A DNA stretch of 64,000 nt from Nonomuraea coxensis DSM 45129 (GTDB taxonomy: Bacteria; Actinomycetota; Actinomycetes; Streptosporangiales; Streptosporangiaceae). Where the stretch lies: positions 5,374,501 through 5,438,500 of the forward strand of contig NZ_CP068985.1 in NCBI RefSeq assembly GCF_019397265.1, in the 5' to 3' direction. Of this stretch, positions 1 through 64,000 are shown piece after piece; position 1 is the first letter of the stretch, and every line of letters begins with the position of its first letter. The position numbers and the translations under genes were made by a program. The notes beneath the pieces were generated by a model. It saw only the letters and a list, made by a program, of their open reading frames with translations. It was not told where the DNA came from and searched no databases.

Positions 1-1
1 C

Positions 2-391
2 ATCCTGCACGCCGGGGACGTCTGCGTCGCCTCGGTGCTGGCCGAGCTGGCCGCGTACGCGCCGGTGCACGCGGTCAAGGGCAACAACGACGGCCCCGAC
101 GTGACCGCGCCGGAGACCCTGGAGCTGACGCTGGACGGCCTGCGGATCGGCATGATCCACGACAGCGGCCCGGCGAAGGGCCGCCTGGCCCGCCTGCGGC
201 GCCGCTTCCCCGAGGCGGACCTGGTGGTCTTCGGCCACTCCCACATCCCGCTCGACGAGTACGGCGACGGCCTGCGCATCTTCAACCCGGGCTCGCCCAC
301 CGACCGCCGCCGCCAGCCGCACGGCACGGTGGGCCTGCTCACCGTCGAGGACGGCGTCCTGACCAGGGCCGAGATCGTGCCCGTCACCTGA
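2..391 (+). CDS. Metallophosphoesterase, YfcE-like (5' end outside window)
   Basis: This is the 3' part of a calcineurin-like phosphoesterase of the YfcE/MJ0936 group, small metal-dependent phosphodiesterases of uncertain physiological substrate. The frame is open from the first bases of the window and already reads HAGDV, the first metal-binding block, so the gene starts before base 1; the GTG at 35 is an internal valine codon. Further metal-site blocks follow: VKGNND at about residues 25-30 of the visible part and VFGHSHIP at about residues 79-86. The C-terminus (NPGSPTDRR, then a short strand and stop) is typical of the family, so only the N-terminal D-x-H block is missing. Seen: motifs and open frame. 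Inferred: a cytosolic hydrolase unrelated to the PKS cluster. Confidence 0.85.
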   Translation: MLHAGDVCVASVLAELAAYAPVHAVKGNNDGPDVTAPETLELTLDGLRIGMIHDSGPAKGRLARLRRRFPEADLVVFGHSHIPLDEYGDGLRIFNPGSPTDRRRQPHGTVGLLTVEDGVLTRAEIVPVT

Positions 392-728
392 CCACGTCGC
401 GCCCGCCGTCCTTGAGCCGGTGGGGGCCGAAGACGCCGATGGGCCGCCCGCCGAAGTCCCCCAGCGCCGCCGCGGCCCCGGCCTGGGCGACGACGCGGCG
501 CGGGCGCTGGGGCAGGTCATCCGCCGGTACCACTCCCGCCGCAGCAGCCCGGCTCCCGCCTACCGCGAGCGGCGTAGCGGCGAAGGCGACGGCGGCGGGA
601 TTCGCCGGCCGCGCCGCGACGAGATTCTGGCTCTCATCCGGTCTTAAGAGGTGCGGTAAGGCGACGGGAACGAGACCGTAAGCGCCCTCCCGCACCCTGA
701 TCGCAGGACTTGACGAAAGGGCGACGAG
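392..728. other. Gene-free interval
   Basis: No convincing gene was found here. Short open frames exist on both strands (for example a GTG-started 75-codon frame at 420-647 on the plus strand), but none has a good ribosome binding site or recognisable residues. The last bases hold AAAGGG at about 716-721, a plausible Shine-Dalgarno for the oxidoreductase ATG at 729. A short inverted repeat (GTGCGG 651-656 with CCGCAC 690-695) lies upstream; its role is unknown. Confidence 0.5.
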
Positions 729-2015
729 ATGAGCCGGCCGTACAGGATCGACGACGACATCACCCTCACCGGTTTCACCGGGCGGGCGCACCGGCCCGGC
801 GAGGGCCGCTACGAGGAACTGCGCCGCGCGCTCAACCCCGCCGTGGACTCCCGGCCCGCGCTGGTCGCCGAGGCGTACGGCATGGCGGACGTGCGGGCGG
901 CGCTGCTGGCGGCGCGGGCGCACGGGGTGCCGTTCGCGGTGCAGGCGACCGGGCACGGCACGCACGCCGGCGCCGACGGCGGCGTGCTGGTCCGGACCAC
1001 GCCGATGGCGTCGGTGCTGGTGGACCCCGTCCGCCGGATCGCGCGGGTCGGGCCCGGCGCCCGCTGGGGCCACGTCATCGCCGCCGCCGCGCCGTTCGGG
1101 CTGGCGCCGCTGTCCGGCTCGGCCACCGACGTGGGCGTCACCGGCTACACGCTCGGCGGCGGGCTCGGCTGGCTGGCGCGCAGGCACGGCTTCGCCGCCG
1201 ACAGCGTGCTGCGCGCCGAGGTGCTGCTGGCCGACGGACGGCACGTCACGGCGAGCGCGGACAGCCACCCCGAGCTGTTCTGGGCGCTGCGCGGAGGCGG
1301 CGGCGGGTTCGGCGTGGTCACCTCGCTGGAGTTCCGGCTGCACCCGGTCTCGCGGGTCTACAGCGGGTTCGCGTACTTCCCGGTCGAGGCGGCGGGCGAC
1401 CTGCTGGAGGCGTACCGGACGTGGATCGACACCGCCCCCGACGACCTCAGCACCGCGGTCGTGCTCCGCCGGATGCCCGCAGAAGGGCCGCTCGCCGGGC
1501 GGCACGTGGCGCAGCTCAAGGTCGTGCACGCCGGCGACGAGGCGGAGGGCCGGCGGCTGCTGGCGCCGCTCCTGCGGGCGGCCGGCCCGGCGCTGCTGGA
1601 CGAGACCCGCACCACGACGTACGCGGACACGGCCATGGGCGGCACCCCCAACCGCCACATGTCCATGCTGGAGGAGGTCCCCGGCGCGGTCGTGGACGTG
1701 CTGGTGGCCGCGGCCGGGCAGGCGCAGACCGTGGAGGTGCGGCACTGGGGCGGCGCGATGAGCCGCCCGGGGCCGGACGCCGGGCCGGTGAGCCACCGGG
1801 ACACCCGGCTGTCGGTGATCGTGGACACGCCGGTGCCTGGGCTGGCCGAGGCGTTGCGGCCGTACGACAACGGGGGCACGTTCCTCAACTTCCTGGCCGA
1901 CACGCGGCGCACCGCGGCGGCCTGGTCGGGGGCGGACCACGCGCGGCTGCGGGAGGTCAAGCGGGCCTACGACCCGGACGGCTTCTTCCGCGTCGGGCAC
2001 GTCGTCGAGCCGTGA
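729..2015 (+). CDS. FAD-linked oxidoreductase (berberine-bridge/PCMH type)
   Basis: The 428-residue protein has a PCMH-type FAD-binding fold at about residues 35-205. ATGHGTHAG near residue 75 supplies the histidine used for covalent flavin attachment in this family, and TLGGGLGWLARRHG at about 141-154 is the second FAD-binding block. No cysteine is present in that block, so bicovalent attachment is unlikely. The C-terminus (YDPDGFFRVGHVV) is the berberine-bridge-enzyme C-terminal signature, although the usual N-P-x-N-F form is changed. Family members oxidise alcohols, sugars or secondary metabolites with O2; no substrate can be read here. The ATG at 729 follows an AAAGGG at good spacing. The gene stands alone between a gene-free stretch and the EF-G relic, more than 10 kb from the PKS cluster, so a role in that pathway is not indicated. 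Confidence 0.85.
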   Translation: MSRPYRIDDDITLTGFTGRAHRPGEGRYEELRRALNPAVDSRPALVAEAYGMADVRAALLAARAHGVPFAVQATGHGTHAGADGGVLVRTTPMASVLVDPVRRIARVGPGARWGHVIAAAAPFGLAPLSGSATDVGVTGYTLGGGLGWLARRHGFAADSVLRAEVLLADGRHVTASADSHPELFWALRGGGGGFGVVTSLEFRLHPVSRVYSGFAYFPVEAAGDLLEAYRTWIDTAPDDLSTAVVLRRMPAEGPLAGRHVAQLKVVHAGDEAEGRRLLAPLLRAAGPALLDETRTTTYADTAMGGTPNRHMSMLEEVPGAVVDVLVAAAGQAQTVEVRHWGGAMSRPGPDAGPVSHRDTRLSVIVDTPVPGLAEALRPYDNGGTFLNFLADTRRTAAAWSGADHARLREVKRAYDPDGFFRVGHVVEP

Positions 2016-2080
2016 CGGGCGGGAGAAAACCCGTTTCCCCCGCCGGAGCCCCTTCACTACACTCGCCCCGAACCCGCCGC

Positions 2081-2189
2081 GATCGAGTGGCCGTCTTCGA
2101 CGGCGTGGCCGGGGTCGAGCCGCAGATCGAGTCTGTGTGGCGCGGGGCCGACCGGCACGGGGTGCCACGGGGGGGCGTTCGTCAACAAG
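2081..2189 (+). pseudogene. Relic of EF-G-like GTPase, G-domain fragment
   Basis: Plus-strand translation gives AVFDGVAGVEPQ, then SVWR, ADRHGVPR, and after a one-base slip in a run of seven G (2169-2175) AFVNK. This is the conserved G-domain stretch of elongation factor G (VFDGVAGVEPQSETVWR...VPRIAFVNKMD). There is no start codon, no P-loop and no further homology upstream or downstream. The similarity stops where the IS right end begins at about 2190. A second EF-G piece in the same orientation lies beyond the IS (3917-4081), so both look like remains of one gene. Seen: motif match and frameshift. Inferred: loss of function and interruption by the element. Confidence 0.65.
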
Positions 2190-2330
2190 GTGACTCCTCC
2201 GCTCCCTGAAGGGAGCGGCTTCTCGCTAAGCCGCCTGCGCAGCCTGACGAAGGGCAAGCCCTGCCCTGAGGATGTTGACCGCGCCGTTCACGTCGGCGTG
2301 CGCGGTATGCCCGCACGCCCGACATCGGAA
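2190..2330 (-). ncRNA. Possible omega RNA (reRNA) of TnpB
   Basis: In characterised IS200/IS605 elements the guide RNA used by TnpB is transcribed across the 3' end of tnpB and the right end, and its 3' guide part comes from the flanking DNA. Here that corresponds to the minus-strand interval over the last codons of tnpB, the perfect 8-bp right-end hairpin (2199-2218), and then the EF-G relic as guide-encoding flank. This is placed by analogy only; no covariance model was run. Confidence 0.35.
2199..2218 (-). other. IS right-end hairpin
   Basis: A perfect inverted repeat, CCGCTCCC-TGAA-GGGAGCGG (8-bp stem, 4-nt loop), starts 8 bases beyond the tnpB stop codon. Position and form fit the subterminal right-end hairpin that TnpA recognises and that forms part of the TnpB guide RNA scaffold. 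It could also end tnpB transcription. Confidence 0.65.
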
Positions 2331-3416
2331 CATGGCCTGAGTGACACGGTTCTCCTTGGCGACGTGGCCGCATTCGGCGCACGTCCGGGAGGTGTTGGCG
2401 GGGTTCACCGCGATCCGCTCCCGACCGGCGCTTTCAGCCTTGTACGCGAGGACCCGCAGGAACACCCCCCAACCCGCGTCCAGGATCGACTTGTTCAGAC
2501 CGGACTTGGCCGCGACGTTGCGGCCGGGCGCCTCGATCGTGCCGGACGCGCTACGGGTCATGTTCGCGATCCGCAGGTCCTCGTGCACGATCACGTCATA
2601 GGCGCGCACCAGCGCCAGCGCGGCCTTGTGCGCGGTGTCGAGGCGCTGACGGCATACCTTGGCGTGCAACGCCGCGACCCTGGCCACCGCCTTGCGCTGG
2701 CGGTTGGAGCCGCGCTTCTTGCGGGCCAGGTCCCGCTGGGCCGCCGCGAGCCGGTCGGCGCAGGCGGCCAGGTGACGCGGATTGGCGAGGTGCTCGCCGT
2801 CGCTGGTGGTCACCAGCGACGCCACACCCATGTCGATCCCGCCCGCCGCACCCGTCGCGGGCAGGGGCTCGGCGGGCACCTCGTCACACGACAGCACCAC
2901 GTACCAGCGCGAGCCCTCCCGCGTGACGCTGATCGTCTTCACCCTGCCCATGACCGGCCGGTGCTGATGCACCCGCACATGCCCCACGCCCTGCAACCGG
3001 ACGAACGTGGCAGTGGGGTGCGCGGGCTGGGAGTCCCAGCGGCAGCCGTCACCGTCCTTCGGCCACTCCACCGCGTTGAAGCGTCCCCGGCCCTTGAACC
3101 GCGGGAACCCGGGCGCCCGCCCCGCCTTGACGCGGTCGAAGAACGCGCGAAACGCCTTGTCCAGCTTGCGCAGTGTGGCCTGCTGAGAGGAGAACGACCA
3201 CCGGGCCTGACCCTCCGGATCGTCGGCCCGGATGTGCTTCAACTCACTGGACTGGTCCCCGTAGCGGATCGTCACCCCGGCTCGACGGTAGGCGGTGCGC
3301 CGGTGCTCAAGAGCGGCGTTGTACAACTGCCGGTGATCTTCCAGGCAGGCCGCGAGCGCGATCTCCTGCTGACGGGTCGGACGCAACAGAAACTTGAACG
3401 ACCTACGCACGGCCAT
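2226..3416 (-). CDS. tnpB: TnpB, RNA-guided endonuclease family of IS200/IS605
   Basis: The 396-residue protein is full length for TnpB (OrfB_IS605). An N-terminal helix-turn-helix/WED-like part covers about residues 1-185. The RuvC-like nuclease is complete: GGIDMGVAS (D195), VIVHEDLRIANM (E279) and AHADVNGAVNIL (D375). The zinc finger CAEC (346, 349) and CRAC (365, 368) lies between the last two. TnpB proteins are guided by an RNA from the element's right end and cut DNA next to a short target-adjacent motif. The start ATG at 3416 gives the standard N-terminus. It overlaps the end of the decayed tnpA frame by 14 bases. All catalytic residues are kept although tnpA is dead, so the gene may still be active or only recently orphaned. 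No readable adaptation to a host function is seen. Confidence 0.9.
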   Translation of the reverse strand: MAVRRSFKFLLRPTRQQEIALAACLEDHRQLYNAALEHRRTAYRRAGVTIRYGDQSSELKHIRADDPEGQARWSFSSQQATLRKLDKAFRAFFDRVKAGRAPGFPRFKGRGRFNAVEWPKDGDGCRWDSQPAHPTATFVRLQGVGHVRVHQHRPVMGRVKTISVTREGSRWYVVLSCDEVPAEPLPATGAAGGIDMGVASLVTTSDGEHLANPRHLAACADRLAAAQRDLARKKRGSNRQRKAVARVAALHAKVCRQRLDTAHKAALALVRAYDVIVHEDLRIANMTRSASGTIEAPGRNVAAKSGLNKSILDAGWGVFLRVLAYKAESAGRERIAVNPANTSRTCAECGHVAKENRVTQAMFRCRACGHTAHADVNGAVNILRAGLALRQAAQAA

Positions 3417-3885
3417 CCCCCCGGAGGATGCGCTCGTCCCGCCTTTCGACAGGGCGCCACATCATCTGGCCCGACAGCGTGGCGACCGGCACGGACGACT
3501 GGGAGCGCGAGTGCGGGAACTCGGTGCGCGGGTGGCGGGAGGTGAGCCGGCCGAACCGGCCGACCTTGTACGGCGGCCAGTGCCGGGGATGCGACCTGAC
3601 GAACAGGCGCACGTGCTCGGGCATGGCCTCCAGCGTCACGATCCGCCGATCGCGCTCGACCGCCCTGGCTACTTCGGCGCGGATCAACTCCCGCGGGCGG
3701 TCCTTCGTCCGGCCGCCCACAACCGGGCCGCCCACAACCGGGCCGCCCAGCACCGGGCGGCGACGGTCCGGGAACCTCACGTGGTACCCGAGGTCATACG
3801 CCGCGCCGGGCCAGGTGCCCACCCGAGGAATCACACGATCATTATCCAGTGCCGCGCCTTCACCGCGGCGACGAACGGAGAACTC
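3403..3885 (-). pseudogene. tnpA: Decayed IS200-type transposase tnpA
   Basis: Minus-strand translation shows the Y1 transposase pattern AYDLGYHV, RRPVLGG, IVTLEAMPEHVRLFV, LTSRHPRTEFPHSRS, covering about 3810 down to 3460. Three faults are visible. The HUH metal motif, normally H-V-H, reads H-V-R because codon 3609-3607 is CGC instead of CAC. Three 15-bp tandem copies (3712-3756) insert a Gly-Gly-Pro-Val-Val repeat after RRPVLGG. The part that should carry the catalytic tyrosine (xSYFVAT in relatives) reads SSVPVATLSG with no tyrosine. No good start codon precedes the homologous region. The product could not cut or join single-stranded DNA. Family assignment is firm; exact ends are not. Confidence 0.75.
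3712..3756 (-). repeat. 15-bp tandem repeat inside decayed tnpA
   Basis: Three head-to-tail copies of GCCGCCCACAACCGG (third copy GCCGCCCAGCACCGG) start at 3712, 3727 and 3742. The length keeps the frame and adds repeated Gly-Gly-Pro-Val-Val residues to the TnpA relic, consistent with slippage after the gene lost constraint. Confidence 0.85.
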
Positions 3886-3916
3886 TGACGTCACCCGAAG
3901 GCGACGGTTCCCTCGA

Positions 3917-4081
3917 GAGGACCCGGACCTGGACGCCGGCGCGGGACGCGTCGAGCGGGCCGGGCGGATCCTGCGGGTGCAGGCCCATCGGCACGCCGAA
4001 GTGGACCGGGCGGTCGCGGGCGACATCGTGGCGCTGGCCGGGCTCAGGGCGGCCCGCGCGGGCGCGACCCTGTGCGCGCCG
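3917..4081 (+). pseudogene. Relic of EF-G-like GTPase, domain II fragment
   Basis: The plus strand encodes RVERAGRILRVQAHRHAEVD and then AGDIVALAGL and GATLC. This matches EF-G domain II (RIGRLLRMHANKREEI...AGDIVAAVGLK...GDTLC). The stretch lacks a start, the rest of domain II, and all of domains III-V; after about 4081 the similarity ends. About 190 residues that separate this block from AFVNK in an intact EF-G are missing between the two relics. Same strand and same order as the 2081-2189 relic on the other side of the IS make a common origin likely. Between 4082 and the carboxypeptidase stop at 4179 nothing is recognisable. Confidence 0.6.
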
Positions 4082-4178
4082 GCTACGCCCCGGCGCCGTG
4101 ACCGGCGCGGGCCGGGCGGTTCGATCCGCCCGGCCCGCCCGGCTCACGGGGTGACGGCCGTCGCGGCCCTCGGCCGGC

Positions 4179-6779
4179 TCATGGGGCGGTGGCCGCGGCC
4201 GCCTTCGCCTTCGCTGTCGCCGTCCAGTAGGCGGCTCTGGCGACCTGCGGGAACAGGCCCTTCGGGTGGTTGCGGAACATCGGCTCGGTGCCGAACATGA
4301 CCACGGCCGCGCCGCGCTCGTCCCGGCCGCTCACGACCGCCGCCTGGCCCCTGGCCTGCTCGGGCCCGCCCGCGCCGGTCCGGGGGTCGGCCCGCCAGTG
4401 ACCGGCGACGAGAGGACCGTCCGCCGCGTACGCCTGCTCGACCCTGACCTCCGGCCCCAGCCCGGTGAACCAGCGCGGCGCGTACACGAACGAGTGGTCC
4501 GGCGACCCGCCGCCCACCGGCCCGCCGGACGACGCCACCCGCACGACGCCGTTGGCGTCAGAACGGCCGGCGACCGCGGTCACGGTGAGCAGCCCGGCCG
4601 CCGCGTTGAACGCCGCGCCCGTGCCGCCCCGGGTGATGACGCCGCCGGTGGTGAGGAAGGCGTCGAGCGCCGCGCGCGCGGCCGGGTTCAGCGCGGCGTG
4701 GCTGAGCCCGCTGGAGACGACCAGCACGTCCGTGGCGCTCCAGTCGAAGCCGGCGTTGAGCACGGCGGTCGACACCGGGGTGACGGGGAAGCCCAGCTCG
4801 CGCAGCGTGAACAGCTCGTCCGCGGAGACGGCGGCGGCCAGGCGGACCGGCGCCAGCGGCGTGCCGGTCGCGCCGGCGGCCTGGGTGAAGGCGACGCCGT
4901 ACCGGTCGGCGACGGTCCCGGCCGCGCGGCGGGCGCTCGCCGGGACGATGACCCGGCCGTCGTCCGTCCAGGTCAGGGCGACGCCCTGGGCGAGCAGGTC
5001 GTTGACCGCCTGGACCTCCTTGGCGTCCACGACCGCGACCGCGAGCGGCCCTGACCCGCGCGGCACCGAACCGGTCGGGGCGGCGGCCTTGACCGGCTCG
5101 GCCGCGACGCGCGGCGCCTGACCGGTCACGGGCTCCACGGTGGCGCCCCACAGCAGGGCGTGGCTCCAGCCGGAGATGTCATACATCGCGTCCACGCGGG
5201 GCGAGATGTCCGCGCCCGGCTCCAGCATCACGTTGGCCAGGCCGCGTTTGGGCTGGCGCATGTCCACGACGTACGACCCGGCCGGGTAGGTCCGGCCTCC
5301 CGCCCGGAAGGCGTGCCTGGCCCGCCCGACCCGGACGTCGTTCGCCACGAGGTGGTCGGCCAGGCGGGCGGCGGCGGTGGCCGAGCGCTCGCCGGTGATG
5401 ACGTACGCGCGGGGGAAGGTCGTGGTGTAGACGTCCTCGGGGCCGAAGCCGGGCACGATGCCGAGCGGCACGGTCCTGGACGGCTCGCCCGCCGCGCCCC
5501 GCCGGAACACCTCGATCTGGTCGGCGATCAGCGTGTCGTGCCGGTCCTGGACGAAGGCCCAGGAGGCGCGGATGGCGGCGGCGGCCACGTCGGTGTTGAT
5601 CGCCGAGCGGCGGCGCAGCTCCTCGACCGGCAGGTTGGTGTAGTCGGCGTTGTTGACCCGCAGCGGGATCTCGACGGTGTGCGCGGCGACGGCCCCGTGG
5701 AAGGGCGCGTACTGCGGGGTGAAGATCGGCGGCCAGTCGTCCCAGCCCTCGGCGCTGTCGCGGAACGGGATCTGCGCCGGGTGCACGCCGTCCTTCTCGG
5801 GGGTGTAGCCGAGGCCGTTGACGGCGGCCTCCATGCCGAGGCCGTTGGCGTAGGCGTTCCTGATGAACAGGTCGTACTCGTAGTTCGCGCCGTGGGGCGG
5901 GGTGGTGGGCTCGATGAGGGTGCCGTTGACGTACCCGTGCAGGTCGATCATCGTCACCGGCTGGGCGTCGATCATGAGCCGGCGCATCGCCCTGACCTCC
6001 GGCTGGGAGGCGGTGACGAAGTCGCGGTTGAGGTCGAAGCCGTTGCCGTTGGGGCGTACGCCGTTGACCCGGCCGTCGGGGTTGGCGGTGACGTTGAAGT
6101 AGAGGCGGGTGCGGGCGAGCAGCGCGGCGACCTTCGGGTCGGCGCTGGTGGCCAGCTCCTCGATGGTGCGCAGCGCGGCGTCGGTGCCCTCCCACTCGTT
6201 GCCGTGGATGTTCGCGTTGACGTACAGGGGGGCCTTGTAGCGGGCGGCGAGCTTGCGGTCGCGGGCGGCGGCGGCCGGGTCGCCAGCGATGCGCTCGCGG
6301 AGGCGGGCCTGCTCGCGCGCCTCGGCGCGGGTCTCGGGGGCGGTGACGGTGACGAGGTAGAGGTCGCGGCCCTGGGCGCTGCGGCCGATGATCTCGGCGC
6401 TCACCCGGTCGCTGCGCCGCTGCAGGTCGTTGAGCTTGGGGGCGATGCCGTGGTACGGCACCAGGCCGAGCTTGACGGAGGCGTCGGCGGGGTTCTCGGC
6501 CGGTTCGGGAAGCGTGGTGCGGCGGGGGTAGCCGAGGTCGCGGGAGGGTCCGCCGGACGGCTCGGCGGGCGCCGGAGGGGCGGTGCGGAGGGCCTGGGCC
6601 CGCTCGTCGCCGCCGGCCGCCTCGTCGTTGCGTTCTGGGCCGTTGCCGAAGTCGCGGACGGCCGGCTGGGGCGGGGCGGGTGGTTCGGCGGTCGCCGTCC
6701 CTGCCGGGACGAGGAGCACGGCCGAGACGGCGATGCTCGCCAACGGGATGGATAAGCGCACGGCGGCCTCCATGTGCAT
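4179..6779 (-). CDS. Secreted M14 family zinc carboxypeptidase
   Basis: The 866-residue exported protein should remove residues or amino sugar-linked groups from peptides outside the cell. An N-terminal signal peptide is clear (RLSIPLASIAVSAVLLVPAG, then A-T-A-E, residues about 6-29). The M14 core follows: HGNEWEG with zinc ligands H192 and E195, NPDGRVNG and LNRDF for substrate binding, MIDLHGYV with zinc ligand H281, and the catalytic Glu in HTVEIP near residue 370. The C-terminal 400 residues hold a Rossmann/GATase-like region (DVLVVSSGLSH near 680) seen in large actinobacterial M14 proteins. The frame is open upstream to 6980, but ATG 6779 (or 6773) directly precedes the signal peptide and was chosen; no strong Shine-Dalgarno is visible. 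It is divergent from the PL11 lyase gene, and both products are secreted. Confidence 0.88.
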   Translation of the reverse strand: MHMEAAVRLSIPLASIAVSAVLLVPAGTATAEPPAPPQPAVRDFGNGPERNDEAAGGDERAQALRTAPPAPAEPSGGPSRDLGYPRRTTLPEPAENPADASVKLGLVPYHGIAPKLNDLQRRSDRVSAEIIGRSAQGRDLYLVTVTAPETRAEAREQARLRERIAGDPAAAARDRKLAARYKAPLYVNANIHGNEWEGTDAALRTIEELATSADPKVAALLARTRLYFNVTANPDGRVNGVRPNGNGFDLNRDFVTASQPEVRAMRRLMIDAQPVTMIDLHGYVNGTLIEPTTPPHGANYEYDLFIRNAYANGLGMEAAVNGLGYTPEKDGVHPAQIPFRDSAEGWDDWPPIFTPQYAPFHGAVAAHTVEIPLRVNNADYTNLPVEELRRRSAINTDVAAAAIRASWAFVQDRHDTLIADQIEVFRRGAAGEPSRTVPLGIVPGFGPEDVYTTTFPRAYVITGERSATAAARLADHLVANDVRVGRARHAFRAGGRTYPAGSYVVDMRQPKRGLANVMLEPGADISPRVDAMYDISGWSHALLWGATVEPVTGQAPRVAAEPVKAAAPTGSVPRGSGPLAVAVVDAKEVQAVNDLLAQGVALTWTDDGRVIVPASARRAAGTVADRYGVAFTQAAGATGTPLAPVRLAAAVSADELFTLRELGFPVTPVSTAVLNAGFDWSATDVLVVSSGLSHAALNPAARAALDAFLTTGGVITRGGTGAAFNAAAGLLTVTAVAGRSDANGVVRVASSGGPVGGGSPDHSFVYAPRWFTGLGPEVRVEQAYAADGPLVAGHWRADPRTGAGGPEQARGQAAVVSGRDERGAAVVMFGTEPMFRNHPKGLFPQVARAAYWTATAKAKAAAATAP

Positions 6780-6911
6780 GAATGAGAGGTGCGTTCCGTT
6801 CGTACGGTTTGTCGAGGAACGCGGCAAGGCACCGTGATCAGAGCGACGCCCAATCCATGTCAATCCGTGGTCATTCCGGCAGCCGGGCGGGGGTGGCGGG
6901 CGCGGGGGCTC

Positions 6912-6942
6912 ACTGCACAACAGATGCAGTAATTTCGCGAAA
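6912..6942. promoter_or_regulatory. Cluster of short inverted repeats between divergent genes
   Basis: ACTGCA (6912-6917) pairs with TGCAGT (6925-6930), and TTTCGCGAAA (6933-6942) is a perfect 10-bp palindrome. They lie in the A/T-richer middle of the 276-bp divergent spacer between the carboxypeptidase and lyase genes. These could be regulator sites; nothing identifies the regulator. A TTGACA on the minus strand (6863-6858) is a possible -35 for the carboxypeptidase, but no good -10 follows. Confidence 0.4.
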
Positions 6943-6973
6943 ATACTGCGAGAAATAAGCAGGAAACAAATCC

Positions 6974-7002
6974 TTGACAAACCTCACCTGCGCATTGATT
7001 AT
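6974..7002 (+). promoter_or_regulatory. Sigma-70-type promoter of the PL11 lyase gene
   Basis: TTGACA (6974-6979), a 17-bp spacer and GATTAT (6997-7002) form a near-consensus housekeeping promoter, rare in such GC-rich DNA. It sits about 50 bp before the start codon and is followed by a small hairpin (CCCGCA 7014-7019 with TGCGGG 7026-7031) and the ribosome binding site GAGGAG (7041-7046). Confidence 0.65.
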
Positions 7003-7014
7003 ATCGATTTAATC
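6997..7014. promoter_or_regulatory. Palindrome over the -10 element, candidate operator
   Basis: GATTATATCGATTTAATC is an 18-bp palindrome with one mismatched pair (16 of 18 positions symmetric) and a central CG. It overlaps the -10 hexamer, so a bound protein would block the promoter. LacI-family operators commonly have this form (A/T-rich arms around CG), and such regulators often control sugar-polymer utilisation genes. The regulator is not in this window. Confidence 0.5.
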
Positions 7015-7055
7015 CCGCACCCCCATGCGGGCCTCACTGCGAGGAGCCCGTCACG

Positions 7056-9419
7056 ATGAGACTCCCCCTCGGCCCGCGCGAGCGCCGCCGCGCCGCGACC
7101 CTCGCGCTGGCCGCCCTCCTCACCACCCTGGCGACGGCGCCCCCGCCCGCCACCGCCGCGCCGCCGTCCGCACCGGCCACCTCCACGGCCACTGTCGCGA
7201 CCGGCGGCGCGGGCGCGGGGCCGCGGCTCGAACGCCTGGACCGCGGCCTGGTCGCCGCCTCCACCCCCGGCGGCGTCTTCCTGAGCTGGCGGCTGCTCGG
7301 CGAGGAGGTCACCGGCCACGGCGCCACGGGCATGACGGGCGCCGACTTCCGCGTCTACCGCGACGGCCGCCCGATCGCGACGGTGACCGGCAGCACGAAC
7401 CATCTCGATCCCGCCGGCACGCCCGACTCCCGCTACCAGGTGGCCCCGGTCGCGGAGGGCCACGAGGGCCGCCGCAGCGCCGTTGCCACGCCCTGGCTTA
7501 AATCGTTTTTCGACATCAGGCTCACCAAACCCGCCGACGGCGTCACCCCCGCCGGCGAGGCGTACACGTATTCCGCCAACGACGTGAGCGTCGGCGACGT
7601 GGACGGCGACGGCCAGTACGAGTACGTCGTCAAGTGGGACCCGTCCAACTCCAAGGACGTCTCCCAGCGCGGCTGGACCGGCAACACCTACCTCGACACC
7701 TACGAGCTCGACGGCACCCTGCGCTGGCGGCTCGACCTCGGCGTCAACATCCGCTCCGGCGCCCACTACACGCAGTTCCTCGTCTACGACTTCGACGGCG
7801 ACGGCCGCTCGGAGCTGATGCTCAAGACCGCCCCCGGCACGAAGATCATCCGGTACGGCCCCCGCGGCCAGGTCGTCTCCGAGCGCTACGTCACGATGCC
7901 CAGGGCCGACGTCAGGGCCGGGCACTCCCACGCCGACGACTACCGGCTGAGCGCCGAGGGCTACTTCGACCACCTCGTGGCCATGTTCGAGAAGTGGCAC
8001 GAGCACCCCGAGGTGGTCGCCGGGCGCTGGCCGCGGACGCTGGAGGAGGCGTTCGGCATCGCGCCCGCGCACACGTACCCGCTCTCCCACGAGGCCGCCG
8101 TCGAGCTGGCGAACCACTTCGTGGACGTGTACGCGCCCGGCCGCAGCGCCAACAACCGGCTGCGGGAGTTCGCGGGGTTCGTCGTCAGCGGCCCCGAGTA
8201 CCTGTCGGTGCTCGACGGCGCGTCCGGCAAGGAGCTCCAGACCGTCCCGTACAAGCCGGGCAGGGGCGACGACGGCCTCATGTGGGGCGACTACGCGATG
8301 GCCCGCGTCGAGCCGGCCAACCGGGTGGACCGGTTCCTGTCCGCAGTCGCCTATCTCGACGGCCGGCGTCCTTCGGCGGTCTTCGCGCGCGGCTACTACA
8401 CGCGCACCACGCTCGTCGCCTACGACTGGGACGGCCGGCGGCTCAAGGAGGTCTGGTACGCCGACAGCGGCCATGTGCCGATGGCGAACCCGTTCAACGC
8501 CTCCCCGCACGGCCAGCCCGGCACCAACCCGAAATATGCCGACATAACCACGCAGGGCTTCCACTCGATGAGCGCGGCCGACGTGGACGGCGACGGCCGG
8601 CAGGAGATCGTGTACGGCGCCGCCACGCTCGACGACGACGGCGACGTGCTGTACTCGTCCTTCGCCGAGGCCCCGCCGCAGAGCAACGTGCCCGGCCAGA
8701 CCGTACGGCTCGGCCACGGCGACGCGATGCACGTCGGCGACCTCGACCCCGACCGTCCCGGCCTGGAGATCTGGACCGTGCACGAAGGCGGGCGGAGCGC
8801 CCCGTACGGATGGGCGATGCGCGACGCGGCCACCGGGCGGGTGCTGTTCGGCGGCTACAGCGGCGTGGACACCGGCCGCGGCATGGCCGGCGACGTCGAC
8901 CCGGCGATCCGCGGCCTGGAGGCGTGGTCGTCGATGCCGCCCGGCCAGACCGTCCAGGGGGGCCTGTGGTCGGCCCGCGGCGACTATCTGGGCCGCGACG
9001 ACGTGCCGGGGACGAACATGAGCATCCGGTGGGCGGCCGACATGACGACGCAGCTCGTCAACGGCACCGCCACGACCGTCCTGCAGACGCCCACGATCGA
9101 CGACCGGCGGCGCGGCACGCTGCTGACCGCCGAGGGCACGCTGACGAACAACTGGACGAAGGGCAACCCGGGCCTGGTGGCCGACGTGTTCGGCGACTGG
9201 CGGGAGGAGCTGCTGGTGCGCACGGCCGACAGCTCGGCCCTGCGCGTCCACCTCAGCACCGAGGTCACCGATCGCAAGCTGTACACGCTGATGCACGACC
9301 CGCAGTACCGGGTGGAGGTGGCGCGGCAGCAGACGGCGTACAACCAGCCCGCCTACCCGAGCTTCTACCTCGCCTCCGACCTCGACTGGTCGAAGGTGCC
9401 GGTGCCGCGGACGCGCTGA
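7056..9419 (+). CDS. Secreted rhamnogalacturonan lyase, PL11 family
   Basis: The 787-residue protein matches polysaccharide lyase family 11, which cleaves the rhamnogalacturonan I backbone of pectin by beta-elimination. An N-terminal export signal is present (residues about 1-36: RRR, then LALAALLTTLAT, ending A-T-A-A). A fibronectin-like N-domain (LERLDRGLVAAST...VYRDGRPIATVTG) leads into an eight-bladed propeller with calcium loops DVDGDGQYE, DFDGDGRSE and DVDGDGRQE. The characteristic segments KTAPGT, MWGDYAMARVEP and NNWTKGNPGLVADVFGDWRE are present. Length fits single-domain secreted PL11 enzymes; no carbohydrate-binding module is attached. ATG 7056 has GAGGAG nine bases upstream. It is expressed from its own promoter with a candidate operator and ends before a strong terminator. 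Confidence 0.92.
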   Translation: MRLPLGPRERRRAATLALAALLTTLATAPPPATAAPPSAPATSTATVATGGAGAGPRLERLDRGLVAASTPGGVFLSWRLLGEEVTGHGATGMTGADFRVYRDGRPIATVTGSTNHLDPAGTPDSRYQVAPVAEGHEGRRSAVATPWLKSFFDIRLTKPADGVTPAGEAYTYSANDVSVGDVDGDGQYEYVVKWDPSNSKDVSQRGWTGNTYLDTYELDGTLRWRLDLGVNIRSGAHYTQFLVYDFDGDGRSELMLKTAPGTKIIRYGPRGQVVSERYVTMPRADVRAGHSHADDYRLSAEGYFDHLVAMFEKWHEHPEVVAGRWPRTLEEAFGIAPAHTYPLSHEAAVELANHFVDVYAPGRSANNRLREFAGFVVSGPEYLSVLDGASGKELQTVPYKPGRGDDGLMWGDYAMARVEPANRVDRFLSAVAYLDGRRPSAVFARGYYTRTTLVAYDWDGRRLKEVWYADSGHVPMANPFNASPHGQPGTNPKYADITTQGFHSMSAADVDGDGRQEIVYGAATLDDDGDVLYSSFAEAPPQSNVPGQTVRLGHGDAMHVGDLDPDRPGLEIWTVHEGGRSAPYGWAMRDAATGRVLFGGYSGVDTGRGMAGDVDPAIRGLEAWSSMPPGQTVQGGLWSARGDYLGRDDVPGTNMSIRWAADMTTQLVNGTATTVLQTPTIDDRRRGTLLTAEGTLTNNWTKGNPGLVADVFGDWREELLVRTADSSALRVHLSTEVTDRKLYTLMHDPQYRVEVARQQTAYNQPAYPSFYLASDLDWSKVPVPRTR

Positions 9420-9428
9420 ACGGGAACG

Positions 9429-9464
9429 CGAGGAGGGCGCCCCCTCGCGGGGACGCCCTCCTCG
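9429..9464. terminator. Terminator hairpin between convergent genes
   Basis: CGAGGAGGGCGCCCCC pairs with GGGGACGCCCTCCTCG (one mismatch, four-base loop). It starts 10 bp after the lyase stop and lies 34 bp from the stop of the minus-strand gene at 9498, so it can serve both. No T-run follows, as is usual in actinomycetes. Confidence 0.75.
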
Positions 9465-9497
9465 TGGTCCGGTGACCGGCAGGTCAGTCCTGCGGGG

Positions 9498-10076
9498 TCA
9501 CGGGTTCTTGACGGAGACCGGGCGGACGCCGGTGTCCTTCTCGGCCCAGGCGCCGGTGGAGAACGCCACGGGCACGTTCTTGCGGCCGATGCCGTCGCCC
9601 CACTTGGTGATGACGTAGTTGATCTTGATGTGGCCCTCGCCGCCGACGCCGTCCACGCCCAGGGTGTCGGGGTTGAAGCGGCCGCCGGTCAGCTCGGCGA
9701 ACGTCTTGGCGTCGAGGTCCAGCATGACACCGCGGTCGGAGGGCTCGCCGGGGCCGCGGTCACCGACGAAGAAGGGCAGCTTCTTGCCCTTGTACACCAC
9801 GTAACCCTCGGTCATGAGCGGCCAGCTCGGGCTGGCGGCGAGGCCCTTCTGCATGGGCTTGCCCGCGGCCGGCAGTCCGGTGTCGCCGGCCCGGCCGGAG
9901 GAGTCGTCCCAGAAGTACGACGCCTTGGTCGAGCCCGTGAGCAGGATCGCCTGGGACTTGGCGTCGCTCGCGGAGGCGGCGGTCTTCACGTCGGCGTGCG
10001 CGGTGGCCGCGCCGATGGTCAGGCCGCCGAGCGTGGCGGCGGTCAGCAGGCTGAGAGCTCGCGTGCGAACGGACAT
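9498..10076 (-). CDS. Small secreted RlpA/3D-like protein
   Basis: The 192-residue product has a clear signal peptide (MSVRTRALSLLTAATLGGL, cleavage after A-T-A-H-A). The mature part contains the pattern AGDTGLPAAGKPMQKGLA, LPFFVGDRGPG and GVMLDLDAKTFAELTGG, then GHIKINYVITKWGDG. This is the double-psi beta-barrel / 3D-like fold of small actinobacterial secreted proteins related to RlpA and the 3D domain of cell-wall hydrolases. The catalytic aspartates typical of lytic 3D domains cannot be assigned with certainty, so activity on peptidoglycan is an inference. ATG 10076 was chosen over an upstream GTG (10106) because the signal peptide starts there; AAGGA lies 12 bases upstream. A long leader with hairpins precedes it. 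Confidence 0.7.
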   Translation of the reverse strand: MSVRTRALSLLTAATLGGLTIGAATAHADVKTAASASDAKSQAILLTGSTKASYFWDDSSGRAGDTGLPAAGKPMQKGLAASPSWPLMTEGYVVYKGKKLPFFVGDRGPGEPSDRGVMLDLDAKTFAELTGGRFNPDTLGVDGVGGEGHIKINYVITKWGDGIGRKNVPVAFSTGAWAEKDTGVRPVSVKNP

Positions 10077-10338
10077 GGTCAAGGAAAGTCCTTCGTTAGG
10101 GAACACGGAGGTTGCGCTCGCTTGACTGATGTAGCCGGGCCTGAGCCAATGCGGTCGCTACGTGGAGCGCGGGGGGATCCGGGGAGTCCGGTGATCCAAT
10201 GCCAAGGGGAAGACTGGGTCCCCCTTGGCCAACACCTACCAAGCTACCTACTAAACCTGGACAGACGCAAACAAATCGCCATATATCCGGCATAGATCTA
10301 CCTCGGTAGGTAAAGCGTCGGATACGTAACGCCACCAG
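10077..10338 (-). promoter_or_regulatory. Long structured leader/promoter region of the 3D-like gene
   Basis: About 260 bp without a gene. It has a perfect 9-bp stem (GCCAAGGGG 10201-10209 with CCCCTTGGC 10221-10229, 11-nt loop), TACCT-CGGT-AGGTA (10299-10312), and two more ACCTAC copies at about 10234-10250. The DNA at 10260-10320 is A/T-rich for this genome and probably holds the promoter, but no clear -35/-10 pair stands out. Leaders of secreted cell-wall genes in actinobacteria are often riboswitches (ydaO class); no ydaO consensus could be recognised here by eye. Confidence 0.4.
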
Positions 10339-10366
10339 GGCGGGCCCGCATTCCCCTCGGCCCGCC
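10339..10366 (-). terminator. Terminator of the kinase-DUF1707-acyltransferase operon
   Basis: GGCGGGCC (10339-10346) and GGCCCGCC (10359-10366) form a perfect 8-bp stem with a 12-nt loop, 33 bp downstream of the acyltransferase stop on the minus strand. It isolates that operon from the 3D-like gene behind it. Confidence 0.6.
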
Positions 10367-10399
10367 ACTGTACGGAGGAGGTCACTGTACGGAGGAGGT
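10366..10399. repeat. 17-bp tandem duplication at a stop codon
   Basis: CACTGTACGGAGGAGGT occurs twice in a row (10366-10382, 10383-10399). The second copy ends in the acyltransferase stop codon (10399-10401). It leaves the reading frame intact and looks like a recent slippage duplication. Confidence 0.85.
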
Positions 10400-11625
10400 C
10401 ACGGCTCCGAGCGGGGCGGCGCGGCCGGCACCGGGTCCGCCGCGGGGCTGACGTCCCGCGACGGGCGCGGGCGCATGCCGAACAGGAAGCGGGTCACGGC
10501 GGTGCGGCGGACCAGCAGGTCGTACAGCGCGGCCATGACGGCGAGCGAGACGACGACGATCGCGGCGTACTTCACGGCGATCGGCGCCTCCCAGCCGACC
10601 ACGACGTGGGCGACCGCGACGACGACCGGCTGGTGCAGCACGTAGAGCGGCAGCACGGCCTCGGCCAGGTACGCCCGCCGCCCGGACGCCGGCGAGCCGG
10701 GCGCGCCGCCGGACGCCGGACGGCGGGGGCGGTCGAGGAGTCCCAGGATGGCGGTGAGCCAGCACCAGCCCGCCGCCCCGTAGAGGAACCGCCCCGCCAT
10801 GGCGAGCGGGTCCGGGCCGGTGAAGGCGGCGTCGCCGGCGACCAGCAGCACGGGCACGCCGGCGGCGAACAGCGCCAGCCCGGCCCCGGCGACCAGCCGC
10901 GCGTCCCGGCGCAGGGCGGTGCGGAAGCGCCCGTCGGCGGCGAAGGCGAAGCCGGCCAGGAAGAAGATCAGGTACGCCCACCGGTTCCATCCCGCGTACT
11001 CCTGCTCCAGCCCGGCCAGCGCGCAGAAGAGCGCGAGCGGCACGGCGGGCAGCAGGACCGCGCCCCGGCGGCGCAGCGCGTACGCGGCGGCCCGCTCCCG
11101 GAGCCGCGCCACCGGCCCGCCTGGCAGCCACCGGCTGAGCCCCGCCAGGATCATCGAGAACGTCAGCAGCAGCACCAGGAACCACAGGTGCCCGGTCTCG
11201 AAGAAGTCGCCTTGCAGCACGAACGGGACGTTCCCCGGCTCCAGGCGGATCCGGAAGAACCGGGGCAGGAACTCCAGGTACGAGATCCGCTCGCCGGTCT
11301 CGCCGCGCATCCGCAGCCACTGCGGGACCGGCACGAGCGCGACCGTCCCGAACACGAGGGGCACGCCCAGCCGCCGGAGGCGTTCGGCGGCGTAGCCGGC
11401 GGTGCCGCGCCGGCCCAGCGAGTGCCAGGCGCCGAGCCCGGCCACGAAGAACAGCAGCGGCATCGCCCACAGCACGCCGACGGCGGCGATGACGAGCGTG
11501 AGCTCGGTGGTCTCGGCGTTGTGCACGTAGAAGTCGTCGTGGGCGTCGAAGACCAGCGCGGAGTGGAAGAGCACGAGCCCGGCGACCATGAGGACGCGGA
11601 GCGAGTCGAGGTCGGCGCGCCGCAT
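10399..11625 (-). CDS. Acyltransferase-3 family membrane protein (MdoC/OpgC-like)
   Basis: The 408-residue integral membrane protein belongs to the acyltransferase-3 family, which moves acyl or succinyl groups from the cytoplasm to sugars or other acceptors outside. It begins LDSLRVLMVAGLVLFHSALV, carrying the conserved R and the family's active-site histidine in the first membrane segment, and has about ten hydrophobic segments. GHLWFLVLLLTFSM and AEAVLPLYVLHQPVVV are typical OpgC/MdoC blocks. The acceptor cannot be read. ATG 11625 lies one base after the stop of the DUF1707 gene, so the two are translationally coupled; the cytoplasmic C-tail is Pro/Arg-rich. It could modify a wall polymer or a secondary metabolite, but its operon partners give no pathway link. 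Confidence 0.85.
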   Translation of the reverse strand: MRRADLDSLRVLMVAGLVLFHSALVFDAHDDFYVHNAETTELTLVIAAVGVLWAMPLLFFVAGLGAWHSLGRRGTAGYAAERLRRLGVPLVFGTVALVPVPQWLRMRGETGERISYLEFLPRFFRIRLEPGNVPFVLQGDFFETGHLWFLVLLLTFSMILAGLSRWLPGGPVARLRERAAAYALRRRGAVLLPAVPLALFCALAGLEQEYAGWNRWAYLIFFLAGFAFAADGRFRTALRRDARLVAGAGLALFAAGVPVLLVAGDAAFTGPDPLAMAGRFLYGAAGWCWLTAILGLLDRPRRPASGGAPGSPASGRRAYLAEAVLPLYVLHQPVVVAVAHVVVGWEAPIAVKYAAIVVVSLAVMAALYDLLVRRTAVTRFLFGMRPRPSRDVSPAADPVPAAPPRSEP

Positions 11626-11626
11626 G

Positions 11627-12058
11627 TCAGGAGTCCCCGGCCGTGGCGTCGCGGTTGCGGAGGACCGTGCCCACCGTGACCATGGCGAGGACGAAGCCGG
11701 GCGGCAGCAGCCCGGTCGGCCAGAAGTCCACCGGGCACGGGTCCGAGGCGCTGACCACGGCCCAGACGGCGACGTTGCCCGCGAAGAGCGTCCCCCAGCC
11801 GGCCCAGAGCACCTTGGCCCAGCGGGGCAGGCGGCGCGGCCGGACGGAGGAGGCGGTGACCGTGGCCGCGGGACGGCCGGCGGGCAGGTCGGCGACCAGC
11901 GTGGCCAGCTCTCCCCTGGTCACCGACTGGTAGGCGCGGCCCATGCGGTCGTTGAACTCCCCGAAGTCGAGGCAGCCCTCCTCGACGGCGACCCGTAACC
12001 GCTCGGCGGCGGCCTCCCGATCGGCGTCGGAGGCGCGTACGTCGCGGTACTGGTCCAT
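11627..12058 (-). CDS. DUF1707 membrane protein
   Basis: The 143-residue protein starts with the actinobacterial DUF1707 domain (RASDADREAAAERLRVAVEE, then LDFGEFNDRM and ARGELATLVADLP-like residues, about 8-59). Two hydrophobic segments follow (about 82-103 and 115-133). DUF1707 has no known biochemical function; it resembles SHOCT-type oligomerisation helices and is often fused to small membrane domains. The ATG at 12058 has GGGAG seven bases upstream, is two bases behind the kinase stop and one base ahead of the acyltransferase start, so it is the middle gene of a tight operon. Confidence 0.85.
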   Translation of the reverse strand: MDQYRDVRASDADREAAAERLRVAVEEGCLDFGEFNDRMGRAYQSVTRGELATLVADLPAGRPAATVTASSVRPRRLPRWAKVLWAGWGTLFAGNVAVWAVVSASDPCPVDFWPTGLLPPGFVLAMVTVGTVLRNRDATAGDS

Positions 12059-12060
12059 GG

Positions 12061-12744
12061 TCAAGCTCCCGCCTGTTCGTCGGGGAAGGGGCTGCGGGCG
12101 AGAAACGCGGAGATCTCCGCTTTCTCCGCCGCCGAAAGGTGCTCCTCGGCGCGGCGCCGATCGGCGACGGCGGGCAGGTACCGGCGGGCGGCGACGGTGT
12201 CCACGCCCGCCAGGAACGCCGCGAGCATCCCGCTCCGCCAGACGTCCATCGACGCCTCCAGGGGCGCGGTGGCGAGCACCAGCCATGTGCAGGCGACGTC
12301 CGCGCCGGCCGCGCCCCTGGCCGCGTTCGCCCAGTCGACGACCCTGGGCCCGTCCGGCGTCAGGAGCACGTTGGCGGGGTGCAGGTCCAGGTGGAGCAGC
12401 CGGTTGCCGGGCCCGCCCGGCGCGGCCTGGAGCCAGCCGGGGGCCTGGACGCGGGCGAGCGCGCGCAGCAGCGAGGCCAGCAGCCGCCCGTGTTCGGGCG
12501 CCCGCTCGGGGACGCGGACCGCCTCGGCCATGAGGCTCGGGCCGTTCACGCGCTCCATGAGGATGTCGGGGCCGTCGGCGTCGAAGACCTCGGGCGCGGG
12601 GAAGCCGTGCCGGCGCGCGTGGCGCATGACGGCGGCCTCGCGTTCGAGGCTCCGGCCGTCGCGGGCGCGGCGGACGACCCGGCCTGGCCCGGCCTCGAAG
12701 ATCTCGCAGTCGCATCCCGACGCGATCAACGACCCCACATGCAT
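12061..12744 (-). CDS. APH-like phosphotransferase
   Basis: The 227-residue protein has the aminoglycoside phosphotransferase/choline kinase fold. ILMERVNGPSL (about 61-71) is the hinge block, HLDLHPANVLL (118-128) the catalytic loop with D120 and N125, and VVDWANA (135-141) the metal-binding segment with D137. It is shorter than typical APH resistance enzymes (about 260), and the N-lobe strand expected to carry the nucleotide-binding lysine reads RVVRRARDG, with arginines only. A drug-resistance role is therefore uncertain; phosphorylation of a small sugar or metabolite is the family expectation. It is the first gene of the minus-strand operon and divergent from the ABC transporter. Start ATG 12744 gives a family-like N-terminus without a strong Shine-Dalgarno. 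Confidence 0.75.
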   Translation of the reverse strand: MHVGSLIASGCDCEIFEAGPGRVVRRARDGRSLEREAAVMRHARRHGFPAPEVFDADGPDILMERVNGPSLMAEAVRVPERAPEHGRLLASLLRALARVQAPGWLQAAPGGPGNRLLHLDLHPANVLLTPDGPRVVDWANAARGAAGADVACTWLVLATAPLEASMDVWRSGMLAAFLAGVDTVAARRYLPAVADRRRAEEHLSAAEKAEISAFLARSPFPDEQAGA

Positions 12745-12914
12745 AGGGGTCAGGTTAGGCAGTCAAGACGGGTCAAGAAATGTCGCACCACTGGCCGACT
12801 TTTCCGGCAACTACCTGCCACCTGCCGGGCGCCTCTTTCCCCGGAGGATCCGGCCACCATGGCTTCATCCGTATCTGCCCGCTCATATCCATCGGAACAC
12901 GGGGAGGTGACACG
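12745..12914. promoter_or_regulatory. Divergent promoter region, left edge of the PKS cluster
   Basis: 170 bp between the kinase gene (minus) and the ABC transporter (plus). A direct repeat GTCAAGA occurs at about 12759-12765 and 12769-12775; read on the minus strand it gives two TTGAC boxes, possible -35 elements for the kinase operon, but no matching -10 is seen. GGGGAGG (12901-12907) is the Shine-Dalgarno for the TTG start at 12915. Probable starting point of plus-strand transcription into the PKS genes. Confidence 0.45.
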
Positions 12915-13751
12915 TTGCTGGTGGCAACCGAGCTTGTCAAGCGGTACGGCACGATCCAGGCCCTCGACGGATTCTCGCTGAACGTGGAGCCCGGAGAGAT
13001 CGTCGGGCTCCTCGGGCACAACGGCGCAGGCAAGACCACCTTCGTGGAGATCGTGTCCCACCTGGTCCGCCCCGACGGCGGCCGGGTGACCATCGACGGC
13101 AGGCCCCCGGCCGCCGCGCGCGGCGAGGTCGGCGTGGCGCCCCAGCACATCGCGCTGTACCCGTCCGCCACCGTGCGCGAGCACCTGGAGCTCTACGGCA
13201 GGCTCGCCGGGCTGCGGCGGGCCGCGCTGCGCGCGGCGATCGAGGAACTCTCGGCCGTCCTGCGGCTCGCCGGGCTCATGGAACGGCGGGCCGGCAAGCT
13301 CTCCGGCGGCCAGCAGCGCCGTACCCAGGCCGCGAGCGCCCTCGTGCACCGTCCCGGCCTGCTGCTGCTCGACGAGCCCACCGCGGGCGCCGACCTGGAG
13401 ACCAGGCAGGCCATGCTGGACGTGGTCAAGCAGCGCGCAGGGGAGGGCGCCGCCGTCGTCTACACGACGCACTACCTGCCCGAGCTGACCGAGCTGCAGG
13501 CCACGATCGCGGTCGCCCGCGAGGGCCGGATCATCGCCAGGGGCGCCTGCGACGAGCTGCTGCGCGACCTGCCCGGCGAGGTCAGGGTGACCCTGGACGG
13601 CCAGGAGGAGATCGCGGTCTCCACCCGTGAGCCGGCCGCGACCCTCATCGACCTGCTCCGCCGCGTGGACCGCCCGGTCACCGGCGTGGACGTGCGCAAC
13701 CCGTCCCTGGACGACCTCTACCGATCGCTGGCGGTCCACGATGCTCCTTGA
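12915..13751 (+). CDS. ABC transporter ATP-binding protein
   Basis: The 278-residue nucleotide-binding subunit of an ABC-2 drug/polysaccharide exporter. Walker A is GHNGAGKTT (near residue 40), the signature LSGGQQRR, Walker B LLLLDEP, and the H-loop histidine follows in VVYTTHYLPE. The frame is open from 12780, but the upstream residues are not ABC-like. The TTG at 12915, seven bases after GGGGAGG, begins the family N-terminus (LLVATELVKRYG). Its end overlaps the permease start by 11 bases. It precedes the PKS genes in the same transcription unit, so export of the polyketide or self-protection is the likely role (inference). Confidence 0.88.
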   Translation: MLVATELVKRYGTIQALDGFSLNVEPGEIVGLLGHNGAGKTTFVEIVSHLVRPDGGRVTIDGRPPAAARGEVGVAPQHIALYPSATVREHLELYGRLAGLRRAALRAAIEELSAVLRLAGLMERRAGKLSGGQQRRTQAASALVHRPGLLLLDEPTAGADLETRQAMLDVVKQRAGEGAAVVYTTHYLPELTELQATIAVAREGRIIARGACDELLRDLPGEVRVTLDGQEEIAVSTREPAATLIDLLRRVDRPVTGVDVRNPSLDDLYRSLAVHDAP

Positions 13752-14562
13752 CACCCCGCCGAACGGCGCCGCCCCCGCCCCCGTGGCCGCCGCCCCGCGC
13801 GGGCTGGGCCTGCTCGACTCCGTCCACCGGATCGGGGCCCTGGCCCGGCACAACCTCACGCTGCGACTGCGCGACCCCGGCCAGATGATCAGCTACGTCG
13901 TCATGCCGATGGTGCTGATGCTGGTGCTGAAGCCCCTCTACGTCCGGGCCATGCCGGGCGGCACGACGCAGATCGCGACCGGCCTGATGGTGATGTTCTC
14001 GGTGTTCGCGATCTCCATGGCGGGCAACTCGATCCTGTCCGAGCGCACCTGGCGCACCTGGGACCGGCTGCGGGTCAGCCGGGCGCCGGCGTTCGAGCTG
14101 CTGATCGGCAAGACGCTGCCGCTGTTCGCGGTCATGATCGCGCAGCAGGCGATCCTGGTGGTGTACGGGGTGCTGGCCATCGGGCTGCCCATGCCGGCCA
14201 ATCCCGGCCTGGTGCTGGCGGCCATCCTGGTCTGGGCGTTCGCGCTGCTGGCGATCGGCGCGGCGCTGGCCACGCTGGTGCGCAGCCACGGCGAGCTCAG
14301 CGTGATCTCCGACGTGGGCGCGCTCACCCTCAGCTCGCTGGGCGGGGCGCTGGTGCCGCTGAGCATCATGCCCGACTGGGCGCAGGCCGCCGCGCACGTC
14401 TCCCCCGGCTACTGGGCGCTGGCCATGATGCAGGCCGCGGTCCGTGCCGACCTGCCGGGCGTCCTGACGCCGGCCGCCGTCCTGCTGGGGCTCGGCCTGC
14501 TGGCCGGGGTGTTCGCCGCCCGCCGCCTGGCCCGCGGCTGGGGACGGGGCGGGCTGCTGTGA
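13741..14562 (+). CDS. ABC-2 type permease
   Basis: The 273-residue membrane subunit pairs with the ATPase just upstream. It has six hydrophobic segments, a cytoplasmic N-terminus of about 45 residues, and the ABC-2 permease blocks MISYVVMPMVLMLVLKPLY, ERTWRTWDRLRVSRA (the conserved amphipathic loop) and LGGALVPLSIMPDWAQ. ATG 13741 lies inside the ATPase gene (11-base overlap), and its stop overlaps the GTG start of the first PKS gene (GTGA at 14559-14562), so the exporter and PKS are translationally coupled. DrrB-like exporters of this size commonly pump out polyketides. Confidence 0.88.
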   Translation: MLLDTPPNGAAPAPVAAAPRGLGLLDSVHRIGALARHNLTLRLRDPGQMISYVVMPMVLMLVLKPLYVRAMPGGTTQIATGLMVMFSVFAISMAGNSILSERTWRTWDRLRVSRAPAFELLIGKTLPLFAVMIAQQAILVVYGVLAIGLPMPANPGLVLAAILVWAFALLAIGAALATLVRSHGELSVISDVGALTLSSLGGALVPLSIMPDWAQAAAHVSPGYWALAMMQAAVRADLPGVLTPAAVLLGLGLLAGVFAARRLARGWGRGGLL

Positions 14563-17500
14563 GTGCGACCTCCACCAAGAAAGGCGTCTCGATGAACCAG
14601 CACCATTCACCGGCCGGCTCACCGGCCGACGGCGGCATCGCGATCATCGGCATGGCCGGCCGGTTCCCCGGCGCCTCGGACATCCCGTCGTTCTGGCGCA
14701 ACATCAGCACCGGTGTGGAGTCCTTCACCCGCTTCACCGACGAGGAGTTGCTGGAGGCGGGCGTCTCCCCCGCCGTCTTCCAGCAGCCGAACTACGTGCG
14801 GGCGCGGCCGGTCCTCGACGACGTGCGCGGCTTCGACGCCGGGTTCTTCGGCTACAACCCGCGCGAGGCGGCCCTCGCCGACCCTCAGCAGCGCATCTTC
14901 CTGGAGTGCGTGTGGGAGGTGCTGGAGTCGGCCGGGTACGCCGCCCCCGAGGGCCGCGGCAGCGTGGGCGTCTTCGCCGGCATGAACATCAGCGGCTACC
15001 TGCTGACCCGGCTCATGGCGTTCGAGATGGGCATCGACACCAGCGCGCTGATGATCGGCAACGACAAGGACTCGCTCGCCACGAACGTCTCCTTCCGCCT
15101 CGACCTGAACGGCCCGAGCCTGTCGGTGCAGACGTTCTGCTCGACCTCGCTGGTCGCCGTGCACCTGGCGAGCGAGAGCCTGCGGCGCGGCGAGTGCGAC
15201 ATGGCGGTGGCCGGCGGCGTGTCGGTGCGCATCCCCGACCGGGTCGGCTACCTGTGGGAGGAGGGCGGCCAGGAGTCGCCCGACGGGCACGTGCGCACGT
15301 TCGACGCCGAGGGCCGGGGCAGCATGTTCGGCGACGGCGCGGCGGTCGTCGTGCTCAAGCGGCTCGCGGACGCGGTCGCCGACCGGGACACCGTGCACGC
15401 CGTGATCCGGGCCTCGGCGATCAACAACGACGGCGCGGTCAAGTTCAGCTACCTGGCGCCCAGCATCGACGGCCAGCGCCGCTGCGTCTCGGCCGCGCTC
15501 GCCCGCGCCGGCGTCGACCCGGCCGACATCTCCTACGTCGAGGCGCACGGCACCGCGACCGAGGTCGGCGACCCGATGGAGGTGGCCGCCCTGACCCGGG
15601 CCTTCGGGCCGACCGCGCGCAAGCAGTACTGCGTGCTCGGCTCGATCAAGCCGAACGTGGGCCACCTCGACCGCGCCTCCGGCGCCACCGGCCTGATCAA
15701 GGTCGTGCAGTCGCTGCGCAACGAGCTGATCCCCGGCACGCTGCACTACCGCTCGCCCAACCCGGAGATCGACTTCGCGGCAAGCCCCTTCCGCGTCACG
15801 GCCGAGCCCACCCCGTGGCCGCGCGACCCCGACCGGCCGCGCGTCGCGGGCATCAGCTCGCTCGGGATGGGCGGCACCAACGCGCACGCCATCGTGACCG
15901 AGGCGCCGCTGCCGGAGCGGCGCGGGGCGCGTACCCGCCGCTGGCAGATCCTGCCGGTCTCGGCCCGCACCCAGGCCGCGGCCGAACGGTCGTGCGCCCG
16001 GCTGGCCGAGCACCTGACGGACACGGCCGACGACCTGGGGGACATCGCGTACACGCTGCAGGCCGGGCGCAGGGTGTTCGGGCACCGCAAGGTCGTCGTG
16101 GCCGACACGGCGCAGGCCGCCGCGGCCAGGCTCGCCGACCCCGCGGGCCCGCTCGGCCGGGCCGACGCGACCGTGGGCAGGAAGACCGGCTTCCTCATCG
16201 CGGGCGTCGGCGAGCAGTACCCCGGCATGGTGGCCGCCCTGTACGCCGAGGAGCCGGGCTTCCGCGCCGACGTGGACGAGTGCCTGGCCGTGCTCGGGCT
16301 GACGGAGCCCGCCCAGCTCTCGGAGATCTTCGTCCCCGCCGCGCCCCAGGCCGAGGACACGGCCGGCGACCTGGCCCGGCTGCTCGGCCGGGCCGGGCCC
16401 GGGTCCCCGCGCCCGGCCGGCGAGGCCCACCTCGTCCAGCCGGCGGTGTTCGTCGCCGAGTACGCGCTGGCCAGAAGGCTCATCCGGTGGGGCATCGAGC
16501 CGGACGTCATGATCGGCTACAGCCTCGGCGAGTACGTCGCCGCCTGCCTGGCGGGCGTGCTGTCGCTGCCCGACGCGCTGCGCCTGGTCGCCTACCGGGC
16601 CAAGCTCATCGCCTCCCGCCCCGAGGGGGCGATGCTCGCGGTCTCCGCCGACGAGCGGCGGCTGCGCGCGCTGCTGGGCGAGCTGTTCGAGCGGGAGCTG
16701 GACGTGGCCGTCCGCACCGGCTCGCAGGTGGTGCTGGCCGGGCCCGAGGACGCCGTCGAGGCCGCCGCCGCGCTGCTGCTCACGGCCAGGATCGGGCACC
16801 GGCGGCTGGAGACCACGCACGCCTTCCACTCGCGCATGCTGAAGCCGGTCGCCGGGGAGCTGACGGCGTGGATCGCCGACAACGTCACGCTCTCCCCGCC
16901 GGAGATCCCCTACCTCAGCAACGTGACCGGCGAGCCGGCCACCGCCGAGGTCGTCACCGATCCGGCGTACTGGGCGCGGCACATGTGCGAGACCGTCGAG
17001 TTCGGCGCGGGGCTCGGGCACCTGCTGGGGCAGGCCGACCTGGCGCTCGCCGAGATCGGGCCCGGCCAGTCGCTGGGCGCGCTCACCCGCGGGCACCCGG
17101 CCTGCGACCGGGCCCAGTGGCCGCTCATCGTGACGACGCTGCCCGCCGCGAACGACCCGCAGGACGCCGGCGCGGCCCTCGCCACGGCCGTGGCCCGCCT
17201 CTGGCTGACCGGCGTGCCCGTGGACTGGGCGGCGCTGCACGGGGACGAGCCCGCCGGTGACGTCGCCTGGCGGCCGGGGCGGGTCCCGCTGCCGACATAC
17301 CCGTTCGAGCACCAGGACTACTGGCTGGACATCGACCAGAGCGCGGCCCGCGGCGGGGCCCCCGCGTTCGACGAGAGTGACCCGACGAGCATCGCCAAGG
17401 CGTATCCGCGCCTGCCCGACACCCGCTGGATCCACACGCCCGTCTGGAAGCAGACCACGCTCCGCCCGCCGCGCGAGGAGGAGGCCGGGCGCTGGCTCGT

Positions 17501-19316
17501 CTACACCGACGACGGTCCGGCCGGCGAGCTGGCCGCGCCGCTGCTGGCGTACCTGGAGGGGCGGGACGTGGTGCTCGTCCGGCCGGGCGAGCGCTTCTCC
17601 AGCGGTCCCGACGGCCTGCGGGTGCGTCCAGGCTCGCCCGAGGACGCCCTCGCCGCGCTGCGCGACCTCGCCGGCCGCGGCTGGGAGCCCGAGCGCGTCG
17701 TGCACCTGTGGCCGGCCACGGACGCGCCCGTCGAGGAGAGCCTCCAGCGCGGCCTGCACACCCTCGTCGCCCTCGCCCGCGCGGCCGGCGACCTCGGCCT
17801 GGGCGGCTGGACGCTGGACATCGTCACCTCGCGCGGCCAGCGCGTGCTGCCCGGCGACCGGGTGCGTCCCGCGCTCGGCACCCTGCTCGGCCCCACCCGG
17901 CTGATCCCCGTCGAGTACCCGCGGGTGCGCACCCGCCTCGTCGACGTGGACGACGCCTCCGGGGACGCCCTGCTCGCCGAGCTGCGCGCGGAACCGGCCG
18001 ACCAGCTCGTCGGGCTGCGCGGCGGACGGCGCTGGATCCCCGACCACGAGGTGCTGGACGCGGCCGTCATCGAGGCCGGGCCCCCCGCGGCCGAGGTGCG
18101 CCGCGGCGGCGTCTACCTGGTGACCGGCGGACTCGGCGGCATCGGCCTCGCCATGGCCGAGCGGCTGGCCGAGCAGTTCCGGGCGCGGCTGGTGCTGCTC
18201 GGCCGGACGCCCGTGCCGCCCCGCGAGGAGTGGGACGCGATCCTCGCCTCCGACAGCGCCGTGCCCGAGGTCCGCAGGCGGCTGGAGGGGCTGCGGCGGC
18301 TGGAGGCGGCCGGCGCCGAGGTCGTCACCGTCGCCGGCGACGTCTCCCGCCCCGAGGACGCCCGCCGCGCCGTGGACGCCGCGATCGAGCGGTTCGGCGA
18401 GCTGAACGGCGTGCTGCACTGCGCGGGCGTGCCCGCCGTCGGGCTCATGCAGTTCAAGACCGTCGCCGACATGGAACGGGTGCTGGCCCCCAAGGTCATG
18501 GGCACGCTCGCGCTCGCCGCCGCGCTGCGCGAGGCGCTGCCGGACCGGCCGGCGGACTTCCTGGCGCTGTACTCCTCCACGACCTCCGCCACCGGCGGCG
18601 GCGCGGGCCAGGTCGACTACTGCGCCGCCAACGCCTTCCTGGACGCCTTCGCGCTCGGCGAGGACCTGCCCGGCACCGCGATCGTCTCGGTCGGCTGGTG
18701 CGAGTGGACGTGGAACGGCTGGACCGAGGGCCTGGAGAACTACGACGAGGGCTCCAAGCAGTACTTCGCCTGGTACCGGGAGAACTTCGGCCTCACCTTC
18801 GACCAGGGCTGGCAGACGCTGCTGCGGGCGCTGGCGAGCGGCGAGCGGCACGTCGTGGCCTCCACGCAGGACTTCGCGCCGCTGGTGGCGATGAGCCGCA
18901 GGTCGTCCATCGAGAGCCACCAGGCGACGGTGAAGAAGCTCCGGGACGCCTTCGGCCGGCACCCCCGCCCCGACCTGTCCACCGCCTACGTCGAGCCGCA
19001 GTCGGAGACGGAGGAGACCATCGCCGCCGTGTGGTCGGAGGCGCTGGGCCTGGAGCAGGTGGGCGTGCACGACAACTTCTTCGAGCTGGGCGGCAACTCG
19101 CTGCTCGGCATGGAGATCATCGCCGACGTCAGAAGGGCGCTCGGGCTGTCGTACCTGCCGCCGCACATCCTCTACCAGGCCCCGACGATCGCCTCGCTCG
19201 CCGAGGCCGCGCGGGCGGACCAGGACGCGGGCGAGCAGCCGAGCCAGGACAGGGACCAGCAGCGGTCCCGCATCGCCCAGCGGCGCAACATGCTCAAGAG
19301 CGGAAGGACGTCATGA
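14559..19316 (+). CDS. PKS module 7: KS-AT-KR-ACP
   Basis: The 1585-residue single-module type I PKS. KS (about 26-448): active-site C194 in TFCSTSL, H330 in EAHGTAT, H369 in NVGHLD. AT (about 545-865): S655 in GYSLGEY and the malonyl-type motif HAFHS (754-758). A KR-associated non-catalytic half spans about 955-1175. KR (about 1183-1390): VYLVTGGLGGIG, with catalytic S, Y1354 and N1358 (VDYCAAN). ACP: S1514 in ELGGNSLLG. No DH, ER or TE. One round of elongation with beta-keto reduction is expected. KS CSTS, AT GYSLGEY and ACP GGNSL are the style of NRPS-associated PKS modules, closest within this window to module 6. The GTG 14559 start overlaps the permease stop; ATG 14592 with AAAGG upstream is the alternative. 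The number 7 is for naming; chain order is not proven. Confidence 0.92.
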   Translation: MSATSTKKGVSMNQHHSPAGSPADGGIAIIGMAGRFPGASDIPSFWRNISTGVESFTRFTDEELLEAGVSPAVFQQPNYVRARPVLDDVRGFDAGFFGYNPREAALADPQQRIFLECVWEVLESAGYAAPEGRGSVGVFAGMNISGYLLTRLMAFEMGIDTSALMIGNDKDSLATNVSFRLDLNGPSLSVQTFCSTSLVAVHLASESLRRGECDMAVAGGVSVRIPDRVGYLWEEGGQESPDGHVRTFDAEGRGSMFGDGAAVVVLKRLADAVADRDTVHAVIRASAINNDGAVKFSYLAPSIDGQRRCVSAALARAGVDPADISYVEAHGTATEVGDPMEVAALTRAFGPTARKQYCVLGSIKPNVGHLDRASGATGLIKVVQSLRNELIPGTLHYRSPNPEIDFAASPFRVTAEPTPWPRDPDRPRVAGISSLGMGGTNAHAIVTEAPLPERRGARTRRWQILPVSARTQAAAERSCARLAEHLTDTADDLGDIAYTLQAGRRVFGHRKVVVADTAQAAAARLADPAGPLGRADATVGRKTGFLIAGVGEQYPGMVAALYAEEPGFRADVDECLAVLGLTEPAQLSEIFVPAAPQAEDTAGDLARLLGRAGPGSPRPAGEAHLVQPAVFVAEYALARRLIRWGIEPDVMIGYSLGEYVAACLAGVLSLPDALRLVAYRAKLIASRPEGAMLAVSADERRLRALLGELFERELDVAVRTGSQVVLAGPEDAVEAAAALLLTARIGHRRLETTHAFHSRMLKPVAGELTAWIADNVTLSPPEIPYLSNVTGEPATAEVVTDPAYWARHMCETVEFGAGLGHLLGQADLALAEIGPGQSLGALTRGHPACDRAQWPLIVTTLPAANDPQDAGAALATAVARLWLTGVPVDWAALHGDEPAGDVAWRPGRVPLPTYPFEHQDYWLDIDQSAARGGAPAFDESDPTSIAKAYPRLPDTRWIHTPVWKQTTLRPPREEEAGRWLVYTDDGPAGELAAPLLAYLEGRDVVLVRPGERFSSGPDGLRVRPGSPEDALAALRDLAGRGWEPERVVHLWPATDAPVEESLQRGLHTLVALARAAGDLGLGGWTLDIVTSRGQRVLPGDRVRPALGTLLGPTRLIPVEYPRVRTRLVDVDDASGDALLAELRAEPADQLVGLRGGRRWIPDHEVLDAAVIEAGPPAAEVRRGGVYLVTGGLGGIGLAMAERLAEQFRARLVLLGRTPVPPREEWDAILASDSAVPEVRRRLEGLRRLEAAGAEVVTVAGDVSRPEDARRAVDAAIERFGELNGVLHCAGVPAVGLMQFKTVADMERVLAPKVMGTLALAAALREALPDRPADFLALYSSTTSATGGGAGQVDYCAANAFLDAFALGEDLPGTAIVSVGWCEWTWNGWTEGLENYDEGSKQYFAWYRENFGLTFDQGWQTLLRALASGERHVVASTQDFAPLVAMSRRSSIESHQATVKKLRDAFGRHPRPDLSTAYVEPQSETEETIAAVWSEALGLEQVGVHDNFFELGGNSLLGMEIIADVRRALGLSYLPPHILYQAPTIASLAEAARADQDAGEQPSQDRDQQRSRIAQRRNMLKSGRTS

Positions 19317-22300
19317 CCGGAACCGACATGACAGGAACGGACGCGGCCGGCGCCGACTACGACTCCGCGGTGGCGCTGGTCGGCATGTCCGGGCGTTTCC
19401 CCGGCGCCGGGAGCGTCGCCGAGCTGTGGGAGAACCTGCTCGCCGGGGTCAAGGGGCTGCGCACGATCACCGAGGAGGAGCTGCGCGAGGCCGGGGTCGA
19501 GCCGGGCCGGCTGGCCGACCCGCGGTACGTGCGCGTCGGCGGCCCGCTGGACGGCCTCGACCGCTTCGACGCCACGGTGTTCGGCATCAACCCGCGTGAG
19601 GCCGAGACGATGGACCCGCAGCACCGGCTGTTCCTGGAGTGCTCGTGGGAGGCGCTGGAGGCGGCCGGCTACTGCCCGACGGACGTGCCGGGGCAGGTGG
19701 CGGTGTTCGGCGGGTGCGGGTTCCCCGACTACATCGTGCAGAACCTGCAGCACCTGCCTGCGCAGCCGGGCGGCGCGCTGCTCATGGCCGTGGGCAACGA
19801 GCGGGACTCGCTGGCGTCGCTGGTGTCGTACAAGCTGGGGCTGCGCGGGCCGGCCGTGTCGGTGCAGACGTTCTGCTCGACCTCGCTGGTCGCGGTGCAC
19901 CTGGCCTGCCAGAGCCTGCTGACGTACGAGTGCGACGTGGCGGTGGCGGGCGGGGCGTTCACGCCGCTCCCCCAGCCCTCCGGCTACCTGTACGAGCAGG
20001 GCGGCATCATGTCGCCCGACGGGCGGGTGCGCAGCTTCGACGCCGAGGCGGCGGGCACGGTGATGGGCAGCGGGGCCGGCGTGGTGGCGCTCAAGCGCAT
20101 GTCGGACGCGCTGCGGGACGGCGACGTCGTCCACGCGGTGATCCTGGGCTCGGCGGCCAACAACGACGGGCGGCTGCGCGCCGGCTACACCGCGCCGGGC
20201 GTGGACGGCCAGGCCGACGTGATCGACTCGGCGCTCGGCGTGGCCGGGGTCAAGCCGGACACGGTCGGCTACGTCGAGTGCCACGCGACCGGCACCATGC
20301 TGGGCGACTCGATCGAGCTGGCGGCCATGAACCGGGTGTTCTCCACGCCGCGCGAGACGCCGTGCGTGCTGGGCTCGCTCAAGCCGAGCCTCGGCCATCT
20401 GGACCGGGCCTCCGGCGTCACCGGGCTGATGCGGGCGGCGATGGCGCTCAAGCACGAGGTGCTGCCCGGCGTGCCGGGCTACGCGACGCCGAACCCGGCG
20501 CTGGCCTCGGCGCAGGACCGCTTCACGGTGCTGACGGAGGACCGGCCGTGGCCGGCGGGCCCGGGGCCGCGGCGGGCCGGGGTGAGCTCGTTCGGGCTCG
20601 GCGGGACGAACGCGCACGTGGTGCTGGAGCAGGCGCCGCCGCGCCCGGAGCGGCCCGCGCGGCCGGGTCCGCACCTGCTGGTCCTCAGCGCCGCCGACGA
20701 GCAGGCGCTCGGCGAGGTGACCGAGCGGCTGCGCCGCCGGCTGGCGGAGGGCGGCGCGGGCGAGGACCTGGCGGACGTGGCGTTCACGCTCCAGGTGTCG
20801 CGGGGCGGCTTCGCGCTGCGCCGCGCGGTGGTGTGCAGGGACCGGGCGGACGCGGTGGCGGCGCTGGGCGACCCCGCCCGGTGGATCGGCGGCAGGACGC
20901 AGCGGCGCAACCCCAAGGTCCGGCTGGTCGTGCCGGACGCCGCGCCCGACGCCGGCTGGTGGGACGAGCTGCGCGCGGCGGTCGGCACGGTCCTGCGGCA
21001 CGGGCCCGCGCCCGCCTCGTCCTCCAGGGAGGCGGCGCTGGGCGCGCTCGCCGACGCCCTCGGCGCCCTCGGCGTCCCGGTCCTCCGCGACCCCGCCGCC
21101 GGGCAGGCGCGGCCGGCCGGACAGGGCCAGGCGGTCGGGCAGGGCCAGGCGGTCGGGCAGGGCCAGGCGGTCGGGCAGGGCCAGGCGGTCGGGCAGGGCC
21201 AGGCGGTCGGGCAGGGCCAGGCGGTCGGGCAGGTCGAGGAGGTCGTGGTGGGGCCCGAGGAGGGGCTGACCGCGGCCGAGTGGCTGCTCGCGACCGTGGC
21301 GCGGCTGTGGCTGGCGGGCGCCGCGCCCGACTGGGCCGCGCTGCACGGCGGCGAGGGCCGCCGGGTCGAGCTGCCCACCTACCCGTTCCAGCGCCGCCGC
21401 TTCTGGGTGAAGGCCGCGCCCCCGCAGGCGGCGGCCCAGGCGGGCGAGGGCAAGACGTACGACCGGGCCCGCTGGACCCACCTGCCGACCTGGCGGCAGC
21501 GGCCCCTCCCGGTCGCCGGTCTGGACGAACGGCTGCGCGAGGCCGGCCCGTGGCTGGTGTTCGCCGCCGACGAGCGGGGCGAGGCCCTGGTCAGACGGCT
21601 GGGCGAGGCGGGGGCCGACGTGACCGCGGTCCGCGTCGGCGACCGGTTCGCGATGGAGGACAGCGGCGACTTCACCATCCGGGCCGACAAGCCGGACGAC
21701 GTGGCCGAGCTGATGTACTCGCTGGTGGCCATGCCGCGCGCGATCGTCCACGGGCTGAGCCTCGCCGCCGTCCCGCCCGAGCCGGGGGCGGATCCGGTGG
21801 CGCACTTCGCCGCCGGGCAGCGCCTCGGCTTCTACTCCGCGCTCGCCCTGGCGAGGGAGCTGGTGGACAACACCGGCGCCGCGCCGCGGGCCGAGCTGGT
21901 GCTGCTCACCCCGCAGGCGGTCGGCGTGGCCGGGCCCGACCTGCGGCATCCCGAGCACGCCACGCTGGCCGCGCTCGCTCCGTCCCTGCAGCAGGAGAAC
22001 CCGCGGCTGCGCTGCCGGCACCTCGACGTCGACGCCGTCTCCGGCGCCGCCGCGGCCGACGCGCAGGCCGTCCGGGTGCTGGCCGCCGCGGTCTGCCCGC
22101 ACGAGGGCCCGATGGCGGTGCGCGGCGAGGAGACGTGGCTGCGGCACTACGAGCCCTACCCGGTGCCGGAGCCGGAGCCGGAGGAGCGGCCCTTCCACGA
22201 CGGCGACACGGTCCTGATCACCGGCGGCCTCGGCGACGTCGGCCTGGTGCTCGCCCGGCACCTGGCCGACCGGTACGGCTGCCGCCTCGTCCTCACCGTG

Positions 22301-23296
22301 CGCTCCCCGCTGCCGCCCCGCGAGGAGTGGGACGCCTACCTGTCCGCGCCCCCGCCCGGCGGCGAGCGCACCGCCCGGCACCTCGGCAACCTCCTGGACC
22401 TGGAGCGCCGGGGCGCGAGCGTGCTCGCCCTGTCGGCGGACGTGGCCGACGAGGAGCGGATGGCGGCCGTGGTCGCCGCCGCCGTCGAGCGGTTCGGCGG
22501 GATCGACGTGGTGGTGCACGGCGCGGGCGTGCAGGACGGCGCGTACTTCAACTTCGCCCACCTCATGGACCGGCCGCAGTGCGAGGCGCACCTGGCGGCC
22601 AAGGTGACCGGCTTCCACGTGCTGCAGAAGGTGCTCGGCGGGCACGCGGCCGACCGGCGGATCACGCTGTCGTCGATCGCGGCGGTGCTCGGCGGCATGA
22701 CGCTCGGCCCGTACGCGGCGGCCAACGCGGCGCTCGACGCGTACGTGCGCGTGGCGCGGGCCGAGGGCGCCGGCCGCTGGGTGACGGTGGACTGGGACAC
22801 CTGGAACATCGACCCCGACCGGGTCGCCGGGCACAGCGGCGCGGTGATCGACTACGCGATGACGCCCGCCGAGGGCCTGGACGTCCTGGAGCGGGCCCTG
22901 TCGGCCGCCGACCGGGCCGGCCACCTGGTGATCTCGACCGGTTCGCTGGAGGCCAGGATCGCCCAGTGGGTCACCGGCGACCTGCACGAGGGCGACGACG
23001 ACTTCGACGACCGCGAGCGCCATCCCCGCCCGGAGCTGAACAACCCGTACGTGGAGCCGCGCGAGGGCACCGAGGCGGCGCTCGCCGACATCTGGTCGCG
23101 GGTGCTCGGCATCGAGCCGATCGGCGCGCTGGACAACTTCTTCGAGCTGGGCGGCCACTCGCTGCTGGCGATCGAGCTGACCACGAGGATCCGCCGGAGC
23201 CTCGCCGCGTCGGTGCCGGTGACCGGCCTGCTGGAGTGCCCGACGGTCCGCCTGCTGGCCGAGCTGCTGGACGACCGCGACGAGGGGGACGCCTGA
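19313..23296 (+). CDS. PKS module 8: KS-(AT missing)-KR-ACP
   Basis: The 1327-residue PKS module begins in an ATGA overlap with the preceding gene, with GGAAGG just upstream. KS (about 17-440): C188 in TFCSTSL, H324 in ECHATGT (usual EAHGTGT), H362 in SLGHLD. The KS-AT linker (about 455-535) is present. The expected 300-residue AT, with its GxSxG serine and HAFH motif, is absent. Instead come about 60 nondescript residues and six GQGQAV repeats (603-641), then the normal post-AT linker ending [12 protein letters not shown] (686-697). KR (about 965-1160) has [11 protein letters not shown] and an intact PYAAAN triad region. ACP: S1283 in ELGGHSLL. The module must be loaded by an AT elsewhere, or else passes a chain on without extending it. 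Closest in-window relative: module 5. No TE at its end. Confidence 0.9.
21121..21233 (+). repeat. 18-bp minisatellite at the site of the missing AT
   Basis: Six in-frame copies with period 18 (GCGGTCGGGCAGGGCCAG) start at 21131, 21149, 21167, 21185, 21203 and 21221; the last copy diverges after 13 bases. They encode (GQGQAV)n, a flexible Gly/Gln linker. The copies are identical, so expansion is recent. They sit exactly where the AT domain lies in every other extension module here. Confidence 0.95.
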
Positions 23297-24456
23297 TGAA
23301 GCAGCCGGACTACCTGCGGGCCGTGCAGGGCTTCGCCCGGCGCGAGCTGCTGGGCAAGGAGGCGTACCTGGACGCGCTGGCCGAGGCGCCGCTGCCGCTC
23401 TACGGGCGCTTCGCCGGCACCGGGCTGGCGAACTGGTGGATGCCGAAGGAGTTCGGCGGGCCCGGCATGGGGCTGGAGGAGGGCGTGCGGATCGCCGCCG
23501 AGCTCGCCTACGCCGACGCCGGCGCGGCCTTCACCCTGTTCATCCCGGTGCTGGCCACCAGCATGGTCAACTGGTACGGCGACGCCGAGCTGAGGGAGCG
23601 CCACCTCGGGCCGCTGGTGGCCGGGAACGGCTTCTGCGCCACGCTCGGCAGCGAGCACGCCGCCGGCAGCGAGCTGGCCAGGATCTCCACCACCGCGCGG
23701 CGCGAGGGCGGCGCGGTGGTCCTCGACGGGCGCAAGGCGTTCTCCACCAACACCGACTTCGCGCGGTTCATCGTGGTGATCGCGCGGGCCGAGGACGACC
23801 CGGCCGGCTACCTGGCCGTCCTGGTGCCGCGCGACACGCCGGGGATCACCGTGGAGAAGCGGTGGGACGTGATCGGGCTGCGCTCGTCGGCGACGTACCA
23901 GGTGGCGCTGTCCGGCGTGCGCGTCCCGGCCGGGAACGTGCTGCGCGGCAACGGGCTGCGCCTGCTGGAGGTGGGGCTGAACGCCAGCCGCATCCTCATC
24001 GCCGCCACGGCGCTCGGCATCGCCCGCCGGGTGCGGGACGTGTGCATGGAGTACGCGAAGTCGAAGTCGGTCAAGGGCGCGCCGCTGACCGCGAACGCGG
24101 TGTTCGCGGGGCGGCTCGGGCAGTTCGAGATGCAGATCGAGGTCATGGCGAACCAGTGCCTGGCGGCGGCGCGGGCGTACGACGAGATCGCCGCCCGTCC
24201 TGACGCGGGCGAGGAGTTCCTGCGGGTGGGGACGCTGAAGCAGGCGCTGACGACGAAGATGTTCTGCGGTCAGACGGGCTGGGGGATCGCCTCGACGGCG
24301 TCGGAGATGTTCGGCGGGCTGGGCTACACGCACGAGTCGGTGATCGGCAAGCTGCTGCGCGACATGCGGTATGTGTCCATCGTGGAGGGCGGCGACGACG
24401 TGCTGCGTGACCTGGTGTTCAGCCGGTACGTGGTGCCGGTGTCGAAGCGATCGTGA
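23296..24456 (+). CDS. Acyl-CoA/acyl-ACP dehydrogenase in the PKS operon
   Basis: The 386-residue flavoprotein of the acyl-CoA dehydrogenase family. The N-terminal helical part contains [17 protein letters not shown]. The middle beta domain has [14 protein letters not shown] (FAD/substrate loop) and [10 protein letters not shown]. The C-terminal helices have the FAD-binding [14 protein letters not shown] and the catalytic-glutamate block [16 protein letters not shown]. The start overlaps the module 8 stop by one base (TGATG), so it is co-translated with the PKS. Its sequence differs from the second dehydrogenase at 26963-28105, which belongs to the extender cassette. It may desaturate an ACP- or CoA-bound intermediate of this pathway; the substrate is unknown. 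The last 38 bp overlap the end of the convergent phosphopantetheinyl transferase gene. Confidence 0.85.
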
Positions 24457-25105
24457 CCAGCGCGGCGGCGTAGCCGGGGGCGACGGCGAGCCAGCGTACG
24501 GGGCCGGAGAGGGAGCGCGACCTCAGCGAGGTGGCGCTCCCTTCGCGCGTGCCGGGGCGTTCGGTGACCAGGACGTCGGTCAGGCCCGCGAGGCCGGCGC
24601 CGGTGGCCTTCACGAACGCCTCCTTGGCGGTCCACAGGCGGAAGTAGCCGCCCGTCCGCGCGGCGCCGGGGGCGGCGGCGCGCAGGCGGGCGGTCTCCTC
24701 CGGCTGGTAGAGGCGGGCCGCCATGGCCAGGGGGTCGAGGTCGTCGCGCATCCGCTCCACGTCGGCCCCGGCCCGCGTGCCCGGGGGCGCGAGCGCGATC
24801 AGCGCCCACGCGTCGGAGTGCGACAGGTTGAAGTCCGGCGCTCCGCCGCCGGCCGGCGGGTGCAGGCAGGGGCGGCCCGCCTCGTCCGCGGTCAGGCGGA
24901 CCCGGTGCGGGGGGACGCCGCAGGCGCGGCCGAGCACGGTGCGCAGGGCGGCGTGCGCGGCGACGTAGCGGCGCCGGTCGAGCGCCGTGGCCAGCCCCAG
25001 CGCCCGCTCCCGCTCGCCCGCGGACAGGCACTCCCACCGTCCCGGCCGCTCGGGCCCGTCGAGGAACACCCGCCACGCCCGCGCCCCGGGGCCGGTCACG
25101 CCCAT
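24419..25105 (-). CDS. Sfp-type 4'-phosphopantetheinyl transferase
   Basis: The 228-residue enzyme converts apo carrier proteins to holo form by attaching the phosphopantetheine arm of CoA to the conserved serine. Sfp-family motifs are complete: FNLSHSD (92-98), the Mg-binding GADVE (D115, E117) and [15 protein letters not shown] (K161, E162, K166). Full length for the Sfp class. ATG 25105 overlaps the thioesterase stop by 10 bases. It is the last gene of the long minus-strand series and should serve the ten carrier domains of the PKS proteins plus the free ACP. Its 3' end overlaps the convergent dehydrogenase gene. Confidence 0.92.
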
Positions 25106-25884
25106 GGCCGCAGCGCCTCCGCGACGATCGCGTGCGTCCTGGCGGCCTGCTCGAAGACGGCGAAGTGCCCGCCCTGGAAGGCGTGCAGGTCGAACGGCCC
25201 GGCGGTCAGCGCCTCCCAGCCGGCGACCTTCGCGAACGCCACCCGGGGGTCGGCGTCGCTCGGCATCGCCGTTACCGGCACGTCGAGCGGCGGCTCCGCC
25301 TCGTACCGGTAGGTCTCCTTCACGGTGAAGTCGGCCTGCACGGCGGGCAGGATCATCTCCAGCGCCCCCTGGTCGGCCAGCAGCCACTCGGGCGTGCCGC
25401 CCAGCGTGCGCAGCAGCGCCACGACCTGCGCCCTGCTCATCCGGCCGACCGGCGGCCCGTCCTCGCGGGTGAGGTGGGGCGCGTCGGAGCCGGAGACGAA
25501 CAGGTGGACGGGCCGCGGCCCGCCGCGCCGCCGGATCTCGCGGACCAGCTCGAACGCCACGATCGCGCCGAGGCTGTGCCCGTAGAGGGCGTAGCGGCGG
25601 CCGGCCGCGGCCGTCTCGACGTCGGCGAGCACGGCGTCGGCGAGGTCGGACACCAGCGGCGGCATCCGCTCGTAGGGCGTTTCCCTGTGCCGGGACTCGC
25701 GTCCCGGCGGCTGCACCGGCTGGACGGCGACGCCCGGCAGCTTGCCCTGCCAGGTGCGGAAGGCCGAGGCCGCTCCCCCGGCGTGCGGCAGGCAGTACAG
25801 CGGCAGCGCGCCGGGCTCCGCGCCCGTGAGGGCGCGGAACGGCAGCCACCGCGACAGCACGTCGTCGCCGACGGTGACGCTCAT
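25096..25884 (-). CDS. Type II thioesterase
   Basis: The 262-residue alpha/beta hydrolase of the stand-alone (type II) thioesterase class found in PKS/NRPS clusters. Motifs: CLPHAGGAASAF (31-42), PPGRESRHRE (59-68), nucleophile S104 in YGHSLG, Asp in PSDADPRV (near 210) and H240 in QGGHFAVFE. Such enzymes remove stalled or misprimed acyl groups from carrier domains and sometimes help release. No TE domain is fused to any PKS here, so a release role cannot be excluded. ATG 25884 overlaps the FkbH stop (ATGA) and its stop overlaps the transferase gene. It occupies the position of the O-methyltransferase gene in known K-J-I-H-G extender cassettes. Confidence 0.92.
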   Translation of the reverse strand: MSVTVGDDVLSRWLPFRALTGAEPGALPLYCLPHAGGAASAFRTWQGKLPGVAVQPVQPPGRESRHRETPYERMPPLVSDLADAVLADVETAAAGRRYALYGHSLGAIVAFELVREIRRRGGPRPVHLFVSGSDAPHLTREDGPPVGRMSRAQVVALLRTLGGTPEWLLADQGALEMILPAVQADFTVKETYRYEAEPPLDVPVTAMPSDADPRVAFAKVAGWEALTAGPFDLHAFQGGHFAVFEQAARTHAIVAEALRPWA

Positions 25885-26966
25885 GTCGTGATCTCCAGCC
25901 GCACGTAGGGAGGCGGCGGCTGCACCGCCTCCAGGTCCGCCTCCAGCACCACGTGGGCGCCGTCCCGCTCGACCTCGCGGAAGCCGGCGAAGGCGTAGGT
26001 GATCTGCATCATCCGGTTGCGCCCGGTCTCGACGAAGTCGGCGCGCAGGGCGACGCCCTCGGCGGCGGCCAGCCGCAGGAGGTGGTTGAGCAGCACCATG
26101 CCGACGCCCCTGGACATCACCCGGCACGACATCAGCATCATGCGCAGCCACCAGGCGTCCGGCCCCTTCTCCACCAGGGCCAGCCCGATCTTGCCGTAAC
26201 TGCCGAAGCGGTCGGTCAGGGAGGCGACCAGGAGCAGGTGGTCAGGCGACTCGCGCAGGGCGTCCAGCTCCTCGTAGGAGTAGGTGCGCCCGGTGGAGTT
26301 GAGCTGGTTGGTGCGCACGGTCAGCTCCTCGGCCCGCTGGAGGTCCTCCCTGCGGGCGGGCGCGATGGCGAACTCCATCTCCAGCCCGGCCAGGAACTCC
26401 TCGCTGGTGCCGACGAACGCGCCCTCCAGCTCGTCCCTGGCGAGCTGCCCCCGGTACATCTCGCGCCGCCGCGCCGACTCGTCGGTGACGAAGCGCGGCC
26501 GGAACTCCGGCCTGGCCAGCGCCTCCTCCAGCTCCAGCACGTCCACGCAGACGACCTCGGGCAGCTCGTGCGCGACCTCGGCGCGCTCGAACTCCTGGTC
26601 GTCGACGAAGGCGAAGGCGTCCACGCCCAGGTTGAGCGCCTTGGCGATGGACCTGATCGACTCGGACTTGGCGTTCCAGTTGATCTGGGGGTGGAGGAAC
26701 AGCTCGGCCAGGCCGAGCGCGGTCAGCCGCTCCATCGCGGCGTCGTGGTCGTTCTTGCTGGCGATCGAGTGCAGGACGCCCTTGCGGTCGAGCTCGCGGA
26801 TGCGCTCGACCACGGCCGGCCGCGCGGTGACCTCGCCGTCCTCCAGCAGCACCCCGTCCCAGAGGGTGTTGTCGAGGTCCCAGACGATGCACTTGACGCG
26901 GCCCCGGCGGGGCTTCTCCGGGGCCACGAAGGCGCCGGAGCCCTGCCGTTCGGTGGTCACGCTCAT
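25881..26966 (-). CDS. fkbH: FkbH-like glyceryl-ACP synthase (HAD superfamily)
   Basis: The 361-residue protein has the HAD phosphatase signature IVWDLDNTLWDGVL (D30, D32) and the FkbH pattern SIASKNDHDAA, INWNAKSESI and FVDDQEFERAEV. A C-terminal acyl-transfer half follows, including VRTNQLNSTGRTYS. FkbH enzymes take 1,3-bisphosphoglycerate, remove a phosphate and load glycerate on the phosphopantetheine of a dedicated ACP. That is the first step to hydroxymalonyl- or methoxymalonyl-ACP, and in other clusters to tetronates. The following dehydrogenases in this operon favour the malonyl-type extender route. ATG 26966 overlaps the upstream dehydrogenase stop (ATGA). Fully conserved; no odd features. 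Confidence 0.93.
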   Translation of the reverse strand: MSVTTERQGSGAFVAPEKPRRGRVKCIVWDLDNTLWDGVLLEDGEVTARPAVVERIRELDRKGVLHSIASKNDHDAAMERLTALGLAELFLHPQINWNAKSESIRSIAKALNLGVDAFAFVDDQEFERAEVAHELPEVVCVDVLELEEALARPEFRPRFVTDESARRREMYRGQLARDELEGAFVGTSEEFLAGLEMEFAIAPARREDLQRAEELTVRTNQLNSTGRTYSYEELDALRESPDHLLLVASLTDRFGSYGKIGLALVEKGPDAWWLRMMLMSCRVMSRGVGMVLLNHLLRLAAAEGVALRADFVETGRNRMMQITYAFAGFREVERDGAHVVLEADLEAVQPPPPYVRLEITT

Positions 26967-28105
26967 GAGGTCGTCTCCCGTTCCGCCTGGGCGGCGATGG
27001 TGATGCGCTGGATCTCGTTGCTGCCCTCGATGATCTCCATGACCTTGGCGTCCCGGTACAGCCGCGCGACCGGGTAGTCCGGGCTGCACCCGTTCGCGCC
27101 GTGGATCTGGACGGCCTCGGCGGCGTGCCGGACCGCGGCCGTGGAGGCGAAGTACTTCGCGATCCAGGTGGCCATGATCGTGCCGGACTCGCCGGCGTCC
27201 TTGAGCCGGCCGGCCTCGGCGAGCAGCAGCCGGGCCGCCCGCGCGTCGGTCACCATGTCGGACAGCTTGGCCTGGATGAGCGGCAGCTCGGCGAGCGCCC
27301 TGCCGCCGACCCGGCGCTCGGCGGCGTACGCGGCCGACGCCTCCAGGCACGCCTGGACGATGCCGACCGAGCCGGCCGCCACGCTGTAGCGGCCGAGGTC
27401 GAGCGTGCCGGTCAGCACCATGCCGGCGGTGAAGCCGCTCGGGCCGAGCAGCGCGTCCCCGCCGAGCGCGACGTCCCTGAAGGTGATCTCGGCGAGCATG
27501 GAGGCGCGGGTGCCGAGCATGTCGTCGATGGGCCGCACCTCGACGCCGGGGGCGTCGCGCGGCACCAGGAACGCTCCGATGCTGGTGGCGGTGCGGGCGA
27601 ACACCAGGAACAGGTCCGCCCGCTGGCCGCCCGTGGTCCACGTCTTGACGCCGTTGAGCAGCCAGCCGTCGCCGCGCTCGGCGGCGGTCGTGGTGATGCC
27701 CGAGGTGTCGCTGCCGGCGCCCGGCTCCGACAGGCAGAACGCGCCGAGCACGTCGCCGGCCGCGAGCGCGGGCGTCCAGCGTTCCCGCTGGGCGGGGGTG
27801 CCCCAGCGTTGCACGGTCCAGGACACCATGGTGTGCACGGTCAGCAGGCTGCGCAGCGACGAGCAGCCGCGGCCCACCTCCTCGTGCACCTCACCGAGCG
27901 TGACCAGGTCCATCCCGGCCCCGCCCGACCCGACCGGCAGGAACGGCGCCCAGAGGCCCGCCGCGGCGGTCAGCCGCAGCAGGTCCTCGGGGACCCGGCC
28001 GCTCCTGTCGTAGGCGTCGGCGTACGGCACGACGTGGGTGTCGACGAACGCCCGGGCCGAGCTCCGGTCGACGACCCGGGGCGGCGCCGTGGCGACGAGC
28101 GTCAC
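26963..28105 (-). CDS. fkbI: FkbI-like acyl-ACP dehydrogenase
   Basis: The 380-residue acyl-CoA dehydrogenase-family flavoprotein. FAD/substrate blocks AFCLSEPGAGSDTSG and TWTTGG are present, as are AVQIHGANGCSPDY and the catalytic-base segment MEIIEGSNEIQRITIA. In the methoxymalonyl-ACP pathway this enzyme works with the hydroxyacyl dehydrogenase to oxidise the terminal alcohol of glyceryl-ACP to the acid (hydroxymalonyl-ACP). GTG 28105 overlaps the ACP stop (GTGA), and its own stop overlaps fkbH. The assignment rests on family plus the fixed gene order 3HAD-ACP-ACAD-FkbH. Confidence 0.9.
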   Translation of the reverse strand: MTLVATAPPRVVDRSSARAFVDTHVVPYADAYDRSGRVPEDLLRLTAAAGLWAPFLPVGSGGAGMDLVTLGEVHEEVGRGCSSLRSLLTVHTMVSWTVQRWGTPAQRERWTPALAAGDVLGAFCLSEPGAGSDTSGITTTAAERGDGWLLNGVKTWTTGGQRADLFLVFARTATSIGAFLVPRDAPGVEVRPIDDMLGTRASMLAEITFRDVALGGDALLGPSGFTAGMVLTGTLDLGRYSVAAGSVGIVQACLEASAAYAAERRVGGRALAELPLIQAKLSDMVTDARAARLLLAEAGRLKDAGESGTIMATWIAKYFASTAAVRHAAEAVQIHGANGCSPDYPVARLYRDAKVMEIIEGSNEIQRITIAAQAERETTS

Positions 28106-28356
28106 GCGACGGCCAGGGTGGGCGAGAGCCGGGCCACCAGCTCGGCCATGGCGGTCGCGGTGCGGAAGTTGTCGATGCGCAGCTCCTCGTTGGGGATGGT
28201 GACGCCGAACGTCTTCTCCACGAACATCACCAGCTCCATCGCGAACAGCGAGTTCACGAAGCCGAGCGCGAAGATGTCCTGCGTCCCGTCGATCTCGGCC
28301 TGCGGGTACCTGTCGCGGACGAAGCCGAGGATCTGCTCCTTGACGGTGTTCGACAT
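28102..28356 (-). CDS. fkbJ: Free-standing ACP of the extender cassette (FkbJ-like)
   Basis: The 84-residue acyl carrier protein has four-helix ACP size and the attachment site LGFVNSLFAMEL, with S36 as the phosphopantetheine serine (N replaces the usual D before it, common in FkbJ-type ACPs). It would hold the glyceryl, then tartronyl (hydroxymalonyl) group while FkbH and the two dehydrogenases act, and present the finished extender unit to an acyltransferase. A strong AGAAGGAG lies ahead of ATG 28356. The gene is 20 bp from the hydroxyacyl dehydrogenase stop and overlaps the next gene. Confidence 0.92.
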   Translation of the reverse strand: MSNTVKEQILGFVRDRYPQAEIDGTQDIFALGFVNSLFAMELVMFVEKTFGVTIPNEELRIDNFRTATAMAELVARLSPTLAVA

Positions 28357-28376
28357 GCCGTACTCCTTCTGATGGG

Positions 28377-29228
28377 TCAGTTGGCGGTGGCGTAGGTGTA
28401 GAAGCCGCGGCCGGACTTGCGGCCGTGCAGCCCCGCGTCGGTCATCTGCTTGAGCAGCGGGCAGGGCCGGTACTTGCTGTCGGCGTAGTGCTCGTAGAGC
28501 ACCTCGACGCTGTAGAGGATCGTGTCGACGCCGATGAGGTCGGCGGTCTCCAGCGGGCCCATGGGGTGGCCGAAGCAGCTGCGGAAGACCTCGTCCACCG
28601 ACTCGGCGTCGGCGACGCCCTCGTGCACGAGGTAGGCGGCCTCGTTCACGGTGAGCATGAGGACCCGGTTGGAGATGAAGCCGCAGGAGTCCTTGACGTC
28701 CACGGACTTCTTGCCCATGGCGGTCAGCAGGTCGCGGGTGCGCTGGACGGTGCCGGGCGAGGTGTGGAAGCCGGGGATCAGCTCCACGGCGGGCTTGGCG
28801 GGCACCGGGTTCATGAAGTGCACGCCGATCACCTTGTCGGGCCGGCCGGTGACGGCGGCGACCTTGGTGATGGGGATGGCGGAGGTGTTGACCACGAAGA
28901 CGGTGCCGGGGCCGCACGCGGCGTCGAGCTCCTCGTACACCTCCCGCTTGACGTCCCAGTTCTCGGTGACGTTCTCGATGACCAGGTCGCACTTGGCGGC
29001 GCCGCCGACGCCGACGGAGGTGGTGATCCTGGCCAGCACCTCGTCGGGGTCGAGGGCGGGGCCGCCCATGAGCCGGCTGAGCCGGGTGTTGCGCGCGATG
29101 GCGCCGAGCGCGTCGGCGAGTGTCTTCTCGTCCTTGTCGACCAGGACCACGTCGTGGCCGGTCTGGGCGAGGTTCTGCGCGACGCCGACGCCCATCACGC
29201 CGGCGCCGATGACTCCGATCACGGTCAT
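28377..29228 (-). CDS. fkbK: FkbK-like 3-hydroxyacyl dehydrogenase
   Basis: The 283-residue NAD-dependent dehydrogenase of the 3-hydroxybutyryl-CoA family. The Rossmann motif IGVIGAGVMGVGVA (about 4-17) starts the protein; VIENVTENWDVKREV, NTSAIPIT, VHFMNPVPAKPAVELI (with the catalytic H-x-F-N-P) and CGFISNRVLM follow. In the FK520/ansamitocin-type pathway this enzyme oxidises the primary alcohol of glyceryl-ACP. Length is normal. ATG 29228 is 47 bp behind the stop of the PKS module 5-6 gene, the largest gap inside the series before the ACP gene; a GGAG box is nearby. Confidence 0.92.
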   Translation of the reverse strand: MTVIGVIGAGVMGVGVAQNLAQTGHDVVLVDKDEKTLADALGAIARNTRLSRLMGGPALDPDEVLARITTSVGVGGAAKCDLVIENVTENWDVKREVYEELDAACGPGTVFVVNTSAIPITKVAAVTGRPDKVIGVHFMNPVPAKPAVELIPGFHTSPGTVQRTRDLLTAMGKKSVDVKDSCGFISNRVLMLTVNEAAYLVHEGVADAESVDEVFRSCFGHPMGPLETADLIGVDTILYSVEVLYEHYADSKYRPCPLLKQMTDAGLHGRKSGRGFYTYATAN

Positions 29229-29275
29229 GTCCGCTCCGTTCCGCTCATTGGTGGTGGCTCCTTGTCCGGTCCTGT

Positions 29276-32200
29276 TCATGGGGTGGATTCCTGGGGCTGC
29301 CGGCCGCGGCGGCGGGCGGCGGAGGCTTCGAGGCCGGAGCGGCGGAGCTGGGCGCGTACCTGGCTGCCGCCGTCGGCGTCCGCGAAGGCGGGCGCCGTCC
29401 CGGCCCGCAGCGCCTCGACGGTGCGGCTGAGCGCGGTCACGGTCGGGGCCTCGTAGAGGATGTGCGGGGGCAGCTCGTCCAGCTCGAACGCGGCGCGCAC
29501 CGCGGCCACGATGGTCACGCCGAGCAGGGAGTTGCCGCCGAGCTCGAAGAAGTTGTCGGCGGCGCCGACCCGGTCGAGCCGCAGCGACTCGCGCCAGATC
29601 GCCGCGACGGCCTCCTCGGCGGGCCCGGACGGCTCCTGGTAGGCGGTGAGCAGCTCGGGCCTCGGGTGCGGCGTGCCGCTCGCGCCGGCGGCGGCGGGGG
29701 CGGTGACGGCCTCCAGCGTGAACATGGAGCTGCCGCGTACGAGGGTGGCGAAGTCCTGGGTGGAGACCACGACGCGCGGCTCGCCGGTGGCGAGGGCGCG
29801 GCGCAGGGCGCGCCAGCCGTCGGGGAAGCCGATGCCGATCCTCGCCCTGTTGTCCTTGAAGAACGCGCGCAGCGCCTCGTCGTAGCCGTCCAGGCCGGCC
29901 TCCCAGGCGTTCCACGTCCACTCGCCCCAGTCGACGGCGACGACGCGGCGGCCGGTGGCGGCGAGCTTGGCCGCGTAGGCGTCGAGGAAGGCGTTGGCGG
30001 CGCAGTAGTCGACCTGGCCGGGGCCGCCGCCGGTGGCCGAGGTGATCGAGGAGAACAGCACGAGGAAGTCCAGCTCGATCTCGCCGGGCTCGCCGACGCG
30101 CAGCGCCTCGGCGAGGGCCAGCGTGCCGGCGACCTTCGGGGCGAGGACCTGGTCCAGCTCCTCGGGGCGTTTGAACTGCATGAGCCCCATGCCGGGGACG
30201 CCGGCGGCGTGCAGGACGCCGTGCAGCGCACCGAAGCGGGTCAGGGCCGTCTCGACGGCGCGGCGGACGTCGCCGGGGTCGGCCGCGTCGCCGGTGACGA
30301 TCTCGACCTCGGCGCCGAGCTCGATCAGCTCGGCGACCTGGGCGACGCGCCGCCGGACCGGGTCGCTCTCCGCTTCCCCCGTCCCGGCCAGGAGGGCGGG
30401 CCACCGGTCGCGGGGCGGCAGGCCGTGCCGGGCGAGCAGGACCAGCCGGGCGCGGTGGTCACGGGCCAGGCAGGCGGCCAGGCCGAGCGCGATGCCGCCG
30501 AGCCCGCCGGTGATCAGGTAGACGCCCTCGTCCCTGAACGGCTCCGCGCCGGCCGGCTCCTGGACGGGCAGCCGCTCGTAGCCGGGCAGCCAGCGGCGGC
30601 CCCGGCGCAGCGCCACGACGCGGTCGGCGCGCGGCCGGGCCAGCTCGGCGGCCAGCGCGTCGAGGTCGCGCGGGCCTGGGCCGGCGGGCAGGTCGATCAG
30701 GCGGGTGGCGACCTTGGGGTACTCCAGCGGGATGACCAGGCAGGGGCCGGTCAGCGTGGCGGCCTCGGGGTGGACGGCGTCCCCGCCGGTGACCTCCTGG
30801 GTGCCGGAGACGGCCACGTCGAGCGACCACTCGGTGATGCCGGACTCCCCCGCCGCCCTGGCCAGCGCGACGAGCGTGTGCAGGCCGTACGCGACCGTGT
30901 CAGGGCCCGGCTCCAGCGTCCACAGGTGCAGCACCCGCGAGGGGGCGCGGCCGGCGGCGCGCAGGTCGCGCAGCAGGGCGCGCAGGTCGGCGGCGTGGCC
31001 GGGGCGGACGGTGCCGCCCTCGGGAGTGGCCCGGTAGGCGTCGCCGGGCCGGACCAGGACGGCGTCCGCGCCGGTGGCGAGGAGCCGTTCGGCGGCGGCG
31101 TCGGCGAGGCCGTCGCGGGTGAGGACCAGCCACGGGCCCTCGCCGTCCGGGGCGGGCGCGGGCGGGGCGCTCTGCCGCCACACCGGCAGGTGGAGCCAGT
31201 CCTCCTCGGGCAGCTTGGGCAGGCTGGTGATCGCCTCGAACAGGTCGTCCGGCTCGGCCTCCACCGTCCGCGCGGCCTTGGGCGGCTCGATCCAGTGGCG
31301 CTGCCGCTGGAACGGGTACGTCGGCAGCGGGACCCGGCCCGGCAGCGCGCCCGCGTCCTGGCCGGGCTCGCCGGTCCTGCCGTGGTAGGTGTCCCAGTCG
31401 ACGGTGACGCCGCACAGCCACAGCCGGGCCAGGCAGTCGGCCAGCACCTGGTCGGCGGGGCGGGCGTCGGCCGCGGCGGGCAGCGTGGCGGCGATGAGCG
31501 GCCACCGCTCCGGCGGGCAGCCGGCGCCGCGCACGAGCGCGCCGAGCGACTGCCCGGGGCCGATCTCGACGACGGCCAGCTCGGGATCGGCGAGCAGGCG
31601 CTCCACGCCGTCGGCGAAGCGGACCGTGCCGCACATGTGGCGGGCCCAGTAGCCGGGGTCGCGGACGAGGGCGGCGTCGGCGACGCCGCCGGTCACGTTC
31701 GACACGTACGGCAACGCGGGCGCGTTGAGCCGCACGTTGGCCTCCACCCACCGGGTCAGCTCGCCGGTCAGGGGCTCCAGCATGCGGGAGTGGAAGGCGT
31801 GGGTGGTCTCCAGCGGGCGGCACGGGACGCCGGCCGCGCCCAGGTCGTCCGCCAGCCGGGCGACGGCGTCCGGCGGGCCGGCCACGACGGTGACCTGAGG
31901 GCCGTTGGCGGCGGCCACGTCCAGGCCGCGCCCGTCGAGCTGGAAGCGGCGGCGCAGCGCGTCGGCGGGCAGCGACACGGCCAGCATGGCGCCCGCGGGC
32001 AGCCCGGCGATGAGCCGCGCCCGGTGGGTGACCAGGGACAGGGCGTCCTTCAGCGACAGGACGCCGGCCAGGGTGGCGGCGACGTACTCGCCGAGGCTGT
32101 AGCCGAGCATGAGGCTCGGGCGCAGCCCCCAGGAGACGAGGGTGCGGGCCAGGGCGTACTCGACGGCGAACAGGGCGGGCTGGACGACCTCGGTGCGTTC

Positions 32201-35200
32201 GAGCGCGGCGGCCACGGACGCGCCGGCCTCGCCGCGCTCGCCCAGCAGCAGGGCGGCGAGACCGGGGACGGACTCGCCGAGCAGGTCGAGGCATTCGTCG
32301 AGCGCGGCGCGGAAGGCGGGCTCGTGCCGGTGCAGGTCCGCGGCCAGGCCGGGGTACTGCTCGCCGACGCCGGCGAGCAGGAAGGCGACCGGGCGGCCCT
32401 GGACGGTGTCCACCCGCCCCATCGGCCCGGCCTCCCCGCCCAGCGCCGTGGCCGCCGCGGCGGCGCCGCCCGCGACGACGGCGCGCCGGTGCTCGAAGGT
32501 CTTGCGCCCCACCTGCAGCGTGTACGCCACGTCGGCCAGCCGGACGTCCGGCGCGTCCGCCAGATGCCGGGCGAGCCGGTCGCACGCCTGGCCGGCGGCG
32601 GCGGCCGTACGCGCGGAGACCGGCAGGACGTGGAAACGGCGCCCCTCCGCTCCTCCGGCCGCCCGCTCGGGCGGCTGCTCGACCACCATGTGGACGTTCG
32701 TGCCGCCCATGCCGAGCGAGTTCAGCCCGGCGATCCTGGGCCGCGTGCCGCGGGTGCGCCACGGCGACAGCTCGGTGTTGACGTAGAACGGGCTGTCGTC
32801 GAAGTCGATCTCCGGGTTGGGCGCGGTGAAGTGGAGGCTGGCCGGGATGACGCCCTCGCGCAGCGCGAGCGACGTCTTGATCAGGCCGCTGGCGCCCGCC
32901 GCCCGGTCGAGGTGGCCGACGTTCGTCTTGACCGAGCCGATCGGGCAGTACCCCTTGGCGCTCGTGGGGCCGAAGGCGCGGGTCAGGGCCGCCACCTCGA
33001 TGGGGTCGCCCAGCTCGGTCGCGGTGCCGTGCGCCTCGACGTAGCTGATGTCGTCCCCGGTGACGCCCGCGTCCGCCATCGCGTCGGCGATCACCCGCGC
33101 CTGGCCGACGACGCTGGGGGCGGTGTAGCCGACCTTGAGCGCGCCGTCGTTGTTCATGGCCGAGCCGCGGATCACCGCCCAGATGTGGTCGCCGTCGCGC
33201 ACCGCGTCCGGCAGCCGCTTGAGCAGCACCACGGCCGCGCCGTCGCCGAACATGCTGCCCTTCGCCGCGGCGTCGAACGTCCGTACGTGGCCGTCCGGCG
33301 ACTCCTGGCCGCCGGGCCCGTACAGGTGGCCCACCCGGTCGGGCACCCGGATGGACACGCCGCCGGCCAGGGCCAGCTCGCACTCGCCGTTGCGCAGGCT
33401 CTGCACGGCCAGGTGCGCGGCGACCAGCGAGGTCGAGCAGAACGTCTGCACGGCGACGCTCGGGCCGTGCAGGTCGAACAGGTACGACACGGTCGTGGGC
33501 AGGGCGTCCTTGTCGTTGCCCATGATGACCTCGAAGTCGCTGAACTCCTGATGCCCGCCGCCGAGCAGCCGGGCCGTCTGGCGGAGCAGGTAGGTGCTGA
33601 TGTTCGAGCCGCCGAACACGCCGACCCGGCCGCGGTGCTCCGGGGCCGCGTACCCGGCCTGCTCCAGCGCCTCCCAGCACACCTCGAGGAAGGCCCGCTG
33701 CTGCGGGTCGGTGATCGCGGCCATGCGGGGGCTCATGCCGAAGAAGGCGGCGTCGAAGCCCGCCACGTCGTCCAGCACCGGGCGGGCGGGGACGTAGGCC
33801 GGGTCGCGGAGCTGCTCGGCGGCCACGCCCGCGGCCAGCAGCTCCTCCTCGGAGAAGAAGCTGATGGACTCGGCGCCGTCGCGCAGGTTCCGCCAGAACG
33901 TCTGGACGTCGGGCGCGCCGGGGAACCGCCCGGCCATGCCGACGACGGCGATCCGCCGGTCGTCCTCGCCGGGCCCCGCGTCCGCGGGGGGCCGGGGGGT
34001 GTCCACGGCCCTCGGGGCGGGCTCCGGCCTCGGGGCGGCGGCGCGCTCGCCGATGACGGCGGCCAGCGTGTGCACGGTCGGGGCCTCGAACAGCACCACG
34101 GTCGGCACCGCCACCCCGAAGCGCTGCTTCACCAGCGCCAGCATCTGCAACGCCACCAGGGAGTTGCCGCCCAGGTCGAAGAAGTTGTCCCGGGTGCCGA
34201 CCGGCTCGACGCCGAGCACCTCCGACCACAGCCCGGCGAGGTCACGCTCGGCCTGGGTGAGCGGCGGCGCGTACGGCTGGGGCAGCTCGGGGCGGGGAAA
34301 CCGGTCGCGGGGCCCCTGCGCGACGGGCGCCGTCCGGCCCGGCAGCCGGTCCGCCAGCCCGCCGGCGGCCACGACCACGTCGGGGCGGGCGGCCGGCAGC
34401 AGCCGGTCGAAGGCCGCCAGGGCGTCCCCGGCGGTCATGGCGTGCGCGGCCATCGCCGCGCCGAGGCCGCCGTCGAGGCGGTCCAGGGTGACCTGCCAGG
34501 TGTCCCAGCTCGCCGCCACCCAGCCGGGGTTGCGGTGGGCGAGCGCGGTGAGCGCGGCGTTGGCGGCGGCGTAGCTGCCGAACGTGATGCCGCCGAGCAG
34601 GGCGGAGGTGGAGGAGAACAGCACGCAGAACTCGGGCGTCTCGCCCAGCTCGGCCAGCACCCGCTCCAGGACGAGCGCCCCGGTCACCTTGGCGGCGAAG
34701 TGCCGCGCCACGGCGGGCCCGTCGAGGTCGCGGAGGGGGAGGAAGGTGGCGGGCGAGGTCTCGGCGGCCGCGTGCACGACCCCGCCGATCCGCCCTCCGC
34801 CGTCCAGGGCGCCGGCGAGGGCGTCGCGCATGGCGGCGGGGTCGGTCACGTCCACGCGCGGGGTCAGGACCTCGGCCCCGGACGCGCGCAGCCGCTGAAC
34901 CGCGCGGTGGCGGGGATCGTCCTCGTCGTCGGGGAGACCGCCGCGGCCGGTCAGGACGAGGCGATCGGCGCCCGCCCGTACCAGGTGCCCGGCGATGAGC
35001 AGGCCGACGTCGCCGAGCCCGCCCGTGATCACGTACGTGCGGCCGGGACGGATCCCGGGAGCAGGCGGGTCCTCGCCGGGCCCGGCCTCGGCGTGCTCGC
35101 GCACCAGCCGGACGCCGTCCCGGCAGGCGATGAACGTACCGCCACCGGCGCCGGGACCCCGCGCCTCGGCCGCCAGGAACCCGGCCACCTCCTCGGGGGT

Positions 35201-38200
35201 CGCGTCGGGCGCGACGTCGACGGCGGCGCAGTCGAGGGTGAGGTACTCCTGATTGGCCACCGTCGGCAGCGTCGCGGCGGCGGCCTGCCCAGGGTCCGGG
35301 ACCTCACCGGCGAGCACCGCCTGCCCGCCCCGGGTGACCAGGACGACGCGGGTCCCGTCGCCGCCCTCCTCTCCCCAGGCGTGCAGCAGCCGCGCGGCAG
35401 GGAGCACTGTGTCCCGCCCGTCGGCGTGCCCCTCGCCTTCAGAACGGGTGAGGAGGCGGAGGTCGAGCACGACGGCGGCCTCGCGCAGGTGCCGGGCCAG
35501 CGCGGCGTGGTCGGCCGCCGACTCCGGGTCGATGGTGACGCCCTCGGCCGTCGCGGCGAAGCCGGGCCCCGGCAGGACGGTGACGGCCTCCGTACCGGCG
35601 GCGCGCAGCGCGGCGGCGACCGGCTCCGCACTCGCCGCGTCCGCCGCCAGCACCACACATCCCCCGGCCACGTCCCGGATGCCGCCGGGAAGGGGCGAGA
35701 CGGCGGAGGTCGCGGGCGGAGGCGGAAGGGGAGCCGGCGTCCAGCGCGGCACCATCAGCCGCACATGCGCCCCACCGCCGGCATCCTGGGCCGCGTCAGC
35801 GCCGGACGCGGCCGCGGGGCCGGACGCGCCCAGCCCGGCAGCGCCACCAGCGACAGCACCGCCGCCCTCAGCGGCGCCACGCGCGCCTGGCCCGGCGGGG
35901 GTGTCGGTGGTGGCGGCGGCACTGGGCCCGCCTGCGGTGGAGCCGGGGGTGGGGGGGTCTATCCAGTAGCGGGCGCGTTGGAAGGGGTAGGTGGGGAGGG
36001 CGACCTTGGCGACCGGCCGGTCCTGGCGGTAGCCGGACCAGTCGATCGGGGCGCCGGCGAGCCAGAGCCGCCCGGCGGCCTCCGCCAGCACCTCCCGGGC
36101 GGCGCGCGGGTCGTCCGCCCCGGGCAGGGTGGCGACGATGAGCGGCCAGCGTTCGGGCGGGCAGGCGCGGTGGCCGCGCGCCATGGCGCCGAGCGAGCGC
36201 CCCGGCCCGATCTCCAGCAGCGCCGCCTCGCCGTCCAGCGTGAGCAGCGTCTCCAGGACGGCGTCGAACTGCACGGGCGCGCACATGTGCTCGCCCCAGT
36301 ACGCCGGATCGCCGGCCTGCTCGGCGGTGACGAGCCGGCCGGTGACGTTCGACACGTACGGCACGGAGGGCGCGCGAAGCGTGACGTTCTCCGCGATCCA
36401 CGCGGTGAGCCGGTCCCTGACGGGCTCCATCATCCGGGAGTGGAAGGCGTGCGTGGTGGCGAGCGGCCGGCACGGAACCGCGTCGGCCTCGAGGAGTTCC
36501 CTGGCGGCCCGCATGGCGTCCGGCTCGCCGGACAGGACCGTGAGGGCGGGGCCGCTGACGGCGCCCACGTCGAGGCCGGTGATCCCGGCGCGGCGGAGGC
36601 GTTCCGCGAGGTCGGCGGCGGGCAGCGGGACCGCGCTCATGGCGCCAGCGGGCAGCTCGCCGATGAGGCGGGCGCGGTGGGCGACGAGGGCGAGGGCGTC
36701 GTCCAGCGTCAGGACGCCGGACAGGGTGGCGGCCACGTACTCGCCGAGGCTGTAGCCGGCGAGCGCGGCGGGCCGGACGCCCCAGGACAGGACGAGGCTC
36801 GCCAGGGCGTACTCGACGGCGAACAGCGCGGGCTGGAGGATCTCCGTGGGGACGGCGCCGGCGGCGGGGGCGCGGCCGAGCAGGCGGCCGAGCCCGTCGC
36901 CGCCGGGGCGGGCGCGGGGGGCGAGCATCTCGGCGAGCGGGTCACGTCCGTCGTCAGGAGAGCCGCCGGAGGAGTCCGGGGAGTCGCGGAGGTGGCGGCG
37001 CAGCCCGGCGCGGCAGCGGTCGAGCGTCTCGCGGAAGACCGGCTCCGACCGGTACAGCTCCTCGGCCAGCCCCGGGTACTGCTCGCCCGTCCCGGCGACG
37101 AGGAAGGCCACGGGCCGGTCGCCGCGGCTCTCCGTACGGCTGAGCGCGGCCCCCTCGCGCAGCGCGGCGGCGGCCTCGGCGGGGGTGGCGGCGACCAGCG
37201 TCCTGCGGTGGCCGAACACCTGGCGGCCGGTCTGCAGGGTGTGGGCCACGTCGGCCAGCCGCTGCCCGCTGCCGCCGCCTTCGAGGTGGGCGGCGAGGCG
37301 GGCGGTCATCGCGTCGGCGGCCTCGGCCGTACGGGCGGACCAGACGAGCGGCTCGGGTCTGGCCGGCTCCTCGGTACGCGGCACCAGCGGCGCCTCCTCC
37401 AGCACGACGTGCGCGTTGGTGCCGCCGATGCCGAACGCGCTCACCCCCGCCCTGCGGGTCCTGCCCGCCTCGCGCGGCCAGCTCCGCAGCCGGGTGACGA
37501 CCTCCAGCGCGGCCTCGCCGGAGGCGAGCTGCGGGTTGGGCTCGGACAGGTTGAGCGTGGGCGGGATCTCGTCGTGGCAGAGGGCGAGCGCGGCCTTGAT
37601 GAGGTTGGTGACGCCGGCCGCCCTGTCGAGGTGGCCGACGTTGGTCTTGACCGAGCCGAGCAGCAGCGACTGGCCGCGGAACACCTGCTGCAACGCGGCC
37701 AGTTCGGCGGCGTCGCCGAGGGCGGTGCCGGTGCCGTGCGTCTCGACGTAGTCGATGTCGGCGGGCGTCAGGTCGGCGCTGGCCAGGGCCTCGGCCATGA
37801 CGGCGGCCTGCCCCTGCACGCCGGGGGCGGTGAAGCCGACCTTGCGCCCGGCGTCGTTGTTGACCGCCCAGCCGCGGATGACGGCGTAGATCTGGTCGCC
37901 GTCGGCGAGCGCGTCCTCCAGGCGGCGCAGCGCGACGACGCCGACGCCGCTGCCGAGCGGGCTGCCGAGCCCGCCCGCGTCGAAGGCGCGGCACTCGCCG
38001 TCCGGCGGCGCGATGCCGCCCTGCTGGTACAGGTAGCCGACGCGGTGAGGGACGTTGACGGCGACGCCGCCGGCCAGTGCCAGGTCGCACTCGAACCCGG
38101 CGAGGCTGGTGGCCGCCGCGCAGACCGCGACGAGGGAGGTGGAGCAGTAGCTCTGGACGCCGTAGCTGGGGCCGGACAGCCCGAGCGCGTGCGCGACGCG

Positions 38201-38713
38201 GGTGGTGAGCGAGTCCTTGTCGTTGGCGAGGCCGAGCGCGAGCTCGCCCATGACGGCGCCGACGCCGCTGGGCACCAGGTTGTTCTGCAGGTACGAGCTG
38301 TGGGCGCAGCCGCCGAACACGCCGATCGCCCCGTCGAACCGCTTGGGGTCGCAGCCCGCGTCCTCCAGCGCGGCCCAGCTGTGCTCCAGGAAGAGCCGGT
38401 GCTGCGGGTCGAGGATCTGCGCCTCCTTGGGGCCGAAGCCGAAGAAGGCGGCGTCGAACAGCTCGACGCCGTCGATGACGGGGGCGGCCTTGACGTACGC
38501 GGGATCGGCCAGCGTCTCCTCAGGCACCCCGGCGGCGCGCAGCTCGTCGTCACCGAAGCGGGTGATCCCGGAGCGGCCCGCCCGGACGGCCGACCAGAGC
38601 TCGGCGACGCCGGACGCGCCGGGGAAGCGGCCGGACATCCCGACGATCGCGATGTCGCTGCCGGGGCCTTCGATGTCGTCGTTCACGTCTACCGTTCTCA
38701 TTTCCGGCCTCAT
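29276..38713 (-). CDS. PKS modules 5-6: KS-AT-KR-ACP-KS-AT-KR-ACP
   Basis: The 3145-residue bimodular protein. Module 5: KS with C190 (SYCSTSL), H326 and H361; AT with GYSLGEY near 655 and HAFHS near 757; KR ([12 protein letters not shown] near 1228, GSYAAAN); ACP GGNSLV near 1515. Module 6: KS from about 1584 with TFCSTSL near 1758; AT GYSLGEY near 2205 with HAFHS; KR (VYLITGGLGGIA near 2733, VDYCAAN); ACP GGNSLLG near 3059. AT motifs are malonyl-like, but hydroxymalonyl-selective ATs have no simple motif, so substrate stays open. No DH domain, so hydroxyls should remain. ATG 38713 overlaps the module 4 stop (ATGA); a longer open frame upstream is antisense-free filler of the module 4 gene in another frame. 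No N-terminal docking coil is seen. Module 5 resembles module 8 and module 6 resembles module 7. Confidence 0.92.
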   Translation of the reverse strand: MRPEMRTVDVNDDIEGPGSDIAIVGMSGRFPGASGVAELWSAVRAGRSGITRFGDDELRAAGVPEETLADPAYVKAAPVIDGVELFDAAFFGFGPKEAQILDPQHRLFLEHSWAALEDAGCDPKRFDGAIGVFGGCAHSSYLQNNLVPSGVGAVMGELALGLANDKDSLTTRVAHALGLSGPSYGVQSYCSTSLVAVCAAATSLAGFECDLALAGGVAVNVPHRVGYLYQQGGIAPPDGECRAFDAGGLGSPLGSGVGVVALRRLEDALADGDQIYAVIRGWAVNNDAGRKVGFTAPGVQGQAAVMAEALASADLTPADIDYVETHGTGTALGDAAELAALQQVFRGQSLLLGSVKTNVGHLDRAAGVTNLIKAALALCHDEIPPTLNLSEPNPQLASGEAALEVVTRLRSWPREAGRTRRAGVSAFGIGGTNAHVVLEEAPLVPRTEEPARPEPLVWSARTAEAADAMTARLAAHLEGGGSGQRLADVAHTLQTGRQVFGHRRTLVAATPAEAAAALREGAALSRTESRGDRPVAFLVAGTGEQYPGLAEELYRSEPVFRETLDRCRAGLRRHLRDSPDSSGGSPDDGRDPLAEMLAPRARPGGDGLGRLLGRAPAAGAVPTEILQPALFAVEYALASLVLSWGVRPAALAGYSLGEYVAATLSGVLTLDDALALVAHRARLIGELPAGAMSAVPLPAADLAERLRRAGITGLDVGAVSGPALTVLSGEPDAMRAARELLEADAVPCRPLATTHAFHSRMMEPVRDRLTAWIAENVTLRAPSVPYVSNVTGRLVTAEQAGDPAYWGEHMCAPVQFDAVLETLLTLDGEAALLEIGPGRSLGAMARGHRACPPERWPLIVATLPGADDPRAAREVLAEAAGRLWLAGAPIDWSGYRQDRPVAKVALPTYPFQRARYWIDPPTPGSTAGGPSAAATTDTPAGPGARGAAEGGGAVAGGAAGLGASGPAAASGADAAQDAGGGAHVRLMVPRWTPAPLPPPPATSAVSPLPGGIRDVAGGCVVLAADAASAEPVAAALRAAGTEAVTVLPGPGFAATAEGVTIDPESAADHAALARHLREAAVVLDLRLLTRSEGEGHADGRDTVLPAARLLHAWGEEGGDGTRVVLVTRGGQAVLAGEVPDPGQAAAATLPTVANQEYLTLDCAAVDVAPDATPEEVAGFLAAEARGPGAGGGTFIACRDGVRLVREHAEAGPGEDPPAPGIRPGRTYVITGGLGDVGLLIAGHLVRAGADRLVLTGRGGLPDDEDDPRHRAVQRLRASGAEVLTPRVDVTDPAAMRDALAGALDGGGRIGGVVHAAAETSPATFLPLRDLDGPAVARHFAAKVTGALVLERVLAELGETPEFCVLFSSTSALLGGITFGSYAAANAALTALAHRNPGWVAASWDTWQVTLDRLDGGLGAAMAAHAMTAGDALAAFDRLLPAARPDVVVAAGGLADRLPGRTAPVAQGPRDRFPRPELPQPYAPPLTQAERDLAGLWSEVLGVEPVGTRDNFFDLGGNSLVALQMLALVKQRFGVAVPTVVLFEAPTVHTLAAVIGERAAAPRPEPAPRAVDTPRPPADAGPGEDDRRIAVVGMAGRFPGAPDVQTFWRNLRDGAESISFFSEEELLAAGVAAEQLRDPAYVPARPVLDDVAGFDAAFFGMSPRMAAITDPQQRAFLEVCWEALEQAGYAAPEHRGRVGVFGGSNISTYLLRQTARLLGGGHQEFSDFEVIMGNDKDALPTTVSYLFDLHGPSVAVQTFCSTSLVAAHLAVQSLRNGECELALAGGVSIRVPDRVGHLYGPGGQESPDGHVRTFDAAAKGSMFGDGAAVVLLKRLPDAVRDGDHIWAVIRGSAMNNDGALKVGYTAPSVVGQARVIADAMADAGVTGDDISYVEAHGTATELGDPIEVAALTRAFGPTSAKGYCPIGSVKTNVGHLDRAAGASGLIKTSLALREGVIPASLHFTAPNPEIDFDDSPFYVNTELSPWRTRGTRPRIAGLNSLGMGGTNVHMVVEQPPERAAGGAEGRRFHVLPVSARTAAAAGQACDRLARHLADAPDVRLADVAYTLQVGRKTFEHRRAVVAGGAAAAATALGGEAGPMGRVDTVQGRPVAFLLAGVGEQYPGLAADLHRHEPAFRAALDECLDLLGESVPGLAALLLGERGEAGASVAAALERTEVVQPALFAVEYALARTLVSWGLRPSLMLGYSLGEYVAATLAGVLSLKDALSLVTHRARLIAGLPAGAMLAVSLPADALRRRFQLDGRGLDVAAANGPQVTVVAGPPDAVARLADDLGAAGVPCRPLETTHAFHSRMLEPLTGELTRWVEANVRLNAPALPYVSNVTGGVADAALVRDPGYWARHMCGTVRFADGVERLLADPELAVVEIGPGQSLGALVRGAGCPPERWPLIAATLPAAADARPADQVLADCLARLWLCGVTVDWDTYHGRTGEPGQDAGALPGRVPLPTYPFQRQRHWIEPPKAARTVEAEPDDLFEAITSLPKLPEEDWLHLPVWRQSAPPAPAPDGEGPWLVLTRDGLADAAAERLLATGADAVLVRPGDAYRATPEGGTVRPGHAADLRALLRDLRAAGRAPSRVLHLWTLEPGPDTVAYGLHTLVALARAAGESGITEWSLDVAVSGTQEVTGGDAVHPEAATLTGPCLVIPLEYPKVATRLIDLPAGPGPRDLDALAAELARPRADRVVALRRGRRWLPGYERLPVQEPAGAEPFRDEGVYLITGGLGGIALGLAACLARDHRARLVLLARHGLPPRDRWPALLAGTGEAESDPVRRRVAQVAELIELGAEVEIVTGDAADPGDVRRAVETALTRFGALHGVLHAAGVPGMGLMQFKRPEELDQVLAPKVAGTLALAEALRVGEPGEIELDFLVLFSSITSATGGGPGQVDYCAANAFLDAYAAKLAATGRRVVAVDWGEWTWNAWEAGLDGYDEALRAFFKDNRARIGIGFPDGWRALRRALATGEPRVVVSTQDFATLVRGSSMFTLEAVTAPAAAGASGTPHPRPELLTAYQEPSGPAEEAVAAIWRESLRLDRVGAADNFFELGGNSLLGVTIVAAVRAAFELDELPPHILYEAPTVTALSRTVEALRAGTAPAFADADGGSQVRAQLRRSGLEASAARRRGRQPQESTP

Positions 38714-41700
38714 TTGCGGTTGCTGGAACGGGCCCGGCGCCGCCGCTGCCCCCGTGCCGAACTGGTGGTGAGCGCGTCCGCCTGGTCCGCGCCGCCGTGC
38801 AGGGCCGCCGCGAACTCGGCCACGGTCGGATGCTCGAACAGCAGCGCGGGCGCGACCGGGCGGCCGAGCTGCTTCTCCAGGGCGAGCACCATGGCCATGC
38901 CGAGCAGGGAGTTGCCGCCGAGGTCGAAGAACGGGTCGTGCACGCCCACCTCGTCGATGCCGAGGTAGGCGCCCCACAGGTCGGCGAGCTCGGTCTCGGC
39001 GCCGGTGCGGGGGGCGGCGTAGTCGGTGCGGAGCTGCGGGCGGGGGAAGCGGCGGCCCTGCGGGACGACGGCGGCTCCGACGAGGTCGTCCAGGTCGAGC
39101 ATGGCCGACCAGGCGCGCAGCACCTCGCGCAGCGGCTGGCGTACGGCCATGACACTGCCGTGCCCGGCGGCGGCGAGGCGGTCGAGCAGCGCGCAGCCGG
39201 CGTCGTCGGGGAAGCCGTAGCGGGCGCGGTAGCCGGCCACCCGGTCGGCCAGGCCGCCGCCGGTCGCCTTGAGCCCTTCGGACTGCCAGACGTCGTGCCG
39301 CCACGGGCCCCAGGCGACGGACACGACGCGGGTGGACGGGGCCGCGGCGGCCAGGGCCTGGCCGTAGGCGTCGAGCAGGGTGTTGGCCGCGCAGTAGTCG
39401 GCCTCGCCGACGCCGCCGTACGCGGTGACGGCCGAGGAGTAGAGGACCAGCAGCTCGGGGCGGTCGGCGGGCAGGGTGGCCGGGCCGGCCAGCTCGGCGA
39501 GGGGGCCCATGGCGAGCACCTTGGGGGCGAGCACGCGGCGGGCCTCGGCCGGGGTGCGGCGGCGGAGCATCCCGCCGGCCGGGAGGCCGGCGGCGTGGAC
39601 GACGCCGGTGAGGCGGCCGAAGTGCTCGCGGGCGCGGCGCAGGGCCGCGCGCAGCTCGTCCGGCACGCCGGCGTCGGCGGCGAGCAGCAGCACCTCGACG
39701 CCGGCCGCCGCCAGCTCGGCCACGTCGCGCCGGGTCCGCGCGGTGGTCTCGTCGTCCGCGGCGGCGTCCTGCGGGAGGGGGGTGCGGGCGAGGAGGGCGA
39801 GACGGCGGACGCCCGCGCGGGCCAGGTGCCGGGCCAGGGCCATGCCGAGGCCGCGGGTGCCGCCGGTGATCAGGTACGCGCCGTCGGGACGCCACACGGG
39901 CGCCGCGGGCTGTTGCACGGGGAGCTCGGTCCAGGCGCGTTCCCAGCGGCGGCCACGACGCCAGCCGGACAGCGGGTCGGGCGCGTCGGGGTTGACGGCG
40001 TCCTCCTGCGGGGGGCGAGTCAGCTCCCAGGCGAGCTGGGCGGCGGCGGACGCAGCGGCGGCGGGCGTGACAGCGGCGGCGAGGTCGGTTTCCGGGTCCA
40101 AATCGACGCCGGTCCAGGTGAGGGCGGCGTACTCGTGGCGGGCGGCGCGGCCGAGGCCGTGCGCCAGCGCCTGATGGGGGGCGGGGACGTCGCCGCCGAG
40201 GATCTCCGTCGCGCCGCGGCTGACGGTCAGCAGCCGGGCGGGGCGGTCCCCGAGGGCCTGGACGGCGAGCATGAGGCTGTCGAAGCCGTGGCCGACGGCC
40301 TGCCGTAAGTCGTCGTCGCCGGCAGGCAGCGCGGCCGGGGCGGCCAGGCTCCACAGGTGGGCGACGTGCACCGGGCCGGGCGGCAGCGCGGCGAACACCT
40401 CCGCGTAGTGGCCGGGCACGGCCGGGTCGACGGCCAGGCGGCGGCCCTCGCGCGCCGGCTCAGGCACCGCCGCCGCCCTCACTTCGACGACGGGGGTGCC
40501 GGAGGCGGCGGCGAGGTCGGCGAGCGCGGACCCGACCCCCGCGGGGTCGGCGAAGACGACGAGCGGCCCCGGCAGGGCGAGGGCCGCGGGCGGCGTGCCC
40601 CCGCAGGTGGGATCCCGCCGCCACACAGGCACGAACGCGAAGTCCCCCGGCTCGGCCTCCTCCGCCCCGGCGTCCCCCGGCTCGGTGTCCCCCGCACGGG
40701 CGGCGGCGGGCTCGGCGACCACGGGCTCGGCGCGTGCCGGCCGGGCCGAGGGCTGGGGGGAGGTGGGCCCCGTCGGGGCGGCGGAAGGGTGGGGGGTCAG
40801 GGGCGGGGTGAAGAGGGCCGGGTCGGGATCTGGCCAGAAGCGGGTGCGTTGGAAGGGGTAGGTCGGCAGGGTGAGGACGCGCCCGCCCGCCGGCCGGGTG
40901 CGCTCCCAGACGACGTCGGCCCCCAGCTCCCAGAGGGCGGCGCAGGTGGCGAGCAGGCCGGCGCGGTCCTCGCGGGCCCGCGCCCCCGCCGTCCAGTACG
41001 GCGCCAGCGTCCCGAGGACGGCGGCCGGTTCGCCGCCCGCCAGGTTCTGGCGGACCAGCCCGCCCAGGGTCTGCCCCGGCCCCAGCTCGACGAACGCGGT
41101 CACGTCCTGGTCCAGGCAGTACCGGACGCCGTCGGCGAACCGGACCGTGCTGACGAGCTGGTCGGCCCAGTACGACGTACTGGTGGCCTGTTCGGCGGTG
41201 AGCGGCCGCCCGGTGAGGTTGGAGACGACGGTGACGGCGGGCGGGTTCCGCCGGACGGTCTCCAGCACGGCGGCCAGCTTCTCCCTGGCCGGTTGCAGCA
41301 GCGAGGAGTGGAAGGCGTGCGCGGAGCGCAGCGGCCGGCAGGCGACGCCGTCCGCCGTGAGCAGGGCGGTCGCGGCCTCGATCTCGGCGGGCAGCCCGCT
41401 CAGCACGGTCATGGCGGGGCCGTTGAGCGCGGCGACGTCCACCTCGACGCCGGCCGCGGCGAGGGCGGCGCGGATGCGCTCCTCGGGCGCGGCGGCGGCG
41501 ACCATGCGGCCGGCGGGGACCGCGCCGATGAGGTGGGCGCGCTCGATGACGACGTGCAGGGCGTCCTCCAGGCTGAAGACGCCGGCCAGGGTGGCGGCGA
41601 CGTACTCGCCGAGGCTGTAGCCGATGAGCAGGTCGGGGGCGACGCCCCAGTGGCGGAGGAGGCGGGCCAGGGCGTACTCGGCGGTGAAGAGGAAGGGGTG

Positions 41701-43617
41701 GGCCACGGCGGCGTGGCTCAGCGGGTCGTCGCCGGGGTCCGGTCCGGCGGGGGCCCGGCCGAGGAGGGCGGCGAGGTCACCGGAGGAGCCGGCCGGGGCG
41801 GCGGTGGGGGCGAAGCAGGGGCGCAGGTCCACGCCGGTGCGCTGACGTACGAGGTCGGCGCAGTGGTCGACGGCCTCGGCGTAGACGGGTTCCGTGGCGT
41901 ACAGCTCGGCGCCGAGGCCCGCGTACTGGTCGCCGACGCCGGGGAGCAGGAACGCGACGCGGGGCGTGCCCTTGACGTGGTGCCCGCCGCCCTCCCCTGC
42001 GAGCGCGCGCAGCCGCCGTACGGCGTCGCCGGTGCCGGCGCAGATCAGGGCGCGGCGGTGGTCGAGCTCGGCGCGGCCGGTCTGGAGGGTGTGCGCGAGG
42101 TCGCCGGGCGCGGTGCCCGGGTGCGCGTCCAGCCAGTCGGCGAGCCGCCCGGCCTGCTCGCGCAGCGCGGCGGGCGCGGCGGCCGACACCGGCAGCACGT
42201 ACGGCCCCGCGACCGTGGCCGCATCGGCCGGGGCGGCGGGTGGGACGGCGGACTGGAGGACGAGGTGGGCGTTGGTGCCGGACAGGCCGAAGGAGCTGAC
42301 CCCGGCGAAGGCGACGCCGTCCAGCGGCGTGGCGGCCGTGACGGGCCGTACGGTGCCGTCCTCGGGGATGGCGGCGGCCGGCGTGGACAGGTTGAGGCTG
42401 GGCGGGATGAGCCCGTTCTCCAGGATGAGGATGGTCTTGATGACGCCCGCGACCCCGGCGGCGGCCTGGGTGTGCCCGATGTTGGTCTTGACCGCGCCCA
42501 CCCGCAGGGGATGCTCGGCGGGCCGGCCGCCGAAGACGTCGTGCAGGGCGGACAGTTCGATGGCGTCCCCGAGGTGGGTGCCGGAGCCGTGCGCCTCGAC
42601 GTACCCGATCTCGTCCGGGGAGACGCGGGCCGCGGCGAGGGCGCGGGTGATGACGTCGTTCTGGGCGCGCCGGCTGGGCGCGGTCAGGCCGTTGCTGCGG
42701 CCGTCCTGGTTGACGGCGGAGCCGCGCAGCACGGCCCGGACGCGGCGGCCGTTGGCCAGCGCCCTGGACAGCGGCTCCAGCACGAGCAGGCCGCCGCCCT
42801 CCCCCATGACGTAGCCGTCGGCCTGCTCGTCGAACGTCTTGCACCGCCCATCGGCGCACATCATCAGCCCCGCGCACGCCTGCTGGAACGTGGTGGGGTG
42901 CAGGGTGAGCGACGCCCCGCCGGCGAGGGCGAGGTCGCACTCACCCCGGCGCAGGCTCTCGGCGGCGAGGTGGATCGCGATCAGGGACGAGGAGCAGGCC
43001 GTGTCGACCGTGACGGTGGGGCCGGTCAGGTCGAGCTGGTAGGCGATGCGGCCGGCGGCGACGCTGGGGATGGCGCCCTGGCCGAGGTAGGGGTCGGAGA
43101 CGGCGTGCGGGCCCTGGTGCTCCATCTGGAGGCGGCCGTACTGGAGGGTGTCCATGAAGCCGACCATGACGCCGGTACGGCTGCCCGCCACCCGGCCCGG
43201 CGACAGCCCGGCGCTCTCCAGGCCCTCCCAGGCCAGCTCCAGCAGGAGGCGCTGGTGCGGGTCCATGCGCAGCGCCTCGCGGGGCGACAGGCCGAAGAAG
43301 GCGGCGTCCCAGCCGGTGACGTCGTCCAGGAAGGCCCCGTACCGGGTGTAGATACCGCCGGGCACGCCGGGCCGCGGGTCGTAGTAGGCGTCGATGTCCC
43401 ACCGCGCGGCCGGCACCTCGCGCACCGCCGTGCCGCCGCGCCGCAGCAGGTCCCAGAACTCCTCGACGGACTCGCCGCCCGGGTAGCGGCAGGCCATGCC
43501 GATGACGGCGACGGGCTCGTGGCGGCGTTCCTCCACGTCGGCGAGCCGCTGGCGGGTCTGGGCCAGTTCGACGGTCACGCGCTTGAGGTAGGAGCGGAGC
43601 TTTTCCTCGGTCCCCAT
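38710..43617 (-). CDS. PKS module 4: KS-AT-KR-ACP, chimeric style
   Basis: The 1635-residue module. The N-terminus (EEKLRSYLKRVTVELAQTRQ, residues 4-23) is a classical docking coiled coil. KS has C208 in DTACSSSL, with EAHGSGT and NIGHTQ histidines. AT: GYSLGEY near 668 and HAFHS. KR: AYLITGGTRGLG near 1248, with ADYCAAN. ACP: DLGGNSLLG near 1565. No DH or ER. The front (docking, KS) matches modules 1-3, while AT, KR and ACP match modules 5-7; the C-terminus ends in an Arg-rich tail without the EEIFALIDN docking helix. It is therefore the seam between two PKS styles. ATG 43617 preceded by GGAAAGG was chosen; a GTG at 43656 overlapping the previous stop would add 13 residues. Confidence 0.92.
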   Translation of the reverse strand: MGTEEKLRSYLKRVTVELAQTRQRLADVEERRHEPVAVIGMACRYPGGESVEEFWDLLRRGGTAVREVPAARWDIDAYYDPRPGVPGGIYTRYGAFLDDVTGWDAAFFGLSPREALRMDPHQRLLLELAWEGLESAGLSPGRVAGSRTGVMVGFMDTLQYGRLQMEHQGPHAVSDPYLGQGAIPSVAAGRIAYQLDLTGPTVTVDTACSSSLIAIHLAAESLRRGECDLALAGGASLTLHPTTFQQACAGLMMCADGRCKTFDEQADGYVMGEGGGLLVLEPLSRALANGRRVRAVLRGSAVNQDGRSNGLTAPSRRAQNDVITRALAAARVSPDEIGYVEAHGSGTHLGDAIELSALHDVFGGRPAEHPLRVGAVKTNIGHTQAAAGVAGVIKTILILENGLIPPSLNLSTPAAAIPEDGTVRPVTAATPLDGVAFAGVSSFGLSGTNAHLVLQSAVPPAAPADAATVAGPYVLPVSAAAPAALREQAGRLADWLDAHPGTAPGDLAHTLQTGRAELDHRRALICAGTGDAVRRLRALAGEGGGHHVKGTPRVAFLLPGVGDQYAGLGAELYATEPVYAEAVDHCADLVRQRTGVDLRPCFAPTAAPAGSSGDLAALLGRAPAGPDPGDDPLSHAAVAHPFLFTAEYALARLLRHWGVAPDLLIGYSLGEYVAATLAGVFSLEDALHVVIERAHLIGAVPAGRMVAAAAPEERIRAALAAAGVEVDVAALNGPAMTVLSGLPAEIEAATALLTADGVACRPLRSAHAFHSSLLQPAREKLAAVLETVRRNPPAVTVVSNLTGRPLTAEQATSTSYWADQLVSTVRFADGVRYCLDQDVTAFVELGPGQTLGGLVRQNLAGGEPAAVLGTLAPYWTAGARAREDRAGLLATCAALWELGADVVWERTRPAGGRVLTLPTYPFQRTRFWPDPDPALFTPPLTPHPSAAPTGPTSPQPSARPARAEPVVAEPAAARAGDTEPGDAGAEEAEPGDFAFVPVWRRDPTCGGTPPAALALPGPLVVFADPAGVGSALADLAAASGTPVVEVRAAAVPEPAREGRRLAVDPAVPGHYAEVFAALPPGPVHVAHLWSLAAPAALPAGDDDLRQAVGHGFDSLMLAVQALGDRPARLLTVSRGATEILGGDVPAPHQALAHGLGRAARHEYAALTWTGVDLDPETDLAAAVTPAAAASAAAQLAWELTRPPQEDAVNPDAPDPLSGWRRGRRWERAWTELPVQQPAAPVWRPDGAYLITGGTRGLGMALARHLARAGVRRLALLARTPLPQDAAADDETTARTRRDVAELAAAGVEVLLLAADAGVPDELRAALRRAREHFGRLTGVVHAAGLPAGGMLRRRTPAEARRVLAPKVLAMGPLAELAGPATLPADRPELLVLYSSAVTAYGGVGEADYCAANTLLDAYGQALAAAAPSTRVVSVAWGPWRHDVWQSEGLKATGGGLADRVAGYRARYGFPDDAGCALLDRLAAAGHGSVMAVRQPLREVLRAWSAMLDLDDLVGAAVVPQGRRFPRPQLRTDYAAPRTGAETELADLWGAYLGIDEVGVHDPFFDLGGNSLLGMAMVLALEKQLGRPVAPALLFEHPTVAEFAAALHGGADQADALTTSSARGQRRRRARSSNRK

Positions 43618-43652
43618 CGGGAAGCCTTTCCTGTCGCGGTCGCGGACGTGGG

Positions 43653-46600
43653 TCACAGTTCGTTGTCGATGAGGGCGAAGATCTCCTCGTCCGAGGCGGA
43701 GTCGATCTTGTCCAGCACGCCTCCGGCGGTCGCCAGGGCCGAGCCGAGCTTGACGAGCGCGTTCTGCAGGAGGGGGACGACCCGCTCGCGGATGGCGGCG
43801 GCCTCCCCGTTGGCGTGTTCGAGCACCTGGTCGAGGTGGTCGAGGGCGGCGCGGAGCCCGTCCTCCGGCGGCGCCGGCGTCCTGGGCGGGGTGTCGGGCG
43901 GGGTCAGCGTCTCCGACAGGTGCGCGGCGAGCGAGGTGACGGTGGGGTGGTCGAAGACGAGCGTGGCGGGCAGCCGCAGCCCGGTGTCGGCGTTGAGCCG
44001 GTTGCGCAGCTCGACGGCGGTGAGTGAGTCGAAGCCGAGCTCGTTGAAAGGGCGGTCCACGTCGACGCTGTCGGCGCTGACGTGCGCGAGCACGGCGGCG
44101 ACGTGGGCCTGGACGGTCTCGGTGAGCACCCGCAGCGCCTCCTTCCGCGGCAGGGCGGCCAGGCGCCCGGCGAGCCCGGCCTGGGCGGCGGCTCCGGGGG
44201 TCGCCATCTGGCGGGGCACGCGGACCAGGCCCTTGAGCAGAGGCGGCAGGTCACCGTTCGCCGCCCGCGAGCGCAGTCCGGCCGTGTTCCATCGGGCGGC
44301 GACCATGAGCGGGTCGGGGGTGGTGAGTGCGGCGTCGAAGAGGGCCAGGCCCTGGTCGGCGGTGAGCGGGGCGATGCCGGCGCGGGCCAGGCGGGCGAGG
44401 TCTGCCTGGCCGAGGGTGCCGGTCATGGCGGAGGCGGTGTCCCACAGGCCCCAGGCGACGGAGACGGCGGGCAGGCCGAGGGCGTGGCGGTGTTCGGCGA
44501 GGGCGTCGAGGAAGGCGTTCGCGGCGGCGTAGTTGCCCTGGCCCGCGTTGCCCAGCACGCCCGCCACCGAGGAGAACAGCACGAACATCGACAGCGGCCG
44601 GTCGGAGGTCAGCTCGTGCAGGTGCCAGGCGGCGTCGGCCTTGGGGGCCAGGACGGACGCGATCCGGTCGGGGGTGAGGTCCTGTACCAGGGCGTCGTCC
44701 AGGACTCCGGCGGCGTGGACGACGCCGGACAGGCCGGGGGCCGCGTCCAGGACGGCGCGCAGGGCCTCACGGTCGGCGACGTCGCAGGCGGTGACGGTGA
44801 CATGCGCGCCCAGCTTCTCCAGCTCGGCGGTCAGCTCGGCCGCGCCGGGAGCGCCGGGCCCGCTGCGGGACAGCAGGATCAGGTCCCGCACGCCGTGCCG
44901 TTCCACCAGATGCCGGGCCACCAGCGCGCCGAGACCGCCGGTGCCGCCGGTGACCAGCACCGTGCCGTGCGGAGCGCTTTCCGGCGTGGTGGGGGCGGGG
45001 TCGCGGCGGGTCAGGCGGGGCACCCAGTACCTGCCGTCGCGTACCCGGATCCACGGCTCGCCGGTGGCGGCGAGCCGGCCCCAGGCGGTGTCGCCGTCCT
45101 CGGTCTCGACCAGCGTGAACCTGCCCGGCTGTTCCGCGTGCGCCGCGCCCACCAGGCCGCGCACCGCCGCGCCGGCGGGGTCGCCCGGCCGGGTGACGAA
45201 CGCGAGGGGCCCATCGTCGGGATGGATGGCGATGGCGTCCAGGACGCGGGCGGTCAGGTCCCTGGCGGCGGCGGCCGGGTCGGGGTCGTCGCTCACGCAG
45301 GTGATCACGACGGGCTCGGGTCCCGCCGCCGGGGGGAGCGCGGTCTCCGTCCAGTCCACGCCGTACGGGACCGGCACGGCGGCCGGAGCGGCGGTGGCCC
45401 GGGTGCGCAGGGCCTCGATCGCGAGCACGGGCGCGCCGGAGCTGTCGGCGGCCTCGACCGTGGCGTCCTGCCCGGCGGCGGACAGCCGGACGCGGAGGGC
45501 GTCCGCCTGGGCCGCGTACAGCCGGACGCCGGTGAAGGCGAACGGCAGGCGCAGCTCGTCGTCGCCGCGGGCGAGCACCAGGGGGTGGAAGGCGGCGTCG
45601 AGGAGGGCCGGGTGGATGCCGAAACCGGTCACGTCGAGGCCGTCGGGCGTGGCGACCTCGGCGTACAGGTCGTCGCCCGAACGCCAGAGAGCGCGCAGGC
45701 CCTGGAAGGCGGGGCCGTACTCGTAGCCCTGCCCGGCGAGGCGGCCGTAGCCGTCGGCGAGGTCGATCAGGGTCGCGCCCGGGGGCGGCCAGGCGGCGGC
45801 CCACGCGTACGGGGCGGCGGGCGACGGGTCCTCGGCGAGGACGCCGGAGGCGTGCCGCTGCCAGGCGTCGCCATCCGCCGGGCGGGAGAAGATCTCGACC
45901 GGGCGGCGTCCGGCTTCGGGCGGGCCGACGGTGACCTGGAGGGTGACCGTGCCGCCGGACAGGTACAGCGGGGTCTCGATGACCAGCTCGTCCAGGCGGT
46001 CGCAGCCCGCGTGGGCGGCGGCTTCGAGCGCGAGGTCGGCGAAGGCGGCCCCGGGCAGCAGGACGCCGCCGCGTACGGCGTGGTCGGCCAGCCAGGGCGC
46101 CGTCCTGCGGGCGAGCCGGCCGGTGAGCACGTACCGGTCGTCGGCGGTGGAGACCACGGTGTCGAGCAGGGGATGGCGGGAGCCGTCGAGGCCCTCGCCG
46201 CGCGGGCGGCCACCGCTCGCGATCCCGTCGCCGAGCCAGAAGCGGCTGTTCTGGAAGGCGTACGTCGGAGGCTGCGTCCGCGGACGCGGCCCACCGCCCA
46301 GCACGGCCGCCCACTCCACCGGCGCGCCCTGCACCCACGCCTGAGCCAGCGACACCAGCAACCGCGCCGGACCGCCCTCACCCCGCCGCAGCGACCCGCA
46401 CACCCCCGCCGCCACACCGGCGTCCCCGCAGATCTCCCCCACATCCCCCACCAACACCGGATGCGGACTCACCTCCACGAACACCGGCCACCGCACCGAC
46501 CCCGCAGCCACCCGCACCGCCGCGTCGAACCGCACCCGCCGGCACAAGTTCTCCACCCAATACCGGCCCGACAACTCCTCCCCCGCCACCAGCCCACCCG

Positions 46601-49052
46601 TCACCGACGAACAGAACCCCACCCGGCCAGGCCCCGACCCCACCCGCTCCAGAGCCGCCTCCAGCTCCCCCTCCAAAGCACGCATGTGCGGCGTGTGCGA
46701 GGCGTAATCCACCGCGATCCGCCGCACCCGCACCCCCGCCAGCCCAGCGGTCCCGCTCGGCGCGGCGGCCCCCGCCAGAGAAGCGGTCCCGTTCGGGGAA
46801 GCGGTCCCGTTCGGGGAAGCGGCCTCGGCCAGCGCCGCCAGCTCCTCCAATGCGGCGGCGTCCCCCGCCACCACACACCCCGACGGACCCGACTCCACCG
46901 CCACCCACAACCGGCCCCCCCACCCAGAAGCCAGCAACTCCTCCGCGCGGGACGCCGGCACATCCAACGCCGCCATCCCCCCAGAACCCGCCACCCGCTC
47001 CAACGCCCGGCTCCGCACCACCACCACCCGAGCCGCGTCCTCCAACGACAACGCCCCCGCCACACACGCCGCCGCGATCTCCCCCTGCGACTGACCCACC
47101 ACCACCTGCGGCACCACCCCAGCCGCAGCCCACACCTCCGCCAACGACACCATCACCGCCCACAACACCGGCTGCACCACCGCCGAACCCACCAACTCCG
47201 GCGCCCCCGCCTCACCACGCAACACCCCACCCGCCGACCACCCCGTCAACGGCACCAGCACCCGATCACACCGCTCCAACGCCGCCGCGAACACCGCACA
47301 CGACCCCGCCAGCTCGACCGCCATCCCCGCCCACTGCGACCCCTGACCCGGAAACACCAGCACGGCGCTCCCCACCCCCGGCGCGACGCCGCTGATCACG
47401 CAGGCGTGCGCCCGCCCCTCGGCGACCGCGTCCAGAGCGGCCAGCAGCTCCTCCCGACCGGCGGCGACCACCACCGCGCGATGCGGGAACCGCGCCCGGC
47501 GGGCCAGCGCACGCCCGGCCCCGGCCAGTTCCTCCTCCGCCACCGACGCCGCGTACTCGCGCAACCGCGCCGCCTGCGCCCGCAACGCCGGCCCGCTCCT
47601 GCCCGACACCACCCACACCAGCACCGGCCCGTCCGAGACCAGCGGCTCCCCCACAACCGCCTCGACCTCGACCTCCGGAGCGCTCTCCACGATCACGTGC
47701 GCGTTCGTGCCACTCACCCCGAAACTCGACACCCCCGCACGCGCCCGCCCCGCCAGCTCCACAGACTCGGTCAGCAACCGCACCCCACCCGCCGACCAGT
47801 CCACATGCGGCGTCGGCTCCGTGACGTGCAACGTCCTCGGCAGCACACCGTGCCGCAACGCCATCACCATCTTGATCACACCCGCCACCCCGGCAGCCGC
47901 CTGCGTATGCCCGAGGTTCGACTTGACCGAGCCCAGCCACAGCGGCCGGTCGGCGGGACGTCCGCGCCCATAGGTGGCGAGCAGGGCCTGGGCCTCGATG
48001 GGGTCGCCGAGGGTGGTGCCGGTGCCGTGCGCCTCGACCACGTCGACGTCGCGGGTGTCGAGGAGGGCGTCGGCCAGCGCCTGCCGGATCACGCGCTCCT
48101 GGGCGGGGCCGCTGGGCGCGGTCATGCCGTTGCTGGCCCCGTCCTGGTTGACGGCCGTGCCGCGCACGACGGCGAGGATGCGCCGGTTGTTGCGGCGCGC
48201 GTCGGACAGGCGTTCCAGGACGAGCACGCCGACGCCTTCTGCCCACGCGGCCCCGTCGGCCGAGGCCGAGAACGACTTGCACCGTCCGTCCGGTGCGAGG
48301 GCGCGCTGCCGGGAGAACTCCACGAACGGCACCGGCGACGACATGACCGTCACGCCCCCGGCCAGCGCGAGCGGGCACTCGCCGCGCCGCAGCGCCTGCA
48401 CGGCGAGGTGCAGCGCGACCAGCGACGACGAGCACGCCGTGTCCACCGTCAGCGACGGCCCTTCCAGGCCGAGCGTGTACGAGACGCGCCCGGACATCAC
48501 GCTGGGCGCGCTGGAGGTGAACAGGGTGCCCTCGACGGACTCGGGCGCGCCGGCGAGGAAGCGGGTGGAGTAGTAGTCGTACATGTTGCCCGCGTAGACG
48601 CCGGTGCGGCTGCCCCGGAGCGTGCCCGGCTCGATCTCGGCCCGTTCCAGGGCCTCCCAGCAGGTCTGCAGGAACAGCCGGTGCTGCGGGTCGGTGGCGA
48701 GGGCGTTGCGCGGGCTGACGCCGAAGAAGGCCGCGTCGAAGTCGGCCGCGTCGTGGAGGAAGCCGCCGTGCCGGGTGTACGACTTGCCGGCCGCCCCGGG
48801 GTCCGGGTCGTAGAGGTCCTCGACGTCCCAGCCCCGGTCCTCCGGGAACTCGCCGATGGCGTCCACGCCGGCGGTGACCAGCTCCCACAGGTCCTCCGGC
48901 GAGCCCACGCCGCCGGGGAAGCGGCAGGCCATGCCGACGATCGCCACCGGCTCGTGCCGGCGGCCCTCCTCCTCGGCCAGGCGCCGCCGGGTCTCCGACA
49001 GCTCCACCGTGGCCCGCCTGAGGTAGTCGCGCAGCTTGTCCTCGGTACGCAT
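43653..49052 (-). CDS. PKS module 3: KS-AT(methylmalonyl)-DH-KR-ACP
   Basis: The 1799-residue module. N-terminal docking coil ([20 protein letters not shown]). [10 protein letters not shown] near 207. AT: GQSQGEI near 654 and YASH near 780, the methylmalonyl signature. [16 protein letters not shown] near 990 (HxxxGxxxxP intact) and [21 protein letters not shown] near 1369 with the LDD motif (VLDDALV) of B-type reductases. [14 protein letters not shown] near 1674. C-terminal docking helix [15 protein letters not shown]. It should add a methyl-branched alpha,beta-unsaturated unit. The AT carries an extra stretch of about 28 residues with an 18-bp repeat. Parts of its KS, AT and KR are nearly identical to neighbours (see repeat entries). 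The stop overlaps a possible GTG start of the next gene. Confidence 0.94.
44292..44955 (-). repeat. Duplicated KR segment, module 3 copy (pair of 55079-55750)
   Basis: About 660 bp covering most of the KR domain (TGGTGGLG to the end of the reductase) is nearly identical to 55079-55750 in module 1, with only scattered substitutions, including at silent positions. This indicates recent duplication or gene conversion. Confidence 0.85.
46255..47935 (-). repeat. Duplicated AT cassette, module 3 copy (pair of 57195-58787)
   Basis: Two blocks (about 46255-47360 and 47540-47935) are almost base-identical to 57195-58222 and 58395-58787 in module 1, including third codon positions. They cover the KS C-terminal end, the KS-AT linker and nearly the whole AT. 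Between the blocks (AT N-terminal linker) the two copies differ. Codon use in the blocks (many TTG, GGG, GTT, TCT codons in the coding sense) is unlike the flanking DH and KS. Confidence 0.85.
46738..46826 (-). repeat. Repeat-driven insertion inside the module 3 AT
   Basis: Two exact tandem copies of GAAGCGGTCCCGTTCGGG (46780-46797, 46798-46815) and partial third and degenerate copies code for repeated S-P-N-G-T-A residues (about 744-772). The otherwise near-identical module 1 AT has only about five residues (GSAVFDG) at this place. The insertion lies just before the [12 protein letters not shown] segment; function may be kept, as it falls in a surface loop. Confidence 0.85.
47960..48535 (-). 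repeat. Duplicated KS segment, module 3 copy (pair of 53302-53875)
   Basis: The KS core around the active-site cysteine and the EAHGTGT histidine is almost identical at base level to module 2 (53302-53875), whereas module 1 differs here. Module 3 is therefore a mosaic: module 2-like KS with module 1-like AT and KR. Confidence 0.8.
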
Positions 49053-49070
49053 AGGGGTGGCGCCTTCCGC

Positions 49071-52000
49071 TCAGAGTTCGTTGTCGATGAGGGCGAAGAT
49101 CTCCTCGTCGGAGGCGCCGTCGATCTTGTCCATGACGGTGCCGGGAGCGCTCTGCGGGGCGCCGAACCTGGCCAGGCCGCTCTGCAGCACGGCGACGAGC
49201 TTGCTGCGGATGGCCTCGCCGTCGTCCTTGGCGCTGCTGAGCATGGAGCCGACCCGTTCGAGCGCGCCGCGCAGCGTCTCCTCCGGCGAGGGGGTCGCGG
49301 CGGCGGGGGCGAGCGTGCTGAACAGGTATTCGGCGAGCGAGCCGACCGTGGGGTGGTCGAAGACGAGCGTGGCGGGCAGCCGCAGCCCGGTGTCGGCGTT
49401 GAGCCGGTTGCGCAGCTCGACGGCGGTCAGGGAGTCGAAGCCGAGCTGGGTGAACGCGCGGTCGACGCTGATCTTGTCGGCGCTGCCGTGGGCGAGGACG
49501 ACGGCGACGTGCCTGCGTACCCGGTCGGTGAGCAGGCGCAGCCCTTCCTCCCTGGTCAGCTCGGCCAGGCGGGACATCAGCGAGGTCAGGCTCTCGCCCT
49601 GCTCGCCGGCGGCGGCCCTGCGGGGCGCGCGGACCAGGTTCTTGAGCAGGTGCGGCAGGCCGCCGTTCGCCGCCCGGTCGCGCAGGCCGGCGTTGTCCCA
49701 GCGGACCGCGACCACGAGGGGGTCGGCGGCGGTCAGGGCGGCGTCGAACAGGGCGAGGCCCTGCTCGACGGCCAGCGGGGCGATGCCGGCGCGGGCGAGC
49801 CTGGCGACGTCCGCGCGGCTCAGCTCGCCGCTCATCCCGGACGCGGTGTCCCACAGGCCCCAGGCGACGGAGACGGCGGGCAGTCCGAGGTGGCGGCGGT
49901 GCTCGGCGAGGGCGTCGAGGAAGGCGTTCGCGGCGGCGTAGTTGCCCTGACCGGCGTTGCCGAGCACCCCGGCCAGCGACGAGAACAGCACGAACATCGA
50001 CAGCGGCCGGTCGAGCGTCAGCTCGTGCAGGTGCCAGGCCGCGTCCGCCTTGGGGGCGAGCACCGTGGCCACCCGTTCGGGCGTCAGGTCCGCGACGAGG
50101 GCGTCGTCCAGGACGCCGGCCGCGTGCACGACCCCGGTCAGTACGGGCACCTCGGCGAGCACGGCCGCCAGCGCGTCCCGGTCGCCGGCGTCGCACGCCC
50201 TGACGGTGACACGCGCCCCCAGCTCCTCCAGCTCCGCCACGAGGTCCGGCGCGCCAGGTGCGCCGGGGCCGCGCCGGGACAGCAGCAGCAGGTCGCGTAC
50301 CCCGTGCCGCTCGGCCAGCCGCCGCGCGACCAGCGCCCCGAGGCCGCCGGTGCCGCCGGTCACCAGCACCGTCCCCGGCAGGTCCGGCGGCTCCGCGGCC
50401 TGCGCGGGGACGGGGGCGCGGCGGGCGAGGCGGGGCGCGAGGAGCCAGCCGTCGCGGACGCGGACCTGCGGCTCGCCGGTGGCGACGACCCGGGACCAGT
50501 CGGTGTGGTCCTCCTCGGCCTCGGCCAGCACGAACCGGCCGGGCTGCTCGGCCTGCGCCGCCCGCACCAGACCCCGTACGGCGGCGCCGGCCAGGTCGCC
50601 GGGCCGGGTGACGAACAGCAGCCGCGAGTCGGCCAGCCGTTCGTCGTGGAGGGCGTCCAGCACCTGGGCGGTGAGCCGCCGGAGTTCGGCGGGCGTGCCG
50701 CCGGGCCCGCTCACGCACGGGATGACGACGGCCTCGGCGTCGCCGGGTTCGGCGGCGGCCTCCACCCAGTCCACGCCGTAGGAGGCGGGCGCGGGCGAGC
50801 CGCCGAGCGCGCCGGCGGGCAGCGGCCGGGTACGGACCGAGCCGAGCGCGAACGCGGCCCGTCCCGCCTGGTCGGCGGCCTCGATGGCCCATCCGTCGCC
50901 GCCGGCCGGGGTGAGCCGTACCCGCAGCTCCCTGGCGCCGGCGGCGAGCAGGCGCACCCGGCGCAGCTCGAACGGCACCCGCAGGGCGCCGTCCCCGGTG
51001 GCGTCCCCGGCGACCAGCAGCGGGTGGAACATGGCGTCCAGCAGGGCGGGGTGGATGCCGTACCCGTCGGGGTCCACGTCGTCGGGCAGCGCCACCTCGG
51101 CGTACAGGTCCTCGCCGCGCCGCCAGGCGGCGCGCAGGCCCTGGAAGGCGGGGCCGTACTCGTAGCCCTGACCGGCCAGGCGCTCGTAGCCGCCGGCGAG
51201 CTCGACGGGCAGGGCGTCGGCGGGCGGCCAGGAGGTCGCCCAGGCGGCGGGCCCGTCGTCGTCGCGGTCCTCGGCGAGCGTGCCGGACAGGTGGCGGGTC
51301 CAGCCGGCGTCGGGGTCGGCGGCCGGGCGGGAGTGCACCCGTACGGGCCGGGTCCCTGAATCGTCCGGCCGGTCCACGACGACCTGGACGGCGACCTCGC
51401 CGCGGGCGGGCAGCACCAGCGGCGTCTCGAACATCAGCTCCTCCACCAGCCCGAGCCCGGCGCGGGCCCCGGCCGCGAGCACGAGGTCGGCGAGCGCCGC
51501 GCCCGGCAGGACGACGGAGCCGCCGACGGCGTGGTCGGCCAGCCAGGGGGCCGCGGCGGCGGACAGGCGGCCGGTGAGCGCCACGGGCCCGTCGTCGGCC
51601 AGCTCGACGGCCGCGCCGAGCAGCGGGTGCCCGGCGTCGTGCAGTCCGGCGGCGGCCAGGCCGGCGCCGCGTACGGGGCCGCCGAGCCAGTAGCGTTCGC
51701 GTTCGTAGGCGTAGCCGGGCAGGTCGAGGCGGCGGCCGTGGCGGGACAGCTCCGCCCAGTCCACGTCGATCCCGGCGGTCCACGCGCCGGCCAGGCAGGC
51801 CGCGAGGGCGTCCGGCTCGTCGTGGTCGCGGCGGTGCAGGGCGAGGATCGCGGCGTCGTCGCGGGTGACGCAGTCGTGCGCCATGCCGGCGAGCACGGCT
51901 CTGGGCCCGGCCTCCAGGTAGACGCCCGCGCCGCCTTCCTCCAGCGCGGTGACGGCGGCGTGGAACAGGACCGGCTGCCGGATCTGGGCGAGCCAGTAGC

Positions 52001-54395
52001 CGGGGTCCGTCCAGTCGCCGGGGGCGCCGGTGACGTACGGGACGCGGCGCGCGCCGAACGTCACCCCGGCCAGCTCGGCGGCGAACGCGTCGAGCATCGG
52101 CTCCATGAGCGGCGAGTGGAAGGCGTGGCTGACCGGGAGCCTGCGGGTGCGCCGGCCCTGCGCCCGCCAGTGCTCGGCGACCGCCAGGCAGGGCCCTTCC
52201 GCGCCGGAGATCACGACGCTGGAGGGGCCGTTGACGGCGGCGACCCCGACCCGGTCGGCCAGCCCGTCGAGGGTGGGGGCGAGCTCGCCGGGGGTGGCGG
52301 CGACGGCGACCATGGCGCCGGGCTCGCACAGCTCGCGCATCAGCCGGCCGCGGGCGGCGATCAGGCGGGCGGCGTCGGCGAGCGACCAGATTCCGGCGGC
52401 GTGGGCGGCGGCGTACTCGCCGACGGAGTGCCCGGCGACCACGGCGGGCCTCACGCCGAGGGACTCCAGCAGCCGGTGGGCGGCCACCTCGAAGGCGAAC
52501 AGCGCGGGCTGGGTGTAGGCGGTGTCGTCGAGCAGCGCGGCCTCGGGGGTGCCGGGCGCGGCCCACATGACGTCGCGCAGGGGGCGGTCCAGGTGCGGGG
52601 CGAGCGCGGCCAGCACCTCGTCCAGCGCGGCGGCGAACACCGGCGAGGCGGCGGCGAGCCCTTTCCCCATGCCGGGCCGCTGGCCGCCCTGGCCGGTGAA
52701 CAGCAGCGCGAGGCGGGGCTGCTCCCCGGCGACGCCCTCGATCACGTCGGGCGCGCTCTCGCCGCGCGCGTAGCGGGCGAGCTGCCCGGTCAGGGACTCG
52801 CGGTCGTGCCCGAGCACGACGGCGCGCTGCGGGAGCGCGGGGCGCGCGGCCAGGGAGCGGGCGACGTCGGCCGCGCCGGGCCGCCCGCCGGTGACGTACG
52901 TGTGCAGCCGCCCGGCCTGCGCGGCCAGCGACCCGGGGCCGCGGGCGCTGATCGGCCAGGCGAGCGGGCCGGTGAAGACGGGGGCGGGGGGCGGCTCCGG
53001 CGCGGGGTCGTACTCCTCGACGATGGCGTGGGCGTTGGTGCCGCTGATGCCGAAGCTGGACACCCCGGCCCGGCGCGGCTGGTCGCCGCGCGCCCACTCC
53101 GTCCGCTCGGTGAGGAGCCGGACGTCGCCCGCCGACCAGTCCACGTGCGGGGTGGGCTCGGTGACGTGCAGGGTCTTCGGCAGGACGCCGTGCCGCAGCG
53201 CCATCACCATCTTGATGACGCCGGCCATCCCGGCGGCGGCCTGGGTGTGGCCGAGGTTGGACTTGACCGAGCCGAGCCAGAGGGGACGGTCGGCGGGGCG
53301 CCGGCGGCCGTAGGTGGCGAGCAGGGCCTGGGCCTCGATGGGGTCGCCGAGGGTGGTGCCGGTGCCGTGCGCCTCGACCACGTCGACGTCGCGGGTGTCG
53401 AGGAGGGCGTCGGCCAGCGCCTGCTGGATGACGCGCTCCTGGGCGGGGCCGCTGGGCGCGGTCATGCCGTTGCTGGCCCCGTCCTGGTTGACGGCCGTGC
53501 CGCGCACGACGGCGAGGATGCGCCGGTTGTTGCGGCGGGCCTGGGAGAGGCGTTCCAGGACGAGCACGCCGACGCCCTCGGCCCACGCGGCCCCGTCGGC
53601 GGAGGCGGAGAACGACTTGCACCGCCCGTCCGGGGCGAGGCCGCGCTGCCGGCAGAACTCGACGAAGGCGTCCGGGCTGGCGATCACGGTCACGCCGCCC
53701 GCCAGCGCCAGCGAGCACTCGCCGCGCCGCAGCGCCTGCACGGCGAGGTGCAGCGCGACCAGCGACGACGAGCACGCCGTGTCCACCGTCAGCGACGGCC
53801 CTTCCAGGCCGAACGTGTACGAGACGCGCCCGGACAGGACGCTCGGCGTGCTGGAGGTGAGCAGGCTTCCTTCCAGCGACGGCGGCACCGCGCCGTGCAT
53901 GTGGCGCGAGGAGTAGTCGTTGTACATGTTGCCCGCGTAGACGCCGGTGTCGCTGCCACGCAGTGAGGCGGGGTCGATGCCGGCGTGCTCCAGCGCGTCC
54001 CAGGACGACTCCAGGAACAGCCGGTGCTGCGGGTCGGTGGACAGGGCGCTGCGCGGGCTCATGCCGAAGAAGGCCGCGTCGAAGTCGCCCGCGTCGTACA
54101 GGAAGCCGCCGTGGCGGGTGTACGTCCTGCCGATCGCCTCCGGGTCGGGGTCGTACAGGCTCTCGACGTCCCAGTCCCGGTCGCCGGGGAACTCGCCGAT
54201 CGCGTCCCTCCCCTCGGCCACCAGCTCCCACAGGTCCTCCGGCGAGCCCACGCCGCCGGGGAAGCGGCAGGCCATGCCGACGATCGCCACCGGCTCGTGC
54301 CGGCGGCTCTCCTCGTCCGCGAGCCGCTGGCGAGCCTCGGTCAGCTCGACGGCGACCCGCTTCAGGTATTCGCGAAGCCTGTCCTCATTGGCCAT
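49071..54395 (-). CDS. PKS module 2: KS-AT(malonyl)-DH-KR-ACP
   Basis: The 1774-residue module. Docking coil at the N-terminus ([20 protein letters not shown]). [10 protein letters not shown] near 207. AT: GHSVGEY near 655 and HAFHS near 756, malonyl-specific. [16 protein letters not shown] near 954, intact HxxxGxxxxP, with [21 protein letters not shown] near 1348 and LDD motif. [14 protein letters not shown] near 1652. C-terminal docking helix [15 protein letters not shown]. It should add an unbranched double-bond unit. ATG 54395 overlaps the upstream gene by 11 bp; the stop is 18 bp before the module 3 ATG. Its AT is not part of the duplicated methylmalonyl cassette shared by modules 1 and 3. 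Confidence 0.94.
53302..53875 (-). repeat. Duplicated KS segment, module 2 copy (pair of 47960-48535)
   Basis: Partner of the module 3 KS core; see that entry for what the pair shows. Confidence 0.8.
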
Positions 54396-57300
54396 GGCCG
54401 GGCCCTTCCACGGAGGTCCTCAGGGGGGACGTCATCGATCGGTTGTCGATCAAGGCGAAGATCTCCTCGTCCGAGGCGGACACGATCTCCTCGGCGGCCC
54501 CGCCGGAACCGGGCCGCCCGGCCTCCTGGCCGGCGCCGAGCCTGGTCAGGGCGCTGCGCAGGATGGCGACCAGGCTGCGGCGGACGGCGTCCGCCTGGCC
54601 GTTGGCGGCCAGCAGCGCCGCCTCGGCCTGGTCCACCGCGGCGCGCAGGGCGTCCTCGGGCGAGGGCCCGTCCGGAGCCAGCGACTGGAACAGGTAGTCG
54701 GCGAGCGAGGTGACGGTGGGGTGGTCGAAGACGAGCGTGGCGGGCAGCCGCAGCCCGGTGTCCGCGCCGAGCCGGTTGCGCAGCTCGACGGCGGTCAGGG
54801 AGTCGAAGCCCAGCTCGTTGAAGACGCGGTCCACCTCCACCTGGTCGGGGCTGGAGTGGGCGAGCACGGCGGCCACGTGCCCGCGCACGAGCTGGGTCAG
54901 GTGGGCGCGGCCGTCCGCCTCGGTCATCCCGGCCAGCAGCTCGGTCGGCCCAGGCCCGGCGGTGGCGGCCGGTGCCGTCCTGGCCTGCGGCGCGGCCCGG
55001 CGCGGGGCCCGGACCAGGCCCGTCAGCACGGGCGGCAGGTCGCCCCGCTCGGCGCGGGCGCGCAGCCCGGCGTTGTCCCATCGGGCGGCGACCATGAGCG
55101 GGTCGGGGGTGGTGAGTGCGGCGTCGAAGAGGGCCAGGCCCTGGTCGGCGGTGAGGGGGGCGATGCCGGCGCGGGCCAGGCGGGCGAGGTCTGCCTGGTC
55201 GAGGGTGCCGGTCATGGCGGAGGCGGTGTCCCACAGACCCCAGGCGACGGAGACCGCGGGCAGGCCGAGGGCGTGGCGGTGTTCGGCGAGGGCGTCGAGG
55301 AAGGCGTTCGCGGCGGCGTAGTTGCCCTGGCCGGCGTTGCCCAGGACGCCCGCCACCGAGGAGAACAGCACGAACATCGACAGCGGCCGATCGGAGGTCA
55401 GCTCGTGCAGGTGCCAGGCGGCGTCGCCCTTCGGTGCCAGGACGGACGCGATCCGGTCCGGGGTGAGGTCCTGTACCAGGGCGTCGTCCAGGACTCCGGC
55501 GGCGTGGACGACGCCGGACAGGCCGGGGGCCGCGTCCAGAACGGCGCGCAGGGCCTCACGGTCGGCGACGTCACAGGCGGTGACGGTGACATGCGCGCCC
55601 AGCTTCTCCAGCTCGGCGGTCAGCTCGGCCGCGCCGGGAGCGCCGGGGCCGCTGCGGGACAGCAGGATCAGGTCCCGCACGCCATGCCGTTCCACCAGGT
55701 GCCGCGCCACCAGCGCGCCGAGACCGCCGGTGCCGCCGGTGACCAGCACCGTGCCGGTCAGCTCCGGGACGGCCTCGTCGGTGGCGTCGCGGCGGGCCAG
55801 CCGGGGCGCTCGCAGCGTGCCGTCCGGGGCCGCGAGCTGCGACTCGCCCGCCGCGACGGCCGCGGCCAGCCGCTCCCAGGCGGAGAAGCCCTCCGGCAGC
55901 TCGGCCAGCGCGAACCTGCCCGGCTGCTCCGACTGCGCCGATCGCACCAGGCCCCGTACCGCCGCGCCGGCCAGGTCGCCGGGGCGGGTGACGAGGACCA
56001 GCCGCGAGCCGGCGAACCGCTCGTCGCCGAGCCACCCCTGCACCAGGTCGAGCGCCTGGCCGAGGCCGTCGTGGGCGGCGTACGGGAGGTCGTCCTGGTC
56101 GCCCCGCAGCGGGGCGAGGACCAGGCCGGGGGTCTCGCCGGCGGTCATGTCGGCCAGGGAGGCGAGATCGTAGTAGCGCGGGGCCGTGACGCCGGACGCC
56201 GGCATCTCCGCCTCGATCTCGTCGGCGAGCTCGTCGTACCCGACCACCGCCCAGCGCTGCGCGGGTGCGGCGGGGGCGGGCGCCTCGGCCCACTCGACCG
56301 CGTACGCCGGGGTCGAGGCGGCGGGGCGGGCGGCGTTCCTGGCCGTCCTGCGCAGGGCGAGCGTGTCGATCCCGGCGATCCACTCCCCCGTGCCGTCGAA
56401 GAGGGCCAGCGCGATCCGGTCCTCGCCGCGGTCGTCCAGGCGGACGCGCAGCTCCTCGGCGCCGAGCGCGGCCACCCGTACGCCGCTCCACGAGAACGGC
56501 AGCAGCAGGGCGTCGTCCGTCGCGTCCGCCTCACCGACGGCGAGGTGGAGCGCGGCGTCCAGCAGCGCGGGGTGCAGGGTGAAGCGGGCCGCGTCGGCGC
56601 GGGCCGGCTCGGGCAGCGCGACCTCGGCGTAGGCGGCGCCGTCCGCGCCGCGCCAGGCGGCCCGCAGGCCGCGGAAGGCGGGGCCGTACCCGTAGCCGCG
56701 GGCGGCGAGCCGTTCGTAGAGGTCGTCGGGGTCGAGCTCGGCGCCCTCGGGCGGCCAGGACGTCAGGCGTTCCCGCTCCTGTGCGGTCGCGGGGGCGGTG
56801 GCGAGCAGGCCGTGCGCGTGGCGGGTCCAGGGGTCGTCGTCCGTACGGCGGGCGTGCACGCCCAGCGGGCGGCGGCCGTGCTCGTCCGGGCCGCCCACCG
56901 TCACCTGGAGGTGGGTGGCGCCGGTGGCCGGGAGGACCAGCGGGGCCTCCAGCGTCAGGTCCTCGACCAGGTCGCAGCCCGTACGGGAGGCCGCCTCCAG
57001 CGCCAGCTCGGCGAAGGCCGTGCCGGGCAGCAGCACGACGCCGTCCACGGCGTGGTCGGCCAGCCACGGGGTGGCGGCGAGCGACAGGCGGCCGGTCAGC
57101 AGGAAGCCGCCGTCGACGGCCAGCGGGACGGCCTGGTCGAGCAGCGGGTGCCTGGACGAGGCCGCGTCGGCGTCCAGCCAGTGACGGCTGCGCTGGAAGG
57201 CGTACGTCGGTGGCTGCGTCCGCGGACGCGGCCCGCCACCCAGCACGGCCGCCCACTCCACCGGTGCGCCCTGCACCCACGCCTGAGCCAGCGACACCAG

Positions 57301-60300
57301 CAACCGCCCCGGACCACCCTCACCCCGGCGCAGCGACCCGCACACCCCCGCCGCCACACCGGCGTCCCCGCAGATCTCCCCCACATCCCCCACCAGCACC
57401 GGATGCGGACTCACCTCCACGAACACCGGCCACCGCACCGACCCCGCAGCCACCCGCACCGCCGCGTCGAACCGCACCCGCCGGCACAAGTTGTCCACCC
57501 AATACCGGCCCGACAACTCCTCCCCCGCCACCAGCCCACCCGTCACCGACGAACAGAACCCCACCCGGCCAGGCCCCGACCCCACCCGCTCCAGAGCCGC
57601 GTCCAGCTCCCCCTCCAGAGCACGCATGTGCGGCGTGTGCGAGGCGTAATCCACCGCGATCCGCCGCACCCGCACCCCATCGAAAACAGCAGAACCGGCC
57701 AGCTCCTCCAATGCGGCGGCCTCCCCCGCCACCACACACCCCGACGGACCCGACTCCACCGCCACCCACAACCGGCCCCCCCACCCAGAAGCCAGCAACT
57801 CCTCCGCGCGGGACGCCGGCACATCCAACGCCGCCATCCCCCCAGAACCCGCCACCCGCTCCAACGCCCGGCTCCGCACCACCACCACCCGAGCCGCGTC
57901 CTCCAACGACAACGCCCCCGCCACACACGCCGCCGCGATCTCCCCCTGCGACTGACCCACCACCACCTGCGGCACCACCCCAGCCGCAGCCCACACCTCC
58001 GCCAACGACACCATCACCGCCCACAACACCGGCTGCACCACCGCCGAACCCACCAACTCCGGCGCCCCCGCCTCACCACGCAACACCCCACCCGCCGACC
58101 ACCCCGTCAACGGCACCAGCACCCGATCACACCGCTCCAACGCCGCCGCGAACACCGCACACGACCCCGCCAGCTCGACCGCCATCCCCGCCCACTGCGA
58201 CCCCTGACCCGGAAACACCAGCACCGGTCCGGTCTCGCCCGGGGCCACGCCCGTGAGGACCGACGGGTGAGGGCGGGCGGCGGCCACCGCTTCCAGGCCG
58301 GCCAGCAGCTCGTCCCGTCCGGAGGCCACGACCACGGCCCGGTGCGCGAGCCGCGCCCGGCGCGCGAGCTCGCGGCCCGCCGCACCCAGCTCCTCCTCCG
58401 CCACCGACGCCGCGTACTCACGCAACCGCGCCGCCTGCGCCCGCAACGCCGGCCCACTCCTGCCCGACACCACCCACACCAGCACCGGCCCGCCCGAGAC
58501 CAGCGGCTCCCCCACAACCGCCTCGACCTCGACCTCCGGAGCGCTCTCCACGATCACGTGCGCGTTCGTGCCACTCACCCCGAAACTCGACACCCCCGCA
58601 CGAGCCCGCCCCACCAGCTCCACAGACTCGGTCAGCAACCGCACCCCACCCGCCGACCAATCCACATGCGGCGTCGGCTCCGTGACGTGCAACGTCCTCG
58701 GCAGCACACCGTGCCGCAACGCCATCACCATCTTGATCACACCCGCCACCCCGGCAGCCGCCTGCGTATGCCCGAGGTTCGACTTCAGGGATCCGAGCCA
58801 GAGGGGCCGGTCGGCCGGGCGTTCCCGGCCGTACGCGGCGATGACGGCCTCGGCCTCGATGGGGTCGCCGAGCCGGGTGCCGGTGCCGTGGGCCTCCACC
58901 GCGTCCACGTCGGCGGCCGAGAGCCGGGCGTCGGCGAGGGCGTCCCTGATGACCTCCTGCTGTGCCTGGCCGCTGGGGGCGGTGAGGCCGTTGCTGGCCC
59001 CGTCCTGGTTGATCGCGCCGCCCCTGATGACGGCGAGTACCGGGTGGTTGCGGCGGCGGGCGTCGGACAGGCGCTCCAGGAGCAGGACGCCGGCGCCCTC
59101 GGCCCAGCCGGTGCCGTCCGCGCCGGCGGAGAACGCCTTGCACCGGCCGTCCGCGGCCAGGCCGCCCTGCCTGCTGAACTCCACGAACATGCCCGGGTTC
59201 GCCATGACCGTCACGCCGCCGGCCAGCGCCATCGAGCACTCGCCGCGCCGCAGCGCCTGCGTCGCGAGCACGATGGAGACCAGCGAGGACGAGCACGCGG
59301 TGTCCGTCGTGATGGCGGGGCCGCGCAGGCCCAGCGTGTACGCGACGCGGCCGGAGACGACGCTGAGCGCGGTGCCGGTGAGCAGATGGCCGTCGGCGGC
59401 GCCGGTGGGCTGGTGCAGTCGGGGGCCGTAGTCGGGGGCCATGGCGCCGACGTACACGCCGGTGGGTGAGCCGCGCAGCTCGGCGGGGTCGATCCCGGCC
59501 CGTTCCAGGGCTTCCCAGCAGATCTCCAGCAGCAGCCGCTGCTGCGGGTCCATGGCGGCGGCCTCGCGGGGGCTGATGCCGAAGAACGCGGCGTCGAACA
59601 GGTCGGCGTCGTGGACGAAGCCGCCGTGGCGGGTGTCGCTGGTGCCGGCGCGGTCCGGGCCGGCGGCGAGGAGCGCGTCGAGGTCCCAGCCGCGGTTGGC
59701 GGGGAAGTCGCCGATGGCGTCGGTGCCGGTCATGACCAGCCGCCACAGGTCCTCGGGGGACGACACCTGGCCGGGGTAGCGGCAGCCGATGCCGATCACG
59801 GCGATCCGGTCGTCGTCGGTCGCCAGGTCGCCGACGGTCGCGGCCGGTTCCTCGGCGGACGCGGCCCCCTTCGCAGGCTCCTCCTCGGTGCCGGCGGGCC
59901 CGTCGAGGGCGGTGAGCCGGGTGTGGAGGTGGTCGGTGAGGCGTTCGGGGGTCGGGTGGTCGAACAGCAGGCCGGTCGGGAGGCGCAGCCCGGTCGCCGC
60001 GCGCAGCCGGTCGCGCAGCTCGACGGCCGCCGCCGACTCCAGTCCCAGGTCCTTGAACGTACGGCCGGGCGGCACCTCGGCGGCGTCCGCGTAGCCGAGC
60101 AGGCGGGCGGTGCTGTCGAGGACGAGACGGCGCAGGTCCTCGCGGGAGCGGCCGGGCGACGCCACGGCCTCGGGCTCCGCCGTCACGGGCGGCTCGACGC
60201 CCTGGCGGGGGCGCGGGAGGGACCGCGGAGTGTGGCGGCGGCGCTGGAACGGGTACGTCGGCAGGTCCACGAGCCGCGCCCCCGGGCAGAGCCCCGCCCA

Positions 60301-62859
60301 GTCCACCGGCGCGCCGGAGACGTAGGCGTGGGCCAGCGAGCGCGCGACCCGTCCTGGCCCGCCGTCGTCGCGGCGCAGGGTGCCGATCGCGGTGACGTCC
60401 CCGCCGGCCGCCTCCGCGGTCTCCTCCACGCCCGCGACCAGCACCGGGTGCGGGCTGCACTCGACGAACAGCTCGCAGCGCGCGCCGAGCGCCGTGCCCA
60501 CGGCCTCGGCGAAGCGCACGGGGTGGCGCAGGCTGCGGTACCAGTAGCCGGCGTCGAGGCCGGCGGTGTCCATCGGCTCGCCGGTCAGGGTGGAGACGAA
60601 CGTCGTGGCGCAGCTCATGGGCCGGATGGGGGCGAGGGCGGCGAGGACCTCGTCGCGTACCTGCTCGACCTCGGGCGAGTGGGAGGCGTAGTTCACCGGA
60701 ATGATCTTGGTGGGGTGGCCGTCGAGCCGGGCGGCGAGCGCGGCCAGGGCGTCGTGCGGGCCGGACGTCACGACGGCGCGCGGCCCGTTGACGGCGGCGA
60801 CGTGCACGGCGAGCCCGGCGGCGGCCTCCTCGACCACGCTGAGTGGGGCGGCGACGGACATCATGCCGCCACGGCCGGCGATGCCCGCGATGGCGCGGCT
60901 GCGCAGCGCGACGACCCGGGCGGCGTCCGGCAGGGAGAGCGCGCCGGCCACGGCGGCGGCGGCGATCTCGCCCTGGCTGTGGCCCACGACGACGGCGGGC
61001 TCGACGCCGTGCGCGCGCCACAGCTCGGCGAGGCCGACCATGACGGCCCAGAGGGCGGGCTGGACGACGTCCACTCGGTCGAGACCGGGGGCGCCGGGGC
61101 GTTCGCTCAGCACTTCGAGGAGGGAGAAGCCGGTGAACGGGGCGAGCGCGTCGGCGCACTCGGCGACGCGGGCGGCGAACACCGGCGAGGCGGACAGCAG
61201 GTCGCGGGCCATGCCCGGCCACTGCGAGCCCTGCCCGGGGAAGACGAACGCCGTCCTGCCGTCGCCCGTGGCGGTCCCGGTGACGAGGTCGTCGTGCGCG
61301 CGGCCCTCGGCCAGGGCGCGCAGGGCGGCCTGGCGCGTGTCGCGGTCCTGGGCGAGGACGACGGCGCGGCGTTCGAAGGCGGAGCGGGTGGCGGCGAGGC
61401 TGAGCGCGACGTCGCCGGGGTCGGTCGCGGGGTCGGCGGCCGTCGCCACGAGCCGTCCGGCCTGCTCCCGCAGCGCCTCGTCGGCGCGCGCGGACACCGC
61501 CCACGGCGCCCCTGCGCCGCCACCCACGCCGGAGGAGGCGGGCGGCTCGGAGGAGGGCGGCTCGGAGGAGGGCGGGGGGCCCGTGAGGAGGAGGTGGCAG
61601 TTCGTGCCGCCCATGCCGAAGGAGCTGACCCCGGCGACGACGGGTGCGGCGTCGCCCGGCCAGGGGCGGAGGGTCCGTACGACGTCGAGGCGCAGGTCGT
61701 CCAGGGGGATCTCGGCCGGCGGCGTGGTGAAGTGGAGGCTGGGCGGCAGCTCGCGGTGCTTGAGCGCGAGCACCACCTTCAGCAGCCCGGCGATGCCCGC
61801 CGCGCCCTCCAGGTGGCCGATGTTGGTCTTGACGGAGCCCACGAGCAGGGGGTCGCCCGCGGGGCGGGACGTGCCGTAGGCGGCGCCCAGGGCGGCGGCC
61901 TCCACCGGGTCGCCGACCTTGGTGCCGGTGCCGTGCAGCTCGACGTAGCGCACCTGGCCGGGCCGGACCCCGGCGCGGTCGCAGGCGAGCGCGATGACCT
62001 CCTGCTGCGCGCGGGCGCTCGGCACGGTGAGACCGTCGCCGCCGCCGTCGTTGTTGACCGCGCCGCCGAGGATCACCGCGTGCACCGGGTCGCCGTCGGC
62101 GAGCGCGTCCGCGAGCCGTCTGAGCACGACCAGCGCGCCGCCCTCGCCACGTACGTAGCCGTTGGCGCGCTCGTCGAAGACGTGGCAGCGGCCGTCGGGC
62201 GAGAGCGCGCCGAAGTTGCCGATGGCGGTGGTGGTCTCGGGCAGCAGGTTCAGGTTGACGCCGCCGGCCAGGGCGAGGTCGCTCTCGCCGCGGCGCAGGC
62301 TCTCGGCGGCCATCCAGACGGCCACCAGCGACGACGACTGGCCGGTGTCGAGGGTGAGGCTGGGGCCGCGCAGGCCCAGCACGTACGACACCCGGTTGGC
62401 GATCATGGCCCGGTTCGCGCCCGTGTAGGCGTGCCGCCCGAGCCCGCCGAGGCCGAGCCGGTCCTGCAAAGCCGCGTAGTCGTTGGAGATGGCGCCGAGG
62501 AAGACCGCGGCGGCGCTGCCGCGCAGCGTGGCGGGCACGGCGCGGGCGCTCTCCAGCGCCTCCCAGGCGAGTTCGAGCGCGAGCCGCTGGTGCGGGTCCA
62601 TGACGGCGGCCTCGTTGGGCGAGATGCCGAAGAAGGCGGCGTCGAAGCCGTCCACGTCGTCCAGGAACCCGCCGCGCGGGTAGGCGGCGCCGGGTTCGCG
62701 GCGGCCTTCGGGCGCCTCGGTGACCGCGTCCACGCCGTCCTTCAGCAGTCTCCAGAACCGCCCGGGATCGGCGGCCCGCGGGAGCCGGCACGCCATGCCG
62801 ACGACCGCGACGGCCACCGGCTCGTCCTGAACGGCCCGCTGCGTCGACTCACCAGCCAT
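54385..62859 (-). CDS. PKS loading module and module 1: KSQ-AT-ACP-KS-AT-DH-KR-ACP
   Basis: The 2824-residue first protein of the assembly line. Loading module: KSQ with glutamine Q174 in place of the active cysteine ([10 protein letters not shown]), a decarboxylase-type ketosynthase; AT GHSQGEI near 625 with YASH near 722 (methylmalonyl); [13 protein letters not shown] near 940. Decarboxylation should give a propionyl starter. Module 1: KS from about 1018 with TACSSSL near 1188; AT GQSQGEI near 1636 and YASH near 1738; [16 protein letters not shown] near 1933; [10 protein letters not shown] near 2375 with LDD; ACP LGFDSL near 2685. The C-terminus has the [13 protein letters not shown] docking helix before a short tail. 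ATG 62859 has GAGG 10 bases upstream; TTG 62862 is an alternative. First gene of the minus-strand series. Confidence 0.94.
55079..55750 (-). repeat. Duplicated KR segment, module 1 copy (pair of 44292-44955)
   Basis: Partner of the module 3 KR segment; both encode an intact B-type (LDD) ketoreductase. Confidence 0.85.
57195..58787 (-). repeat. Duplicated AT cassette, module 1 copy (pair of 46255-47935)
   Basis: Partner of the module 3 cassette, same extent and same unusual codon use. It encodes a methylmalonyl-type AT (GQSQGEI, YASH). It lacks the repeat insertion seen in module 3. Confidence 0.85.
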
Positions 62860-62916
62860 CAATGCGCCACCTCAAAGCCTCGGGAATCGTCGGTGTACGA
62901 CGCCGACGGTTTTTGT

Positions 62917-63000
62917 CCGGACGGCCGCGTGTGAATTACTCGACAGCCGTGGAGTTCGCGGCTATTACATGGACAGTGCGACTTTAAGGTGGCCGTCCGG
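62917..63000. promoter_or_regulatory. 10-bp inverted repeat flanking the divergent promoter region
   Basis: CCGGACGGCC (62917-62926) and GGCCGTCCGG (62991-63000) are a perfect inverted pair 64 bp apart in the 278-bp spacer between the loading-module gene (minus) and the condensation-domain gene (plus). They flank the candidate promoter at 62940-62968, so a regulator bound at both could control both directions. The regulator is unknown. Confidence 0.4.
62940..62968 (+). promoter_or_regulatory. Candidate promoter for the condensation-domain gene
   Basis: TCGACA (62940-62945), a 17-bp spacer and TATTAC (62963-62968) resemble a sigma-70-type promoter about 170 bp ahead of the ATG at 63138. No equally clear promoter is seen for the minus-strand PKS series. 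Elsewhere in 62860-63137 there is a weak hairpin (CGTCGG 62888-62893 with CCGACG 62903-62908, then five T). Confidence 0.4.
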
Positions 63001-63137
63001 CCCGGCACACGCCCGCGCCATCGGCATGAAGTTGCCGCCATTAGTGGCCATCGGCCCGCCGCCGTGACGGCCTTGACCCCGGGCATTCGCGTCCGCGATG
63101 AATGACGGACGGAAAAGGCTCGCGGAGGGGGGACGGC

Positions 63138-64000
63138 ATGCCCGTCGAGGCGCGGCTCAGCAACGGCCAGCTGTTCAGCTGGCGGGAGATCGAGCGGTAT
63201 CCGCGTGACTGGCTGGCCGAGGCCAACCTGCCCAGCACCTGGGACCTGCGCGGGACCTCGATGGAGCAGGTCATGCGGGCGCTGCGGCGGGTGGTGGACC
63301 GGCACGAGGCGCTGCGGACGACGTACCACGTGGCCGGCGGGACGCCGGTGCAGCGCGTGCACGAGACGGTCGAGCCGCCGGTCCTGCACGACGACCGGGT
63401 GGTGACCGATCCGTCCGAGCACGAGCGGACCAAGGCCGAGCAGCTGGCGATCCCGTTCGCGATGGAGGACGACCTCAACTGGCGGGCGCGGCTGGTCAGC
63501 ACGGACGGCGTGCCGCTCTACATGACGCTGACGTTCTCGCACCTCATCGTGGACGTGTGGTCGATCCACCACATCCAGGACCAGTTCAAGGCGCTGCTGG
63601 CCGACCCCGGGGCGACCGCGGTGACCGGGCCGGCGCCGCGCGAGGTCGGGCGGCGGCAGCGGGAGGAGTCCTGGCGGCCCCGGCAGGAGAGCTCGGAGCG
63701 CTACTGGCGCGGCGTGCTGGAGCAGGGGCTGACGGACGCCCTGCCCACGCTGCCGGCCAGGGTGAAGCGCGACCGGCTGGAGCTGACGCTGCACTCGCGC
63801 GCCCTCGGCGGGTACGCGGCCGAGGCCGGCCGCATGCACGGCGTGACGGCCCCGGCGGTGCTGATGGCGTTCGTGGCCGCGGGCCTGGCCCGGCACCTGG
63901 GCACCGACCGGGTGACGCTGAGCCTGATGTCGTCCAACCGGTTCGCGCCCGAGGACCAGCACAACGTGGGCACCATGAACCAGCTCATCCCGTTCGTCGC
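63138..64000 (+). CDS. Condensation-domain protein (NRPS type), 3' end outside window
   Basis: 287 codons are visible from ATG 63138 (GGAGGGGGG just upstream), and the frame runs off the window. The sequence follows the condensation-domain order: DRHEALRTTY (C2 block), TFSHLIVDVWS at 132-142 (C3 block), YWRGVL, and SSNRFAPEDQHNVGTMNQL (C5-like). The C3 active-site motif HHxxxDG reads S134-H135-L-I-V-D139-V: the second (catalytic) histidine and the aspartate are kept, while the first histidine and the glycine are changed. Condensation domains join two carrier-bound or free substrates through amide or ester bonds. The protein starts directly with this domain. Whether it is stand-alone or continues into adenylation and carrier domains cannot be seen. 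It lies at the other flank of the PKS series and may release the chain. Confidence 0.8.
   Translation, partial: MPVEARLSNGQLFSWREIERYPRDWLAEANLPSTWDLRGTSMEQVMRALRRVVDRHEALRTTYHVAGGTPVQRVHETVEPPVLHDDRVVTDPSEHERTKAEQLAIPFAMEDDLNWRARLVSTDGVPLYMTLTFSHLIVDVWSIHHIQDQFKALLADPGATAVTGPAPREVGRRQREESWRPRQESSERYWRGVLEQGLTDALPTLPARVKRDRLELTLHSRALGGYAAEAGRMHGVTAPAVLMAFVAAGLARHLGTDRVTLSLMSSNRFAPEDQHNVGTMNQLIPFV

Follow-up and report, generated by a model that had tools for sequence, protein, structure and literature searches.

The polyketide synthase (PKS) genes in a stretch of 64,000 nucleotides from Nonomuraea coxensis DSM 45129 (contig NZ_CP068985.1, positions 5,374,501 to 5,438,500; hereafter, the window) raise the question of how one module can stand between two unlike assembly lines, and where its parts were joined. 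Module 4 (M4) is indeed positioned, as a preliminary description of this DNA had put it, between a macrolide-type line (modules 1-3, the front line) and one of a different kind (modules 5-8, the back line) (Table 1). That description took M4 for a natural chimera consisting of (i) a docking coil and a KS from the lineage of modules 1-3; and (ii) an AT, a KR and an ACP of the later type, with a junction after the KS. All the motifs on which it relied were located in the M4 protein: (D)TACSSS at residue 205, GYSLGEY at 666, ADYCAAN at 1406, and GGNSLLG at 1567.

Table 1. Features of the PKS region, in window coordinates.
Feature	Position	Strand	Remarks
Loading module and module 1	54385..62859	-	KSQ-AT-ACP and KS-AT-DH-KR-ACP
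Module 2	49071..54395	-	KS-AT-DH-KR-ACP; malonyl-type AT
Module 3	43653..49052	-	KS-AT-DH-KR-ACP; C-terminal tail (15 letters) predicted partner of M4 coil
Module 4 gene	38710..43617	-	docking-KS-AT-KR-ACP; 1635 aa
Class-1 N-terminal docking coil of M4	43519..43617	-	residues 1-33; 67-69% identity to M2/M3 coils
KS4	42253..43515	-	residues 35-455; own clade; catalytic motifs present
KS-AT linker of M4	41956..42252	-	affinity-switch interval; best switch residue 553
AT4	41053..41955	-	GYSLGEY / HAFH; groups with AT5-7
KR4	39298..39882	-	
ACP4	38800..38991	-	GGNSLLG
Arginine-rich C-terminal tail of M4	38713..38787	-	
Modules 5 and 6	29276..38713	-	CSTS-type KS, GYSLGEY AT, GGNSL ACP
3-hydroxyacyl-CoA dehydrogenase	28377..29240	-	hydroxymalonyl-ACP set; start not fixed
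Stand-alone ACP	28102..28407	-	
Acyl-CoA dehydrogenase	26963..28105	-	hydroxymalonyl-ACP set
FkbH-like protein	25881..26966	-	TIGR01686, 302.8 bits vs cut-off 146.65
Thioesterase	25096..25890	-	
Module 7	14559..19316	+	
Module 8	19313..23296	+	KS-KR-ACP; no AT detected

The docking domain of M4 corresponds to PF08990 (E 9.8e-9) and is N-terminal, directly before the KS; the same family is above the cut-off in M2 and M3. It is a class-1 (four-helix-bundle) PKS docking coil (class as in PMC9113145) and, in agreement with what had been stated, it resembles the coils of the preceding modules (69% identity to M2; 67% to M3). A tail of the form DEEIFA(L/F)ID is conserved upstream of coil-type M4 proteins and, judging from these sequences, the M4 coil is the expected partner of the module 3 tail. 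With regard to the DH domains of the region, a home-made profile missed some of them, such as that of module 1, which Pfam detects. At the other end of the protein, tails similar to the arginine-rich tail of M4 are found behind M4-type ACPs in the fused forms and in two of the FAAL forms described below. The dN/dS values of the M4 domains range from 0.18 to 0.61 (four ortholog pairs). Neither the NCBIfam nor the PDB searches with M4 or KS4 pointed to a particular family.

The AT and the ACP of M4 do match the later modules, as proposed. The identity of AT4 is 47-49% to AT5-7 vs 32-36% to the ATs of the loading module and modules 1-3, and M4-type and back ATs form one clade (99/97) with the GG references outside (57 of 70 rows; the degenerate M4-type ATs G837, L112, G702 and G193 were deliberately omitted). 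A GYS motif is present in 31/32 readable M4-type ATs, 22/24 back ATs and 0/20 front ATs, in two of which the pattern search picked up a GWSAG that lies upstream of the genuine GQSQG. For ACP4, identity is 38-45% to ACP5-8 vs 24-28% to ACP1-3, and M4 falls with the back line at a deep split (100/100) of the ACP tree (55 rows), whose 83 columns make that split, but not the inner order, usable. KR4 shows 35-45% identity to all the KRs in the window, which is not telling alone; in the KR tree (57 rows) a deep split (96/92) places M4 with the back line, and one GG reference (G398b) on the front side. The claimed likeness of the KR motif holds for M6 and M7 (VDYCAAN) and fails for M5 and M8 (YAAAN). 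Nevertheless, the M4-type ATs as one clade are rejected (AU p 9e-4), the AT4 of Herpetosiphon is sister to the next AT of its own line, and neither the KR4 nor the ACP4 domains of M4-type modules form a single clade.

M4 is a domain-level chimera, whose KS and AT have conflicting histories: the grouping shown by the ATs, in which M4 joins the back line to the exclusion of the GG references, is rejected by the KS data (AU p 2.3e-50), and the AT data reject the KS grouping (AU p 1.5e-11), the groups in all AU tests having been named after the trees were seen. In this respect the preliminary description stands. Along the KS-AT stretch, residues switch from CSSS-like to GG-like with a score of 377 in M4, whereas the highest of 300 shuffles reached 265, and the residue scan (one row, L107_p4672, omitted) changes side in 21/21 M4-type modules. 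The CSSS-like signal has a positive log ratio in 12 of the 13 40-residue bins of residues 35-554 (KS plus linker), while AT4 is weakly GG-like (log ratio -91 vs -206 to -299 in three back controls). Consequently, the junction after the KS is confirmed insofar as one joint is placed in the KS-AT linker, at best at residue 553, but the two lines of the window meet elsewhere, at the edge between coil and KS.

The careful KS tree comprised 70 of 124 rows (M4-type 14/25, front 13/20, KSQ 3/6, back 15/36), after dropping 14 long, odd or near-duplicate rows; reference KSs had been thinned from 229 to 35, and FastTree trees served as a first look only. In this tree, the M4-type rows (14/14) form one clade (99/97), while the front KSs (100/100) and the GG-side KSs (100/100) are separate from it. 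On this evidence, KS4 is a separate clade, distinct from KS1-3, and it does not lie inside the back (CSTS/NRPS-type) group either. The phylogenies of AT, KR and ACP thus came out with the back line, as predicted, and that of the KS did not come out with KS1-3. The motif TACSSS was rejected as a proof of descent, because GG-side KSs with CSSS exist: L179 and G398b_p4676 have CSSS KSs placed on the GG side of the KS tree, and L178 and L180 have a CSSS KS with a GG ACP.

Since KS4, the back KSs and the GG reference KSs (the trees contain five GG reference modules only) are not rejected as one side (AU p 0.351), KS4 may branch beside the GG side instead of within the macrolide side. This result, along with the GG-type ACP found behind KS4 in 35/35 readable cases, would suit a module inherited whole, in which KS4 belongs to the GG lineage as an old branch that kept an ancestral TACSSS, and M4 is no chimera at all. 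Such an inheritance is unlikely: AT4 lies within the back AT clade, from which the GG references are excluded, and a group of M4 and the back line that lacks those references is rejected by the KS data, so that KS and AT still disagree; in addition, the change of side in every M4-type module scanned argues against it.

The class of a KS agrees with its upstream ACP in 251/251 readable pairs: (i) Gx in 148/148 CSSS-side KSs; (ii) GG in 77/77 GG-side KSs; and (iii) Gx in 26/26 M4-type KSs. Near-copies inflate these counts, from which 187 KSs with an unreadable upstream ACP were left out; six loci duplicating genomes already included (L048-L052, L089) were dropped from the motif and ACP counts. 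Gatekeeping by KSs and their coevolution with upstream domains have been reported (PMC10661043). It might then be argued that the KS type results from selection (convergence on the incoming chain) and not from recombination, KS5-8 and NRPS-type KSs sharing residues because both take chains with an alpha heteroatom. That explanation is quite improbable, as the CSSS-like signal extends over KS and linker instead of a few pocket residues.

Of 38 KS4-type modules, 29 begin with a class-1 coil, 4 are fused N-terminally to a macrolide-type ACP, 4 follow a starter ACP loaded by a FAAL, and 1 has a different N-terminus. In the FAAL forms (G187, G188, G558, G213; three of these four proteins were checked against models), a KS of the KS4 clade stands directly behind the ACP, beside a FAAL-like gene; with one query (E 1e-15), no such gene was found in the examined DNA of coil or fused forms. 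In turn, no front line like modules 1-3 was seen in the DNA examined for the FAAL forms. Orthologs of M4 at >=77%, that is, at least 77%, occur in 15/54 genus genomes and 28/345 order genomes (window included), and the KS4 clade is also present in Streptomycetaceae, Amycolatopsis and Herpetosiphon. Because this KS clade is combined with a GYS-type AT and a GG-type ACP also behind other feeders and in Herpetosiphon, the KS/AT joint predates the union with modules 1-3. In other words, from this distribution, the combination of KS4 with a back-type AT-KR-ACP is old, and the link to modules 1-3 was made later, at the N-terminal edge of the KS. A descent of KS4 from the lineage of modules 1-3, with a fusion behind the KS to a module of the 5-8 lineage within this same cluster, as previously proposed, is highly improbable: TACSSS and coil type are shared, the switch lies in the KS-AT linker, and KS4 is nearer KS1-3 (51-52% identity) than KS5-8 (38-42%), but it is equally near the loading KSQ (51%), KS1-3 are 69-86% identical to each other, the FAAL forms have the same combination, and, under the model and sampling used, KS4 with the front KSs is rejected (AU p 3.2e-57 for the window KS4 plus three orthologs; p 0.014 for the whole clade).

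As to the extender of the back line, genes for an FkbH-like protein, a 3-hydroxyacyl-CoA dehydrogenase, an ACP and an acyl-CoA dehydrogenase lie together in the window, as looked for in this extender pathway, and FkbH-like and acyl-CoA dehydrogenase genes were found in 32/39 cluster DNAs examined. These genes and the GYSLG acyltransferases point to hydroxymalonyl-ACP, although GYSLG is no proof of it, because this is the motif of ZmaF (aminomalonyl-ACP), while ZmaA-AT (hydroxymalonyl-ACP) reads GYSFG (PMC4207774). For the line formerly called NRPS-associated, hydroxymalonyl-ACP (contiguous polyol) line is probably the better description.

The observed domain histories, joints, conservation and neighbouring genes are best explained, with a probability of about 0.7, by M4 being the entry (converter) module of this line, with substrates, docking contacts and product as predicted from them. 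The M4 coil would bind the C-terminal tail of module 3; KS4 would accept, from an ordinary (Gx-type) ACP, a chain that lacks an alpha-hydroxyl; AT4, of a type using ACP-tethered extenders, would load hydroxymalonyl; and modules 5-8, with their CSTS-type KSs, would receive from KR4 and the GG-type ACP4 a chain hydroxylated at the alpha position. Hence, KS class would track the donor ACP or the incoming chain, AT-KR-ACP class would track the extender, and the N-terminal edge of the KS would be the younger joint, at which relatives have one of three devices (docking coil, macrolide-type ACP in fusion, or starter ACP loaded by a FAAL).

The chances are even that these modules constitute a dedicated converter family, namely one KS clade kept wherever chains from ordinary lines or FAAL starters enter a hydroxymalonyl line, and re-plugged to different feeders N-terminal of the KS, the fusion behind the KS having arisen repeatedly (G193, G213, Herpetosiphon). 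If so, the family would show the rules by which dissimilar assembly lines are coupled in nature. PKS engineering has no settled rule for where a module should be cut; fusion points at the beginning, in the middle and at the end of the KS have all been tried (PMC10661043). The M4 family offers natural joints in one system (a KS constant at the switch, an old after-KS joint and three front-edge devices) and opens the notion of a donor-dependent KS type to direct tests. Contiguous-polyol pathways are, moreover, indicated in many Streptosporangiaceae.

No description of M4 or of such a KS clade was found in the literature covered, mostly titles and beginnings of abstracts. A Herpetosiphon aurantiacus cluster with hydroxymalonyl-ACP genes has been reported (PMC3368417); in the Herpetosiphon locus L056, searches for FkbH-like and acyl-CoA dehydrogenase genes found neither. 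In zwittermicin biosynthesis, ZmaA-AT and ZmaF, listed as taking ACP-tethered extenders, have GYS in place of GHS, as AT4 does, but read GAAH and GPFH, respectively, where AT4 reads HAFH (PMC4207774). In the PDB search with AT4, ZmaA (4qbu) came fifth, and the best match was another PKS (8xjy). A further close comparison is provided by the PKS for butyrolactol in Streptomyces sp. TP-A0882 (ORFs 10-16 to 10-18), in which a KS/KR/ACP is fused behind a macrolide-type module at the end of one protein, followed by a bimodular protein and an AT-less module (PMC5932044, Table 2); C1-C8 of butyrolactol derive from hydroxymalonyl-ACP, whose genes lie downstream of the PKS (PMC5355916). As far as published domain orders go, the fused forms G702 and G837 have this same order, and the back line of the window shares with it the entry module, the bimodular protein, the AT-less last module and the hydroxymalonyl genes. 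Unlike butyrolactol, the window has (i) an entry module encoded by a gene of its own, which carries a docking coil and whose AT has the GYSLGEY and HAFH motifs; (ii) one back module more (M7); and (iii) a front made of a KSQ loader and three DH-KR modules.

Module 4 is a genuine mosaic, older and more widely spread than the preliminary description proposed. According to that description, its docking coil and KS match modules 1-3 and its AT, KR and ACP match modules 5-7, with the joint after the KS. The motifs named there are present as claimed, and all those searched in the module 4 domains are retained. By pairwise identity, the coil is closest to those of modules 2 and 3, and AT4 and ACP4 are closest to modules 5-8. 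With KS1-3, KS4 shares 51-52% identity; the value is 51% with the loading KSQ and 38-42% with KS5-8. Since KS1-3 share 69-86% among themselves, KS4 looks, from its sequence, like a third KS kind and not an extra member of KS1-3. Against four orthologs, dN/dS is 0.18-0.35 for the KS, 0.25-0.38 for the AT, 0.23-0.38 for the KR and 0.30-0.61 for the ACP, which fits purifying selection.

A maximum likelihood KS tree of 70 rows, which includes cyanobacterial, myxobacterial, Chloroflexota and actinomycete references among others, contains the following groups: (i) the M4-type KSs, that is, the KS4 clade (branch supports 99/97); (ii) the front KSs of the macrolide-type modules 1-3, a clade of their own without M4-type KSs (100/100); and (iii) the back KSs of modules 5-8 which, together with NRPS-type references, branch away (100/100). 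With constraint groups that were named after the trees had been seen, AU tests reject the proposed placement of KS4 with KS1-3, both for the whole M4-type clade (p 0.014) and for the window KS4 plus three orthologs (p 3.2e-57). The remainder of the domain-wise proposal holds, as the AT, KR and ACP of module 4 go with the back line (M4-type and back ATs together, 99/97; KR tree, 96/92; ACP tree, 100/100); in the KR tree, the GG reference G398b is exceptional in lying on the front side. A grouping of M4 and back modules that leaves out the GG references is rejected by the KS data (p 2.3e-50), and one of back modules and GG references that leaves out M4 is rejected by the AT data (p 1.5e-11); the KS and AT signals of module 4 are mutually exclusive. 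In the opposite direction, a tree constrained to unite KS4 with every GG-side KS is only 7.7 log units worse (p 0.351), so KS4 may branch deep down beside either side and need not descend from the macrolide side.

In order to place the joint, 21 M4-type modules were scanned through KS, linker and AT with a log ratio per column that contrasts CSSS-type modules (42 rows) with GG-type ones (29 rows). The switch score exceeds the maximum of 300 shuffles in all 21, and the best switch lies in the KS-AT linker or at most three residues from it in 20 (in the window at residue 553, immediately ahead of the AT), the exception being G558, where it falls inside the AT. Both signals of module 4 are weaker than in controls: +278 in the KS versus +407 to +487 in three front modules, and -91 in the AT versus -206 to -299 in three back modules. 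In sequence terms, the segment downstream of the KS was apparently swapped repeatedly while KS4 stayed in place, given that (i) the KR and ACP that follow KS4 in G193 and G213 cluster with those of module 5 (KR 100/98, ACP 99/83); (ii) the Herpetosiphon AT4 is sister to the next AT of Herpetosiphon (100/97); and (iii) a single clade of M4-type ATs is rejected (p 9e-4). The chimera is real, but the joint between the two lines lies N-terminal of the KS, not after it.

The upstream ACP, where readable, is of the Gx type for 148 of 148 CSSS-side and 26 of 26 M4-type KSs and of the GG type for 77 of 77 GG-side KSs (187 KSs without a readable one, FAAL forms among them, were left out). The starter ACPs of the FAAL forms G187, G558 and G213 are not GG. 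The KS's own ACP is Gx in 187/187 CSSS-side, GG in 107/111 GG-side and GG in 35/35 M4-type cases; KSs were sorted by best match to the window KSs, and since near relatives are numerous among the rows, these counts do not represent independent events. The coevolution of KS domains with upstream parts, as reported in the accessible text of PMC10661043, is in line with this pattern. Module 4 is the point where this view and the classical module diverge.

Several feeders precede KS4: (i) a docking coil in 29 modules (the window, 21 fetched orthologs, G193, G723, G712, G727, G797, G713 and G814); (ii) a macrolide-type ACP to which KS4 is fused in frame, as seen for Amycolatopsis decaplanina and A. 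azurea (L112, L125), G702 and G837; and (iii) a starter ACP with an adjacent FAAL-like gene in G187, G188, G558 and G213. The short N-terminus of Herpetosiphon (L056) is of a kind unlike these three. All four fused modules have lost the AT active-serine motif (GRGTGE, GHGVGE, GRGTGR), so their extender should be supplied from elsewhere. Across 39 cluster DNAs (G398b for comparison, the other 38 each containing an M4-type module), a tblastn search that used the G187 protein as query matched G187, G188, G558 and G213, as well as G398b at 39%, with weaker second matches in G187 and G188. Three of the four FAAL-like proteins were compared with family models: among specific NCBIfam models they match fatty acyl-AMP ligases best, though under the curated cut-offs, and PF23024, a C-terminal domain that marks FAALs, is above its cut-off. 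The sampled coil, fused and FAAL forms are one clade each in the KS tree, and coil and fused forms are sisters (98/92); macrolide feeding of KS4 therefore looks, on these sequences, to have arisen once beside FAAL feeding, with no direction implied. In the G213 cluster (L148, L130, L131), a FAAL-primed front, its KS4 and AT4 resembling G558, is joined to a back line that is near the coil type in KR4, ACP4, the KSs further on and the supply genes; it looks as though a coil-type cluster had had its front substituted. Mosaic modules, KS coevolution and butyrolactol-type lines are known kinds; in the literature searched on the question, no description by name of a converter clade with variable feeders was found.

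KS4 orthologs of at least 77% identity occur in 15 of 54 genus and 28 of 345 order genomes, the window included in both; the next matches in the order are at 64% (G193), 61% (G187, G188) and 59% (G213), over a background of at most 57%. At class level, 6/394 genomes pass E 1e-126; G558, among these six, belongs to another family, in which 9/297 genomes pass E 1e-130 (57-66% identity, G558 included). Among 396 phylum-drawn genomes, none but the window itself passes E 1e-130. Named records add two Amycolatopsis loci and one Herpetosiphon locus to the clade. The readable order in 38 M4-type modules is ordinary upstream ACP, KS4, GYS-type or eroded AT, KR and GG-type ACP.

Features of the cluster; the window spans G000:C1:5374501-5438500 of a 9.07 Mb, single-contig genome (L001, adjoining locus)
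Feature	Position	Strand	Content
KSQ loading module and module 1		minus	module 1, KS-AT-DH-KR-ACP
AT, module 1	57265-58221	minus	
KR, module 1	55228-55755	minus	
Modules 2 and 3		minus	each KS-AT-DH-KR-ACP
AT, module 3	46323-47360	minus	
KR, module 3	44439-44966	minus	
Module 4	38710-43617	minus	KS-AT-KR-ACP
Arginine-rich ACP tail (module 4) and facing N-terminus	38620-38787	minus	
Modules 5 and 6		minus	one bimodular protein
Modules 7 and 8		plus	
Module 8	19313-23296	plus	no AT detected
Genes between PKS modules			3-hydroxyacyl-CoA dehydrogenase, free ACP, two acyl-CoA dehydrogenases, FkbH-like protein, thioesterase, PPTase
Condensation and adenylation domain proteins	63102 onward; L001:719-4521	plus	free-standing, divergent from PKS genes
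Discrete acyltransferase (PF00698)	L001:15316-17028	minus	about 15 kb right of window

A VGQGQA repeat stretch occupies the AT position of module 8, and the discrete acyltransferase could supply this module in trans. Last modules without an AT recur in relatives and in the butyrolactol order, as far as the accessible text of PMC5932044 gives it. Modules 1 and 3 are 98% identical in AT and 99% in KR, which points to a recent duplication or gene conversion within the cluster. The ACPs of modules 4, 6 and 7 end in arginine-rich tails and the following KSs start short and mostly acidic, possibly a docking pair unlike the class-1 coil. The condensation-domain gene has similar counterparts in several related clusters, at 58-79% in five of them and at 38-41% in another three.

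According to the accessible part of PMC5355916, C-1 to C-8 of butyrolactol derive from hydroxymalonyl-ACP and its cluster holds homologues of four zwittermicin supply genes. FkbH-like and acyl-CoA dehydrogenase genes are present in 32 of the 39 cluster DNAs; the seven without both are five short contigs or short fetches, Herpetosiphon and G398b. M4-type and back ATs have GYS where front ATs have GHS or GQS, and ZmaA-AT and ZmaF, users of ACP-bound extenders, have the GYS form (accessible text of PMC4207774). Butyrolactol order, supply genes and GYS ATs lead to module 4 being read as the putative first hydroxymalonyl module of the line; we infer that the incoming chain would be plain for KS4 and alpha-hydroxylated for the KSs after it. 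For the product, a short polyene tail and at most five hydroxymalonyl units are predicted. In the butyrolactol PKS, as described in the accessible text of PMC5932044, a macrolide-type module is followed in one protein by KS/KR/ACP, then by two KS/AT/KR/ACP modules and an AT-less module; this is the order of the fused M4-type forms, and that of the window differs from it in the coil and one additional module.
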